DNA from: Atribacterota bacterium | Lineage (GTDB): Bacteria > Atribacterota > Atribacteria > Atribacterales > Caldatribacteriaceae | DNA length: 40,691 nt | NCBI GenBank assembly: GCA_039638595.1 | Contig: JBDIWM010000015.1 | Location: forward strand, 1 to 40,691 | Reading direction: 5' to 3' | In this document: positions 1 to 40,691 of the stretch, in pieces | Numbering within the stretch: position 1 is the stretch's first letter | How the letters are laid out: each line of letters opens with the position of its first letter | Program-made: the position numbers and the translations under genes | Notes under the pieces: generated by a model | Databases searched by the model: none | Seen by the model: only the letters and a program-made list of their open reading frames with translations | What the model was told of the DNA's origin: nothing

Positions 1-399
1 GAAGGTTTTGGGATAATCGGCAAGGGCTTGGGACAGAGAGTACCCCCGTTCAATTTTGTTGGCGATTTCTTCGATGGTAACAACAAAGTTGAGGTTGCTG
101 AGTTGTTTGGCAATACTCCGCAGGGCTGAAAGGAGGGGAACACCAGCTTCAAGCATGGTGGCAATGCCTCGGGCAAAGTTCGCAAGGTCCTGGAGCCTGA
201 CCCGCCCCATCCTGAGGCTGGAGAAAAGGGTGGTTTCTTTACGGGAAAGAGGAAGAGGCAAGCTTTCCTCAGAAAGGGCGGTAACGAAGAATCCCCTTTC
301 TCTGAGGTGGCTTGCAGCCTCTTTGATATTCTGGGCTTCAATGGTTCCCTCACTGGGTTTACCCTGACGATCGCGGGCTTTATAGGCATAAACCGGCAT
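1..399 (-). CDS. pilC: PilC/GspF-type inner-membrane platform protein, N-terminal part
   Basis: The gene reads off the low end of the window, so only the first 133 codons are present. Translation begins MPVYAYKARDRQGKPSEGTI and contains FARGIATMLEAGVPLLSAL, the hallmark of the first T2SSF domain of PilC/GspF. PilC is the polytopic inner-membrane protein on which the PilB and PilT motors act in type IV pilus assembly and retraction. The ATG overlaps the pilT stop codon by one base (TGATG), so translation is probably coupled to pilT. The gene order pilB-pilT-pilC is the usual one for type IV pilus operons. The transmembrane half lies outside the window. Family assignment is firm; type II secretion versus pilus use is inferred from pilT. 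Confidence 0.9.
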   Translation of the reverse strand, partial: MPVYAYKARDRQGKPSEGTIEAQNIKEAASHLRERGFFVTALSEESLPLPLSRKETTLFSSLRMGRVRLQDLANFARGIATMLEAGVPLLSALRSIAKQLSNLNFVVTIEEIANKIERGYSLSQALADYPKTF

Positions 400-1469
400 C
401 AGAATCGATTCCTCCAGGTGGCAAACTCTTTGGGATCGATAGCCCGGTTATAGGCTTCATCCCAGCTGATAAGACCCCGCTTATAGAGTTCAAAAAGGGC
501 CCGGTCCATAGTGATCATCCCTTCAGCGAGAGAAGTCTGCATGACACTGTAAATCTGGTACGTTTTGCCTTCCCGGATGAGATTACGGATGGCATTGTTG
601 GCAATCATGACTTCAATGGCTGGAATGCGCCCTTGGCCAGCGGCCAAGGGCAGTAGCTGCTGTGCAACAATTCCCTGAATGGCGCCGGCGAGCTGAATCC
701 GGATCTGAGTTTGTTGATGAGGTGGGAATACATCCACGATACGGTCGATGGTTTGTGGAGCGTTATTGGTATGAAGGGTAGCCATGACTAGGTGCCCGGT
801 TTCAGCGGCAGTAAGAGCAATGGCAATGGTTTCGAGGTTACGCATCTCACCAACCAGAATCACATCGGGATCCTCCCGCAGAGCATGTACCAGGGCGCTT
901 TCAAAGGAGGGGGTATCGGCTCCCACCTCCCGCTGGTTGATGATACTCTTCTTATGAGTGTGGAGATACTCGATGGGGTCTTCAATGGTAATGATATGGC
1001 AGGAACGGTTTTCATTGACATAATCAATCATGGAAGCAAGAGTAGTTGATTTCCCGCTCCCGGTTGGACCGGTAACAAGGATTAACCCCCGGGGCAGGAG
1101 AGCCATTTTTTGAAGGATTTCCTTGGGAAGATGGAGTTCCTCCATGGAAGGAATAACATAGCTCAACGCCCGGATGGCAATGCCGATTGAACCCCGCTGA
1201 AAATAGGTATTCACTCGAAACCGACCAATGTTCGGAATCCCCAGCGAAAAGTCGGCCTCTTTTTCTTTAAGGAATTTCTGCCAGCGTTCTTCCCCAAGAA
1301 GCACTTGAGTAAGGTTTTCCGTATCTTTTGGTCGAAGGGGTTGATACTCCTTAGCGAAGGAGAGCTGACCATGAATCCGAAAAACGGGTGGAACTCCAAC
1401 TGTGAGGTGAAGGTCAGAAGCCTTTTTCTCAAATACTTTCTGGAGTAATTCTTGAATATTGAACTCCAT
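399..1469 (-). CDS. pilT: Type IV pilus retraction ATPase PilT
   Basis: This is a hexameric cytoplasmic motor that depolymerises type IV pili for twitching and surface contact. At 356 residues the length is typical. Visible motifs are Walker A GPTGSGKS (about 134-141), the Asp box ITIEDPIEYLH (160-170), Walker B ILVGEMR (204-210), the His box TGHLVMATLHTN (224-235) and the PilT-specific AIRNLIRE motif (293-300). The last of these separates it from PilB and PilU-like ATPases. The gene starts with ATG 12 bases after the pilB stop and its TGA overlaps the pilC ATG. A pilus-retraction role is well supported; whether this cell uses pili for motility or DNA uptake cannot be told here. Confidence 0.96.
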   Translation of the reverse strand: MEFNIQELLQKVFEKKASDLHLTVGVPPVFRIHGQLSFAKEYQPLRPKDTENLTQVLLGEERWQKFLKEKEADFSLGIPNIGRFRVNTYFQRGSIGIAIRALSYVIPSMEELHLPKEILQKMALLPRGLILVTGPTGSGKSTTLASMIDYVNENRSCHIITIEDPIEYLHTHKKSIINQREVGADTPSFESALVHALREDPDVILVGEMRNLETIAIALTAAETGHLVMATLHTNNAPQTIDRIVDVFPPHQQTQIRIQLAGAIQGIVAQQLLPLAAGQGRIPAIEVMIANNAIRNLIREGKTYQIYSVMQTSLAEGMITMDRALFELYKRGLISWDEAYNRAIDPKEFATWRNRF

Positions 1470-1481
1470 TCTTCTTCTTCC

Positions 1482-3191
1482 TTAGATATCTGTGGTAACT
1501 CGATACATTTCTTCCAGGGTAGTCACACCCTGAAGGACCTTTTGTACCGCGTTTTCTCGCAAGGTTTTCATTCCTTTATTCCGGGCAAGTTCCATGAGGT
1601 CTTTCTCAATAGCATTACGGAGGATTAACTGCCGAAAGTCGTCATCGATAATAAAAATTTCGGTGACCGCCGTCCGACCTTTGTAACCGGTGTTATTGCA
1701 GAGATTACAGCCTTTGCCACGGTAAAGGACCAAACGTTCTTCCTTTCCTCCGGTAAGTTCTTCAGCAACACTTCCTTTGACTTCAAACCCCACCTTGCAG
1801 GCCTGACATATTCGTCGCACCAGGCGCTGGGCAATAACCCCGATCACCGAAGAAGCAATGAGGTATGAAGCCACTCCCATTTCCTGCAGGCGTACCACAG
1901 CTCCAGCAGCAGTGTTCGTGTGCAGGGTGGAAAAAACAAGATGTCCGGTGAGAGCAGCGTGAATGGCAATTTCAGCCGTTTCACGGTCTCGAATTTCCCC
2001 CACCATGATGACATCGGGATCTTGGCGCATAATGGCTCTCAACGTATTGGCAAAGGTGAGTCCAATCTTGGGTTTAACCTGGACCTGGTTAATGCCTGCA
2101 AGCCTGTACTCCACCGGGTCTTCAATGGTTATGATATTAAGGTCGGGTTTATTGATGTAGTTGAGAGCTGAATAGAGGGTGGTGGTTTTTCCGCTTCCTG
2201 TAGGACCGGTGAGGAGGATCATCCCATAGGGGTGCTGAATAAGACGGTAGATTTTGGTGAGGTCTTCCGGATCAAAACCCAAGTGATCAAGATCAAGAAG
2301 AATAGCTGATTTATCAAGGATACGCATAACAATTTTTTCACCAAAGATAGTGGGAAGTGACGCAACCCGGAAGTCGATGTTGCGACCATCCATGGTCACC
2401 TGAAAACGTCCATCTTGAGGAAGACGCCTTTCGGCGATGTTCATCCGGGATAGGATTTTGATTCGGGATACCAGAGCCGGATGGACCTTAATAGAAGTAG
2501 AAGTCACATCTCGGAGGATGCCGTCAATGCGAAATCGAATCCGGACCTGCTCTTCCTGGGGTTCGATGTGAATGTCGCTGGCACCAGAACGGATGGCTTG
2601 GAGAATAACCATGTTAACTACCCGCACGATAGGGGCTTCTTCACCCAGGGCTTTAAGCTGGTCGATTTTGATTTCTTCCTCCTCAGAAGGGATAAAGAGT
2701 CCCTCCTTGACTTCTGCTTCCTTAAAGAGGTCGTCTACCGATTCAACTACCCCATAGTAGGCATTGAGAATCCGTTCAATTTCCTGGGGAGGAGCGATAG
2801 CCGGTTTTACTTCTTTTTTGGTCATGAGGCGAACCCGGTCGATGGTCATGATGTCCACGGGGTTCACCATAGCGAGAATAATCGCCCCATTTTCCTCAGC
2901 TACAGGAACCACCTGATGCTGACGGCAGAATTTTTCCGGAAGCCTGGTGACCACCTTAGGGTCAATGACGTACTTATCAAGTTCGATATAGAGTGTTCCC
3001 AGTTGTTTTGCCAGGGCCTCGTAGACTTCCCTCTCTTGTATAGCGTACATCTTCTGAAGGACTTCTCCCAATCTTTCGCCGGTCCGTTCCTGAATCTCCA
3101 GAGCTTCCTTGAGTTTATCTGGGGTGATTTTCCCTTGCTGGATCAAAATCTCCCCTAATTTTTGACCGTTAATTTTTTTGTCCCTCCTCAA
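1482..3191 (-). CDS. pilB: Type IV pilus extension ATPase PilB (GspE family)
   Basis: PilB powers pilus polymerisation. The protein has an N-terminal GspE_N/MshEN-type region (LGEILIQQGKIT, LGEVLQ), Walker A GPTGSGKT (329-336), Walker B IMVGEIRD (395-402), the His box TGHLVFSTLHTNTAAG, and two CxxC pairs (C462/C465 and C495/C498) that form the usual zinc site. The longest frame starts at TTG 3191, but that TTG directly abuts an AGGAGGG Shine-Dalgarno sequence lying inside the frame. An ATT at 3173 sits nine bases after AGGAGG, overlaps the aroE stop as ATTAA, and would give the family-like N-terminus MNGQKLGEILIQQG. That makes ATT 3173 a plausible true start. No ATG lies nearby. Confidence 0.95.
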   Translation of the reverse strand: MRRDKKINGQKLGEILIQQGKITPDKLKEALEIQERTGERLGEVLQKMYAIQEREVYEALAKQLGTLYIELDKYVIDPKVVTRLPEKFCRQHQVVPVAEENGAIILAMVNPVDIMTIDRVRLMTKKEVKPAIAPPQEIERILNAYYGVVESVDDLFKEAEVKEGLFIPSEEEEIKIDQLKALGEEAPIVRVVNMVILQAIRSGASDIHIEPQEEQVRIRFRIDGILRDVTSTSIKVHPALVSRIKILSRMNIAERRLPQDGRFQVTMDGRNIDFRVASLPTIFGEKIVMRILDKSAILLDLDHLGFDPEDLTKIYRLIQHPYGMILLTGPTGSGKTTTLYSALNYINKPDLNIITIEDPVEYRLAGINQVQVKPKIGLTFANTLRAIMRQDPDVIMVGEIRDRETAEIAIHAALTGHLVFSTLHTNTAAGAVVRLQEMGVASYLIASSVIGVIAQRLVRRICQACKVGFEVKGSVAEELTGGKEERLVLYRGKGCNLCNNTGYKGRTAVTEIFIIDDDFRQLILRNAIEKDLMELARNKGMKTLRENAVQKVLQGVTTLEEMYRVTTDI

Positions 3192-4026
3192 GAACCTTTT
3201 TCATGACTTTTACGGGAGCAGCATGATTGGTAAAAAGCTCAAAACTTCTGACGCCCTGATAAAGGAGCATGGACTTTCCGCTGAAGCCATGAATTCCTCT
3301 GCTGCGCGCTTCGATTACCAAGGCAGTTTCGCTCTCTTTTCGGTACACTACGTCTATCGCTAAAGAGCAGGATGAAAATTTATGCCAATTAAGGGGGATA
3401 TTTTCTCCCTTTATTCCTAGAGAAGTAGCGTTGATAATGACATCCACTCTCTCCAAATGTTCTCCTTCCCCTTTCATTGCGCTTTCCCAGGAAACAACCT
3501 TTACCGGAAAAGAAAAGAGCCCCTGCGCAAAAAGAAGGAGCTCCTGTGCTCGTTGTGGGGTACGGTTAGCGATGACCAGCGAAGCAATTTCCTTTTTTCT
3601 CAGAACAAACATGATAGCCCGACTCACTCCCCCAGCTCCAAGAAGAAGGACATTTTTCCCCTTGACGCTTGCTCTTTCCTCTTCCATACTCCTTTCAAAA
3701 CCATATATATCCGTATTATACCCCAGAAGTCGACCCTCTTCATTCACCACTGTGTTCACTGCCTGAACGATTCTTGCTTCTTCTTCCAGGTGATCAAGAA
3801 GAGAACATATCCTTTCTTTATGGGGGATAGTCACATTAAAACCCCGCACGTTTAATGTTTTCATGGCTTCAACGGCTTTGAAAAGATCCTTAGGGAGGAT
3901 ATCGAAAGCAAGATACACAAATGGAAGTCCCAGAAACTGAAGCGCGGCGTTTTGGAAAAAGGGAGAAAGGGAATGTGATACCGGATGACCAATGAGAGCC
4001 AGCAACCGAACTCGAGAATCAATCAT
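3169..4026 (-). CDS. aroE: Shikimate dehydrogenase
   Basis: AroE reduces 3-dehydroshikimate to shikimate with NADPH in aromatic amino acid biosynthesis. At 285 residues it is of family length. The substrate motif SHSLSP (17-22), NVTIPHK with catalytic Lys70, NTDIYGF with catalytic Asp106, the dinucleotide-binding loop GAGGVSRA (130-137), INATSLGI and the C-terminal YQGVRSFELFT are all visible. Its ATG overlaps the upstream phosphatase stop codon as ATGA, and its 3' end carries the ribosome binding site of pilB. It is therefore embedded in the same long operon rather than in an aro cluster. Confidence 0.96.
   Translation of the reverse strand: MIDSRVRLLALIGHPVSHSLSPFFQNAALQFLGLPFVYLAFDILPKDLFKAVEAMKTLNVRGFNVTIPHKERICSLLDHLEEEARIVQAVNTVVNEEGRLLGYNTDIYGFERSMEEERASVKGKNVLLLGAGGVSRAIMFVLRKKEIASLVIANRTPQRAQELLLFAQGLFSFPVKVVSWESAMKGEGEHLERVDVIINATSLGIKGENIPLNWHKFSSCSLAIDVVYRKESETALVIEARSRGIHGFSGKSMLLYQGVRSFELFTNHAAPVKVMKKVLEEGQKN
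3182..3188 (-). promoter_or_regulatory. Ribosome binding site AGGAGGG that bears on the pilB start
   Basis: A near-perfect Shine-Dalgarno sequence is embedded in the last codons of aroE. It lies immediately after the TTG at 3191 and nine bases before ATT at 3173. Its position argues that initiation occurs downstream of TTG 3191, at a rare AUU codon overlapping the aroE stop. Confidence 0.6.
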
Positions 4027-4541
4027 CGCAGAGAGAACCTCCGCAAGACCATTCGTTCAAACATCCTTCCTATCCGAGTGAAAAAAAACTCTTTGGGGTT
4101 AATGGGTCGGACCAGAATGGTGTAGATCCCCAGGCGGTTTCCACCCCACACATCGGTAAGCATTTGGTCACCAATCACCGCTACCTCGGGAAGAGAAAGG
4201 TTCATTCTGAGTATGGCGCTGCGTAATGCCGAGCGACGGGGTTTTTGCGCTTTAGAAATACCGGGAATACCGAGGGCCCAGGAAAAATACTGGACCCGTT
4301 CTTCCAAGGCATTGGAAACGATGAATACCAGAAATCCCATTTCTTTGGCTTTTCTGACCCAATTAACAGTCTGGGGAGGAAGTTCGTACTGATTCCAGGC
4401 CACTAAGGTGTTATCTAAGTCGAGAATCAATCCCTTAACGCCCTTCTCCCTCAGGAACTCGAGGGATATCTGCGATAAATCGTTCACATAGAGATTTGGA
4501 AGGAAACGCTTCCAGAAACCCCTATTTTCCAACGTTGCCAT
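4023..4541 (-). CDS. YqeG-family HAD-IIIA phosphatase
   Basis: A 172-residue HAD-superfamily hydrolase. DLDNTLVAW (41-49) provides the two catalytic aspartates, and VIGDQMLTDVWGGNRLG is the C-terminal Mg-binding motif. Proteins of this group (YqeG in Bacillus, Gep4-like) include phosphatidylglycerophosphate phosphatases, so a role in phospholipid synthesis is possible. In Firmicutes yqeG also lies next to aroE, an association repeated here. The ATG at 4541 has GGGAG seven bases upstream and starts inside the 3' end of mltG (20 bp overlap). Substrate is not shown by sequence alone. Confidence 0.85.
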   Translation of the reverse strand: MATLENRGFWKRFLPNLYVNDLSQISLEFLREKGVKGLILDLDNTLVAWNQYELPPQTVNWVRKAKEMGFLVFIVSNALEERVQYFSWALGIPGISKAQKPRRSALRSAILRMNLSLPEVAVIGDQMLTDVWGGNRLGIYTILVRPINPKEFFFTRIGRMFERMVLRRFSLR

Positions 4542-5508
4542 TGCGGTCTCCCTTTTTTCTCAGATGTTCTTCGTAATTGGTGGAAAAACTGTGTTTCCCG
4601 TTCTCCTGAAGGACAAAGTAAAGGTAATCGGTCTTTTCCGGAAAAAGGATTGCTCGAATCGCTTCAAGGCCAGCGTTCCCAATGGCCTGGGGTGGAAGGC
4701 CCCTATAGAGATAGGTATTAAAGGGAGAATCGATCTGGAGGTCCTCCGTACTCAAGCTTTCCCGATACACTCCTCTCTCCCAGTAATGTGCGTATACCAC
4801 TGTGGCACAGGACTGAAGCCGCATTCCCTTTTGCAAGCGGTTTAAAAAAACTGAAGCCACATACGGTTTTTCTGCGTCATCGCTTGCTTCTTTTTCCACA
4901 ACGGAAGCCAGAATAACCACTTCGTTAAGAGAAAGTCTGGTAGAACTTCTCTCATAAAGAGGGAGAACCAACCTTTCAAACTGTTCAAGCTGCATTTCAA
5001 CAACTTCCTGGGGAGAAGAAGAGAGGGAAATGTAATATGTGTCAGGAAAGAGGAAACCCTCAAGATGAGAAACTCCCTGTAACCATCTTTTTTGAAAAAT
5101 TTCAGGATGGGCCACAAATTGGAGATATGCTTCGCCACTGCATATTCCCTTTTCTTCAAGGATTTTGCTCATCTGCATTGAGGTCAATCCCTCTGGAAAG
5201 GTCACTTTCTCCTGGGGTGGACCATTTTCCAGTTCCTGAGCAATCCTGTGAATGGATCGTCCGGGTGGGATGCGATAGGACCCAGCAACGACTTTTTCTT
5301 TCTGGGTGAGAAACATAAAGAGAAGGAAAAGGCGTCCGGAGGCGATACCCTCACGTTCTAAAATAAAGGCAACTCTTAAAATCGGAGCACCTTTGGGAAT
5401 AAAAACTGTGTGTGCTACCCCTTTTTCCAAGTCTTCGTAGAACGCCATCTTTAACCATATACAGAGAACCCATGTCCAGCATAAAAAGATAAAGTATCGG
5501 GGTTTCAT
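4522..5508 (-). CDS. mltG: Endolytic murein transglycosylase MltG
   Basis: MltG cleaves nascent glycan strands and terminates peptidoglycan polymerisation. The 328-residue protein has a short cytoplasmic start and one N-terminal membrane anchor (about residues 5-21), followed by an extracytoplasmic YceG domain. LEGFLFPDTYY (149-159), ASVVEKEA with presumed catalytic Glu205, VFLNRLQKGMRLQSCATVVY and SPFNTYLYRGLPPQAIGNAG are diagnostic. The ATG overlaps the ruvX stop (ATGA) and is preceded by AGGAGGAC. Pairing of ruvX (yqgF) and mltG with alaS is common in bacteria. Confidence 0.95.
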   Translation of the reverse strand: MKPRYFIFLCWTWVLCIWLKMAFYEDLEKGVAHTVFIPKGAPILRVAFILEREGIASGRLFLLFMFLTQKEKVVAGSYRIPPGRSIHRIAQELENGPPQEKVTFPEGLTSMQMSKILEEKGICSGEAYLQFVAHPEIFQKRWLQGVSHLEGFLFPDTYYISLSSSPQEVVEMQLEQFERLVLPLYERSSTRLSLNEVVILASVVEKEASDDAEKPYVASVFLNRLQKGMRLQSCATVVYAHYWERGVYRESLSTEDLQIDSPFNTYLYRGLPPQAIGNAGLEAIRAILFPEKTDYLYFVLQENGKHSFSTNYEEHLRKKGDRNGNVGK

Positions 5509-5915
5509 TGTCCTCCTCTGTCAAGATAATTCTGCAAAATCAGTGCTGCCGCAAGTTGATCGACGGTTTCTTTTCGCCTTTTCCGCTTTACTCCAGCTTC
5601 GATGAGCCGTTTTTCCACCTCTTTAGTGGAAAAACGTTCATCCCAAAGGACTATCTTTCCAGGGAATTCTTTCTCCATAGCCTCTTTGAGAGCCTGGATT
5701 TTTTTTGCCTTTTCACCGACCAGACCATCGGTGCGGAGTGGCCAGCCAAGGACGATTTCTTCAGCACCAAGTTCTCGGGCAAGGCAAAGCAAAAACCTCA
5801 GCCCTTTTTCTTCTAGAGTTCCATAGGGGAAGGCGATAGGACCCCCACGATTAAAGGCTACCCCGATGCGTCTTTCTCCGATATCAAGTGCCAGAATCCT
5901 TTTCATGGTGACCAA
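5505..5915 (-). CDS. ruvX: RuvX/YqgF-type RNase H-fold nuclease (pre-16S rRNA processing)
   Basis: The protein has the YqgF fold: LALDIGERRIGVAF with the first catalytic Asp, LGWPLRTDG, and LWDERFSTKEVEKRL followed by the C-terminal DQLAAALILQNYLD. Family members act in 16S rRNA 5' maturation and possibly Holliday junction resolution. The longest frame starts with TTG 5915, six bases after GAGG. An ATG at 5906 gives the classic MKRILALDIG N-terminus but sits further from the ribosome binding site. Either start overlaps the 3' end of alaS. Confidence 0.92.
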   Translation of the reverse strand: MVTMKRILALDIGERRIGVAFNRGGPIAFPYGTLEEKGLRFLLCLARELGAEEIVLGWPLRTDGLVGEKAKKIQALKEAMEKEFPGKIVLWDERFSTKEVEKRLIEAGVKRKRRKETVDQLAAALILQNYLDRGGQ

Positions 5916-8514
5916 GTAATTCCTCTACCCTGGAAAGGAAGGATTCCCAATCCTTCTCTAGTAATCCACCGAACTGGGCAAGATGGGGTTTCCCTCCTCC
6001 ACCCCCTCCAAAGTTTTTCATCACCGCTTTGATGACATTGCTGAGGTTTAGCTTTTCAAATCTTCCCAGCCCTGCTGCAACCCCCTGAATACGACCATCC
6101 TGGAGGAGGCCCAGAATCATCACTTTTTCGAGCCTTTGGTGACGTACCTCGTCAACCACTTCTTTGAGTTGGTTTAGGTCAAGAGTGGTTTCTCGAAGAA
6201 GACAGACTATGAGGAATTTTTCTCCTTCACGCTGAGCAAGAGTGACTACATCCCGAACCAGCTTTTCTTTTTCCATTCGGCGCAGAGCCTTTCTCAGTTT
6301 CCTGTTTTCCTCTTCCAGTTTCTCTATGAAAGACGAAAGATTTTCCGCATTGATTCCCGTAGACTTCTGAACCTCAGCGAGGATTTTCTCCCGGCGGCTT
6401 AATAATTCGAGAGCTTTTGCACCAGCCACAGCCTCAATTCTTCTTAAACCGGATCCGATGCTACTCTCCGACACAATTTTAAAGAGGCCAGCTTCACTGG
6501 TGTTGCGCAAATGCGTTCCACCGCAGAGTTCGGCAGAATAATTCCCCATTCGTACAATTCGCACCACGCTTTCGTATTTTTCCTCAAAGAGTGCGACGAT
6601 TTTTCGCCTCTGAATTTCCTCCAGAGTAGAGTACGAAATGCATACTGGGAGAGCGGCAAGAATCTGAGTATTAACCCGGGATTCTACTTCTTCAAGTTCT
6701 CGAGGCGAGAGAGGGGCAAAATGGGTGAAGTCAAAGCGTAACCCTTCTTCGGCTACATGAGAACCAGCCTGCTTTACCTGTTCTCCCAGGATTTCCCGCA
6801 GCGCTTGGTGGAGAAGGTGTGTGACACTGTGATGCGTCTCAAGCAACTTGCGGCGCTTTGTATTGATAACGGCTTTTACTTGTTCTCCAGACTTTATCGT
6901 CCCATCCCGCACCACACCTTCGTGAACGATGAGGTTAGGCAAAGGGCTCAGAACTTTCTGGATTTCCACTCTTCCAGAGGGTCCGAAAATCCATCCCGTA
7001 TCCCACTCCTGTCCCCCCTTTTCAGGATAGAAAGGAGTTTGGTCCAGAATTATCGTTACCCTGTTGCCACTTTGCACTGCTTCCAGAAAATCCTCCCCGC
7101 CTACAAGGGCCAGCACCTTCCCCTCGGTTTCCTGGCATTCATAGCCGGTAAAGGTTGTCTCAAAACCTCGGAAGAGTTCTTCCAGTTTCTTTTTACCCCT
7201 CAGCTCTTCAGCTTTCATTTCATGGGCTTGACGAGCTCGCTCTTTTTGCTTGCGCATTTCCTCTTCAAATTCTTCTTCTTGGTATGAAAAACCTTCTTCG
7301 GTGAGAATTTCTCGAGTAAGGTCAGGGGGAAACCCATAGGTATCGTAGAGTTTAAAAATCTCGACTCCCGAGAGTTGTTTGGTTCCGGAGGCCCTTCGTT
7401 CCTGGAGTATTTTTCCCAGATACTCCATACCCAAAGACATGGTCTCTTCAAATCGTTTCTCTTCTTGGAAAACAATCTGCGAGATGAGCCGTTCTTTGTG
7501 GCGGAGTTCCGGGTAGGCCACACCCATGGTCCCGATAACCGTGAAAGAGAGTTCATATAGGAAGGGCCGAGTCAGGGTGAGTTTTTTCCCCTGACGATAA
7601 GCCCGACGGATGAGGCGCCGGAGGACATACCCTCGTCCTTCGTTCGCCGGATACACACCGTCTGCCACAAGAAAAGTGATAGCTCTTACGTGGTCGGCAA
7701 TGATGCGGAAAAATGGCTTTGTCTCGGGAGGGCCATATCTTTCTCCGGACATCTTTTCCAAAGCCTCGATAATGGGCTGAAAGAGATCCGTTTCAAAATT
7801 CGTTTCTGCATTTTGCATGACTGAGGCAATCCGTTCTAGGCCCATTCCCGTATCGATGTTTTTACGGGGAAGTTCAAAAAGGGTTCCATCGCCTTGGCGG
7901 TCGAATTCCATGAATACCAGATTCCAGATTTCAAGGTATCGGTCACAATCACAACCTGGCTTACAATCAGGTTTTCCGCATCCTCGCTGTAATCCGGTGT
8001 CACAGTAAATCTCCGAGCAGTACCCACAGGGCCCCACCGGCCCTGAGGACCAGAAATTGTCCTCATCTCCAAGATGGACGATTTTTTTCTCGGGGATTCC
8101 TACCACTTCTTGCCAGATGGAAAAGGTCTCATGGTCCTTTTGGTGTACCGAAACCCAAAGCTTTTCGGGAGGCAATCCCAAATTCTGCGTCAGAAACTCC
8201 CAGGCCCACTGGCAGGCTTCCTTTTTAAAATAGTCGCCAAAAGAAAAGTTGCCTAACATCTCAAAAAAGGTATGATGACGGGAAGTATAGCCAACCCTGT
8301 CCAGGTCACTGACCCGCACACATTTTTGCACGGTACAGACCCTTTTAAATGGAGAACGTACTTTCCCCAGAAAGATAGGTTTAAAAGGCACCATTCCTGC
8401 AATGGTAAGAAGAAGGGTGGGATCGTCAGGAATGAGCGAAGCGCTGGCCAGACGCTCATGTCCCCTTTCAACAAAAAAGTTCAGAAAAGCCTCTCGGATT
8501 TCACTACTTTTCAT
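5884..8514 (-). CDS. alaS: Alanyl-tRNA synthetase
   Basis: This enzyme charges tRNA-Ala. From ATG 8514 it is 876 residues, the usual length. A class II catalytic core (SSEIREAFLNFF, MGLERIASVMQ) is followed by the editing domain with zinc ligands HHSVTHLLH and CGGTHLRNTSEAG, then a C-Ala/DHHA1 tail with a glycine run and KPHLAQFGG. I chose the start at 8514 because MKSSEIREAF is the conserved N-terminus, AGGAG lies about ten bases upstream, and the ATG overlaps the preceding stop (TAATG). The frame stays open for 24 further codons upstream, but these overlap the neighbouring gene and are not family-like. Confidence 0.97.
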   Translation of the reverse strand: MKSSEIREAFLNFFVERGHERLASASLIPDDPTLLLTIAGMVPFKPIFLGKVRSPFKRVCTVQKCVRVSDLDRVGYTSRHHTFFEMLGNFSFGDYFKKEACQWAWEFLTQNLGLPPEKLWVSVHQKDHETFSIWQEVVGIPEKKIVHLGDEDNFWSSGPVGPCGYCSEIYCDTGLQRGCGKPDCKPGCDCDRYLEIWNLVFMEFDRQGDGTLFELPRKNIDTGMGLERIASVMQNAETNFETDLFQPIIEALEKMSGERYGPPETKPFFRIIADHVRAITFLVADGVYPANEGRGYVLRRLIRRAYRQGKKLTLTRPFLYELSFTVIGTMGVAYPELRHKERLISQIVFQEEKRFEETMSLGMEYLGKILQERRASGTKQLSGVEIFKLYDTYGFPPDLTREILTEEGFSYQEEEFEEEMRKQKERARQAHEMKAEELRGKKKLEELFRGFETTFTGYECQETEGKVLALVGGEDFLEAVQSGNRVTIILDQTPFYPEKGGQEWDTGWIFGPSGRVEIQKVLSPLPNLIVHEGVVRDGTIKSGEQVKAVINTKRRKLLETHHSVTHLLHQALREILGEQVKQAGSHVAEEGLRFDFTHFAPLSPRELEEVESRVNTQILAALPVCISYSTLEEIQRRKIVALFEEKYESVVRIVRMGNYSAELCGGTHLRNTSEAGLFKIVSESSIGSGLRRIEAVAGAKALELLSRREKILAEVQKSTGINAENLSSFIEKLEEENRKLRKALRRMEKEKLVRDVVTLAQREGEKFLIVCLLRETTLDLNQLKEVVDEVRHQRLEKVMILGLLQDGRIQGVAAGLGRFEKLNLSNVIKAVMKNFGGGGGGKPHLAQFGGLLEKDWESFLSRVEELLGHHEKDSGT

Positions 8515-9509
8515 TACCCAGTCGCTCCTTTTATGCATTCTACCACTTGAAATGTCCGTAAGCGGCGATTGGAAGAGTACATCCATTTTACCCTTATCGG
8601 GAAGGCAAAATCAGGCTGTAGCCGGCCCTTTTCTAACCAGAAAAGTGTGTCGATGTTATGGTACTGTCCAGGATTCGTCCTGACTACCAGCGTCACCGGC
8701 TCATCAATCCAAATTACTCCATCGATTTCAGGAAGCCTACTCAGGGCATCGTCGATTTTCTCTCGCAAACGCTGGGGTGGAAGTGGCTGAATATTGACGA
8801 GTGCTTGATTTGTGCGCAAGGGACCGACAATTTTCACATTCGCTATGTTCCTTTCAAAAGCTGCTTCATTGAGAACCCGCCAGAGGATTTCATTGCTTCT
8901 TACCACTGCCTGAGTATGATATGGGGAAACGAGCGGCTTTAATAGGTGTTTTAAAAGGCACCCTTCACGTAAGCGATGTTCTCCAATTCTTTGCACCGGC
9001 AGGTGAAAGAAGGAAGCAAGACTCTGAATTTCCTCCTTTTCTAAGTCAAAAAGAGGAGAATACGTATTGAAAAGAAACCTCATGCCACGTTTTCCCCAAC
9101 TATCGCTCTGGTTAGCACCACCCACGATGAGAACACCATTTCCGAAATGGTTTCGAATGGTTCCCAATTTGGCCTTCTTGGTGCAGAGATTGCATGATGG
9201 GCCACCTCTGGCTATTTCTTCAAGGATTGACTTTCCTGGCAAGAAGCAATGTGAAACATCAAAATAATCTCGCAGAAAAAGGACCTGACGCCGAGCTTTT
9301 TCTGGAAAATATTCTCCCCAATCCACGGTACAGGCGATAACTTTACTTTTCCCCAAAGCCAAAAGTGAAAGGAACAGGGCAACGGTGCTATCCAGACCTC
9401 CTGAAAGTGCCACCACCACTTTGGAAAACGAAACGCTGATTGCTCGAATTTCCGCAATCAGCGTTTCAGCTAAAGACAAAGGTGAATCCGCACGAATGGA
9501 AAGTGTCAT
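8514..9509 (-). CDS. PP-loop (AANH) ATP pyrophosphatase of unknown substrate
   Basis: The N-terminus has the PP-loop SGGLDST (36-42), which adenylates a substrate before thiolation or amidation. A CNLC pair (C106/C109) and GGANQSDSWGKRGMRF follow; these resemble LarE/ExsB-like PP-loop enzymes that activate tRNA bases, pterin-type cofactors or small acids. The C-terminal third (roughly residues 215-331) is not familiar to me. The gene is clamped between rpsA (ATGA overlap) and alaS (TAATG overlap), so it is translated with the translation machinery, which favours a tRNA- or translation-related role. That is inference; LarE-like sulfur transfer remains possible. Confidence 0.7.
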   Translation of the reverse strand: MTLSIRADSPLSLAETLIAEIRAISVSFSKVVVALSGGLDSTVALFLSLLALGKSKVIACTVDWGEYFPEKARRQVLFLRDYFDVSHCFLPGKSILEEIARGGPSCNLCTKKAKLGTIRNHFGNGVLIVGGANQSDSWGKRGMRFLFNTYSPLFDLEKEEIQSLASFFHLPVQRIGEHRLREGCLLKHLLKPLVSPYHTQAVVRSNEILWRVLNEAAFERNIANVKIVGPLRTNQALVNIQPLPPQRLREKIDDALSRLPEIDGVIWIDEPVTLVVRTNPGQYHNIDTLFWLEKGRLQPDFAFPIRVKWMYSSNRRLRTFQVVECIKGATG

Positions 9510-11464
9510 TTTTTGAGATTATGCAAGATGTTGGTAAGCTTCTCTCCGATAACGTCTCCCAAGGTTACCTTTCCATTTGGCGTAGCGTGTTCACGTTGTT
9601 CCTTTTCTTCTTCATCTTTCAGTGCCTGTTTGATGCTCAAACCAATTTTTCTTTCTCCATCGTCCAGCTTGATGACTTTAACCTTGACCCTTTCACCCTC
9701 TTTAAGAACTTCGGAAGGAGCGGAGATCCTCTGCTCCGATATTTCGGAAATATGAACCAGCCCATCCCATCCCTCCTCCAGTTCCACAAAGGCCCCAAAA
9801 TCGACTACTCGTACTACTTTTCCTTCATGAATGCTTCCAACTGGATATCGGTTTTTCACACTTTCCCAGGGGTCAGGAAGCAAAGCCTTTCGACTCACCA
9901 CAATCCTCTGTTCTTCTGGCTTAAACTCGATGATTTTCAACTGCAGAGTCTGGCCCTTTCGCAAAACCTGACTAGGGTGTTTCAGTGGTTCCCAATTGAT
10001 TTCTGAAAGTGGAAGTAGAGCTTCCACTTCTGGAGACAGCTCCACAAAAGCACCAAAGTTCATTAACCTTTGAATATGACCTTCCACCATGTCTCCCACT
10101 TTCAATCGGGCTTTAATCTCATCCCAAGGGCTGGGACGGAGTTGTCTTAAGCTTAAAATGAATTGTCGATTTTGCCGGTCGATGGCGATGACTTTAGCAT
10201 CAACCAACTGGTTCCTACGCAAGACTTCGTTCACCCGGCTTACCCGTTTCCAGGAAAGTTCCTCTAGGGGAATTCTCCCTTCAATTCCTTCTTCTATTTC
10301 TACCAGTGCTCCACGGGTGTTCAACTTATTGACTTTAACCTTAATCTGGCTCCCCAGAGGATATCTTTCTTCTATGCTTTCCCAGGGATCGGGAAAGACC
10401 TGTTTGAGACCCAGAGAAATTCTCTTTTTTTCTTTATCGATTTCGAGAACCCGGGCTTCCACAATATCTCCCACCTTTACCACTTCCCGGGGATGTTTCA
10501 CATAACCCCAGGAAAGGTCAGAGATATGAATGAGTCCTTCTAACCCCTCTTCAACCTCCACAAATACTCCAAAATCCTTGAGGGAAACCACCTTACCTTT
10601 GATGATTTCCCCAGGTTTGACTTTTTCTGCTATATTCTCCCATGGATCTGGAGTAAGCCGTTTGAGGCTCAGCGATATCTCTTCTTTTTCAGGATTCCAG
10701 GCAATGACTTTGGCTTCTATTTCCTGGCCCTTCTGGAAGAGTTCCTCCAGTTTTCCCACTTTCCCCCAGGATACCTCGGATACATGGAGAAGTCCATCAA
10801 TACCACCAAGGTCTACGAAAACGCCGAAGCTGGTGATATTACGAACAATTCCCTTGCGAACTTGACCAACCTTCAAGGAAGCAATGGTTTCCTGTTTACG
10901 ACGATTTAATTCTTCTTCCAGAACTACTTTACGAGAAACCACCACGTTGCGGCTGCGACGGTCAGCCTCAATAACCCTAACTTGAATGGGTTGATCCAGG
11001 AATTCATCCAGATTCCGGGGCGTCAAATCAACACAGGAAGCAGGAAGAAAAGCATTAATCCCCACATCTACAATGAGGCCACCCTTAACCTTCTTTTTTA
11101 CTTTAGCATTTAAAATTTTCCCCTTTTCCTTGCTCTCTTCTATATCAATCCAGGCACCATGATAGCGGGCCTGTTCTCGAGAAAGCCATATATAGCCTTG
11201 ATCGTCAATCTGGGTAACAATAGTCCAGACTTCTTCCCCTTCTTCTAACTGATTTTCAACTTCCCCTTCTCTTCCTTGAGCCCTTTCTTTAAAGGGAAGA
11301 ATTCCTTCTGCTTTATAGTTAATGTTGACGAAATACCCCTCTTCGCCCTTTTTAACCACTTTACCTTTGATCAGTTCTCCAGGTTTTACCACGCGGATTT
11401 GGTCCAGGTTTTCGTTCAGGAAGTCCATGGTCTGTTCTTGTACGTTTTCGTTTTCCACCTTCAC
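9506..11464 (-). CDS. rpsA: Ribosomal protein S1, seven S1 domains
   Basis: This S1-like protein brings mRNA to the 30S subunit. The 652 residues contain seven consecutive OB-fold S1 repeats at about 27-96, 112-180, 197-269, 283-355, 368-441, 454-527 and 541-613, then a short charged tail. Repeats 3-7 keep the FGxFV, GLxHxSE or equivalent pattern and most end in DPW-type linkers; repeats 1 and 2 are more diverged, as in ribosome-binding domains of E. coli S1. E. coli S1 has six repeats. The start is GTG at 11464 with AGGA eight bases upstream; a second GTG at 11458 is equally possible. A promoter and a structured leader lie upstream. Confidence 0.93.
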   Translation of the reverse strand: MKVENENVQEQTMDFLNENLDQIRVVKPGELIKGKVVKKGEEGYFVNINYKAEGILPFKERAQGREGEVENQLEEGEEVWTIVTQIDDQGYIWLSREQARYHGAWIDIEESKEKGKILNAKVKKKVKGGLIVDVGINAFLPASCVDLTPRNLDEFLDQPIQVRVIEADRRSRNVVVSRKVVLEEELNRRKQETIASLKVGQVRKGIVRNITSFGVFVDLGGIDGLLHVSEVSWGKVGKLEELFQKGQEIEAKVIAWNPEKEEISLSLKRLTPDPWENIAEKVKPGEIIKGKVVSLKDFGVFVEVEEGLEGLIHISDLSWGYVKHPREVVKVGDIVEARVLEIDKEKKRISLGLKQVFPDPWESIEERYPLGSQIKVKVNKLNTRGALVEIEEGIEGRIPLEELSWKRVSRVNEVLRRNQLVDAKVIAIDRQNRQFILSLRQLRPSPWDEIKARLKVGDMVEGHIQRLMNFGAFVELSPEVEALLPLSEINWEPLKHPSQVLRKGQTLQLKIIEFKPEEQRIVVSRKALLPDPWESVKNRYPVGSIHEGKVVRVVDFGAFVELEEGWDGLVHISEISEQRISAPSEVLKEGERVKVKVIKLDDGERKIGLSIKQALKDEEEKEQREHATPNGKVTLGDVIGEKLTNILHNLKK

Positions 11465-11497
11465 GCACTCCTTCCTCGGTTTCCGTACTCACAATAT

Positions 11498-11654
11498 GTG
11501 ACCCCGCTTTTGCGGTGTGCCAACCGCTTTGATCCTCGTCCTCAAAAAGGTGGGTACCCTCTCAAGTAAACCTTGGTTTACCTGACGTTCGGGTTCCCGA
11601 GACAAGGGTGTTGGGTCAAAGCCTTCTTTGGCATCACCAACAAAGCAGGGTCAC
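11498..11654 (-). ncRNA. Structured RNA between aspS and rpsA: 6S RNA candidate or rpsA leader
   Basis: On the minus strand this stretch folds into nested helices that I checked base by base. A 13-bp closing stem joins 11654-11642 to 11510-11498 with one GU pair, a 7-bp perfect inner stem joins 11622-11616 to 11532-11526, and a 9-bp apical hairpin spans 11584-11563 with loop CAAG. A small TCGGG/CCCGA hairpin lies at 11600-11589. A promoter at 11686-11714 would give a transcript of about 180 nt. Size, long closing stem and location just downstream of aspS recall 6S RNA (one Bacillus 6S gene lies there, as I remember). No terminator separates it from rpsA, so a cis-acting leader is equally possible. 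SRP RNA, RNase P RNA and tmRNA motifs were not found. Confidence 0.5.
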
Positions 11655-11685
11655 GAACCGATTATCCTTTTTTGACTGCAAAAAC

Positions 11686-11714
11686 ATAATAGCACAAGAA
11701 CAATATTTTTTCAA
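11686..11714 (-). promoter_or_regulatory. Sigma70-type promoter for the structured RNA and rpsA
   Basis: The -35 box TTGAAA (11714-11709) overlaps the aspS stop codon. A 17-bp spacer leads to the -10 box TATTAT (11691-11686), giving a start near 11680. It provides rpsA with a promoter independent of the hisS-aspS transcript. Confidence 0.6.
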
Positions 11715-13453
11715 ATTTTCTCTGCAATACGTATTCCTAAAACTTTGAGTTGCTCCTCTTCCACCTTAGATGGTGCGCCAGTTAAAAGACACACCCCCTT
11801 CTGAGTTTTGGGGAAAGGAATGACCTCCCGGATGGAATCTTCGCCACACATGAGCATAACTAACCGATCAAATCCTAGAGCAATTCCCCCATGAGGAGGG
11901 CAGCCATATCGAAGCGCTTCAACGAAGAACCCAAATTTTTCCTGAATGGCCTGCTCATTCAGATTTAGAAGCCGGAAAATTTTCTGCTGAAGGTTGGTAT
12001 CATGAATTCTGATACTCCCTCCCCCCACTTCGTATCCATTAAGGACTACATCGTAGGCTTTTGCTCGCACTAAGGAAGGATTATCTTCTAAGAGGGAAAG
12101 ATCTCCGTCGAGTGGTGCAGTAAAAGGATGGTGGACTGAATCCCAACGTTTTTCTTCCTCATTCCATTCAAAAAGCGGAAAATCAACCACCCAGCAAAAT
12201 TGGAAATCACCAGCACGTACGCTTTCCTTTCCAATTTGCAAACGGACATTGCCCATGAATTCAAGAAGCGAATCCTTTTCCCCAGAAACCAAAAGGAGTA
12301 CCGAGTTTTTCTGAAACTGATATTGAGCAAAAAGTTCTGCAAATGTCGACTCCTTTAACTTACCCTTCAAGGGAGAAGTCCACTCGGTGGTTGAACCCTT
12401 CACCCATGATAGCGTCAAATTCTTACCCTTTGCTTCCTGAGCCAGCGCGTCAAGTTTTTTACGAGAGAGTACCTCTCCTTCCGGGAAAAACAGAGCCTTA
12501 ACCAGGATTCCCTGATCTTTCTGAGATGGAAATGACTCTCCCTGAAAAATCTCGGTGAGGTCATCAATGGTAACCGGGATTCTCAAGTCAGGCTTATCCA
12601 CGCCGTACTTTTCCATAGCTTCATGATATCGGAGAACTGGGAAGGGAACCTCTACATCATGTCCCAGGACTTCTTTAAAAAGATAGGCAACCATATTCTC
12701 GGTAAGACGCATTACGTCGAGCGAATCTACAAAGGACATTTCAATATCGATCTGCGTAAATTCAGGCTGTCGGTCGGAACGCAAATCTTCGTCGCGAAAA
12801 CAGCGAACGATTTGGAAATAGCGATCAAAACCAGCAACCATGAGCATCTGCTTGAAAAGTTGAGGAGATTGAGGGAGGGCATAAAACGCACCCGGATTTA
12901 AACGACTGGGAACCAGAAAATCTCTGGCACCCTCAGGCGTGCTTTTGGTAAGGAAAGGTGTTTCCACTTCTACAAATCCCTCTCTACTCAGATAATAACG
13001 TATGTTCTGGGCGGCTCGATGACGGAGTATGATATTATCCCGCATTTTCGGACGTCGCAAATCGAGGTATCTGTATCGGAGCCGAAGTGCTTCGTCAATC
13101 TCTTTCTTTCCATCAATTTCAAAGGGAAGAAGCTCGGAAGTAGAGAGCGTCTTCAGTGCTTTCACCTCTACCTCAATTGCTCCAGTGGGAATCTTAGGAT
13201 TAACGAGTCCCTCGGGTCTTGCTCGTACCATGCCTTTTACCTGGATAACATACTCTGGTTTAAGTTTCAGGGATTCAGCGTAAATCTCCCTTTGGTTAGA
13301 GTCTAAAACAATCTGTGTAATACCAAAGCGATCTCTGAGATCAACAAAAACAATGCCTCCATGGTCTCGAATCCGATTAACCCAGCCAGCCAAAGTCACC
13401 TCTTTACCAATGTGTTCTTTCCGCAGTTCACCACAAGTATGTGTTCTCAACAA
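11711..13453 (-). CDS. aspS: Aspartyl-tRNA synthetase, bacterial type
   Basis: This class II synthetase charges tRNA-Asp (possibly also tRNA-Asn; no Gat genes are seen here). The 580 residues contain the N-terminal OB anticodon-binding domain (GWVNRIRDHGGIVFVDLRD), motif 2 FRDEDLRSDRQPEFTQ, a bacterial GAD insertion and motif 3 GIALGFDRLVMLM. The start is TTG at 13453, nine bases after AGGAGG, inside the last codons of hisS (26 bp overlap). The hisS-aspS pair is widespread in bacteria. The stop codon is overlapped by the -35 box of the next promoter. Confidence 0.96.
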   Translation of the reverse strand: MLRTHTCGELRKEHIGKEVTLAGWVNRIRDHGGIVFVDLRDRFGITQIVLDSNQREIYAESLKLKPEYVIQVKGMVRARPEGLVNPKIPTGAIEVEVKALKTLSTSELLPFEIDGKKEIDEALRLRYRYLDLRRPKMRDNIILRHRAAQNIRYYLSREGFVEVETPFLTKSTPEGARDFLVPSRLNPGAFYALPQSPQLFKQMLMVAGFDRYFQIVRCFRDEDLRSDRQPEFTQIDIEMSFVDSLDVMRLTENMVAYLFKEVLGHDVEVPFPVLRYHEAMEKYGVDKPDLRIPVTIDDLTEIFQGESFPSQKDQGILVKALFFPEGEVLSRKKLDALAQEAKGKNLTLSWVKGSTTEWTSPLKGKLKESTFAELFAQYQFQKNSVLLLVSGEKDSLLEFMGNVRLQIGKESVRAGDFQFCWVVDFPLFEWNEEEKRWDSVHHPFTAPLDGDLSLLEDNPSLVRAKAYDVVLNGYEVGGGSIRIHDTNLQQKIFRLLNLNEQAIQEKFGFFVEALRYGCPPHGGIALGFDRLVMLMCGEDSIREVIPFPKTQKGVCLLTGAPSKVEEEQLKVLGIRIAEKI

Positions 13454-14720
13454 TGGAAATCTCCTCCTGTAACTTTTTTAAAAGTTCTTCCTGTGAGAGA
13501 GAAACCTGCTCTCCTGAAACCATATCCTTGAGAAGAAAGACAGATTTCTGGATTTCTTCTTCTCCAAGTATAATCACCCAGCGAACTCCCACCTTTTGGG
13601 CTCTCTTCAGATGGTACTTAAGCGCTTTATCGGCAAATTCCGTATAGAAAGGAACTCTATGCTCTAACAGGAGCCTGCTCAAGACCAAAAGGTGTTTTTC
13701 ACTTTCCTTGCCGAGAGGAGCAAGGTACACCCCAAAATGCTCTGGAGCAACGTTTTTCTCTTCCTTTTGAAGGAGTAACACAATCCGTTCCATACCTGCG
13801 GCGAATCCCACCCCTGGTACTCTCTGGTCCCCCAGGGCTTGGGAGAGATTGTCATATCGTCCTCCACCCCCTACAGCGTCCTGAGCACCCAATTCCCCAG
13901 TTTTCACTTCAAAAGCAGTTCTTGTATAGTAATCAAGTCCGCGCACTAGATAAGGGTTGACAGTAAAGGGAATACTCAAAGTGGTTAAAGTTTGAAGGAG
14001 TTCCTCCTGGTGCTTGCGACAATCGCCACAGAGAAAATCCTGCAAGTTGGGAAAGGCAGTCGACCGCAAAACTGCCTGGCAGGTTTCAACCTTACAGTCC
14101 AGAATCCTCAGAGGATTCCTCTCTAACCGGTTTTGACAGTTGGAGCAGAGCTCGTCACTCCTCTCTTGGAAGAAATTTTTCAGTGCCTCAACGTAAGCTG
14201 GTTTACAGCAGTCACATCCTAAACTGTTGATTTCCAGAGAAAGTTTTCTTAAACCCAGTTTTTCATATATTGTCCAGGCAATAAGAATGACTTCGGCATC
14301 ACAGGCTGAGCTTTCGAAACCAATCGCCTCAAAGCCAAACTGATGAAATTGCCTCATTCTCCCAGCCTGGGGTCGTTCATAGCGGAACATCGGTCCCAGG
14401 TAAAACCACTTTACCCGTGGTTCATGTACCGCAAACCTTTGTTCCAGGTATGCTCTCATTACCGGCGCAGTTCCTTCCGGACGAAGAGTAAGGCTTCTAC
14501 CTCCCTTGTCCAAAAAGGTGTACATCTCTTTCTGAACGATATCCGTTCCTTCTCCTACCCCTCGAGCAAAGAGTTCGGTACTTTCGAAAACTGGGGTTCG
14601 AATTTCCTGATATCCAAAGAACCGAGCTACACTATATACTGTTTCTTCAATCCTCCTCCAAAGATGAATTTCACGACCCAAAATATCTCTTGTTCCTTTA
14701 GGGACTTTTAATTGAGGCAT
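13428..14720 (-). CDS. hisS: Histidyl-tRNA synthetase
   Basis: This class II synthetase charges tRNA-His. At 430 residues it shows KVPKGTRDILG at the N-terminus, TLRPEGTAPVMRAY (motif 2 region), the histidine-specific LVRGLDYYTRTAFEV, GGGRYDNL and a C-terminal anticodon-binding domain. The two CxxC pairs around residues 195-225 (CSNC, CGDC) lie in the insertion domain and could hold zinc. It starts with ATG 24 bases after the mgtC-like gene and overlaps aspS. Confidence 0.96.
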   Translation of the reverse strand: MPQLKVPKGTRDILGREIHLWRRIEETVYSVARFFGYQEIRTPVFESTELFARGVGEGTDIVQKEMYTFLDKGGRSLTLRPEGTAPVMRAYLEQRFAVHEPRVKWFYLGPMFRYERPQAGRMRQFHQFGFEAIGFESSACDAEVILIAWTIYEKLGLRKLSLEINSLGCDCCKPAYVEALKNFFQERSDELCSNCQNRLERNPLRILDCKVETCQAVLRSTAFPNLQDFLCGDCRKHQEELLQTLTTLSIPFTVNPYLVRGLDYYTRTAFEVKTGELGAQDAVGGGGRYDNLSQALGDQRVPGVGFAAGMERIVLLLQKEEKNVAPEHFGVYLAPLGKESEKHLLVLSRLLLEHRVPFYTEFADKALKYHLKRAQKVGVRWVIILGEEEIQKSVFLLKDMVSGEQVSLSQEELLKKLQEEISIVENTYLW

Positions 14721-14744
14721 CGCTTCCCTCTGTCCTCCTAGTCT

Positions 14745-15410
14745 TTAGAGTATTTCCACTTCCTTCACAGTTTCTATCTCCTGAAATACAGAAATTAACT
14801 GCGTCACGGTCTGTGAAGGAGACAGAACAATCTGCAACCTGCAGTCCATACGCCCTCCTTTTTCCTCCCGAAGCCTTATTTTTTCAATGTTAACGCCTAG
14901 CTCACCTAACTTTGTTCCAATTTGGCCCAGCACACCTGGCTGGTTCAGAATGGAAAGTCGAAGTACCAGAACTCCTTTTTTGATAAACCTTTCCTCAAGA
15001 TATTCAAGAAGCCAGAGCGTCACAAAGATAAGACCGGCGCTGACGAAACCAGCGAAAAACAATCCTGAGCCCAGAGCAATCCCAATACCACTCACCGCCC
15101 AGAGGCTGGCTGCTGTAGTAAGACCGGTTACCGATGGACCGTATCGAAAGATCGTACCTGCTCCCAGAAATCCAATACCGCTTACAATTTGAGCGGTGAT
15201 GCGGGCTGGGTCAGAACCCATCTTCTCAAACGCGAAGATCGAAATAAGAGTAATAAGGGCAGAACCAACACAAACTAGAATGTGAGTCCGAAGACCTGCT
15301 GGCTTCTCAGCCAGTTCTCTTTGCCATCCGATAAGCCCACCGGCAAAAAAAGCCGCAAGCAGCCTTACAATAAAGTGGGTATATTCGTTGGTCAAAAGGT
15401 TAATCTCCAT
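14745..15410 (-). CDS. MgtC/SapB-family membrane protein
   Basis: About 221 residues from ATG 15410. Four to five hydrophobic segments carry the MgtC core (AGGLIGWQRELAEKPAGLRTHILVC is the family landmark, here split by my reading as AGGLIGWQRE and GLRTHILVCVGSAL). GFLGAGTIF and LTTAASLWAVSGIGIALG follow, then a soluble C-terminal ACT-like domain (about 150-221). MgtC relatives affect magnesium homeostasis and F-ATPase activity, but for most members the function is unknown. The frame is open for 33 codons upstream, overlapping the kinase gene; I chose 15410 because it gives a normal N-terminus and an 11 bp overlap. Confidence 0.85.
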   Translation of the reverse strand: MEINLLTNEYTHFIVRLLAAFFAGGLIGWQRELAEKPAGLRTHILVCVGSALITLISIFAFEKMGSDPARITAQIVSGIGFLGAGTIFRYGPSVTGLTTAASLWAVSGIGIALGSGLFFAGFVSAGLIFVTLWLLEYLEERFIKKGVLVLRLSILNQPGVLGQIGTKLGELGVNIEKIRLREEKGGRMDCRLQIVLSPSQTVTQLISVFQEIETVKEVEIL

Positions 15411-16359
15411 CGATAATCTGTACCTCACCATCCCCAGCTTTTTCGACGAATTTTTCAATATCTCGCATGTGTGGAAGAGCACTCTGAGCTCCAATTCTCG
15501 TACAGGCAATTGCTCCTGCAGTATTGGCTAGCTTCAGTGCCTCAAGCCAGCTTTTACCCATTCCAATGCCCATAACAAGACCAGCATTAAATGCATCCCC
15601 TGCGGCGGTGGTATCTTCCACTTTGATCGCTCTCGGGGGAAGATAAATGAATTTCCCGTCTTCGTAAGCTGCCATGGCTCCTTGTTCTCCCAACGTAATC
15701 ACAGCTCGCGCCTTGCAACGTTTTCCAAGAGTGTTGATGGCTTCCTTGGCTTTTTCGAGAGAGTTAATTTCTATTCCACTTAAAACTTCCGCCTCGTATT
15801 TATTTGGAGTAATTATATCATCTGAAGACAAAATTTCTATAGGGAAAGGCTGCGCTGGTGCAGGATTGAGCACCACTCGTACCCCGTACCGGTGGGCATT
15901 TTCTATCGATTTCCACACCACTTCCTTAGGAATCTCGAGCTGCAGGAGGAGAAAATCGGAAGATTTGAAGAGTTCCGTAGCCCCGTCAATGTCCTCCACC
16001 GATAGTTCCATGTTCGCTCCAGGAGCAACGAGGATACGGTTTTCACCGTTTTCATCTACGAAGATGAAAGCCAGGCCGGTATGAGTTAGTGGTTTCCGGG
16101 TGACGAAATGAAAATCCACGTTTTCCTGTTCGAGATTAAGGAGCAAGCGATCTCCAAATTCATCATCTCCTACTTTGCCAATCATGCTCACCCATGCTCC
16201 AAGGCGCGCACAGGCAATAGCCTGGTTATTTCCCTTCCCTCCAGGGAACATAGAAAAGCCTCTGGCGAAGAGGTTTTCGCCAACTTCGGGCATCCGGTTA
16301 ATTTTTAAAACCATGTCCAGATTTAGACTCCCTATAACCAGGATTCGGGGTTTCTGCAA
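15400..16359 (-). CDS. rbsK: Ribokinase (PfkB family sugar kinase)
   Basis: This enzyme phosphorylates ribose or a related sugar to feed the pentose phosphate pool. GSLNLDMVLKINRMPEVGE and PGGKGNNQAIACARLGA at the N-terminus and DTTAAGDAFNAGL (anion hole plus catalytic Asp) are the two PfkB signatures and match ribokinase best. A GTG at 16368 lies inside the ribosome binding site GGGAGGT. TTG at 16359, eight bases after GGAGG, is the likelier start and gives MQKPRILVIGSLN. It is the first gene after a strong promoter and divergent from purH. No ribose transporter is nearby, so nucleoside-derived ribose is a plausible substrate. Confidence 0.85.
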   Translation of the reverse strand: MQKPRILVIGSLNLDMVLKINRMPEVGENLFARGFSMFPGGKGNNQAIACARLGAWVSMIGKVGDDEFGDRLLLNLEQENVDFHFVTRKPLTHTGLAFIFVDENGENRILVAPGANMELSVEDIDGATELFKSSDFLLLQLEIPKEVVWKSIENAHRYGVRVVLNPAPAQPFPIEILSSDDIITPNKYEAEVLSGIEINSLEKAKEAINTLGKRCKARAVITLGEQGAMAAYEDGKFIYLPPRAIKVEDTTAAGDAFNAGLVMGIGMGKSWLEALKLANTAGAIACTRIGAQSALPHMRDIEKFVEKAGDGEVQIIDGD

Positions 16360-16398
16360 CGGTGGCACCTCCCTTACTGAGAAACTTTTACGGTACCT

Positions 16399-16427
16399 AT
16401 TATAGTCTTTTCAGGGAATATCACCAA
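16399..16427 (-). promoter_or_regulatory. Promoter for the rbsK-to-pilC gene run
   Basis: The -35 box TTGGTG (16427-16422), a 17-bp spacer and a consensus -10 box TATAAT (16404-16399) lie 30-60 bases upstream of the kinase gene. It faces the purH promoter in a 130-bp divergent region. Confidence 0.7.
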
Positions 16428-16437
16428 AATTCCTTAG

Positions 16438-16465
16438 TTGCAAATCCACACCAGTAAGGTAGAAT
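16438..16465 (+). promoter_or_regulatory. Promoter for purH-aspA-hydF
   Basis: TTGCAA at 16438-16443, a 16-bp spacer and TAGAAT at 16460-16465, followed by GGGGAAGGTGAG and the purH ATG at 16502. No PurR-like operator or riboswitch is evident. Confidence 0.55.
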
Positions 16466-16501
16466 GAAAGCGATTCAAAATTTTTCGGGGAAGGTGAGAA
16501 C

Positions 16502-18052
16502 ATGATCCCAATACATACTGCCCTGGTGAGTGTTTCTGATAAAAGCAACTTAGACCAACTGGCCCGTTTCCTATCTGAGAAAGGTGTTAAGATCGTCGCC
16601 ACTGGAGGCACAGCCCGATTTATCCGTAGTCTGGGAATAGGGGTTCAAGAAGTATCAGATCTGACCGGTTTCCCAGAAATTTTAGGAGGACGGGTCAAAA
16701 CCCTGCATCCGGTCATTGAGGGTGGAATTCTGGCCCGGCGAGGTTTTCCCTCGGACATGACAGACCTGGTCAAACATAACATCCAGCCCATTGACTTGGT
16801 GGTGTGTAATCTCTACCCTTTCGAAAAAATGGTGGAAAGTGGAGAAAAGGACCTTTCCAAAGTGGTGGAAGAAATCGATATTGGAGGAATTACCCTCCTA
16901 CGGGCTTCTGCGAAGAACCATCGCTACGTGGTCGTGGTTTCTTCGCCTACGCAGTATCAAGAATTAATGGAAGAAATGGAAAAGAATAACGGCGCCTTCC
17001 CAGAAGAGAAGTCTCTACGATGGGCCATTGAGGCATTTTGGAAGAGTTCGCTCTACGACTCCCATATCGCCCAGTATCTGGAACAATTATCAAACCACGA
17101 AAAACGCTTCCCTGAACAAATTTCCATCGTCATGCGCAAGAAAACCGAGCTCCGTTACGGTGAGAATCCTCATCAGAGAGGAGCGCTCTACGAAGACTGT
17201 ACACTGGATACGACTGGTTTTTTCAGGGAGCTCAAAATCCTCCACGAAGACAAAGAACTCTCTTTCAATAACCTCTACGATGTTCAGGCTGCTTTTTCGG
17301 CCGTTCGAGAATTCGAAGAACCGGCTACGGTTATCGTTAAGCACAACAATCCCTGTGGTGTGGCCACTGCTCAGGATTTAGCTCACGCCGCAGAAATGGC
17401 ACTACAGTGTGACCCCGTCTCGGCGTTTGGAGGTATTGTGGCTTTCAATAGAAATGTCACTTTACGGAGTGCCGAGGTGTTTAAAAAACTTTTTCTGGAG
17501 GTGGTTATTGCTCCGTCTTACGACGATGACGCCTTGGAATTCCTCCAAAGTAAAAAGGGAATCCGTATCCTTACGGCACCCCTCAAACCATTTTCCCCCG
17601 TTGATTTGAAAAAAATTGATGGTGGATTCCTCTTCCAGGATGGTGACCGGATAGATTGTTCGCCAGAAAACATTCAAGTGGTCACCGAAAAATCGCCCTC
17701 CGAAGAGGAATGGAAGGACCTCCTTTTTGCTTTCAAAGTTGCCAAACACGTTAAGTCCAATGCCATTGTTCTGGCGAAAAAGGGACAAACTGTTGGTATC
17801 GGAGCAGGACAGATGAGTCGCATTGACGCCATGTACATTGCGGTAAGAAAGGCTCAGGGACGGGAGAAAGGAGCTGTGCTTGCCTCAGATGCATTCTTTC
17901 CCTTCAATGATGTTGTCGAAGAAGCAGGAAGATGCGAAATCAAAGCCATTATCCAGCCGGGTGGTTCAATCAGAGACCAGGATTCCATCGACGCCTGTAA
18001 CCGTTGGGGCATCAGTATGGTCTTTACCGGAGTACGACACTTCAAACACTGA
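16502..18052 (+). CDS. purH: Bifunctional AICAR transformylase / IMP cyclohydrolase
   Basis: PurH performs the last two steps of IMP synthesis: formyl transfer from 10-formyl-tetrahydrofolate to AICAR, then ring closure. The 516 residues contain an N-terminal MGS-like cyclohydrolase domain (VSVSDKSNLDQLARFL, GGRVKTLHPVIEGGILARR) and a C-terminal transformylase domain (LRYGENPHQRGALY, VKHNNPCGVATA, DPVSAFGGIVAFN, C-terminal QPGGSIRDQDSIDACN). The link to the window's theme is its formyl-THF substrate, the product of Fhs. It begins the plus-strand operon and ends 16 bases before the lyase. Confidence 0.96.
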   Translation: MIPIHTALVSVSDKSNLDQLARFLSEKGVKIVATGGTARFIRSLGIGVQEVSDLTGFPEILGGRVKTLHPVIEGGILARRGFPSDMTDLVKHNIQPIDLVVCNLYPFEKMVESGEKDLSKVVEEIDIGGITLLRASAKNHRYVVVVSSPTQYQELMEEMEKNNGAFPEEKSLRWAIEAFWKSSLYDSHIAQYLEQLSNHEKRFPEQISIVMRKKTELRYGENPHQRGALYEDCTLDTTGFFRELKILHEDKELSFNNLYDVQAAFSAVREFEEPATVIVKHNNPCGVATAQDLAHAAEMALQCDPVSAFGGIVAFNRNVTLRSAEVFKKLFLEVVIAPSYDDDALEFLQSKKGIRILTAPLKPFSPVDLKKIDGGFLFQDGDRIDCSPENIQVVTEKSPSEEEWKDLLFAFKVAKHVKSNAIVLAKKGQTVGIGAGQMSRIDAMYIAVRKAQGREKGAVLASDAFFPFNDVVEEAGRCEIKAIIQPGGSIRDQDSIDACNRWGISMVFTGVRHFKH

Positions 18053-18068
18053 AAAACGGGGTGGAACC

Positions 18069-19496
18069 GTGAAAGAGGATAATTTCCGGATCGAGAGGGA
18101 TTTTCTGGGAGAGAAAAAAATTCCTGCCGGACGGTACTGGGGAATCCACACCGCACGAGCCCGAGAGAATTTTCCACTTTTCATCCCTCCGCCTTGTTCT
18201 CTCATTCGAGCCTTCTTTGCCGTAAAATGGGCTTGTACAAAGGCTAATCTGGATGTTGGTCTTATCGAGGAAGACATAGCTCAAGCAATTCTCAAGGCAT
18301 GTCAGGAGGGTTTGAAAGGTCAATTCGATACGGAAGTTGGAGTTTCCATTTTTCAGGGTGGAGCAGGTACTTCGCTCAACATGAATCTTAACGAAGTCAT
18401 TGCCAATAGAGCCCTGGAAATCATGGGATTCGAAAAAGGACGATACGATGTTGTAAACCCATTCGATACGGTAAACCTCAGCCAGTCCACTAATGATGTC
18501 TTTCCTACTGCTCTGAGGGTGGCTACCCTCTGGGAAATGGAAAAAGTGGAGAAAGCCATTGTCCTCCTTCAGGATGTCCTTCAGAAAAAGGAGTTTGAAT
18601 TTGCTCAGGTTATCAAAGTCGGCCGTACCGAGCTCCAAGATGCTGTCCCCATTACCCTGGGTATGGAGTTTGGAGCCTGGGCCGAAGCCATCGCCAGGGA
18701 TAGGTGGCGGATTTGGAAAAGCAAGGAAAGAATTAAGGAAGTCAACTTAGGTGGTACTGCAGTGGGAACTGGACTCAATGCCCACCCTCTTTATACCAGC
18801 AAAGCCGTTTTGTACCTTAGAGAAATCACTGGATTACCTATAGCTCATTCGATGAATTCCTTTGAAAATACCCAGAATCTGGACGTCTTCGTAGAAGTCT
18901 CTGGACTCCTCAAAGCTTTGGCGGTGAATTTGCGAAAGATGGTCAATGACTTGCGACTCCTCTCTATGGGACCGAGAGCTGGAATTGGGGAGATCATCCT
19001 TCCTCCTCTTCAAGAGGGCTCGTCAATCATGCCAGGCAAAGTAAATCCGATACTCTGTGAATATTTGGAAGGAATCAGTATAGATGTCATGGGAAAAGAC
19101 CAGGCTCTTACTTTCGCTTGCTCAAGCGGACAATTAGAGCTCAACCATCTTTTGCCATTTGTAGCGTTCTATATCCTCAGTATGCTCGAAGAATTAACCG
19201 TAGGGATAACGGTTTTCGCAGAAAAATATGTTCCCAATATCAAGGCCGATATTTCTAGATGCCAGGAACTCTTCGACCGGAGTTTTGCCCTGGCGACCCA
19301 CATCGTCCCGTACCTTGGACACGAGAAGACCACGGCGCTCATCAGGGAATGCCTGACAGAAAATAAAAGTTTGAGAGGGATACTCATTGAACGGGGTTTC
19401 TTTACCAGGGAAGAACTGGAAATAATTCTCTCTCCTTCTGAGTTCTTAAAACCTGGAATACCGGGATGGGGGAAACTGAAAAAAAATGGTGATTGA
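18069..19496 (+). CDS. aspA: Aspartate ammonia-lyase (aspartase/fumarase superfamily)
   Basis: This homotetrameric cytosolic lyase converts L-aspartate to fumarate and ammonia. RIERDFLGEKKIPAGRYWGI, RTELQDAVPITLGMEF, GGTAVGTGLN and the superfamily signature GSSIMPGKVNPI (about 317-328) are present. RTELQDAVPITLG and the 475-residue length favour aspartase over class II fumarase, though fumarase is not excluded. I chose GTG 18069, with GGGGTGG just upstream; the frame is open into purH but that part is a shadow. Overlap with hydF by 11 bp indicates co-expression with hydrogenase maturation. A lyase of this kind beside hyd maturation genes is a recurrent arrangement, as I recall, and could provide ammonia or fumarate. 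Confidence 0.87.
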   Translation: MKEDNFRIERDFLGEKKIPAGRYWGIHTARARENFPLFIPPPCSLIRAFFAVKWACTKANLDVGLIEEDIAQAILKACQEGLKGQFDTEVGVSIFQGGAGTSLNMNLNEVIANRALEIMGFEKGRYDVVNPFDTVNLSQSTNDVFPTALRVATLWEMEKVEKAIVLLQDVLQKKEFEFAQVIKVGRTELQDAVPITLGMEFGAWAEAIARDRWRIWKSKERIKEVNLGGTAVGTGLNAHPLYTSKAVLYLREITGLPIAHSMNSFENTQNLDVFVEVSGLLKALAVNLRKMVNDLRLLSMGPRAGIGEIILPPLQEGSSIMPGKVNPILCEYLEGISIDVMGKDQALTFACSSGQLELNHLLPFVAFYILSMLEELTVGITVFAEKYVPNIKADISRCQELFDRSFALATHIVPYLGHEKTTALIRECLTENKSLRGILIERGFFTREELEIILSPSEFLKPGIPGWGKLKKNGD

Positions 19497-20745
19497 AACA
19501 ACACCGCGTAGTATTAGGCCACATATTGGGATTTTTGGTCGCAGAAATGTGGGGAAATCATCGCTCATCAACGCCCTGACCGACCAAGAAGTAGCGATTG
19601 TATCTGATGTACCTGGTACCACCACCGACCCTGTTTTTAAAGCCATTGAGCTTTTGCCCTTTGGGCCAGTGGTGATTGTGGATACAGCTGGGCTCGACGA
19701 CGTCGGCTTTCTGGGGGAGTTACGGAAGAAAAAATCACTGGAAATTCTTCATCGGTGCGATGTGGTACTCCTGGTGTGGGACAACCACACCGACTTTGCT
19801 CTGGAAAAAGAGCTTCTGCAGATTCTCAACCAAGAACAGATCCTTGTGATTGGAGTCCATAATAAAATCGACCAGAATCATGAAAATTCCCTCAACCTCC
19901 CTTTTTCCATTCCAGTTTTTCGTACCAGCACCCTGAATCGGGAGGGAATAAAAGAACTCAAAACTGCTATCGTTGATCTGCTGCAAAAGGTTTACCAGGA
20001 AAAACCACTGGTCAGAGACCTTATCAAACCGGGGGACCTGGTCGTTCTGGTCGTACCAATTGATTTGGGAGCTCCTAAGGGGCGTCTGATTCTACCGCAA
20101 GTGCAGACCATCCGTGATATTCTCGACGCTGAGGGAATAGCTCTTGTGGTCAAAGAGCGAGAGCTGGTAGAAAGTTTGCAGAAATTGAATGGAACTCCCA
20201 AACTGGTTATCACTGACTCTCAGGTCTTTCATAAGGTTTCTGGAGCGATACCACCAAATGTCTTCCTCACCAGTTTTTCCATTCTTTTTGCCCGCTACAA
20301 GGGAGATCTCCTTACTTTTGTGGAAGGAGTGAAAGCCATCGAACAATTGCGACCCTTCGATCGGGTTCTCATTGCCGAGGCCTGTTCCCATCATCCTCTT
20401 CCTGACGACATTGGCAGGGTTAAAATCCCCCGGTGGGTACAGCAGAGATTGGGCGTGCGTCTCCAATTTGATGTGGTGGCGGGACCAAATCTTCCGGATG
20501 ACCTATCCCAATATAAACTCATCATCCACTGTGGAGGTTGCATGATCAATCAAAAAGGGATGCTTTATCGTTTACGCCGAGCCAAAGAAAGCCACGTGCC
20601 CATTACCAATTATGGCGTCCTCATTGCCCACCTCCAGGGTATTCTTCCTCGGGTTATTGAAGTATTTCCTGAAGTACAAAATACCAAAAAGGAAGCTCAT
20701 TCCCCAGAAGTTTACCGGAGTATAGGTGGACGATGGTCTCTTTAA
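19486..20745 (+). CDS. hydF: [FeFe]-hydrogenase maturation GTPase HydF
   Basis: HydF is the scaffold on which the [2Fe] subcluster of [FeFe]-hydrogenase is built before transfer to HydA. The 419 residues contain an N-terminal GTPase domain with GRRNVGKSS (18-26), DTAGLDD (66-72) and HNKID (125-129). The C-terminal cluster-binding part has C300/H302 (ACSHHP) and HCGGC (348-352), the invariant ligands for the [4Fe-4S] cluster. HydE and HydG are not in the window. Its TAA stop shares the TTAA tetranucleotide with the stop codon of the convergent gene. Presence implies that the cell makes at least one [FeFe]-hydrogenase. Confidence 0.96.
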   Translation: MVIETTPRSIRPHIGIFGRRNVGKSSLINALTDQEVAIVSDVPGTTTDPVFKAIELLPFGPVVIVDTAGLDDVGFLGELRKKKSLEILHRCDVVLLVWDNHTDFALEKELLQILNQEQILVIGVHNKIDQNHENSLNLPFSIPVFRTSTLNREGIKELKTAIVDLLQKVYQEKPLVRDLIKPGDLVVLVVPIDLGAPKGRLILPQVQTIRDILDAEGIALVVKERELVESLQKLNGTPKLVITDSQVFHKVSGAIPPNVFLTSFSILFARYKGDLLTFVEGVKAIEQLRPFDRVLIAEACSHHPLPDDIGRVKIPRWVQQRLGVRLQFDVVAGPNLPDDLSQYKLIIHCGGCMINQKGMLYRLRRAKESHVPITNYGVLIAHLQGILPRVIEVFPEVQNTKKEAHSPEVYRSIGGRWSL

Positions 20746-21572
20746 TTGGAAAGAATCTGAAAAATATCGTATTTGCGGAAAATCAAGTACCGGTCAGTCA
20801 TCACGTTCAAGGGCTTTTTAGTAAAGCAAAAATTCTCGGCAAGATAACCGAGCACCGAATCAAGATTTTGCTCTCGAGCAACCTGGCTCTCGCTGGCTTG
20901 ACGATAGAGTAAAGCTCCTCGTTCCTCCAGTTCTTCGCCTCGGTTGGCCCATTTTGTCAACCAACTACCCCTGGAGTGGAAATGTCCCGCATCAGGCCGT
21001 CCAAAGATATACTCAGGGAAAATTCCGCTTATAAAGAGTGCTACGTCACCTGCTCGTTTCAAAAAGAAAAAACGATACGGTTCTTCAGACCTTTCCCCCA
21101 TTTCGGAGAGGAAATCCAAATCAAAATCAGAAAAGGTCTTTTTAAAATAAATGCCCTTCCCTTTCCTTACATAAACAGTGAAATTGTTGATCCGGACAAA
21201 AGAAGCAAGCATTTCCACCAGATAATCTCGAAGCATATCCTTTGAAAATACCTCCAATACTCTTTTCTGATCAAAAACTGGGACCCTGGTTTTGTAGCCA
21301 ATGGTTTCCAACGTATAAGCTTCTCTCCGAATATCAAGAATGGCCCGACGAAGCAACAATTCAAAGTAAAGGTAAGGACTAATCCGGGCAAAAAGGTCCT
21401 CCTTTTCGAAAATCCGTTTAAAAATGCAATCCTGGTCCAGAAGGGAATCCAAAGATTTAGGGTCCTGTCTGACCAGAGCCAGGAAACGAGGTTTCTGTTT
21501 TTCATCCTCACACAATAAATCGACGATAAACTGAAAATCAGCTGGAGAAAACCTTTCAAAGATTCTCCGCAT
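20742..21572 (-). CDS. Conserved-looking hypothetical protein, cytosolic
   Basis: I do not recognise this protein. From ATG 21572 it is 276 residues, soluble, without signal peptide, membrane segment or metal-binding cysteine cluster. It is rich in charged and aromatic residues: an acidic helical N-terminal half (FQFIVDLLCEDEK, LYFELLLRRAILDIRREAY), then a possible beta-rich centre (NNFTVYVRKGKGIYFKK). GTG 21581 is an alternative start, but AGGA spacing favours the ATG. It sits directly after the secreted hypothetical gene with four bases between, so the two probably belong together, at the 3' end of the methyl-branch gene run and convergent with hydF. Confidence 0.7.
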   Translation of the reverse strand: MRRIFERFSPADFQFIVDLLCEDEKQKPRFLALVRQDPKSLDSLLDQDCIFKRIFEKEDLFARISPYLYFELLLRRAILDIRREAYTLETIGYKTRVPVFDQKRVLEVFSKDMLRDYLVEMLASFVRINNFTVYVRKGKGIYFKKTFSDFDLDFLSEMGERSEEPYRFFFLKRAGDVALFISGIFPEYIFGRPDAGHFHSRGSWLTKWANRGEELEERGALLYRQASESQVAREQNLDSVLGYLAENFCFTKKPLNVMTDRYLIFRKYDIFQILSN

Positions 21573-21584
21573 TTCTCTCACTTC

Positions 21585-22433
21585 CTAATACATCACTTTA
21601 AATTTCTCCATATAAAAGCGCTGGACATCCACATCTTTTCTCTCCTTTATATTGTAAACGTAGCGATATACCTTTTTCTTCCAAAAGTCGTCACTATTGA
21701 GATACCCTTTGCGCCAGTAATCGAAGTCAGAAGCTTTTACCTGAAAACTGAGTAGGTATTCTTCATCCATGATGAGCTGTACAAGGAGCCAGGAAACTTC
21801 AGGAAAAATCCGTTCCAAGGCTTCAAAACCTAACCCAATCTGATTCCAGAAAATCTGGTCAATAGATTGCCCCACCATGGCCATGCGGATATAGGCTTGG
21901 TCATCTTCAGAAATGTTGACTTCTAAAACCTGATATCCAAATTGGTTCAAAAGAGAAACCGTTTTTGCCACCGCTTCTTCTAAACTTTTGCTTTCCGCAA
22001 TTTTACTCTCCACCAAGGTAAATGGTACTTCAAGCAATTTTTCTTCCCTCAGGTAAAACTTGGCCTGCCAGTTTCCAGGACTGAGTTTTCCTGTATTTTG
22101 AGTGAGATCCAGTTCACCCTGAACACCAACATAGCTTTTATCCTCCTCAAAAATAAGGGTGCTTTCGTACACCTCACCGCCAGGACCGAAAAATTGCCAT
22201 CTGGCTTCGTCACCCTTATGAACAGCCTGGAGAAAAATCCAGAAAACGACTCTTTCATCCTCAGTGCTGAATTTGTCGACTCGTTCCAGAGGAAACCCGT
22301 CTTTGTCCAGCCCTCGACAAAGACTAAAATCAAGGATATCGCCTTCCTGTGAAAATGAGGAAAATGTCAGGATTCCCAAAAAAACGGTTACTCCTATCAC
22401 CCGTAATACCACTTTACACACACCATTCACCAT
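21585..22433 (-). CDS. Secreted or lipid-free exported protein of unknown function
   Basis: The first 30 residues form a signal peptide (basic start, hydrophobic VVLRVIGVTVFLGILTF, then SFSQEG), with no lipobox cysteine. The mature part has a beta-sandwich-like segment with ARWQFFGPGGEVYES and GNWQAKFYLREEKLLEVPF, typical of small Ig-like ligand or cell-wall modules. An alpha/beta segment follows (SKSLEEAVAKTVSLLNQFGYQVLEVNIS). I do not recognise the family. A TATAAT-like sequence lies at 22452-22457 in the gap to acsE, but no convincing -35 box accompanies it, so the gene may be read from the acsE transcript or have its own promoter. Confidence 0.7.
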   Translation of the reverse strand: MVNGVCKVVLRVIGVTVFLGILTFSSFSQEGDILDFSLCRGLDKDGFPLERVDKFSTEDERVVFWIFLQAVHKGDEARWQFFGPGGEVYESTLIFEEDKSYVGVQGELDLTQNTGKLSPGNWQAKFYLREEKLLEVPFTLVESKIAESKSLEEAVAKTVSLLNQFGYQVLEVNISEDDQAYIRMAMVGQSIDQIFWNQIGLGFEALERIFPEVSWLLVQLIMDEEYLLSFQVKASDFDYWRKGYLNSDDFWKKKVYRYVYNIKERKDVDVQRFYMEKFKVMY

Positions 22434-22456
22434 CCCCCCTCACATTCTTCTTCTTA

Positions 22457-23257
22457 TTATACCTTCAACCTCCCGGTTCTAAAAGCAGTGATATAATCCA
22501 TACAAAAGTCATCACAACCCATGAGCGCACGAGAGGCAAAAAGAATGGCCATGAGTTCCTCATCAAGGGGATCGATGATGGCTGCATCAAGGCCATACCC
22601 TACACATAAGGCCATAAAAGCCCGGTTGAGAAGACGGCGGTTGGGCATCCCAAAAGAGACGTTGCTGAGCCCACAGATGGTCCGAACTTCGGGATAGGTT
22701 TCTTTAATTTTCTTGATGGTTTCCAAGAACACCTTACCCTGAATCTGGTCAGTCCCAATGGGAACGACCAAGGGGTCAATAAATAGCTTTTCTTTCTCTA
22801 TACCATAGTCTTGGATGGCCTCAATTAACTGGGCAACCAGCTTCATCCGTTCTTCCACCGATTGGGGAATATTTCCTTTTCCCATGGCTAATCCCACTAC
22901 TAAAGCATTATATTCTTTGGCCTTGGGAAGCACGGCTCGAATCCGTTCCTCTTCTACGGTAAAGGAGTTAATCATAACCTGATTTTTCCGGTACACCTGG
23001 AGGGCTTTTTCTAACGCCACATCATTAGCCGAATCAAGACATAGGGGAATCTGCACTTCATCTTGGATGCATTCCACAAGCCAGGGAAGATTTTCCACCT
23101 CTTGTTTGGCATCGGTTCCAGCGTTGATGTCGATAAAGTGAGCCCCAGCCCGTTCTTGTTTCTGAGCTTCTTCAATAAAAAACGTTTTGTCCTTTCTTTC
23201 CAGAGCCTCCCGTATGGGCTTACGAGTTGCGTTGATCCGCTCAGCGACGATTAGCAT
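22457..23257 (-). CDS. acsE: Methyl-tetrahydrofolate:corrinoid/Fe-S protein methyltransferase (AcsE-type)
   Basis: This enzyme transfers the methyl group of 5-methyl-THF to the cobalt of a corrinoid protein, the last step of the methyl branch. The 266 residues form a pterin-binding TIM barrel. Asp75 (CLDS), Asn97 (MINS), Asp161 (IDPL) and Asn199 (GLSNVSFGMPNR) match the pterin-binding and catalytic residues known from the Moorella enzyme. INAGTD and the C-terminal tail are conserved as well. It overlaps folC by 7 bp and has GGAGG seven bases before the ATG. The cognate CoFeSP genes (acsC/acsD) are not in the window, while a different corrinoid protein lies at 38.9 kb. Confidence 0.92.
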   Translation of the reverse strand: MLIVAERINATRKPIREALERKDKTFFIEEAQKQERAGAHFIDINAGTDAKQEVENLPWLVECIQDEVQIPLCLDSANDVALEKALQVYRKNQVMINSFTVEEERIRAVLPKAKEYNALVVGLAMGKGNIPQSVEERMKLVAQLIEAIQDYGIEKEKLFIDPLVVPIGTDQIQGKVFLETIKKIKETYPEVRTICGLSNVSFGMPNRRLLNRAFMALCVGYGLDAAIIDPLDEELMAILFASRALMGCDDFCMDYITAFRTGRLKV

Positions 23258-24582
23258 ATTTCTACCTCCTCTTTATAAGATAAAGAAAATTCTTGTATAA
23301 AGGGTTGAGCTAAGTAAAACGACCCGGCTACAATAAGGGGTAAATGCATGTTTTTGCTATACTGAAAAGCAACTTCTCGAGCTTCAAAAGGGTCTTCCAC
23401 AACTTCGACTGGAATGCCCTGCCTTTCAAAGCAGGGAACAATTTCCAATGGACTTACGGCTTTAGGATTGAGTGGCTGAGTAAGGATAATTTTCCGGCTT
23501 TGCGGGACAATTTCTTCAGCAATTTTCCAGTACTCTTTTCCCTTTAAAAAACCGAGAAGAAAAACTGCTTTGGAAACATGGAGAAAACTTCTGAGCGTTG
23601 TAGTTAACTGTGCAAACGAAGCCTGGTTGTGAGCTACGTCAAATACCACTAATGGTTGCTGGGAAAGCACTTCAATCCGGCCGGGCCACCGAGCTCCTTT
23701 AAGGGCTCCCTCCACGTTCTGCTTGCGAAATGGTAAGCCCCATTCTTTTCCTGCCAGGAGTGCCACCATCAGATTCAAAACTTGGTGGTCACCAAGAAGA
23801 GGTACATGGCTTTCCCCGCCTCCCCATCCCTCAATTTCCCAGCAGATGGAAGAACCATGGATACCCCGTGTTAAAATCTCGTAACAACAGAACCGTTCTA
23901 CCGGGAATACTGGTGAACCTTTGCGCGAAGCTTCGTCAAAGATTGTATCTTTGGCTTCTTCTTCCTGAGGGGCAAGAATAAGTTTCACGCCTTTTCTGAG
24001 AATACCAGTCTTCTCCTGGGCAATTTTCGCCAGGGTGTCGCCAAGAATTTCCATGTGATCAAAACTGATCGGAGTGATAATGGTAAGCAATGGATCACAG
24101 ATGTTTGTAGCATCAAGACGTCCTCCAAGACCTACCTCAACTATAGCCACATCAACTTCCTGAAAGTAGAAGTAGAGAAGTGCCATGGCCACAGAAACCT
24201 CGAAATAGGTGGGTCGCCCAAAAGGAGAATGATGTTCCATGTCTTCGATAGTTGGGATCAGGTACTCAAGGAGCAAAGCTACATCCTGAGGCGAAATACA
24301 TTTTTCTCCGATACGAATTCGCTCACGAAAGGTGAAAAGATGGGGCTTCGAATGGAACCCACATCGAAACCCCCAAGCGGAAAAAAGGCGCATGAGAAAA
24401 TACGCAGTACTTCCCTTTCCCTTGGTCCCTGCCACAAGAATGACGGGAAATCGTTTCTGGGGATTTCCTATTCTTTCCATAAGCTCCCGCATCCGCTCCA
24501 GCTTCAGATCAGAATATGAAAGGGGCGTTTTTTCGTAATCAATAAGTCCATAGAGATACTGGATGGCTTCCCGATAGGTCAT
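23251..24582 (-). CDS. folC: Folylpolyglutamate synthase / dihydrofolate synthase
   Basis: FolC is a Mur-ligase-type enzyme that adds glutamate to folates and, in many bacteria, makes dihydrofolate from dihydropteroate. The 443 residues show VAGTKGKGSTAYFL (P-loop near residue 50), VGLGGRLDATNIC, ITPISFDHMEILG, RWPGRIEVL and DVAHNQASF. Polyglutamylated THF is the form preferred by Wood-Ljungdahl enzymes, which fits its place between the flavoprotein genes and acsE. It starts 17 bases after the FlxA-like gene and overlaps acsE, so it appears to be part of this operon. Confidence 0.93.
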   Translation of the reverse strand: MTYREAIQYLYGLIDYEKTPLSYSDLKLERMRELMERIGNPQKRFPVILVAGTKGKGSTAYFLMRLFSAWGFRCGFHSKPHLFTFRERIRIGEKCISPQDVALLLEYLIPTIEDMEHHSPFGRPTYFEVSVAMALLYFYFQEVDVAIVEVGLGGRLDATNICDPLLTIITPISFDHMEILGDTLAKIAQEKTGILRKGVKLILAPQEEEAKDTIFDEASRKGSPVFPVERFCCYEILTRGIHGSSICWEIEGWGGGESHVPLLGDHQVLNLMVALLAGKEWGLPFRKQNVEGALKGARWPGRIEVLSQQPLVVFDVAHNQASFAQLTTTLRSFLHVSKAVFLLGFLKGKEYWKIAEEIVPQSRKIILTQPLNPKAVSPLEIVPCFERQGIPVEVVEDPFEAREVAFQYSKNMHLPLIVAGSFYLAQPFIQEFSLSYKEEVEIC

Positions 24583-24600
24583 CGCGTTTCCCTTTCGACT

Positions 24601-25440
24601 TCAGTACTCTTCAGGCATATTCTGTAATTCCTCGTACGAAAAAACCGGTCCGTCTTTACAGACGTAGTAAGGACCGATGTTACACCGACCACACTTACCA
24701 AGACCACACTTCATCCGCATTTCCAGAGTGGTGATAATACGGTTTGCCTGAAAACCCATTTCAAGGAGCGTTTTAACGGTAAATTTTATCATAATTGGTG
24801 GTCCACATACGAGGGCATCGAAATTTCGTGCATCGATACGTAATTCTTTCAGTACTTCTGGGACAAGTCCCACTCTTCCATTCCAAGAATTTTCTCCGCG
24901 ATCCACGGTAACAAGAAGCGAGAGATCCTTCCGCTTCCCCCAAGCCTCCAATTCCCAACGAAAAACAAGGTCCTGAGGCGTCCTGGCTCCATAAAGGATA
25001 AAGACTTCACCAAAGTCCTTGCGGTACGGAGCACTCAGGACATAATTGATGAGGGAACGAAGTGGAGCAAGTCCAATCCCTCCTCCAACAAAGAGGAGGT
25101 TTTGTCCCTTAAGTGAGTCAATCGGAAAACCATTTCCATAGGGACCTCGCACTCCAATAAGCTCTCCAGGATTTAGTCGATGGAGTGCTTCGGTAACCGT
25201 ACCAGTTCTTTTAATACTGAATTCCAAGAGTACCTCTTGAGTGGGCGAAGAAGTGATGGAAAACGGTGCTTCTCCTTTTCCGGGGACAAAAACTTCAGCA
25301 AACTGACCAGGACGATACTCGAAATCCTGGGGGCGTCGAACACGGAAAGTTTTAATATCTTTGGTTTCCTCAATGACTTCCTGAATTAGAACTAATTCAG
25401 GAAGATAGATGTTCTTGACAGGTACGGATAGAGTATCCAA
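24601..25440 (-). CDS. FlxA-like FAD/NAD(P)H reductase with [2Fe-2S] tail
   Basis: A ferredoxin-NADP reductase-fold flavoprotein of the sulfhydrogenase-gamma/AsrB/FlxA group. RPGQFAEV (43-50) and APFSITSS (58-65) bind FAD. GGGIGLAPLR (119-128) and VCGPPIMIKF bind the nicotinamide nucleotide. C245, C250, C253 and C261 (CxxxxCxxCx7C) bind a [2Fe-2S] cluster of the dihydroorotate dehydrogenase electron-transfer type. It would exchange electrons between NAD(P)H and the two ferredoxin-like neighbours. The start is TTG 25440, inside the preceding gene (44 bp overlap). Context with an FlxB-, FlxC- and FlxD-like set next to HdrA points to an NAD(P)H dehydrogenase module for Hdr rather than to sulfite reductase. 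Confidence 0.82.
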   Translation of the reverse strand: MDTLSVPVKNIYLPELVLIQEVIEETKDIKTFRVRRPQDFEYRPGQFAEVFVPGKGEAPFSITSSPTQEVLLEFSIKRTGTVTEALHRLNPGELIGVRGPYGNGFPIDSLKGQNLLFVGGGIGLAPLRSLINYVLSAPYRKDFGEVFILYGARTPQDLVFRWELEAWGKRKDLSLLVTVDRGENSWNGRVGLVPEVLKELRIDARNFDALVCGPPIMIKFTVKTLLEMGFQANRIITTLEMRMKCGLGKCGRCNIGPYYVCKDGPVFSYEELQNMPEEY

Positions 25441-26410
25441 TGTGTTTCGCCATCCTTTCCACTACTTCTCGAATGTCCCAATTCACTGGACAAATTTCCC
25501 GGCAAATTCCACATCCCACACATCCATAGTATCCTTCTCGCAGCGGAAGATAAGAAAACTTGTGCATAACCCTCTGTCGCACTCGTTCCTTTCCGGTGGG
25601 GCGAGGATTATGCGAAGAAGCGTGTAAAGTAAACTTGGGAAACATACAACTGTCCCAGGTTTTTAGGGCCAAACCTTGTAACCTTCCGTCCACAGACAAG
25701 TCAAAACAGTAACAGGTAGGACAAAGAAAAGTACAGGCACCGCAATTGATGCATCGCCAGGTCAATTCTTTCCATATCGTTTCCTCAAAGTGTGCATAAA
25801 GCTTTTGGGGAAAATCAGGCGGTAAAGACGGCGGGAGTTTGGCTTTGAGTTCTTCTTCTGCAAACATCAGGGCCTTCCTTTGCTCGGCGTCGATTCTCTT
25901 TCCCTCTTCAAAAAGCGCGAGGTCATCATTTTCCACATAGAGTCTTTCCTGGAAAGGGAAAACAAAAATACTCTCTTTATCTCGCCATAGAGGGCTACCC
26001 CCCACAAGGGAACAGAAACAAGTTTCTGGCATAGTGGAGCAACCGAGAATGACAAGACGAAGGTTTTTTCTTCTCTGCCAGTAATTTTTATCGACGTAGT
26101 CTTTTTTCAAAAAATTGCCATCCAAAACTTCAACCACCGCTTTCGCTTCGCAGGGAAGGAGGAAAAGGAAACGCAAAGTGGAATCATTTCCTGCTGTTTC
26201 TGTCAATTTCCAGCTTCGATCCTGAAAAGAAAACCGATACACTTCCTCCCATTCTGGAAAAACGACCTCTTTCGGTGTTTTAACCACTCTCAAACCCTGG
26301 GGAAGAAGTGTACAATACATTTTTTGTGCCTGCTCGGTGACCAGGAACGAATCACTGTGCTCGGCCACCTTTTTCCTGAACGTTTCCAGAGTAATAAGTT
26401 TTTCTCTCAT
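25397..26410 (-). CDS. FlxB-like two-[4Fe-4S] electron-transfer protein
   Basis: A 337-residue member of the hydrogenase-beta/AsrA/FlxB group. A unique N-terminal domain carries extra cysteines (GCSTMPETCFC region). Two clusters follow, numbered from the longer frame: C222/C225/C228/C232 (CINCGACTFLCP) and C299/C302/C305/C309 (CVGCGICREICP). It should wire the FlxA-like flavoprotein to the rest of the complex. I chose ATG 26410 because GAGGG lies six bases upstream; the ATG at 26416 touches the ribosome binding site. It follows the FlxC-like gene by a few bases. The same fold serves in sulfhydrogenases and anaerobic sulfite reductases, so assignment to Flx rests on neighbours. Confidence 0.8.
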   Translation of the reverse strand: MREKLITLETFRKKVAEHSDSFLVTEQAQKMYCTLLPQGLRVVKTPKEVVFPEWEEVYRFSFQDRSWKLTETAGNDSTLRFLFLLPCEAKAVVEVLDGNFLKKDYVDKNYWQRRKNLRLVILGCSTMPETCFCSLVGGSPLWRDKESIFVFPFQERLYVENDDLALFEEGKRIDAEQRKALMFAEEELKAKLPPSLPPDFPQKLYAHFEETIWKELTWRCINCGACTFLCPTCYCFDLSVDGRLQGLALKTWDSCMFPKFTLHASSHNPRPTGKERVRQRVMHKFSYLPLREGYYGCVGCGICREICPVNWDIREVVERMAKHIGYSIRTCQEHLSS

Positions 26411-26421
26411 GATCATCCCTC

Positions 26422-27360
26422 TTACCTGATGAACTCATTTGGATCATTCTCCCGATAGGTGAGAAGCGGTGGTTCTTTATCAGGGTTGACGCCAGCTTCA
26501 AAATCAAAGTTTTCCCGAATTAACTCCTCAACCTTACAGGGCAAAAGGGCAATGGGAATACCGACTGGACAGGCTCTTTCACAAGCCCCGCATTCTACAC
26601 ATCGTCCTGCCATGTGGAGGCTTCGTCCAATGTGGAAAAGCAAATTTTCATTGGGCGTTGCTGCTCCGCTCAACCAGTAGGGGCGTTGCATTTCGGCGAA
26701 ACACTCCTTACAGTAGCACAAAGGGCAAGCATTTCGACACGCGTAACAGCGAATGCATTTTTTGGACTCCCCAGCAAAAAACGTCCACCGTTCTTCTCTA
26801 GAAAGTGTATCAACTTTCTTTAGAGCATTCTGATTCCATCGTTCCCGGGGGATGTACTGAACCTCCTGGCCTACTAAGTAGTCATAAAGCGGAGGATTGG
26901 GATGAAGACACCGCTGACAGGTTGCATCTAAAAAAGGACCAATGCTCATGGTCTTTCCTCGAAAAGTAAAGCTATCTAAGTGCCATTCAAAATCCGAGGG
27001 CCGAACTGATCCGAAATGTTCCTCAAGTTTTTTTCGGTCTACCATTCCGTAACAGGGAATCCCAGCGATAACGAGGTTTTCCCGTTTGACCTGTCTCTCT
27101 CGAATGAGTACCATGATTGCTCTCACATCGCAGGCCTTAGCAAAGATGGCGACCTTTCTCTCTTTTGCGTTTCTATCCAGGAGGTACTTGACGAGGTTAT
27201 GTCCACAAAAATGATTAAAAGTGAGCTGGGTAACATCTTCCTTTTTCTGACACAAAAATGGGCGAGCTCGAAAAGGAAGAGTACCATGGGCATAACCAAT
27301 GATCCATTCGACCTCACCAAGGATTTTGACGCTCAACGCACGGATTTCTTCTTCATACAT
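26422..27360 (-). CDS. FlxC-like two-[4Fe-4S] protein
   Basis: The 312-residue protein has an N-terminal domain resembling FrhB-related proteins (KVAIFAKACDVRAI, LVIAGIPCYG). Two ferredoxin motifs follow: C202/C205/C208/C212, followed by CYCKEC, and C254/C257/C260/C264. Such proteins connect NAD(P)H-oxidising flavoproteins to HdrA through an MvhD-type subunit in FlxABCD-HdrABC systems. It overlaps the MvhD/FlxD gene by 8 bp and is separated from the FlxB-like gene by a few bases. FrhB-type flavin binding cannot be confirmed by eye. Confidence 0.75.
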   Translation of the reverse strand: MYEEEIRALSVKILGEVEWIIGYAHGTLPFRARPFLCQKKEDVTQLTFNHFCGHNLVKYLLDRNAKERKVAIFAKACDVRAIMVLIRERQVKRENLVIAGIPCYGMVDRKKLEEHFGSVRPSDFEWHLDSFTFRGKTMSIGPFLDATCQRCLHPNPPLYDYLVGQEVQYIPRERWNQNALKKVDTLSREERWTFFAGESKKCIRCYACRNACPLCYCKECFAEMQRPYWLSGAATPNENLLFHIGRSLHMAGRCVECGACERACPVGIPIALLPCKVEELIRENFDFEAGVNPDKEPPLLTYRENDPNEFIR

Positions 27361-27793
27361 GGGAAGAAAACTCCTTTACCATCTTTTTGGAAGGACCGAT
27401 CCGCTTCACACTTTCCACCACATCCTGCACTACTTGGGCAAACCGCTGCCCTTCGGAAGCCGAAACCCAGGAAAATTGAACGCGCTCCTCTTCTACGCCC
27501 AGCCAATTCAAGAGTTCCTTAAGGAGAAAGAATTTCCGACGGGCAAAGTAGTTTCCACTGAAGTAATGGCAATCTCCTGGGTGACATCCTGAAACCAGCA
27601 CCCCATCGGCACCTTCACGGAGCGCTCTGAGAATGTATAGTGGATTTACGGCACCTGAACACGGCACACGGATGACCCGAACATTGGGAGGATACTGAAT
27701 CCGACTCACACCAGCAAGGTCTGCCCCAGCGTAACTACACCAGTGACAGAGAAACGCCACAATTTTAGGTTCCCATTGATTTTCGTTTACCAT
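27353..27793 (-). CDS. MvhD/FlxD-type [2Fe-2S] electron-transfer subunit
   Basis: The 146-residue protein carries the full MvhD motif set: CHWCSYAGADLAG (C16/C19), VIRVPCSGAV (C45) and SGCHPGDCHY (C70/C75). MvhD passes electrons from an input module (hydrogenase, formate dehydrogenase or Flx) to the HdrA flavin. The gene overlaps the stop of the giant HdrA by 7 bp and the FlxC-like start by 8 bp, exactly where an adaptor between HdrA and Flx proteins would be expected. It is distinct from the second, degenerate MvhD-like gene at 34.3 kb. Confidence 0.88.
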   Translation of the reverse strand: MVNENQWEPKIVAFLCHWCSYAGADLAGVSRIQYPPNVRVIRVPCSGAVNPLYILRALREGADGVLVSGCHPGDCHYFSGNYFARRKFFLLKELLNWLGVEEERVQFSWVSASEGQRFAQVVQDVVESVKRIGPSKKMVKEFSSHV

Positions 27794-30700
27794 GAGAGGT
27801 ATTCCACCTCCGAGAGGATTTGCTCCGGAGCAAAACCCTGTACCGTGATAGCACCACTCTTACAGGTTGCACTGCACAATCCACATCCTTTGCAGAGAGC
27901 GGGATTCACTTCAGCCACGTTCTTTTCAAAATTGATCCGGACAGCTCCGTACTGACACACTCGTTCACAGTCCCCACAAGCCGTGCACCAACGTTCCATG
28001 ACCCTGGCAATTTGGGCCTCAGCATGAATGATTTCCTTGCTCAAGATGGTCATAAGGCGAGCAATACAGGCTTTTGCCTGAATCATGCTTTCCTGAGCCA
28101 ACTTGGGGCCATGAGCTAAACCGCAGACAAAAACGCCTTCTGTGGCAAAATCCACCGGACGAAGTTTCACATGCGCTTCAAGGAAAAATCCATCTTGATT
28201 AAGTGGAACCTTGAAAATCTGGGCCAATTCCCGATTTCCAATTTCAGGCTCAATACCAGTGCTAAGGATAAGCCAGTTTGCTGGTAAATTTATTTCTTCA
28301 TCCAGAATAGTTGTTCGCACCCGCACCAAGAGTTGATTATCCTCACGGAAAACCACCGGATTATCACCATCCGCAAAGGGGATAAAAACCACACCCATTT
28401 GGCGAGCTTCCCGGTAGTACCGTTCGTAAAGACCATAACTGCGAATATCGCGATAGAGGATATACACTTCCATTTCGGGATAGAGTTTTTTAATTCTTAA
28501 TGCGTTTTTAATGGCTGTAAGACAACAAACCCGGCTACAGTACGGATGCTCCGTGTTTCGAGAACCTACACATTGAAGCATAACCACTTTTCCAGGTTGG
28601 GAGAAGCCTTCTTTTCCAAGGATTTTTTCCAGTTCAGTTTGAGTCATCACTCTCGGGTCTTCTCCATATAGGAATTCTTTAGGATGGTACGATATCCCTC
28701 CAGTTGCCAAAATCACTCCTCCATGTTTTATGGTTTTTATCTGTCCATCCTCTTCAATCACCGTCTCAAAATTGCCCACAAAACCGCTACTTTCCTTGAC
28801 CCTGCTTTTGACCATAACGTGAATTCGAGGATGGTTGCTGACTTTTGCTGCGAGTTCGTTTTTAATCTGAACAAGGTTCTGCCCTTCCACAGTGAAGTAC
28901 TCACGAAATTCCCGTAATCTCCCTCCTAGCTCTTCTTCTTTTTCAATTAAGTACACTTCCAGCCCTTGCTGCGCTGCTTCCCAGGCAGCCACCATGCCTG
29001 AGAGTCCACCACCAACAACCAGTACAGATTTCTGAATGGCCAGAGGTACGGAAACCAAAGGCTCAAGAAGAGAAGCTTTGGCAATGGCCATAGCCACAAG
29101 ATCTTTGGCTTTTTCGGTAGCTTCCTTAGGCCATTCCTGATGTACCCAGGAACACTGATCGCGGATGTTAGCCATCTCAAAAAGATAAGGATTGAGCCCT
29201 GCTTCCCGGAGGGTTTCCCGAAAAAGCCCTTCGTGAGTTCGCGGAGAACATGAGGCAACAATGACTCGATTCAAGGCATACTCACGAACTTTTTCCTTAA
29301 TCCGTTCCTGAGTATCCTGAGAACAAGTGTACAGGTTTTCTTCGGCGTAAACGACACCAGGAAAACTCCGTGCCCACTCTACCAGCACACTTGTATCAAT
29401 AATGCCAGCAATGTTAATCCCACATCGGCAGATAAAAACTCCAATGCGCACTGGTTCTGTGCTCACATCTCTTTCTATCGGGTACTCTCTTTCCCGCACT
29501 TCACTGAAGCGCGCGGAGTGAAGGAAAGAAGCCACTTCACAGGCACAAGCACTGGCCTCCTGAACTGTATCCGGAATATCCTTGGGAGAGGATATGGTAC
29601 CACAGAGAAATATCCCTTCTTTTGTGGAATGAATGGGAGAGGAAGCGTCGGTATACGGGAGTCCCCAGGGGGCAATGGATAAACCAAGGTTTTCCAGCTT
29701 TTCCTGTTCTTCTTGGGAAATGTGCAATCCTACCGAGAGCACCACAAGATCGAAAACCTCTTTCTTCACCAAACCACGTTCATCAACATAGGTCACTTCC
29801 AAGTCACCGTTTTCTAACTCACGGACATTCCCAACTTTTCCCTTGATGAACCGAATTCCCTCTTTTTTGGCTCGTTCATAGTAACGTTCAAAGTCTTTTC
29901 CGTAAGCTCGGACATCGATAGCAAAAACAGCCACTTCAAGAATCGATTTTTCTTCCCTTTCATCAACTAAAGGCAAGGAGGTTTCACAACCACACAGAGC
30001 ACAAGCGCTCTCTGCCCTCTTTTCCACCGCTAAGTGTTCTTTGGCCACCAAAGCTTCTTTAATGGCATACATACAACACACCGACGAACAGTAGGAATGG
30101 CCCCGCTCCTCATCACGAGAACCAACGCACTGGATAAAGGCAACTTTCTGAGGAACCTTTTTATCCGATGGACGGACGACTTTACCCTGAAAAGGACCTG
30201 AAGCATTGAGGATACGTTCGAAATCTAAGCTTGTGACCACATTGGGGTACTTCTTGTACCCCAATTCACGGTACGCTGTAGTCGGGTCGAAAATTTCGCT
30301 CCCAGTAGCAAAAACCAGAGCTCCCACCCGAATTTCTTTCGTGTATTCCCTTTCTTCGTGCTGAATGGCCCGGCGCTGGCACGCTTCCACACAGCGCATG
30401 CACTCCGAACACTCCCCACAGGAAAGACACCTTCTTGCTTCCTCTTGAGCTTCCTGAATCGTGTACCCTTGAGTCACCTCTAAAAACCCCTTGATCCGTT
30501 CATCAATAGCACGTTTTGGAGTTTGCACCCTTGCTATCCTTCGTTCTTTCCAGGGTAGATGCAATGGGGCGGGAATTTTGGATAACACGTCCCCATTTTT
30601 CCCCGCAAGATACCGGTCAATGGCAAAAGCAGCCCTTTTCCCATGAGCAATGGCTTCAACCAGAGTTGCTGGACCGAGCACAAAGTCTCCACCGGCGAAA

Positions 30701-32265
30701 ACACCCTTTCGGGAGGTATGAAGATTTTCATCCGTAGCCACAGTTCCCCAGGAAGTCAGTTCAACACCGCTCTCGGGAAGTTCAATCTTTTGACCAATGG
30801 CCACGATAAAAAGGTCTGCTTCCACTTCGTACTCCATCCCTGGAATGACCTCTGGTCTCCGACGCCCTGATTCGTCCGGAGCACAAAGCTTCATGACGTG
30901 GGTTTCCATCACAAGTTTCCCATCCTTTTCCAAAAACCTTTTGGGGCTGGCGCAAAAATAGAATTCTACCCCTTCTTCCTGAGCCTCTTCAATCTCTTCT
31001 TCGCGGGCTGGCATCTCTTCCCGGGAACGCCGGTAGTATATTGCTACTTTTTTGGCTCCCTTCCGCAAGGCACTTCGAGCGCAGTCGATAGCCACATTAC
31101 CACCGCCTATGACCACTACTGTCTCGGCGTCCGGCACTTCTTCGCCCTTATTCAGCAGCATGAGATAACTTAAACCATCCACAATCCGGGGGTGGTTTTC
31201 ACCTTCCACTCCTGCTTTCAGCCCTTTCCAGGCACCACAGGCCAGGTATACCGCCTGGAAACCGTTCTGGAACAAATCTTCAATTGTGAAATCTTTTCCC
31301 CATCTCTTCTGCAACGCAACCTGAATACCCATGTTTTTAATGGTATTAATCTCTCGTTCCACAATATCCCTTGGCAAGCGATACGCAGGAATCCCCAGCG
31401 TCATCATTCCACCTAAGCGATCCTGGGCTTCAAATACGGTGACCTGGTATCCCAGGAGTCGCAAAAAGTATGCACAGCTCAACCCACTGGGGCCACCGCC
31501 CACGATGGCAACACGCTTTTGTTGTTCTTCCTGTTTTTTAGGAAGAGCAACAATGTTGTTTTTCACTTCAAAGTCAGCCAAAAATCTCTTCAAATATGGA
31601 ATTCCCACTGCCTCATCAAGAAGTCCCCTTTGACATTGTTCCATACAGGGATGGTGACAAGCCCGACCACAGATACCAGGAAAGGGATTGTCCATACGCA
31701 CCACTCGAAGCGCTTCTTCAAAACGTCCTTCTCGGATTAAAGCTACATATCCTTCGGCTTTCTGTTCCAGAGGACAGGCAGCCTGACAGTTTGGTACACC
31801 TCTTTTTCTAATTCCAAAGGCACTGGGAAAAGCCTGAGGAAAAGGTCGATAAATGGCTTTACGTTCCGAAAGGTTTCCGTCGAATTCATTTGGTACCTTT
31901 ATTGGACAAACGACTGCACAATCTCCACACCCGGTGCACTTCGTTACGTCCACAAATCGGCTTTTCTGTCTTATTTTTACGGTGAAATCACCCGGCACAC
32001 CTTGAATCGACTCAACCTCAGCGTAAGAAAGAACCTCAATATTGAGATGCCTCCCACACTCCACCAGTTTCGGAGAAAGAATACACATGGCGCAGTCATT
32101 GGTGGGAAAAGTTTTATCGAGCTTGGCCATCATTCCCCCAATGGAAAAATCTTTTTCCACCAGGTATACCTTAAAGCCAGCATTTGCAAGGTCGAGAGAA
32201 GCTTGGATTCCTCCAATACCACCACCAACCACCATTACTGCTCCGCTGAGGTGGTTATCGCTCAT
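27787..32265 (-). CDS. hdrA: Giant HdrA-GltD-HdrA fusion flavoprotein
   Basis: About 1,490 residues from ATG 32265. Numbers here are from an ATG 15 bases upstream that lacks a ribosome binding site. In order: HdrA Rossmann fold VVGGGIGG (17-24); TNDCAMC (60-66); [4Fe-4S] C115/C118/C121/C125; a GltD/NfnB-like insert with cysteine-rich head (C165, C169, C204-C216), FAD fold GGGPSG (261-266), NADPH site VVIGGGNVAID and YRRSREEMPA (416-425); cysteine cluster 618-634; HdrA signature QCVGSR and YCSSVCC (717-736). A second HdrA follows, with CRCGINIAG (951), CSPRTHE (1011), VVGGGLSG (1088-1095), QCVGSR and YCSRVCC (1236-1253) and a C-terminal two-[4Fe-4S] ferredoxin (1432-1473). Three FAD sites and an NADPH site make it a candidate bifurcating hub. 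It overlaps hdrC by 11 bp. Confidence 0.92.
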   Translation of the reverse strand: MSDNHLSGAVMVVGGGIGGIQASLDLANAGFKVYLVEKDFSIGGMMAKLDKTFPTNDCAMCILSPKLVECGRHLNIEVLSYAEVESIQGVPGDFTVKIRQKSRFVDVTKCTGCGDCAVVCPIKVPNEFDGNLSERKAIYRPFPQAFPSAFGIRKRGVPNCQAACPLEQKAEGYVALIREGRFEEALRVVRMDNPFPGICGRACHHPCMEQCQRGLLDEAVGIPYLKRFLADFEVKNNIVALPKKQEEQQKRVAIVGGGPSGLSCAYFLRLLGYQVTVFEAQDRLGGMMTLGIPAYRLPRDIVEREINTIKNMGIQVALQKRWGKDFTIEDLFQNGFQAVYLACGAWKGLKAGVEGENHPRIVDGLSYLMLLNKGEEVPDAETVVVIGGGNVAIDCARSALRKGAKKVAIYYRRSREEMPAREEEIEEAQEEGVEFYFCASPKRFLEKDGKLVMETHVMKLCAPDESGRRRPEVIPGMEYEVEADLFIVAIGQKIELPESGVELTSWGTVATDENLHTSRKGVFAGGDFVLGPATLVEAIAHGKRAAFAIDRYLAGKNGDVLSKIPAPLHLPWKERRIARVQTPKRAIDERIKGFLEVTQGYTIQEAQEEARRCLSCGECSECMRCVEACQRRAIQHEEREYTKEIRVGALVFATGSEIFDPTTAYRELGYKKYPNVVTSLDFERILNASGPFQGKVVRPSDKKVPQKVAFIQCVGSRDEERGHSYCSSVCCMYAIKEALVAKEHLAVEKRAESACALCGCETSLPLVDEREEKSILEVAVFAIDVRAYGKDFERYYERAKKEGIRFIKGKVGNVRELENGDLEVTYVDERGLVKKEVFDLVVLSVGLHISQEEQEKLENLGLSIAPWGLPYTDASSPIHSTKEGIFLCGTISSPKDIPDTVQEASACACEVASFLHSARFSEVREREYPIERDVSTEPVRIGVFICRCGINIAGIIDTSVLVEWARSFPGVVYAEENLYTCSQDTQERIKEKVREYALNRVIVASCSPRTHEGLFRETLREAGLNPYLFEMANIRDQCSWVHQEWPKEATEKAKDLVAMAIAKASLLEPLVSVPLAIQKSVLVVGGGLSGMVAAWEAAQQGLEVYLIEKEEELGGRLREFREYFTVEGQNLVQIKNELAAKVSNHPRIHVMVKSRVKESSGFVGNFETVIEEDGQIKTIKHGGVILATGGISYHPKEFLYGEDPRVMTQTELEKILGKEGFSQPGKVVMLQCVGSRNTEHPYCSRVCCLTAIKNALRIKKLYPEMEVYILYRDIRSYGLYERYYREARQMGVVFIPFADGDNPVVFREDNQLLVRVRTTILDEEINLPANWLILSTGIEPEIGNRELAQIFKVPLNQDGFFLEAHVKLRPVDFATEGVFVCGLAHGPKLAQESMIQAKACIARLMTILSKEIIHAEAQIARVMERWCTACGDCERVCQYGAVRINFEKNVAEVNPALCKGCGLCSATCKSGAITVQGFAPEQILSEVEYLSW

Positions 32266-32749
32266 CTTCCCTCCCTCCATCTACAAAAGAGAGTTTTTCA
32301 ATCTCTTTCTGATAAAAACCGAGGTATCTAGGAAAGGAAAAAATGGCATTCTCAAAAAGGTAATCGAGGCAGTCGCGCCGTAGCTTCTGCGTTCTTCGAT
32401 CCAGGTCTTCGACAATCTCCTTCCACTCTTTGCTCACGTATCCCTCTTCTACGGCGATTTCTCGAAGGACTTTGAGAATGTTGGTGAATTCAACATCTTG
32501 GGGACAGTGGGCGGTACAGCGGTAACACCCCACACACATCCACAGGTACTTAGAAGTAAGCACCTTTTCTTTTTCCCCTAAAAGAACCTGATGGATAATG
32601 CGCCGGGGGTTAAAATTCGCCTCCACTTCCGCCACCGGACATCCAGCTGTGCACACTCCACAAGAAAAGCATACCAGCAACCCTTCTCCTCCGGTACGCG
32701 AAGCAACCCGGTACTTAAACTGTGGATCAATCAACCGTTCTTCTATCAT
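32255..32749 (-). CDS. hdrC: HdrC-type two-[4Fe-4S] subunit
   Basis: The 164-residue protein has two clusters, C27/C30/C33/C37 (CFSCGVCTAGCP) and C72/C75/C78/C82 (CVGCYRCTAHCP), in the HdrC spacing. A helical tail follows (KVLREIAVEEGYVSKEWKEI). In heterodisulfide reductases HdrC links HdrA to the catalytic HdrB; here no HdrB (CCG-domain protein) is encoded, and the gene sits two bases after metF. It is therefore likely to hand electrons between HdrA and MetF/MetV. The 3' end overlaps the start of the giant HdrA. Confidence 0.88.
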   Translation of the reverse strand: MIEERLIDPQFKYRVASRTGGEGLLVCFSCGVCTAGCPVAEVEANFNPRRIIHQVLLGEKEKVLTSKYLWMCVGCYRCTAHCPQDVEFTNILKVLREIAVEEGYVSKEWKEIVEDLDRRTQKLRRDCLDYLFENAIFSFPRYLGFYQKEIEKLSFVDGGREDER

Positions 32750-32751
32750 GG

Positions 32752-33669
32752 TTACTCAACCTCTCTTAAGGGTCGAGGGTATAGGCCACTCCTTTTGACG
32801 ATCTCCGGTACAATACTTTCCCAGGCAATGGCCATGATATGCACTCCTCGAACTCCTTCTATTCTCTTTAGTTCCTCGATAATTTCCACACAGATTTTAA
32901 CTCCTTCCTCCTTTGGGTCCTCTGACCTTTTCATCCTCTCCACGAGGTATTGAGGAATTACAAGACCAGGCACTTCTTTTTGCATATAGTGCATAGCCTG
33001 GATAGACTTCACTGGTATGACACCGGCAAGAATGAACGCCCTTTCATGAAGCTTCATCTTTCGTACTTCTTCCATGAAGCGGGAGAATGCCTCCACATCA
33101 AAAACAGCTTGCGTTTGAATAAATTGGGCTCCCGCCTGGATTTTTTTTGCCAGACGGTACACCCGGAACTCCATGGGATCAGCAAAAGGATTTTCCCCAG
33201 CGCCTAGAAAAACTTTGACTTCTCCTTTCAAATTTTCACCATTTTCAAAAATCTTTCTGTCACGCATGTTATGGAAAATACTGAGAAGCTGGACAGAATC
33301 GACGTCAAAAACATTCTTTGCCTGAGGATGGTTGCCCATACTCTGGTGGTCACCGGTAAGGCACAAGATGTTCTCAATTCCCAGAGCACAGGCTCCCAAA
33401 AAATCACTCTGGAGTGCAATGCGATTACGATCTCGACATACCATCTGCATTACTGGCTCTATTCCGCAATCCTGAGCGATAAGACAACTGGCAAGACTAC
33501 TTAAGCGCACAATGGCGGTCTGGTTATCGGTGATGTTTACCGCGTCAACATACCCTCGTAACTGCAAGCATTTTTTCTCAATGATACTTCTTTCGGTTCC
33601 CTTAGGTGGTCCCACTTCAGCCGTAACAGCAAAGATTCCCCTACCAAGAATTTCTGCTAAAAAGCTCAT
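32752..33669 (-). CDS. metF: Methylene-tetrahydrofolate reductase, catalytic subunit MetF
   Basis: MetF reduces 5,10-methylene-THF to 5-methyl-THF. The 305-residue TIM barrel shows AVTAEVGPPKGT at the N-terminus (catalytic Glu region), DAVNITDNQTA, LCLTGDHQSMGNHPQAKNVF (flavin-binding region) and AGAQFIQTQAVFDVEAF. It is the short FMN/FAD-type MetF that works with MetV in acetogens. Its ATG overlaps the metV stop as ATGA, and hdrC follows after two bases, so MetV, MetF and HdrC are stoichiometrically coupled by translation. No NADH-binding RnfC2-like subunit is adjacent. Confidence 0.94.
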   Translation of the reverse strand: MSFLAEILGRGIFAVTAEVGPPKGTERSIIEKKCLQLRGYVDAVNITDNQTAIVRLSSLASCLIAQDCGIEPVMQMVCRDRNRIALQSDFLGACALGIENILCLTGDHQSMGNHPQAKNVFDVDSVQLLSIFHNMRDRKIFENGENLKGEVKVFLGAGENPFADPMEFRVYRLAKKIQAGAQFIQTQAVFDVEAFSRFMEEVRKMKLHERAFILAGVIPVKSIQAMHYMQKEVPGLVIPQYLVERMKRSEDPKEEGVKICVEIIEELKRIEGVRGVHIMAIAWESIVPEIVKRSGLYPRPLREVE

Positions 33670-34316
33670 AATGTCACGTCCTCACGAAGCATCTTTCTCT
33701 GACCCCCATACCGAGAGGAAGACCAATTTTTGGGTGGTTGAATCGAGAGAAGCTCTTCCAGCCTACCCTGCATTTTCATACGGTCGTAGATGAGCTGCCA
33801 GGCACAATCCCGCTCTGACTTCACCTCACACTTACCACCTTTCGATCCTCCACAGGGACCATTGAGTAAGCTTTTGGCACAGCGAGTCACCGGACAAACA
33901 TTCCCAAAGTGATGAACGGTACAATCTCCACATCCTGAGCAGCGTTCTTCCCATATTCCCTGGTGGACCGGCGCCCCCATGAAGGTGGTATTGAGACCGG
34001 GTAAAACCAACTTATCAGGAAAACATTCGGAGAGAACCTGAGTTCCAATTCCACAGGCCAACGAAAGGAGCACCTCGTACGAAGCAATCTCCTTTTGAAG
34101 CACAAGGTTGAATTCCGGTTCGCACTGCCTCTCCGCCACCGAAGCTTGCGCTGTAAATCCTTTCAAACGGAGGATAGCAGCAAGTTCCCTGGCTTCTTTC
34201 TCCCCCCCAGACATGCATACCGTAACACAGGTCCCACAAGCTAAAACCAGCACACTCCGAGAAGTTTTTAGGTTATCTACGATTTCGCGAATGGGTTTCC
34301 TCTCTCCAACAATCAT
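33666..34316 (-). CDS. metV: MetV, cysteine-rich partner of MetF
   Basis: The 216-residue protein has the MetV pattern: ACGTCVTVCMSGG (C27/C30/C34), LACGIGTQ (C88), CSGCGDC (C126/C129/C132), NVCPVTRCAKSLLNGPCGG (C141, C146, C155), and C163 and C171. MetV binds iron-sulfur clusters and/or zinc and enables MetF to accept electrons in Moorella and other acetogens. ATGA overlaps exist at both ends, with the MvhD-like gene upstream and metF downstream. The metal content (zinc versus [4Fe-4S]) cannot be read from sequence. Confidence 0.93.
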   Translation of the reverse strand: MIVGERKPIREIVDNLKTSRSVLVLACGTCVTVCMSGGEKEARELAAILRLKGFTAQASVAERQCEPEFNLVLQKEIASYEVLLSLACGIGTQVLSECFPDKLVLPGLNTTFMGAPVHQGIWEERCSGCGDCTVHHFGNVCPVTRCAKSLLNGPCGGSKGGKCEVKSERDCAWQLIYDRMKMQGRLEELLSIQPPKNWSSSRYGGQRKMLREDVTL

Positions 34317-34684
34317 TTTGATTCTCCCACGGTGTTCAATAAGAGACTTTCAAGGACTCTCTGAATCTCTCCCACCTTTTCGGCTGTGACCAACACACAC
34401 GCAACTTTCTTATCGATGTCCGCTTCTTTTAGAAGAGTATTCACTCTTTGAGTTTTCCGAAATGCAAAATCACTTCCTCGCTGATTCACACAACTTCCCA
34501 AAGGACAGCCCGCCAAAATCAAATACTGATAGCCGTTTTCCAAAACCTTCAACATCATTTCCTCATTAACCACCCCTAAGCAGGGGACAGCCATAACGTC
34601 CATTTCATGCTCTGGAAATACCTCAAGAAAGCGGAGGAGCGCCGTAAAACCGCCTTGATTACAACCAATCGATGCAATCCTCAT
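34313..34684 (-). CDS. Divergent MvhD-like subunit
   Basis: The 123-residue protein aligns by eye to MvhD: IGCNQGG where FxCNWC is expected, VPCLGVVN (C35), and AGCPLGSC (C60/C65). Compared with the FlxD-like paralogue in this window, the second cysteine of the first pair is missing and CHPGDC has become CPLGSC. Four cysteines remain, enough for one [2Fe-2S] cluster. It is joined by ATGA overlaps to the HdrA-like half upstream and metV downstream, suggesting it wires the upstream HdrA-like proteins to MetV/MetF. Confidence 0.78.
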   Translation of the reverse strand: MRIASIGCNQGGFTALLRFLEVFPEHEMDVMAVPCLGVVNEEMMLKVLENGYQYLILAGCPLGSCVNQRGSDFAFRKTQRVNTLLKEADIDKKVACVLVTAEKVGEIQRVLESLLLNTVGESK

Positions 34685-36096
34685 TGTTCTTCACTCCAGG
34701 TAGACTTGATAAAGAAAAAATCTTCGGTATACAGGCTATTGATTCCGATAGCTGAGGCAGGACAAAAAGCCATACAGATACCACACAAATGACACTGTTC
34801 CCAGTTAATCCGGGCTTTTTTTCTCTTGCTCTCTCCCTCGATACTGACGGCTCTCCAGGGACAGGTTCGAAAACAAGTGAGACAAAGCACACATTTTTCC
34901 TCATCGACTGAAGCACATTCGGAAAGAGTAAGCCTTCCCTGGTTCAAGTACTCTTCCACTGCCTGGGCAAGCTGTAGGAAGTTGTCCTGATCACGTCGGG
35001 AGAAGACGAATACCCCATCAAGAAACGAAGAAAAAGGTGGTAAATTTGGGTTCTCAAGGTCGCCAAATTCCTCTTCTTCCTTTTCTCCTTTCCACCAGGG
35101 TATGGCGGGAAAGGGAAGATATGTTCGTCGAGGCACATAGATCACCCAGTCTGCTCTGATTTTGAGGCTGTATCCATCTCTTTCAGTTTCAAACTCCACC
35201 CAAGCTCCTTGCATTTCTAAAGTAGGTTGTAGCTTCACCGCATCCATCCTGACTTTTTCAAATAAAACTCCCTGATTTCGAGCCTCGCGATACTCTTGCT
35301 CTAAGGAAGCACCAGCCACTACGATTTCCTGGGCCAAAACGAAAACTTGTGCTCGTTCCCTCTCGGCCAGGCGCCGAGAAAGCCCAAAGACTTCTTTCCA
35401 ATCCTCCAACAATGAGGAACTATCTGGAGGCACAATGAAAACAAGGGTTTTATTTCGCATCGTCTTTCGAGTCATACCATTCTTAAATTGGTTAAGGGGA
35501 AGTATTCGTCTTGTTTCTTCGACCTCAGGAGGAATAAAAAGCGGTGGTTTTTCATCCCATTCAGGAAGAAGAATGATTGCTCCTACTGTTTCCCCTGAAG
35601 GGGAATCATAGAGAAGAAAGTTTATTCCCTCTCTTTTTACCAGAAGCGGTTCCTTTCTCACAATGTATGGAATATCCAAGCGGGACAGTGCTTCTTCCAG
35701 CATCGTCTCTCGACGAGGAGTAACGAGCACTCGTTTTTCGGGCAGAAGCTGAGTAGCCTTAACAGAGGGGGGTTTCTTTTGCCTTTTTATAGCATCCATA
35801 AAGAAATGTTCGAATGTTTGTAGAGCCTTGGTGGGGAAAGCATGCTGTATTTCTTCCCAGGGGAAAACCCTGATTTTCAATGGATTTACCTTTCTTTCTA
35901 GAGCGAATCTGAGCGTTCGCTCTCTATCCCAGGAAAAACTGTCAGTTAGAATAAAGATTTCCTCAAAAGATTCAGGAGAAAAATCTTCATCGTATCTTTT
36001 CACTTTTATGTCAATCCCTGTTTTCTTTTGCACTTCCCAAATCCAGGAAGGTGATACGCTCCAATTGTCTGTATAAAGCCAGAGTGCTTTCCTCAA
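34681..36096 (-). CDS. Divergent HdrA C-terminal-half-like protein with two [4Fe-4S] clusters
   Basis: The 471-residue protein ends in a dicluster ferredoxin (C402/C405/C408/C412 and C435/C438/C441/C445). The central part (RAQVFVLAQEIVVAG, YREARNQGVLFEKV, WVIYVP) parallels the region of HdrA that follows the CCxxxIK motif, as seen in the giant HdrA (YREARQMGVVFI). The N-terminal 130 residues look like a Rossmann-type segment but lack GxGxxG and all HdrA cysteines. It starts with TTG, overlapping the stop of the upstream HdrA-like gene (TTGA), eight bases after GGAGG. I read it as one half of a split, diverged HdrA; the function of its N-terminal part is unknown. Confidence 0.68.
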   Translation of the reverse strand: MRKALWLYTDNWSVSPSWIWEVQKKTGIDIKVKRYDEDFSPESFEEIFILTDSFSWDRERTLRFALERKVNPLKIRVFPWEEIQHAFPTKALQTFEHFFMDAIKRQKKPPSVKATQLLPEKRVLVTPRRETMLEEALSRLDIPYIVRKEPLLVKREGINFLLYDSPSGETVGAIILLPEWDEKPPLFIPPEVEETRRILPLNQFKNGMTRKTMRNKTLVFIVPPDSSSLLEDWKEVFGLSRRLAERERAQVFVLAQEIVVAGASLEQEYREARNQGVLFEKVRMDAVKLQPTLEMQGAWVEFETERDGYSLKIRADWVIYVPRRTYLPFPAIPWWKGEKEEEEFGDLENPNLPPFSSFLDGVFVFSRRDQDNFLQLAQAVEEYLNQGRLTLSECASVDEEKCVLCLTCFRTCPWRAVSIEGESKRKKARINWEQCHLCGICMAFCPASAIGINSLYTEDFFFIKSTWSEEQ

Positions 36097-37079
36097 AGCT
36101 TTATCCTCCCTATCGTTTTTCGGACTCTCTGGCTAACTTGCCAGGCGCTATGCAGACTGCCCTCGATATCGCGAGGACCACAGGCAGTTCCGCAAACAAA
36201 AACTCTTTCCTGTGAAGTGGTCCCCTCACCATAATCTCTGATAAATCCCTCAGGAGTAAAATTGAGCCGTAACATCTCCCCAATTTTTTGCGTTCCTGGT
36301 GAGGGAACCATACCCACCGAAAGGATAACTGCATCATATCCTGAGGGCTCCTCGCCAGAGTTCCCTTCTAAAATCAAGAAAATCTTTCCGTCCTTTTCCT
36401 TCGCTTCAAAAGGCATTTGCCGTACCAGCCGAATTTTCTTTGTTGTTTCCCAAAGTTTCTCGGTCTTCTTTCCGACTATCTGGAGATCCATGTAGTAAAA
36501 GTCGATTTCCAGCTGAGGATACAGAAAGAGTAAATCCTCAGACAGACGCAGAGCATAGCGGCAGCACACTTGAGAACAGTATCCACGTTTCTCTTTAACG
36601 TTTCTTGAACCAACGCACTGTACAAATGCTATTCTCCTCCAGTGGGCAAACTTTTGAAAAATACCCTGGTTTAGACTCGTTTCAATTTCAAATCCGGTAT
36701 AAATATTTGGGAACTTTTTCCAACCTAAATTGGGTAATTCTCGAGCATCAAAAGGGGAAGCACCAGTGGCAACAACGAGAGCCCTTCCATTGAGAACTTC
36801 TCGATTGGTAAACAGGAAAAACATTTCTGCTTTCTTTTGCACTTCCTGAACCGTCCGCCCAGAGAATACCGGAAACTCTGGTTTTTTCCTCTTCACCGAG
36901 AGCGCTCTGCAAACCCCACAGTATAGACACTCTGAAGTGGCCTTACACCCCAGCTGCAAAGCAAGACCCCCTGGGGATCTTTCCTCCTCCAGAACGGCAA
37001 CCCGAAAATCACTCTGGAGATACTCTGCAGTTTTCAATCCTGCCACTCCTCCTCCTAAAATCAGGACGTCAAAATCCAA
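36093..37079 (-). CDS. HdrA-like FAD protein (short form)
   Basis: The 328-residue protein has the FAD fold ILGGGVAGL (7-15), a cysteine group C45/C51/C54/C57 where HdrA has its TNDCAMC region, the HdrA hallmark QCVGSR (154-159) with YCSQVCC (167-173), and a C-terminal FAD motif FVCGTACGPRDI. It lacks the ferredoxin domains of full HdrA, which may be supplied by the next gene. The start is TTG 37079 with AGGAGG eight bases upstream; fhs ends 20 bases before it. Position between fhs and MvhD-like/metV suggests a role in the MetFV electron path. Confidence 0.82.
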   Translation of the reverse strand: MDFDVLILGGGVAGLKTAEYLQSDFRVAVLEEERSPGGLALQLGCKATSECLYCGVCRALSVKRKKPEFPVFSGRTVQEVQKKAEMFFLFTNREVLNGRALVVATGASPFDARELPNLGWKKFPNIYTGFEIETSLNQGIFQKFAHWRRIAFVQCVGSRNVKEKRGYCSQVCCRYALRLSEDLLFLYPQLEIDFYYMDLQIVGKKTEKLWETTKKIRLVRQMPFEAKEKDGKIFLILEGNSGEEPSGYDAVILSVGMVPSPGTQKIGEMLRLNFTPEGFIRDYGEGTTSQERVFVCGTACGPRDIEGSLHSAWQVSQRVRKTIGRIKL

Positions 37080-37099
37080 AACGTTTGCCTCCTCTTTTC

Positions 37100-38794
37100 T
37101 CAGAATAGACCAATCACGTTTCCTTCAGAATCAATATCAATTTTATTTCCTGCTGGCACAGAGGGCAATCCAGGCATGGTACGCATTTCACCACAAAGAG
37201 GATAAAGAAAACCAGCACCAATAGAGGGACGAATGTCCCGGATGGGAAGTTTGAAATTTCGAGGTCTTCCTTTTAACTTCGGGTCATGAGAAAGAGAAAG
37301 GTGGGTTTTCGCCATGCATATTGGGAGCTTATCCCAACCAAAGTCGGTAAATTGTTTTATTTTCTCCTCTGCCATGGGCTCATACACAACACCATCAGCA
37401 CCATACACTTTGGTGGCGATGATTTCAATTTTTTCCTTAATCGCAATGTCCAGAGGATAGAGGAACTGGAATCGATTCGGTTCCTCGCAGGCCTGGACAA
37501 CCGCTTCAGCAAGTTTCCGGCCGCCTTCTCCTCCCCTAGCCCATACCTCAGAAACTGTAGCCGCAAAGGCACCATTTTCCAGGGCAATCCTTTGCACTGT
37601 TTCAATTTCCCGGTCGGTATCGGTAGAAAAAACGTTAATTGCTACGACCACTGGTACCCCAAAAAGACGGGCATTCTCAATTTGCTTTATGAGGTTTTCT
37701 GACCCTTTTACCAGGGCATCAAGATCTTCCTTTATAATTTCTGCATCCAGGGGTTTCCCAGGCACCACCTTATATTTACCACTGTGCATCTTTAAAGCTC
37801 TGATGGAACAGACCATCACCACGCAATCAGGCTTAAGACCACTATAACGGCATTTAATATCCATGAATTTTTCCATCCCACAATCAGCTCCAAAACCACT
37901 TTCAGTCACCACGTACTCGCTCAATCTCAATGCAATCTGGTCCGCAATGATGGAACTATTCCCATGGGCAATGTTGGCAAAAGGTCCAGCATGCACAAAA
38001 CAGGGGGTATTTTCCAGAGTCTGCAAAAGGTTCGGCTTAATAGCGTCTCGAAGAAGCACCGTCATGGCTCCAGCACACTGCAAATCCTCCGCCGTAACTG
38101 GTTTTTTATCCTTCGTGTATCCAACTACAATTTTTCCTAACCTCTTGCGGAGGTCAAAAATATCCGTGGTTAATGCTAAAATTGCCATGACTTCTGAAGC
38201 CACCGCAATATCAAAGCCACTCTCCCGGGGAATCCCATTATCCTTTCCCCCAAGACCGAGAACGATCTTTCGCAAGGCACGATCACTGATGTCCACCACC
38301 CGAGGCCAGCTTATACTGAACTGGTCAATACCAAGTTGATTTCCATGAAAAAGGTGATTATCAATGAAGGCAGAAAGAAGATTATGGGCTGCCGAAACGG
38401 CATGGGTGTCCCCGGTCAGGTGAAGGTTAAAATCTTCCATAGGAACTACCTGCGAATATCCGCCCCCCGCAGCACCACCTTTAATCCCAAATACCGGACC
38501 CAGGGACGGCTGTCGAATGCAGACGATGCTCCTTTTACCAATTCTATTAAGAGCCATCGAAAGACCGATGGTGGTTACGGTTTTTCCCTCTCCCAGCGGA
38601 GTCGGAGTAATCGCGGTAACGTCGATATATTTGCCAAGTGGATGGTGGTGAAACTTTTTCAAAACTTCCAGTGAAACCTTTGCTTTATACTTTCCGTAAA
38701 GCTCAATATCCTCTTCCTCCAGACCTAATGACCGGGCAATTTCCGTGATAGGTTGCATTTCTGCTCTCTGGGCAATTTCAAGATCACTGAGCAT
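37100..38794 (-). CDS. fhs: Formate-tetrahydrofolate ligase
   Basis: Fhs makes 10-formyl-THF from formate, ATP and THF, the first folate step of the methyl branch; the reverse reaction yields ATP in syntrophic oxidisers. The 564 residues show ITPTPLGEGKT (62-72, ATP loop), RQPSLGPVFGIKGGAAGGG, NLHLTGDTHA, and TESGFGADCGMEKFMDIKCR. The ATG is preceded by GGGAGGGAG. An AT-rich 70-bp stretch between the terminator of the corrinoid gene and this start probably contains the operon promoter, though I cannot place -10 and -35 boxes with confidence. Confidence 0.97.
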   Translation of the reverse strand: MLSDLEIAQRAEMQPITEIARSLGLEEEDIELYGKYKAKVSLEVLKKFHHHPLGKYIDVTAITPTPLGEGKTVTTIGLSMALNRIGKRSIVCIRQPSLGPVFGIKGGAAGGGYSQVVPMEDFNLHLTGDTHAVSAAHNLLSAFIDNHLFHGNQLGIDQFSISWPRVVDISDRALRKIVLGLGGKDNGIPRESGFDIAVASEVMAILALTTDIFDLRKRLGKIVVGYTKDKKPVTAEDLQCAGAMTVLLRDAIKPNLLQTLENTPCFVHAGPFANIAHGNSSIIADQIALRLSEYVVTESGFGADCGMEKFMDIKCRYSGLKPDCVVMVCSIRALKMHSGKYKVVPGKPLDAEIIKEDLDALVKGSENLIKQIENARLFGVPVVVAINVFSTDTDREIETVQRIALENGAFAATVSEVWARGGEGGRKLAEAVVQACEEPNRFQFLYPLDIAIKEKIEIIATKVYGADGVVYEPMAEEKIKQFTDFGWDKLPICMAKTHLSLSHDPKLKGRPRNFKLPIRDIRPSIGAGFLYPLCGEMRTMPGLPSVPAGNKIDIDSEGNVIGLF

Positions 38795-38860
38795 AATCTC
38801 CCTCCCGAAAATTTTGTGTCTTAATTATTCGTTAGTTAAGTTAATTAATTAAAAGCGTTC

Positions 38861-38883
38861 AAAAAAGGGGGTAATCCCCCTTT
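38861..38883 (-). terminator. Rho-independent terminator after the corrinoid protein gene
   Basis: On the minus strand an 8-bp stem AAAGGGGG/CCCCCTTT with loop ATTA is followed at once by a T run (six T in total including stem). It lies five bases after the corrinoid gene stop, so that gene forms a largely separate unit from fhs. Confidence 0.75.
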
Positions 38884-38887
38884 CTCT

Positions 38888-39529
38888 TCAGTTAAAATGC
38901 AAAAGTTCCTTGGCCTTATCCACTGCAGAAGCTGCATCGGGTGCATACCCATCAGCACCAACTTCATCAGCAAACTTTTGGGTTACCGGTGCCCCACCAA
39001 TCATAATCTTTACCTTATCCCTGATACCAGCCTCGTTGAAAGCTTTGATGTTTTCCCGGATCTGCACCATGGTAGTGGTAAGAAGAGCCGACATGCCCAC
39101 CAGCTGAGGATCATTTTCCTTAACAGCCTGAATGAACTTTTCAGCTGGTACGTCAATTCCCAAATCAATCACTTCAAAACCTGCTCCTTCCATCATCATG
39201 GAAACCAGGTTCTTCCCGATGTCATGGAGGTCCCCCTTCACGGTTCCAATGACCATCTTCGCCATTGGTTTTACTCCAGTCTCTGAAAGTTTTGGCTTTA
39301 GAATTTCCATCCCTGCTTTCATAGCTCGAGCCGCAATGAGCACTTCGGGGACGTAGATTTCGTTGTTCTTAAACTTTACCCCCACCTCGTTCATTCCCTT
39401 AATGAGTCCACCAGTTAAAACATCTCCCGGAGTCATGCCCTCGTCAAGGGCTCTCTGAACCAACTCAGCTACTGCCTTAGCATTCCCAGCGAAAAGCTCC
39501 TGAGCAATCTGTTCCAGTACTTCTGCCAT
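38888..39529 (-). CDS. Methyltransferase cognate corrinoid protein (MtbC/MtmC type)
   Basis: The 213-residue two-domain protein has an N-terminal B12-binding-2 helical cap (KAVAELVQRALDEGMTPGDVL, YVPEVLIAARAM) and a Rossmann cobalamin domain with GDLHDIGKNLV, where His102 is the lower cobalt ligand, followed by GIDVPAEKFI and SALLTTTM. Such proteins carry methyl groups from methanol, methylamines or methoxy compounds to THF or another acceptor. The matching substrate methyltransferase is not in the window; AcsE or an unseen MtxB-like enzyme could be its partner. The ATG is preceded by GGGAGGG. It is divergent from the formate channel gene and ends in a terminator. Confidence 0.9.
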   Translation of the reverse strand: MAEVLEQIAQELFAGNAKAVAELVQRALDEGMTPGDVLTGGLIKGMNEVGVKFKNNEIYVPEVLIAARAMKAGMEILKPKLSETGVKPMAKMVIGTVKGDLHDIGKNLVSMMMEGAGFEVIDLGIDVPAEKFIQAVKENDPQLVGMSALLTTTMVQIRENIKAFNEAGIRDKVKIMIGGAPVTQKFADEVGADGYAPDAASAVDKAKELLHFN

Positions 39530-39548
39530 ATCGAAACCCTCCCTCTCT

Positions 39549-39621
39549 ATTATTTGAAAATAATATTAGCAAAAAAAAGGAGAAAAATCTATAAAATAGA
39601 TATATAATTTTAAAAAATTAT
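39549..39621. repeat. Three short inverted repeats in the divergent corrinoid/channel promoter region
   Basis: Three perfect palindromic elements follow one another: ATTATTT-GA-AAATAAT at 39549-39564, ATCTAT-AAA-ATAGAT at 39587-39601, and ATAATTTT-AA-AAAATTAT at 39604-39621. The last covers part of the TATAAT box of the plus-strand promoter. They may be operators for a regulator of both divergent genes. Their AT-richness means chance occurrence is more likely than for GC-balanced repeats. Confidence 0.5.
39603..39608 (+). promoter_or_regulatory. -10 box upstream of the formate/nitrite channel gene
   Basis: A consensus TATAAT lies 37 bases before the ATG. The matching -35 position holds GAGAAA, a poor hexamer, so the promoter may need an activator or an extended upstream AT-rich element. 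Confidence 0.4.
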
Positions 39622-39644
39622 TAAGTTATGAGAAGGAGGAAAAT

Positions 39645-40415
39645 ATGTCAGGAAAGGAGACTTTCGTCAAATGGTGTCAGGTTAAAAATCAAAAAGATGC
39701 CCTCAGCCTTTTTATTGGAGGAATTTTGGCTGGCGTGTACATCGGTTTTGCTAGTCAACTCTTCACTCTGGTCACGGCAGTGCCAGTTCTCTCGTTCGGG
39801 ATGACTCAACTTCTGGGAGGCGTGGCTTTCTCGGTAGGACTGGTCATGGTGGTCTTGGGCAAAGCTGATCTATTCACTGGAAACTGCCTTCTTTTTGCGC
39901 AGTGTTTCCATGGGTACCGCTACGTCCAAATAACCCTTTATAACTGGTTGGTTGTATACTTGGGAAATTTTCTGGGCTCTTTCTTTCTTGCTCTACTTTA
40001 CGCCCACTCCGGTCTTTTTAAAATGGGAGGAGGAGTGCTGGTACAGCGTATAGCAGATATTGCTCAGACTAAAATCAGTCTTACTTTTTCCGAGGCTTTC
40101 GTGAGGGGAATACTCTGCAACTGGTTGGTTTGTCTTGCGGTTTTCTTCTGTATCATGGCGGAAAACAACCTAAATCGTATTCTGGCCATTCCTGGCCCAA
40201 TCACCACGTTTGTAGCCCTCGGTTATGAGCACAGTATTGCCAACATGTACTTTTTCCCTGCAGGAATAATGGCACAAAAATACCTGGGAGAAGCATCACC
40301 CATCACCTGGGGTCAAGTCATTTTTACCAACCTTTTCCCAGTCACTCTGGGAAACATAGTAGGAGGAAGTTTCTTCGTAGGATTTCTGTATTGGATTATA
40401 CTCCGTAATGAGTGA
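39645..40415 (+). CDS. Formate/nitrite transporter family channel
   Basis: The 256-residue integral membrane protein has six hydrophobic segments. It carries the FNT landmarks GVYIGFASQL, GKADLFTGNCLLFA and GILCNWLVCLAVFF, and a C-terminal GYEHSIANMYFFPAG. FocA-type pentamers pass formate; related channels pass nitrite or hydrosulfide. Location beside the corrinoid gene and fhs favours formate exchange, since formate is the substrate of Fhs. The ATG follows AAGGAGG at a good distance. No signal of a partner formate dehydrogenase or pyruvate formate-lyase is present in the window. Confidence 0.88.
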   Translation: MSGKETFVKWCQVKNQKDALSLFIGGILAGVYIGFASQLFTLVTAVPVLSFGMTQLLGGVAFSVGLVMVVLGKADLFTGNCLLFAQCFHGYRYVQITLYNWLVVYLGNFLGSFFLALLYAHSGLFKMGGGVLVQRIADIAQTKISLTFSEAFVRGILCNWLVCLAVFFCIMAENNLNRILAIPGPITTFVALGYEHSIANMYFFPAGIMAQKYLGEASPITWGQVIFTNLFPVTLGNIVGGSFFVGFLYWIILRNE

Positions 40416-40503
40416 TTTCCATCACATTTCTGTGTAAGCAAAGTAACTTTCCTCTTTAATGGAGATCTTTGACAAACCACGAAATGAAGCAAGTTCATAA
40501 AAC

Positions 40504-40537
40504 CCCTAAAAGAGGACTCTCCTGTCCTCTTTTAGGG
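40504..40537. terminator. Strong bidirectional hairpin terminator
   Basis: A perfect 14-bp stem (40504-40517 with 40524-40537) and a six-base loop lie between convergent genes. In the minus direction the stem is followed by GGTTTTATG; in the plus direction by TTAAAAG, a weaker tail. It begins right at the stop codon of the NifU-like gene and 88 bases after the channel gene; the 88 bases hold nothing I can identify. Confidence 0.75.
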
Positions 40538-40691
40538 TTAAAAGACCTGCTCGACTGATTTTACCTCGGGAACTTCCTCTTTCACTACCCTTTCAATTCC
40601 ATCTTTCAGGGTAATCATCGACATAGGGCAGGCGCCACACATTCCTTTCAATCGAACTTTCACCACCCCGTCGACGATATCCACAAGTTCG
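40538..40691 (-). CDS. NifU C-terminal-domain Fe-S scaffold protein, 3' part
   Basis: The gene enters from beyond the window. The last 51 codons translate as [20 protein letters not shown] followed by [20 protein letters not shown] and a short tail ending VEQVF. The CxxC in MCGACPMS is the [4Fe-4S] scaffold motif of NifU/NfuA C-terminal domains. Such small proteins (about 70-75 residues in total) deliver Fe-S clusters, a fitting neighbour for the many ferredoxin-type proteins here. It stops at TAA 40540-40538, immediately before the hairpin terminator. The start and upstream neighbour are not visible. Confidence 0.9.

Follow-up and report, generated by a model that had tools for sequence, protein, structure and literature searches.

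The electron donor or acceptor of MetVF is an open question in the bioenergetics of acetogens and syntrophs, and four types of the enzyme were recognised as of 2026 (PMC13391211). Among the closest described systems is the Type IV (Hdr-type) methylene-THF reductase, known from Moorella thermoacetica and Sporomusa ovata as HdrCBA-MvhD-MetVF (PMC9430772, PMC8760232). A criterion of this type is that HdrA oxidises NADH and MetF reduces methylene-THF within a single complex. In S. ovata pulldowns, MetF was bound by HdrA, HdrB and MvhD each (PMC9430772), and the bifurcation signature of HdrA is the pair E356 and K409 (PMC9430772). In Atribacteria, metF is present and CODH/ACS is missing from almost all members (PMC11227167); their methyl branch must therefore serve something other than classical acetogenesis. 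Here, we analysed a 40,691-nucleotide stretch of an Atribacterota genome (contig JBDIWM010000015.1, hereafter the window), in which metV and metF are linked with hdrC, tandem HdrA and mvhD as in the Type IV enzyme, and in which the tandem HdrA carries a GltD insert as it does in Moorella. Unlike in Moorella and Sporomusa, the genome has no HdrB, and three extra genes, X1, X2 and X3, lie between fhs and metV.

Layout and conservation of the operon

All features given here are on the minus strand. The first gene of the cluster encodes an MtgC-like corrinoid protein (38888..39529; NF047996, E 9e-71, which is under the cut-off of the model), followed by fhs for formate-THF ligase (37100..38794; PRK13505, E 3e-252). 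X1 (36093..37079; 328 aa, TTG start) begins 20 bp downstream of fhs and is followed by X2 (34681..36096; 471 aa, TTG start), X3 (34313..34684; 123 aa, ATG start), metV (33666..34316; PF12225, E 2e-36) and metF (32752..33669; PF02219, E 6e-42). In the open reading frames of the window X1/X2, X2/X3 and X3/metV each overlap by 4 bp, and the coupling of the three genes claimed in a preliminary description of this DNA is thus real. Next come hdrC (32255..32749; TIGR03290, E 8e-26), encoding a soluble protein of 164 aa and not followed by an hdrB, and the gene for a canonical tandem HdrA of 1497 aa (27787..32280; NCBIfam HdrA2 in five stretches, PRK12771), in which unit a with the GltD insert precedes unit b; it has two matches to the thioredoxin-reductase domain and retains E/K in a. 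Judged by homology, this tandem HdrA is a paralogue of X1-X2, and the canonical mvhD behind it (27353..27793; PF02662, E 3e-55), with its CxxC present, is a paralogue of X3. Three more redox genes of the same operon (24601..27360) encode an Fe-S/FrhB-like protein of 312 aa, an AsrA/HydB-like protein of 339 aa and an AsrB-like flavoprotein of 279 aa, the first two labelled from family searches and the third from sequence reading and synteny; they are a probable input arm. The conserved operon contains no membrane protein, QmoC included.

The order X1-X2-X3-metV is identical in every family of the order and is kept throughout the class Atribacteria. Within the order X1-X3 are mostly 33-55% identical, versus 65-80% for metV and metF, i.e., X1-X3 evolve faster; X1 is under purifying selection (dN 0.11, dS 1.2), so the three-gene module is not a product of chance.

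Domain content and ancestry of X1, X2 and X3

X1 matches NCBIfam HdrA2 with E 9e-43, aligned to HdrA2 residues 302-560, and its only full-length match is the HdrA-like subunit of PDB 6tjr (349-residue chain, E 2e-42). It has the FAD-binding loop GGGVAG (37038..37055; Pfam Pyr_redox_2, E 4e-12), whose glycines G9, G11 and G14 are invariant in 16 X1 sequences, and both the GxGxxG and the CVGSR...C..CC motif of HdrA, with all four cysteines in every X1. The N-terminal HdrA (Fe-S) domain, the inserted ferredoxin and the C-terminal ferredoxin of HdrA are all missing. We consider X1 to be a minimal flavin-type HdrA unit with a single predicted thioredoxin-reductase-like FAD domain. A further four-cysteine motif, CKATSECLYCGVC (CK..C..C..C; 36909..36947), is diagnostic for the X1 clade: all correctly assigned X1 have it (K is replaced by V or M in two), and it occurs in 0/42 HdrA_a and 0/8 sHdr-type HdrA. 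In the alignment the partner glutamate of the bifurcation signature, equivalent to E356, is retained as E133 (codon 36681-36683), and arginine R178 (36546..36548) takes the position of the lysine K409. The combination is E/R in 14/14 Atribacterial X1 versus E/K in 42/42 HdrA_a, and all X1 found together with a tandem HdrA have R at the K409 position; stand-alone X1 of Bacillota often have the lysine (13 E/K). Arginine is a conservative substitute for lysine, and bifurcation might survive the change.

X2 is more diverged. Its residues 249-455 align to HdrA2 419-628 (NCBIfam HdrA2), and in hhalign it matches HdrA_b (P 99.5, E 6e-23) and Bacillota X2 (P 99.9, E 3e-32); this support covers residues 171-457, and the N-terminal domain is assigned from the fold match. 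The predicted structure of X2 (AF2; pLDDT 82.5, pTM 0.73) gave seven top Foldseek matches that are all HdrA, and complete HdrA chains were aligned over about 660 columns (5odc_A, E 1e-18), with a TM score of 0.5-0.66 and an rmsd of 8-10, i.e., a match at the domain level only. Profile comparison thus points to HdrA relatedness, and an unrelated family was not matched. The overall fold of HdrA is found, namely a cysteine-free N-terminal HdrA-type domain, a thioredoxin-reductase-like domain without FAD loop and a predicted C-terminal 2x[4Fe-4S] ferredoxin (residues 395-452; 34741..34914; Pfam Fer4). The eight cysteines of the ferredoxin are invariant (columns C402-C445, CxLCLTCxRxCP...CxxCGxCxxxCPA). 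The FAD loop and the CVGSR...C..CC motif by which HdrA is also recognised are both absent from X2: GxGxxG is seen in 0/16 Atribacterial X2, no cysteine precedes residue 394 in the X2 of the window, and the cysteine motif is lost in 27/27 X2 from other phyla. The proposed loss of the HdrA cysteines and the dinucleotide loop therefore holds up to the ferredoxin tail, whose eight cysteines are kept. In the model, X2 is seemingly a complete HdrA-fold unit, a pseudo-flavoprotein without FAD loop.

X3 matches the FlpD/MvhD domain over its cut-off (PF02662, E 2e-14), so that with X1 the suggested HdrA/MvhD resemblance of the module is confirmed. Its invariant cysteines are C8, C35, C60 and C65. The full MvhD set of CxxC, a single C and CxxxxC is not found, as the second cysteine of CxxC is present in 0/34 X3-type sequences (CxxC in 37/43 MvhD-type); X3 was rightly called an altered MvhD. 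Please note that the X3/MvhD domain tree has no deep resolution (few columns, long branches), and only the CxxC difference was used.

X1-X2-X3 is colinear with HdrA(a)-HdrA(b)-MvhD. In the tree, the X1 clade (SH-aLRT 99) groups with HdrA_a (96; 93 with more rows) and the X2 clade (99) groups with HdrA_b (98), where the X2 rows are those of other phyla; the window X2 is too diverged and is linked to these rows by hhalign. The X1 and X2 families compared directly by profile gave no match (P 1.3), and their relation goes via the HdrA halves. X1 and X2 appear to be two HdrA units forming a pseudo-heterodimer; the structural model of the fused X1-X2-X3 has a pTM of 0.50, and we do not claim an X1-X2 interface. 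As read from the sequences, X1-X2-X3 and the tandem HdrA(a)-HdrA(b)-MvhD unit are most likely paralogues that separated long ago. Either the split of X from tandem HdrA predates the divergence of the sampled phyla or transfer has distributed the module. The idea that the module is a dedicated arm for MetFV that arose from the HdrA/MvhD core is well supported by this tree and by the linkage to metV/metF; derivation from the bifurcating core of the same operon is too recent an origin.

Linkage to metVF and a proposed electron relay

Among 200 sampled Bacillota genomes, 24 have the module beside metVF, and it also occurs there in four more phyla. X1-clade genes adjoin metV/metF in 24/24 Bacillota genomes, and all X1-clade members found do so, one contig excepted; the Atribacterota genomes with metV are also those with X2, contig breaks aside. 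In these two samples, the genes were not found widely without metFV. In Kiritimatiellota and in two genomes of Bacillota, the gene immediately before metV encodes a fusion of X1, X2 and X3 in one protein (917-980 aa). At about 20 Bacillota loci, arranged as X2X3-metV-metF-X1, metVF has no other redox partner genes around it, and such X-only loci lack a recognised NAD(P)H-binding partner nearby.

HdrB is present in 28/28 loci that have hdrC and tandem HdrA without X. The window, all Atribacterial loci and four others (L049, L051, L052, L110) have hdrC and HdrA without HdrB, and all of them carry X. A PF02754 (CCG domain) search of the own genome of the window (97% complete) gave 0 matches, i.e., neither the operon nor the genome encodes the HdrB-type protein of the Type IV enzyme. 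The idea that HdrB and X strictly exclude each other was considered and rejected: three loci (L126, L147, L148) carry both, and X can therefore not be viewed as a mere substitute for HdrB. The HdrB-less X loci may also trace back to one or two operons passed on by transfer, in which case the association does not represent many independent events.

We propose, with a probability of roughly 0.6, that X1-X2-X3 is a dedicated non-bifurcating electron-relay module for MetVF, an ancient paralogue of tandem HdrA-MvhD. X1 and X2 would pair as the halves of a tandem or dimeric HdrA do; X1 would bear the only FAD of the module and its own four-cysteine iron-sulfur site, X2 would be a flavin-less HdrA-fold scaffold presenting the two-cluster ferredoxin tail, and X3 would be an MvhD-like adaptor. 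Electrons between the NAD(P)H/flavin side (AsrAB-like proteins, tandem HdrA, MvhD, HdrC) and MetV/MetF would pass via X1-X2-X3, which would assume the coupling role held by HdrB in Moorella and Sporomusa. Bifurcation, if any, would remain in HdrA(a), and the direction could be either methylene-THF reduction or methyl-THF oxidation. We infer the complex, the bound cofactors and the electron flow; homology, domain losses, paralogy, metVF linkage and HdrB absence are sequence-based.

The FAD loop, the retained glutamate and the lysine often kept in stand-alone Bacillota X1 could point to X1 as a second bifurcation site, which we find improbable: the arginine is constant in Atribacterial X1 and wherever a tandem HdrA coexists, and X1 lacks the inserted ferredoxin that is the low-potential exit in methanogen HdrA. 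With E/R in place of E/K in X1 and no flavin site in X2, a non-bifurcating relay is more likely than such a site. X1-X2-X3 might also be structural only, keeping MetVF docked to HdrA-HdrC as a scaffold or arm through which no electrons flow; the faster evolution of X1-X3 and an X2 without flavin site and without HdrA cysteines outside the ferredoxin fit this quite unlikely role, but a scaffold does not need the eight invariant cysteines of the X2 ferredoxin, the FAD glycines and four cysteines of X1 or the four cysteines of X3, nor would it be expected as the sole encoded redox partner at the Bacillota loci mentioned above. Unlikely as well is a second entry port, by which MetVF would have two inputs: NAD(P)H through HdrA-HdrC and, through the module, another donor or acceptor (free ferredoxin or a carrier in the membrane). 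The ferredoxin tail of X2, the missing NAD(P)H-binding partner at X-only Bacillota loci and the membrane enrichment of S. ovata MvhD (PMC9430772) are in its favor; the conserved operon, however, encodes no membrane protein, and HdrC would be left without a known partner, HdrB being absent.

Two other origins have a very small chance of being right. The genes had been described as one HdrA cut in two, with which their adjacency and coupling and a C-terminal ferredoxin on X2 but not on X1 would agree; this does not stand, as X1 and X2 cover overlapping stretches of HdrA2, X2 alone models as a whole HdrA, and X1 and the X2 homologues group with different HdrA units in the tree. A QmoAB- or sHdr-like module is suggested by the HdrA and MvhD parts that QmoB also has and by the full-length match of X1 to 6tjr of the sHdr type. 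The Qmo and the sHdr origin were both rejected: the fetched QmoA/QmoB loci fall outside the X1 and X2 clades, their ancestry being separate, and QmoC is absent; X1-like genes away from metV are mostly in hdrC-hdrB-hdrA-hdrC-hdrB clusters outside the X1 clade, including the eight intact non-metV 340-aa HdrA-like genes of Bacillota that were inspected, the X1 cysteine motif is missing from sHdr-type HdrA, and the operon has one hdrC and no hdrB.

Comparison with known systems

The HdrA-like subunit of Hyphomicrobium denitrificans (sHdr, PDB 6tjr) is a minimal HdrA with the size and domain content of X1; sHdr-type HdrA, however, sits with two HdrB and two HdrC, and the eight such Bacillota genes lack CK..C..C..C and are separate in the tree. 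QmoA/QmoB resemble the module in being two HdrA-like proteins, one with an MvhD-like part, and differ in forming a separate clade with a membrane partner, QmoC, and no link to metVF. The acs/metVF clusters of Ca. Contubernalis alkaliaceticus (PMC10608574) and Ca. S. acetioxidans (PMC6295475) have been described with HdrA and MvhD genes, which those papers assigned to an MvhD/HdrABC complex, its HdrBC being encoded at another place, and not to a separate paralogous clade; compared by the described gene order only, they are probably the same X2-X3 module beside metVF.

The tandem or fused heterodimeric HdrA pairs of ANME archaea (PMC9012536) are like X1-X2 in having two units with complementary losses: one unit lacks the N-terminal domain and has the FAD-near cysteine, the other is the reverse, and the C-terminal ferredoxin is complementary too. 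ANME HdrA all seem to keep the FAD residues, whereas neither the FAD loop nor the cysteines of the N-domain survive in Atribacterial X2; unlike the ANME pairs, X1 has its own four-cysteine motif and the module is tied to metVF. In the module, a tandem HdrA would have been duplicated into a second copy, of which one member turned into a flavin-less scaffold. Inherited with metVF across phyla, at times as its sole encoded redox partner or as a fusion, the module provides concrete, testable candidate subunits for the missing link to the donor or acceptor of MetVF. The chances seem about even that this is a fifth type of MetVF wiring, unrecognised as such in the cited literature: a heterodimeric HdrA/MvhD-type module that serves MetVF on its own in many Bacillota and, where HdrB is lacking in Atribacteria and some further phyla, jointly with HdrA-HdrC, one half being a flavin-less pseudo-HdrA in Atribacteria.

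Anatomy of the three-gene module beside metV

The minus-strand cluster, in a source genome of 2.1 Mb that is 97% complete, starts with an MtgC-like corrinoid protein, fhs, X1 (328 amino acids, 36093–37079), X2 (471 amino acids, 34681–36096), X3 (123 amino acids, 34313–34684), metV, metF and hdrC, followed by a tandem HdrA of 1497 amino acids, mvhD, an Fe-S/FrhB-like gene, AsrA-like and AsrB-like genes and folC; every junction from X1 through metF is a 4-bp overlap. The preliminary description correctly recognized three genes beside metV, and read X1 and X2 as one HdrA cut in two; we found instead two HdrA units plus MvhD. X1 matches HdrA over the FAD domain and aligns end to end with 6tjr, an HdrA-like subunit (E 2e-42). 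X2 is HdrA-related, with its match to HdrA2 confined to residues 249–455, and this region overlaps that matched by X1, indicating that they are not complementary halves. In profile comparisons, the Atribacterial X2 family matched both Bacillota X2 (P 99.9, E 3e-32) and the second half of tandem HdrA, HdrA_b (P 99.5, E 6e-23), over about residues 171–460, and Bacillota X2 matched HdrA_b over the whole length (P 100, E 2e-93). The AlphaFold2 model of X2 (pLDDT 82.5, pTM 0.73) retrieved complete HdrA chains as the top seven Foldseek matches (5odc_A, E 1e-18), indicating that X2 is, as modeled, a complete HdrA fold.

X2 had been described as lacking the HdrA cysteines and a dinucleotide loop. GxGxxG is found in 0/16 Atribacterial X2 and the first cysteine of the window protein does not appear before residue 394, in agreement with this; the eight ferredoxin cysteines, however, are kept and invariant. 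The CVGSR/CC cysteines are gone in 27/27 X2 of other phyla and kept in 41/41 HdrA_b. X3 is an FlpD/MvhD protein (E 2e-14) with four invariant cysteines, and is indeed altered: of the two cysteines in the MvhD CxxC, the second is missing in 34/34 X3-type and present in 37/43 MvhD-type proteins.

Distribution and linkage to metV

metV occurs in 21 of 50 Atribacterota genomes, all within the window's order (0/25 outside it), and X2, full-length or contig-broken, is present in the same genomes. A genome-collection scan followed by neighborhood reading placed the module next to metV in Fibrobacterota (L046), Verrucomicrobiota (L049), Spirochaetota (L051), many Bacillota and Kiritimatiellota (L052), where it is fused as one 918-amino acid protein. 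The usual Bacillota order is X2X3-metV-metF-X1, with hdrC, hdrB and HdrA absent at the locus. All 24 X1-clade genes in 200 Bacillota genomes adjoin metV/metF, which, together with the Atribacterota co-occurrence, supports the proposed dedicated arm for MetFV. The sole member found not adjoining metV is L048 (3928–7435), X1-X2-X3 then folD on a contig without metV, whose X2 has an intact FAD loop.

Other proteins also sit beside metVF. A protein of ~700 amino acids with GltD-like and FlpD-like parts lies immediately upstream of metV in L145, L170, L171 and L173, apparently another electron-input arm for MetVF; in Spirochaetota (L177, L179, L184, L186), a NuoF-like protein (~400–1040 amino acids) immediately precedes a more diverged metV-metF pair. 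L133–L135 carry a distinct ~893-amino acid tandem HdrA that has very long branches and no GltD insert and is accompanied by a short MvhD-like protein. On either side of the operon (22457–23257 and 38888–40415) lie genes for a methyl-THF:corrinoid methyltransferase, an MtgC-like corrinoid protein and a formate transporter, FocA-like but divergent. They suggest that methyl groups are exchanged and formate is moved around MetVF, in a class whose members mostly lack CODH/ACS. Two genes (279 and 282 amino acids, 20742–22433) between hydF and the methyltransferase matched nothing in Pfam or NCBIfam at the thresholds applied.

Origin, HdrB and possible function

The operon's HdrA is of the Moorella kind (reference, PMC9430772) with two TrxR-like units, (a) carrying a GltD insert and (b) an N-domain and C-terminal ferredoxin; the arrangement (a)-(b)-MvhD has its colinear counterpart in X1-X2-X3. 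A quick tree search on 117 TrxR segments, with SH-aLRT support only, places X1 in one clade (99) that groups with the first half, HdrA_a (96), and X2 of other phyla in another (99) that groups with HdrA_b (98). A Qmo origin is rejected, QmoA/B being placed apart from both clades. An sHdr-type origin for X1 is likewise rejected: eight other intact 340-amino acid HdrA-like Bacillota genes inspected sit in hdrC-hdrB-hdrA-hdrC-hdrB clusters (such sHdr-type clusters were seen in L187–L193 and L195), the motif CKx3-4CxxCxxC carried by X1 is found in 0/8 sHdr-type HdrA (and in 0/42 HdrA_a), and adding nine sHdr-type proteins (one partial) in a second quick tree search of the same kind left the grouping unchanged (X1 with HdrA_a, 93).

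HdrB is present in 28/28 metVF loci with hdrC and tandem HdrA and without the module. Of the loci that have the module, the window, every Atribacterial locus, L049, L051, L052 and L110 lack HdrB, and no PF02754 protein was found in the window's genome; L126, L147 and L148 have both. These three Bacillota loci carry an X1-X2 or X1-X2-X3 fusion and, between metF and hdrC, a GcvH-like gene (10292–10711, 7464–7889 and 10499–10924, respectively), a lipoyl H-protein by sequence reading that may be relevant to a lipoate-linked MTHFR donor. In Sporomusa ovata pulldowns, HdrA, HdrB and MvhD each bound MetF (PMC9430772); a genome with HdrC and without HdrB would thus need another link.

At the bifurcation signature positions E356/K409 (PMC9430772), E/K is found in 42/42 HdrA_a and E/R in 14/14 Atribacterial X1; every X1 coexisting with tandem HdrA is E/R, and 13 stand-alone Bacillota X1 are E/K, the rest E/R. 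This suggests, weakly since K to R is conservative, that the window X1 could act as a flavin relay instead of providing a second site of bifurcation. Conserved cofactor residues and the linkage would fit an electron relay to or from MetVF.

Comparison with described systems

HdrA pairs, in tandem or fused, whose members show complementary losses are described from ANME archaea, and the Moorella pair is also recognized (PMC9012536). In syntrophic Bacillota, HdrA and MvhD adjoining metVF were noted and taken as parts of HdrABC (PMC10608574, PMC6295475), a survey noted MetFVD without accompanying HdrABC (PMC6085437), and four MTHFR types are still counted in a 2026 paper (PMC13391211). Judged against the open-licence literature, three points appear to be new: the recognition that X1-X2-X3 make up a separate clade passed on together with metVF, a pseudo-HdrA lacking its flavin in Atribacteria, and the absence of HdrB.

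Follow-up and report, generated by a model that had tools for sequence, protein, structure and literature searches.

The O-demethylase systems of acetogens consist of four components: a methyltransferase I (MT I), a corrinoid protein, a methyltransferase II (MT II) and an activating enzyme. The UroD superfamily includes the O-demethylases OdmB/VdmB of such systems (PMC10418091), and for Acetobacterium woodii a set of 23 MT I enzymes has been reported from its genes (PMC10284823). All four kinds of component were found in the Atribacterota genome studied here (2.13 Mb, 97% complete), as UroD-type MT I candidates, a corrinoid protein, an MT II and an activase, and the methyl group would likewise go to tetrahydrofolate (THF). 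Here, however, one carrier would serve about 20 MT I candidates, which are scattered and lie mostly near sugar-transport genes instead of in one operon; the UroD genes and the activase gene are on contigs other than that of the corrinoid gene, and no acetyl-CoA synthase was found in the genome. Type 1 mlp clusters also combine several UroD-type proteins with one common corrinoid protein and an activase (PMC10418091), but in them Mlp2 and Mlp3 are encoded in the cluster itself. In a profile search the contig of our corrinoid gene gave no UroD match, so it has no counterpart of such a cluster, and the genome differs further in having a folate methyltransferase.

Three further systems bear on the fate and source of the methyl group. 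In engineered A. woodii homoformatogenesis, methyl groups are oxidised via THF to formate as end product, as proposed here, and A. woodii likewise has a pair of fhs2 and a formate transporter gene (fdhC) (PMC10284823). That strain was made by deletion of HDCR (PMC10284823), whereas here gene searches of 25 genomes of the order gave no molybdopterin formate dehydrogenase over cut-off. In Ruegeria, one corrinoid protein (MtgC) and one folate methyltransferase (MtgD) are reported to act in both demethylation and methionine synthesis (PMC12478193); that system demethylates glycine betaine in an aerobe, while the present genome has UroD proteins in place of the MttB family. For 6-O-methyl-D-galactose, demethylation of a methyl sugar, as proposed here, is reported by an aerobic P450 monooxygenase that gives formaldehyde (PMC10033563), whereas the route proposed here would be corrinoid-based and anaerobic. 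In the open-access literature, a scope that makes for weak evidence, this P450 route was the only one found for a free methyl sugar, and neither an anaerobic O-demethylase for a methylated sugar nor a single corrinoid protein with several methyltransferases was found.

Atribacterota is a rarely cultured phylum. The window, meaning the whole stretch of 40,691 nucleotides that was analysed, carries the corrinoid gene between fhs and a divergent gene for a FocA-type channel, with an AcsE-like MT II gene about 16 kb away on the same contig (Table 1). The hairpin and T-run 7 nt past the stop codon of the corrinoid gene make a good intrinsic terminator on the minus strand, in agreement with the initial annotation. 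A terminator scan listed the palindrome on the plus strand only, and its count of 1 site equals the mean for shuffled sequence (1.0), so the terminator is claimed from its position and T-run. No cobalamin riboswitch was found in the window using Rfam, the sole match over the gathering score being 6S RNA.

Table 1. Features of the corrinoid locus and the adjoining folate-branch genes in the window
Feature	Position	Strand	Basis
Corrinoid (methyl-carrier) protein, 213 aa	38888..39529	-	Pfam/NCBIfam profiles, motifs; sole B12-binding_2 protein found in genome
Intrinsic terminator GGGGG-ATTA-CCCCC, T6	38861..38880	-	7 nt past corrinoid gene; sequence and terminator scan
FocA/FNT-type formate channel, 256 aa	39645..40415	+	Divergent from corrinoid gene; profiles and PDB match
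fhs, formate-tetrahydrofolate ligase	37100..38794	-	838 bits, cut-off 652
HdrA-like flavoprotein part	36093..37079	-	Below cut-off
HdrA/ferredoxin-like protein	34681..36096	-	Below cut-offs
HdrA2 C-terminal piece	34313..34684	-	Weak match
MetV-like protein	33666..34316	-	PF12225, MTHFR C-terminal
MetF-like methylene-THF reductase	32752..33669	-	Below NCBIfam cut-offs
HdrC-like iron-sulfur protein	32255..32749	-	Below cut-off
GltD-like/HdrA2 fusion oxidoreductase, 1,497 aa	27787..32280	-	Profile match
VhuD/MvhD-like iron-sulfur subunit	27353..27793	-	Below cut-off
AsrA/HydB-like iron-sulfur protein	25397..26416	-	Below cut-off
AsrB/HydG-like NAD(P)-flavin protein	24601..25440	-	Below cut-off
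folC	23251..24582	-	Over cut-off
AcsE-like methyltetrahydrofolate:corrinoid methyltransferase	22457..23257	-	NF005719 321.5 bits, cut-off 259

The corrinoid protein is a complete two-domain protein, with matches to Pfam B12-binding_2 (83.7 bits, cut-off 23) and B12-binding (105.5 bits, cut-off 32.1). It carries D-x-H-x-x-G (DLHDIG at residue 100), SxL and GG, which we take to be cobalamin motifs. Its top NCBIfam models were MtgC (NF047996, 237.7 bits against a cut-off of 370), pyl_corrinoid (TIGR02370, 211.5 against 215.3) and MtbC, none of which reached its cut-off. An AcsC/D-type (CdhD family) model was not among its NCBIfam matches, so its original assignment to the methanol/methylamine/methoxy type and not to AcsC/AcsD was right. 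The placement between fhs and a formate channel, pointed out at the same time, recurs across the order: in other genomes of the order, 16/16 loci examined have fhs adjoining the corrinoid gene and 14/16 have a divergent focA beside it, so that the arrangement is not due to chance. In both genomes that have CODH/ACS, which belong to one genus, the position of focA is taken by acsB-acsC, with acsB divergent to the corrinoid gene; at one locus (L153) the neighbours of the corrinoid gene include neither focA nor acs genes. Two genomes, G008 (75% complete) and G010 (60% complete), have 4-5 UroD matches, with no close relative of the corrinoid protein found.

Profile searches of the whole genome found this one B12-binding_2 corrinoid protein and no second one, and the counter-evidence named in the initial annotation, a methyltransferase operon at another place that carries a closer corrinoid partner, was searched for and not found. 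Of the partners that it had named, the MttB family gave no match (PF06253) in the genome, so that an MttB-type partner was rejected, while the UroD superfamily, to which OdmB/VdmB belong, was abundant, with 23 matches in 22 ORFs. The description of the protein as stand-alone, with no methyltransferase nearby, is thus correct locally but misleading for the genome. AcsB, a mark of Wood-Ljungdahl acetogens, gave 0 matches in the genome and was present in 2 of the 41 genomes searched. No AcsC/D-type protein over cut-off was found in the genome either; a weak CdhD match, considered as an AcsC/D partner for AcsE, proved to be the AcsE-like gene itself. With no such protein over cut-off, and with AcsE-like genes adjoining relatives of the corrinoid gene in other genomes (e.g. 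L052-L054 and L056), the proposal that AcsE may act on the corrinoid protein is plausible from gene content. The genome has one RACo-type corrinoid activase.

UroD matches numbered a median of 17 per genome in the 25 genomes of the order and 0.5 in 16 genomes outside it. A sugar-type ABC solute-binding or permease gene lay within 5 kb of 15 of the 22 UroD genes, compared with 18 of 161 control ORFs, the control count being lowered because the controls were all contig starts cut at 12 kb; counted by locus, the proximity was 11/17 against 4/20 (p 0.007). Two UroD genes at L135 were scored as not near since query sequences from a gene's own locus were excluded, yet Pfam places sugar ABC genes directly before them. 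Pfam searches of chosen UroD neighbours gave sugar-type solute-binding proteins, permeases, LacI, GH38, GH116 and Gfo/Idh/MocA. A profile of 12 of the UroD proteins matched MtaA (4ay7) at 1.7e-14 and uroporphyrinogen decarboxylase at 2.6e-5. At the place aligned to the H-x-C of MtaA, which is presumably metal-binding, the genome's own UroD proteins have H-x-C in 14/22 and H-x-D in 4/22, and UroD homologues from corrinoid-linked clusters have H-x-C in 7/19 and H-x-D in 9/19; the H-x-C-G/H-x-D-G classes cover 18/22 and 16/19, and four of the 22 own proteins have neither form. Own proteins have homologues in corrinoid-linked clusters, at 51%, 42%, 42% and 42%.

Such clusters do exist in other phyla. 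Among the 22 loci of the nearest corrinoid relatives there, 12 have a UroD gene within the fetched flank and 10 do not, and MttB occurs in 1. The clusters include permease-corrinoid-UroD-L-fucose isomerase (L066), sugar ABC (by eye)-UroD-rhamnose-mutarotase-like-corrinoid-MeTr with RACo (L056), sugar ABC-PfkB-UroD-UroD-corrinoid (L057), and UroD with pectate lyase, corrinoid and GH106 (L061). In a tree of corrinoid proteins, the window protein groups with 15 UroD-linked and 0 MttB-linked rows (99/93); the 18 MttB-linked rows, a mostly proteobacterial group, are separate (100/100). MtgC is not among the rows of this tree.

We infer from these data that the UroD proteins are methyltransferases which act on methylated sugars with the window corrinoid protein as carrier, the carbon running from methyl to formate. 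As no UroD gene lies near the corrinoid gene in this genome, their pairing is drawn by exclusion and analogy. Evidence against this reading comes from the 10 nearest loci that show no UroD gene in the fetched flank, from genomes G008 and G010, from the four own UroD proteins that have neither motif form and from locus L153. It also comes from relatives of the corrinoid protein at 58-64% identity in five genomes outside the order that have no UroD match (G028, G030, G036, G037 and G038), so that the carrier has another, perhaps older role. The corrinoid protein would be the single common methyl carrier of the cell, a hub, and the approximately 20 UroD-superfamily methyltransferases its spokes, mostly encoded near a sugar-type ABC transporter, each demethylating a different imported substrate, likeliest O-methylated sugars or related methyl ethers. 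The methyl groups removed would pass to the one corrinoid protein, the cobalt of which would be kept reduced by the single RACo-type activase, and the AcsE-like enzyme would transfer them to THF. The MetVF/Hdr-like complex, FolD and Fhs would probably then oxidise methyl-THF to formate, with ATP made at Fhs, and FocA would release the formate from the cell. That a single carrier serves many UroD methyltransferases and feeds the folate branch is a reading we consider evenly poised between right and wrong. The fuller proposal, a formatogenic methyl-ether fermentation with neither acetyl-CoA synthase nor formate dehydrogenase, in which about 20 mostly sugar-uptake-tied UroD demethylases work through one corrinoid protein, the folate branch and FocA export, is put forward only tentatively. 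If true, the UroD-superfamily proteins of sugar-uptake clusters gain a function as anaerobic demethylases of methylated sugars, and O-methylated sugars gain an oxygen-free route of use. The coupling of one-carbon uptake to the folate branch suggested in the initial annotation is in part borne out, by the conserved synteny and the gene complement, with the candidate methyltransferases scattered over the genome.

It is quite improbable that the corrinoid protein serves a single methyltransferase acting on methyl thiols, the other UroD proteins being sugar enzymes with a different chemistry. The MtaA-like protein at L124:6929-8002 could be such an enzyme, as its best match is MtaA (8.3e-28) with uroporphyrinogen decarboxylase next (1.9e-13). 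Homologues of it are encoded immediately after related corrinoid genes in L047 (42%) and L048 (37%), and methyl-sulfur or methyl-selenium has been put forward as the substrate of type 1 mlp clusters (PMC10418091). However, corrinoid-linked homologues in sugar-gene clusters also exist for other UroD subfamilies of the genome (51% to L137_9, 42% to L134_6 and 42% to L133_3).

A second alternative, which we regard as unlikely, is that the corrinoid protein belongs only to a split methionine synthase, forming its cobalamin module, with the AcsE-like protein as folate module and a homocysteine methyltransferase as third, the UroD proteins being unrelated. This is possible because L127:3766-4668 encodes a free-standing protein with a homocysteine S-methyltransferase domain (PF02574, 220.7 bits) and no MetH cap/cobalamin module was found elsewhere in the genome, so that the separate homocysteine, folate and cobalamin modules of a split synthase are all there. 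An AcsE-like gene is within 3 kb of the corrinoid gene in 4/4 loci examined from outside the order. In G037 (locus L161), the one genome among these four with no UroD match, the genes run in succession as corrinoid, AcsE-like, MetF-like and a gene whose protein has a weak, below-cut-off Met_synt_B12 match. The Ruegeria pair is documented as common to methionine synthesis and glycine betaine demethylation (PMC12478193). A split synthase nevertheless leaves unexplained why 22 UroD genes occur where only this corrinoid protein was found, and the UroD genes in the flanks of more than half of the nearest relatives. The two roles may coexist, and under the shared-carrier reading the carrier and AcsE would probably also feed methionine synthesis through the separate homocysteine methyltransferase.

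The channel protein is of FNT/FocA type, matching Pfam Form_Nir_trans (240.6 bits, cut-off 34.6) with the FocA-type 3kly as best PDB match (5.6e-40), and falls below the cut-offs of the NCBIfam FocA equivalog (TIGR04060, 205.1 against 290.1 bits) and fnt subfamily (224.7 against 232.3 bits). No molybdopterin formate dehydrogenase/oxidoreductase over cut-off was found in the 25 genomes of the order, while each of the 16 genomes outside it has at least one molybdopterin oxidoreductase over cut-off. On an import reading, formate would therefore have to come from outside or from folate. A possible remnant formate dehydrogenase at G000:C43 was rejected as spurious, since the match had 19.5 bits, below cut-off, with two stops; it overlies ORFs that look flagellar by eye. 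Were formate imported, FocA would take it up, Fhs and FolD would convert it to one-carbon units (for the reductive glycine pathway, purines and methionine), and the corrinoid protein would be biosynthetic only. The class has two described isolates, and in the available text the reductive glycine pathway is proposed from genome analysis for formate/CO2 assimilation in the phylum, and isolate B11 shows weak formate use (PMC11227167). On plain sugars formate was measured for the class isolate and, in the same text, is not named among the products (PMC11227167), which together with its weak formate use counts against the shared-carrier reading with formate as product. The lack of a dehydrogenase match over cut-off is used here for import and also for a methyl-to-formate direction, but the conserved linkage of the corrinoid gene with fhs-MetVF-Hdr, the UroD expansion and acsB-acsC at the place of focA better fit a methyl-group branch, and we judge import to be rather improbable. 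Sequence does not tell import from export, as both would run on the same enzymes, though the gene content would lean to export.

The sole PFL-like enzyme of the genome is in the PFL2-3/glycerol dehydratase group (TIGR01774, 905.7 bits, over cut-off) and reaches only 137.9 bits with the PflB model TIGR01255 (cut-off 994), so a classical pyruvate formate-lyase is unsupported as the source of formate. This enzyme could itself form formate, as its family includes formate C-acetyltransferases, a point against formate arising from methyl groups. A PFL-like match is absent from 10 of the 25 genomes of the order, and the six examined genomes of the order that are without one all retain focA-corrinoid-fhs.

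The source genome comprises 2,125,596 bases in 83 contigs and is 97.16% complete, the window being the entire contig G000:C15. Both corrinoid-protein domains were detected over cut-off (Pfam) in a minus-strand ORF that also carries the expected cobalamin motif and whose nearest named relative, at 97% identity, comes from a 'Candidatus Atribacteria' MAG. A GC hairpin followed by six T begins 7 nt past the stop codon on the minus strand, and 93 bases separate the end of the gene from the start of fhs. The divergent plus-strand ORF belongs to the formate/nitrite channel family (Pfam), its best solved relatives being formate transporter (FocA) structures. The domains, the hairpin with its T-run and the FocA relatives bear out the initial annotation, which had described a corrinoid gene with its own terminator, a divergent formate channel and an adjacent fhs. 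Beyond fhs, Hdr-like, MetV, MetF, AsrA/B-like, folC and AcsE-like genes follow on the same strand. The 1,497-aa fusion protein encoded in the window is a possible electron-bifurcating partner of MetVF.

Features of the window and of the loci discussed
Feature	Position	Strand	Content
Corrinoid gene	38888-39529	-	213 aa, methyl carrier
focA	39645-40415	+	formate channel
fhs	37100-38794	-	
AcsE-like gene	22457-23257	-	
Fusion protein	27787-32280		GltD-like NAD(P) oxidoreductase + HdrA2-like part
Two ORFs after AcsE-like gene	20742-22433		279 and 282 aa; no Pfam or NCBIfam match
6S RNA	11497-11654	-	Rfam RF00013, 64 bits
Protein near G006 corrinoid-UroD cluster	L190:2441-3271		start resembles the window's 279-aa ORF (by eye)
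MtaA-like UroD protein	L124:6929-8002		H-x-C plus later C
Genes beside UroD gene and sugar-type transporter	L134:3338-5029		GATase1-like protein; radical SAM protein like glycyl-radical activases (by eye)
acsB locus, G018:C65	L194:14702-19589		acsB divergent from corrinoid gene; acsC over cut-off
acsB locus, G021:C117	L193:1-4600		acsB divergent from corrinoid gene; acsC by eye
L061	4065-11842 (pectate lyase + GH106 region)		UroD, pectate lyase, corrinoid, GH106
L066 (Caldilineae)			permease, corrinoid, UroD, L-fucose isomerase (all three Pfam domains)
L056 (Clostridium thailandense)			sugar ABC genes (by eye), UroD, small L-rhamnose mutarotase family protein (below cut-off), corrinoid, methyl-THF:corrinoid methyltransferase (over cut-off); RACo further on
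L057 (Peptococcaceae CEB3)			sugar ABC genes, PfkB kinase, two UroD genes, corrinoid
L064			UroD, TTE1925-type mutarotase (below cut-off), corrinoid
L047 (Thermoanaerobacter wiegelii)			mannose-type PTS parts (below cut-off), UroD, RACo, corrinoid, MtaA-like UroD

The corrinoid-focA gene pair is real and conserved. Synteny was compared at 16 loci, one each from 16 of the 21 other Atribacterales genomes with a close homologue: fhs adjoins the corrinoid gene (79-90% identity) at all 16, a divergent focA (55-62% identity) lies on its other side at 14, and MetV and MetF come next at 14, the two remaining contigs ending earlier. Where focA is missing, acs genes stand in its place at one locus (L154/L194), and neither is found at the other (L153). 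Counting the window genome, a corrinoid homologue of at least 79% identity is present in 22 of the 25 order genomes. The other three form one genus, in which G006 (92% complete) lacks a detectable copy of the usual gene and has a 37% homologue, G008 (75% complete) gave no homologue, and G010 (60% complete) gave only a weak match inside a longer frame. In G006 an AcsV-type activase (below cut-off), a UroD gene, the diverged corrinoid gene and an AcsE-like gene (by eye) lie side by side.

No second corrinoid protein was found in the window genome by protein search or with the B12-binding_2 model, and the search for an MttB-type partner recommended in the initial annotation returned no MttB family match there; AcsB, and AcsC/D over cut-off, were likewise absent from the genome, which has one RACo-type activase. 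The UroD model gave 23 matches (22 ORFs, one cut by a contig end). The true ORF number may differ from 22 by one or two, since the contig ends at L131 (G000:C77) and L133 (G000:C76) are identical within UroD genes, indicating that at least one such gene was split by assembly. Per genome, the order's 25 members have 4-38 matches (median 17) and 16 phylum members from outside the order have 0-7 (median 0.5); the genomes being related, the test value for this comparison is indicative at most. A profile built from 12 of these 22 proteins matched MtaA at 1.7e-14 versus uroporphyrinogen decarboxylase at 2.6e-5 at best, and one further protein, searched alone, gave 8.3e-28 against MtaA and 1.9e-13 or weaker against decarboxylases. 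Where MtaA carries its H-x-C motif, H-x-C stands in 14 of the 22 proteins and H-x-D in 4, the last 4 having neither. The MtaA-like protein at L124 may act on methyl thiols; similar matches, at most candidate orthologues, score highest in 16 of the 25 order genomes.

One search of named genomes yielded 80 kept loci, two of them (L044 and L045) from the window's own order. Among the remaining 78, with flanks of up to 8 kb and often shorter, a UroD gene was found at 14, an MttB gene at 18 and both at none, MttB having been sought with one query, so that misses are likely; at the 22 nearest of these 78 the counts were 12 (UroD) and 1 (MttB). In a tree of 82 corrinoid proteins, the window protein fell in a 26-row set with 15 UroD-linked and no MttB-linked rows (99/93), and all 18 MttB-linked rows fell in a separate 55-row group (100/100), though similarity to the window protein was what decided which rows entered the tree, and long basal branches leave the branching order at the base unsure. 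The tabulated loci L066, L056, L057, L061, L064 and L047 connect corrinoid and UroD genes with sugar genes in other genomes. Several of the genome's own UroD proteins have homologues in corrinoid-linked clusters, namely L137_9 (51%, L064), L134_6 and L133_3 (each 42%, L056) and L124_4 (42%, L047). The pectate lyase and GH106 at L061 suggest pectin-derived methyl sugars as candidate substrates.

In the window genome, UroD genes are linked to sugar uptake. A test that held out same-locus queries found a gene for a sugar-type ABC solute-binding protein or permease within 5 kb of 15 of the 22 UroD genes versus 18 of 161 control ORFs (odds ratio 17). The controls were ORFs of at least 200 aa from 20 contigs lacking a UroD match, each represented by its first 12 kb, and the cut ends of these stretches depress the control count somewhat. 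By locus, the figures were 11/17 versus 4/20 (p 0.007). The held-out test found no sugar-type transporter within 5 kb of the UroD genes at L124, L126, L127, L130 and L139; two UroD genes at L135 have such a neighbour by Pfam, yet were left out of the 15. Pfam matches among chosen neighbours included SBP_bac_1 with BPD_transp_1, Peripla_BP_4 with BPD_transp_2, and LacI, together with GH38, GH116, Gfo/Idh/MocA and xylose-isomerase-like proteins. We put at about even the chance that one carrier serves many UroD methyltransferases and feeds the folate branch. Its closest working likeness is the carrier of the acetogen O-demethylase system, although here a single carrier would have many scattered UroD partners. 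The full case, in which carrier and UroD methyltransferases take methyl sugars as substrates and formate is exported, is a tentative and somewhat doubtful proposal.

FolD is encoded in 23 of the 25 order genomes, the window genome among them. The search for molybdopterin oxidoreductases gave nothing over cut-off in any of the 25 and was positive in all 16 genomes outside the order; a match in the window genome (19.5 bits, two stops) was judged spurious. Ten order genomes gave no match to a PFL-like enzyme, and focA is kept at all six loci examined among them. With both enzymes missing and focA kept, Fhs is the evident link between formate and the folate pool in these genomes. In the oxidative direction Fhs yields ATP. 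Of 41 genomes, 2 have AcsB, and they belong to a single genus of the order, where acsB, followed by acsC, occupies the position held elsewhere by focA; in this CODH/ACS genus the pair would give methyl groups another outlet. A study of A. woodii (PMC10284823) describes an fhs2 paired with a formate transporter and calculates a ceiling of 0.4 ATP per methyl group for formate production from methyl groups. The gene content points to a flow of methyl groups in and formate out, the direction itself being beyond what sequence can fix; the published alternative is assimilation of formate/CO2 through the reductive glycine pathway, with isolate B11 described as a weak formate user (PMC11227167). According to the main text of that paper, fdhAB is confined to the other class of the phylum; 'corrinoid', 'methyltransferase', 'methoxy' and 'focA' do not occur in that text. 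We infer that the window's order is its class Atribacteria, because the lack of formate dehydrogenase is shared and two genomes have CODH/ACS.

The carrier likely has a second role, in methionine synthesis. A homocysteine methyltransferase domain forms a stand-alone protein in the window genome, and the B12-binding_2 model search found no MetH cobalamin module there, so that the corrinoid carrier and the AcsE-like enzyme may also make methionine. In Ruegeria pomeroyi, a corrinoid protein and a folate methyltransferase common to two roles, methionine synthesis and glycine betaine demethylation, were shown genetically (PMC12478193). Methionine synthesis may even be the older role, a reading that fits the arrangement in G037, a genome with no UroD match. 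At all four loci examined outside the order, the corrinoid gene has an AcsE-like gene no more than 3 kb away. In G037, the only one of these four genomes to lack UroD matches, a MetF-like gene comes after the AcsE-like gene, and next a protein whose match to the methionine synthase activation domain is weak and below cut-off.
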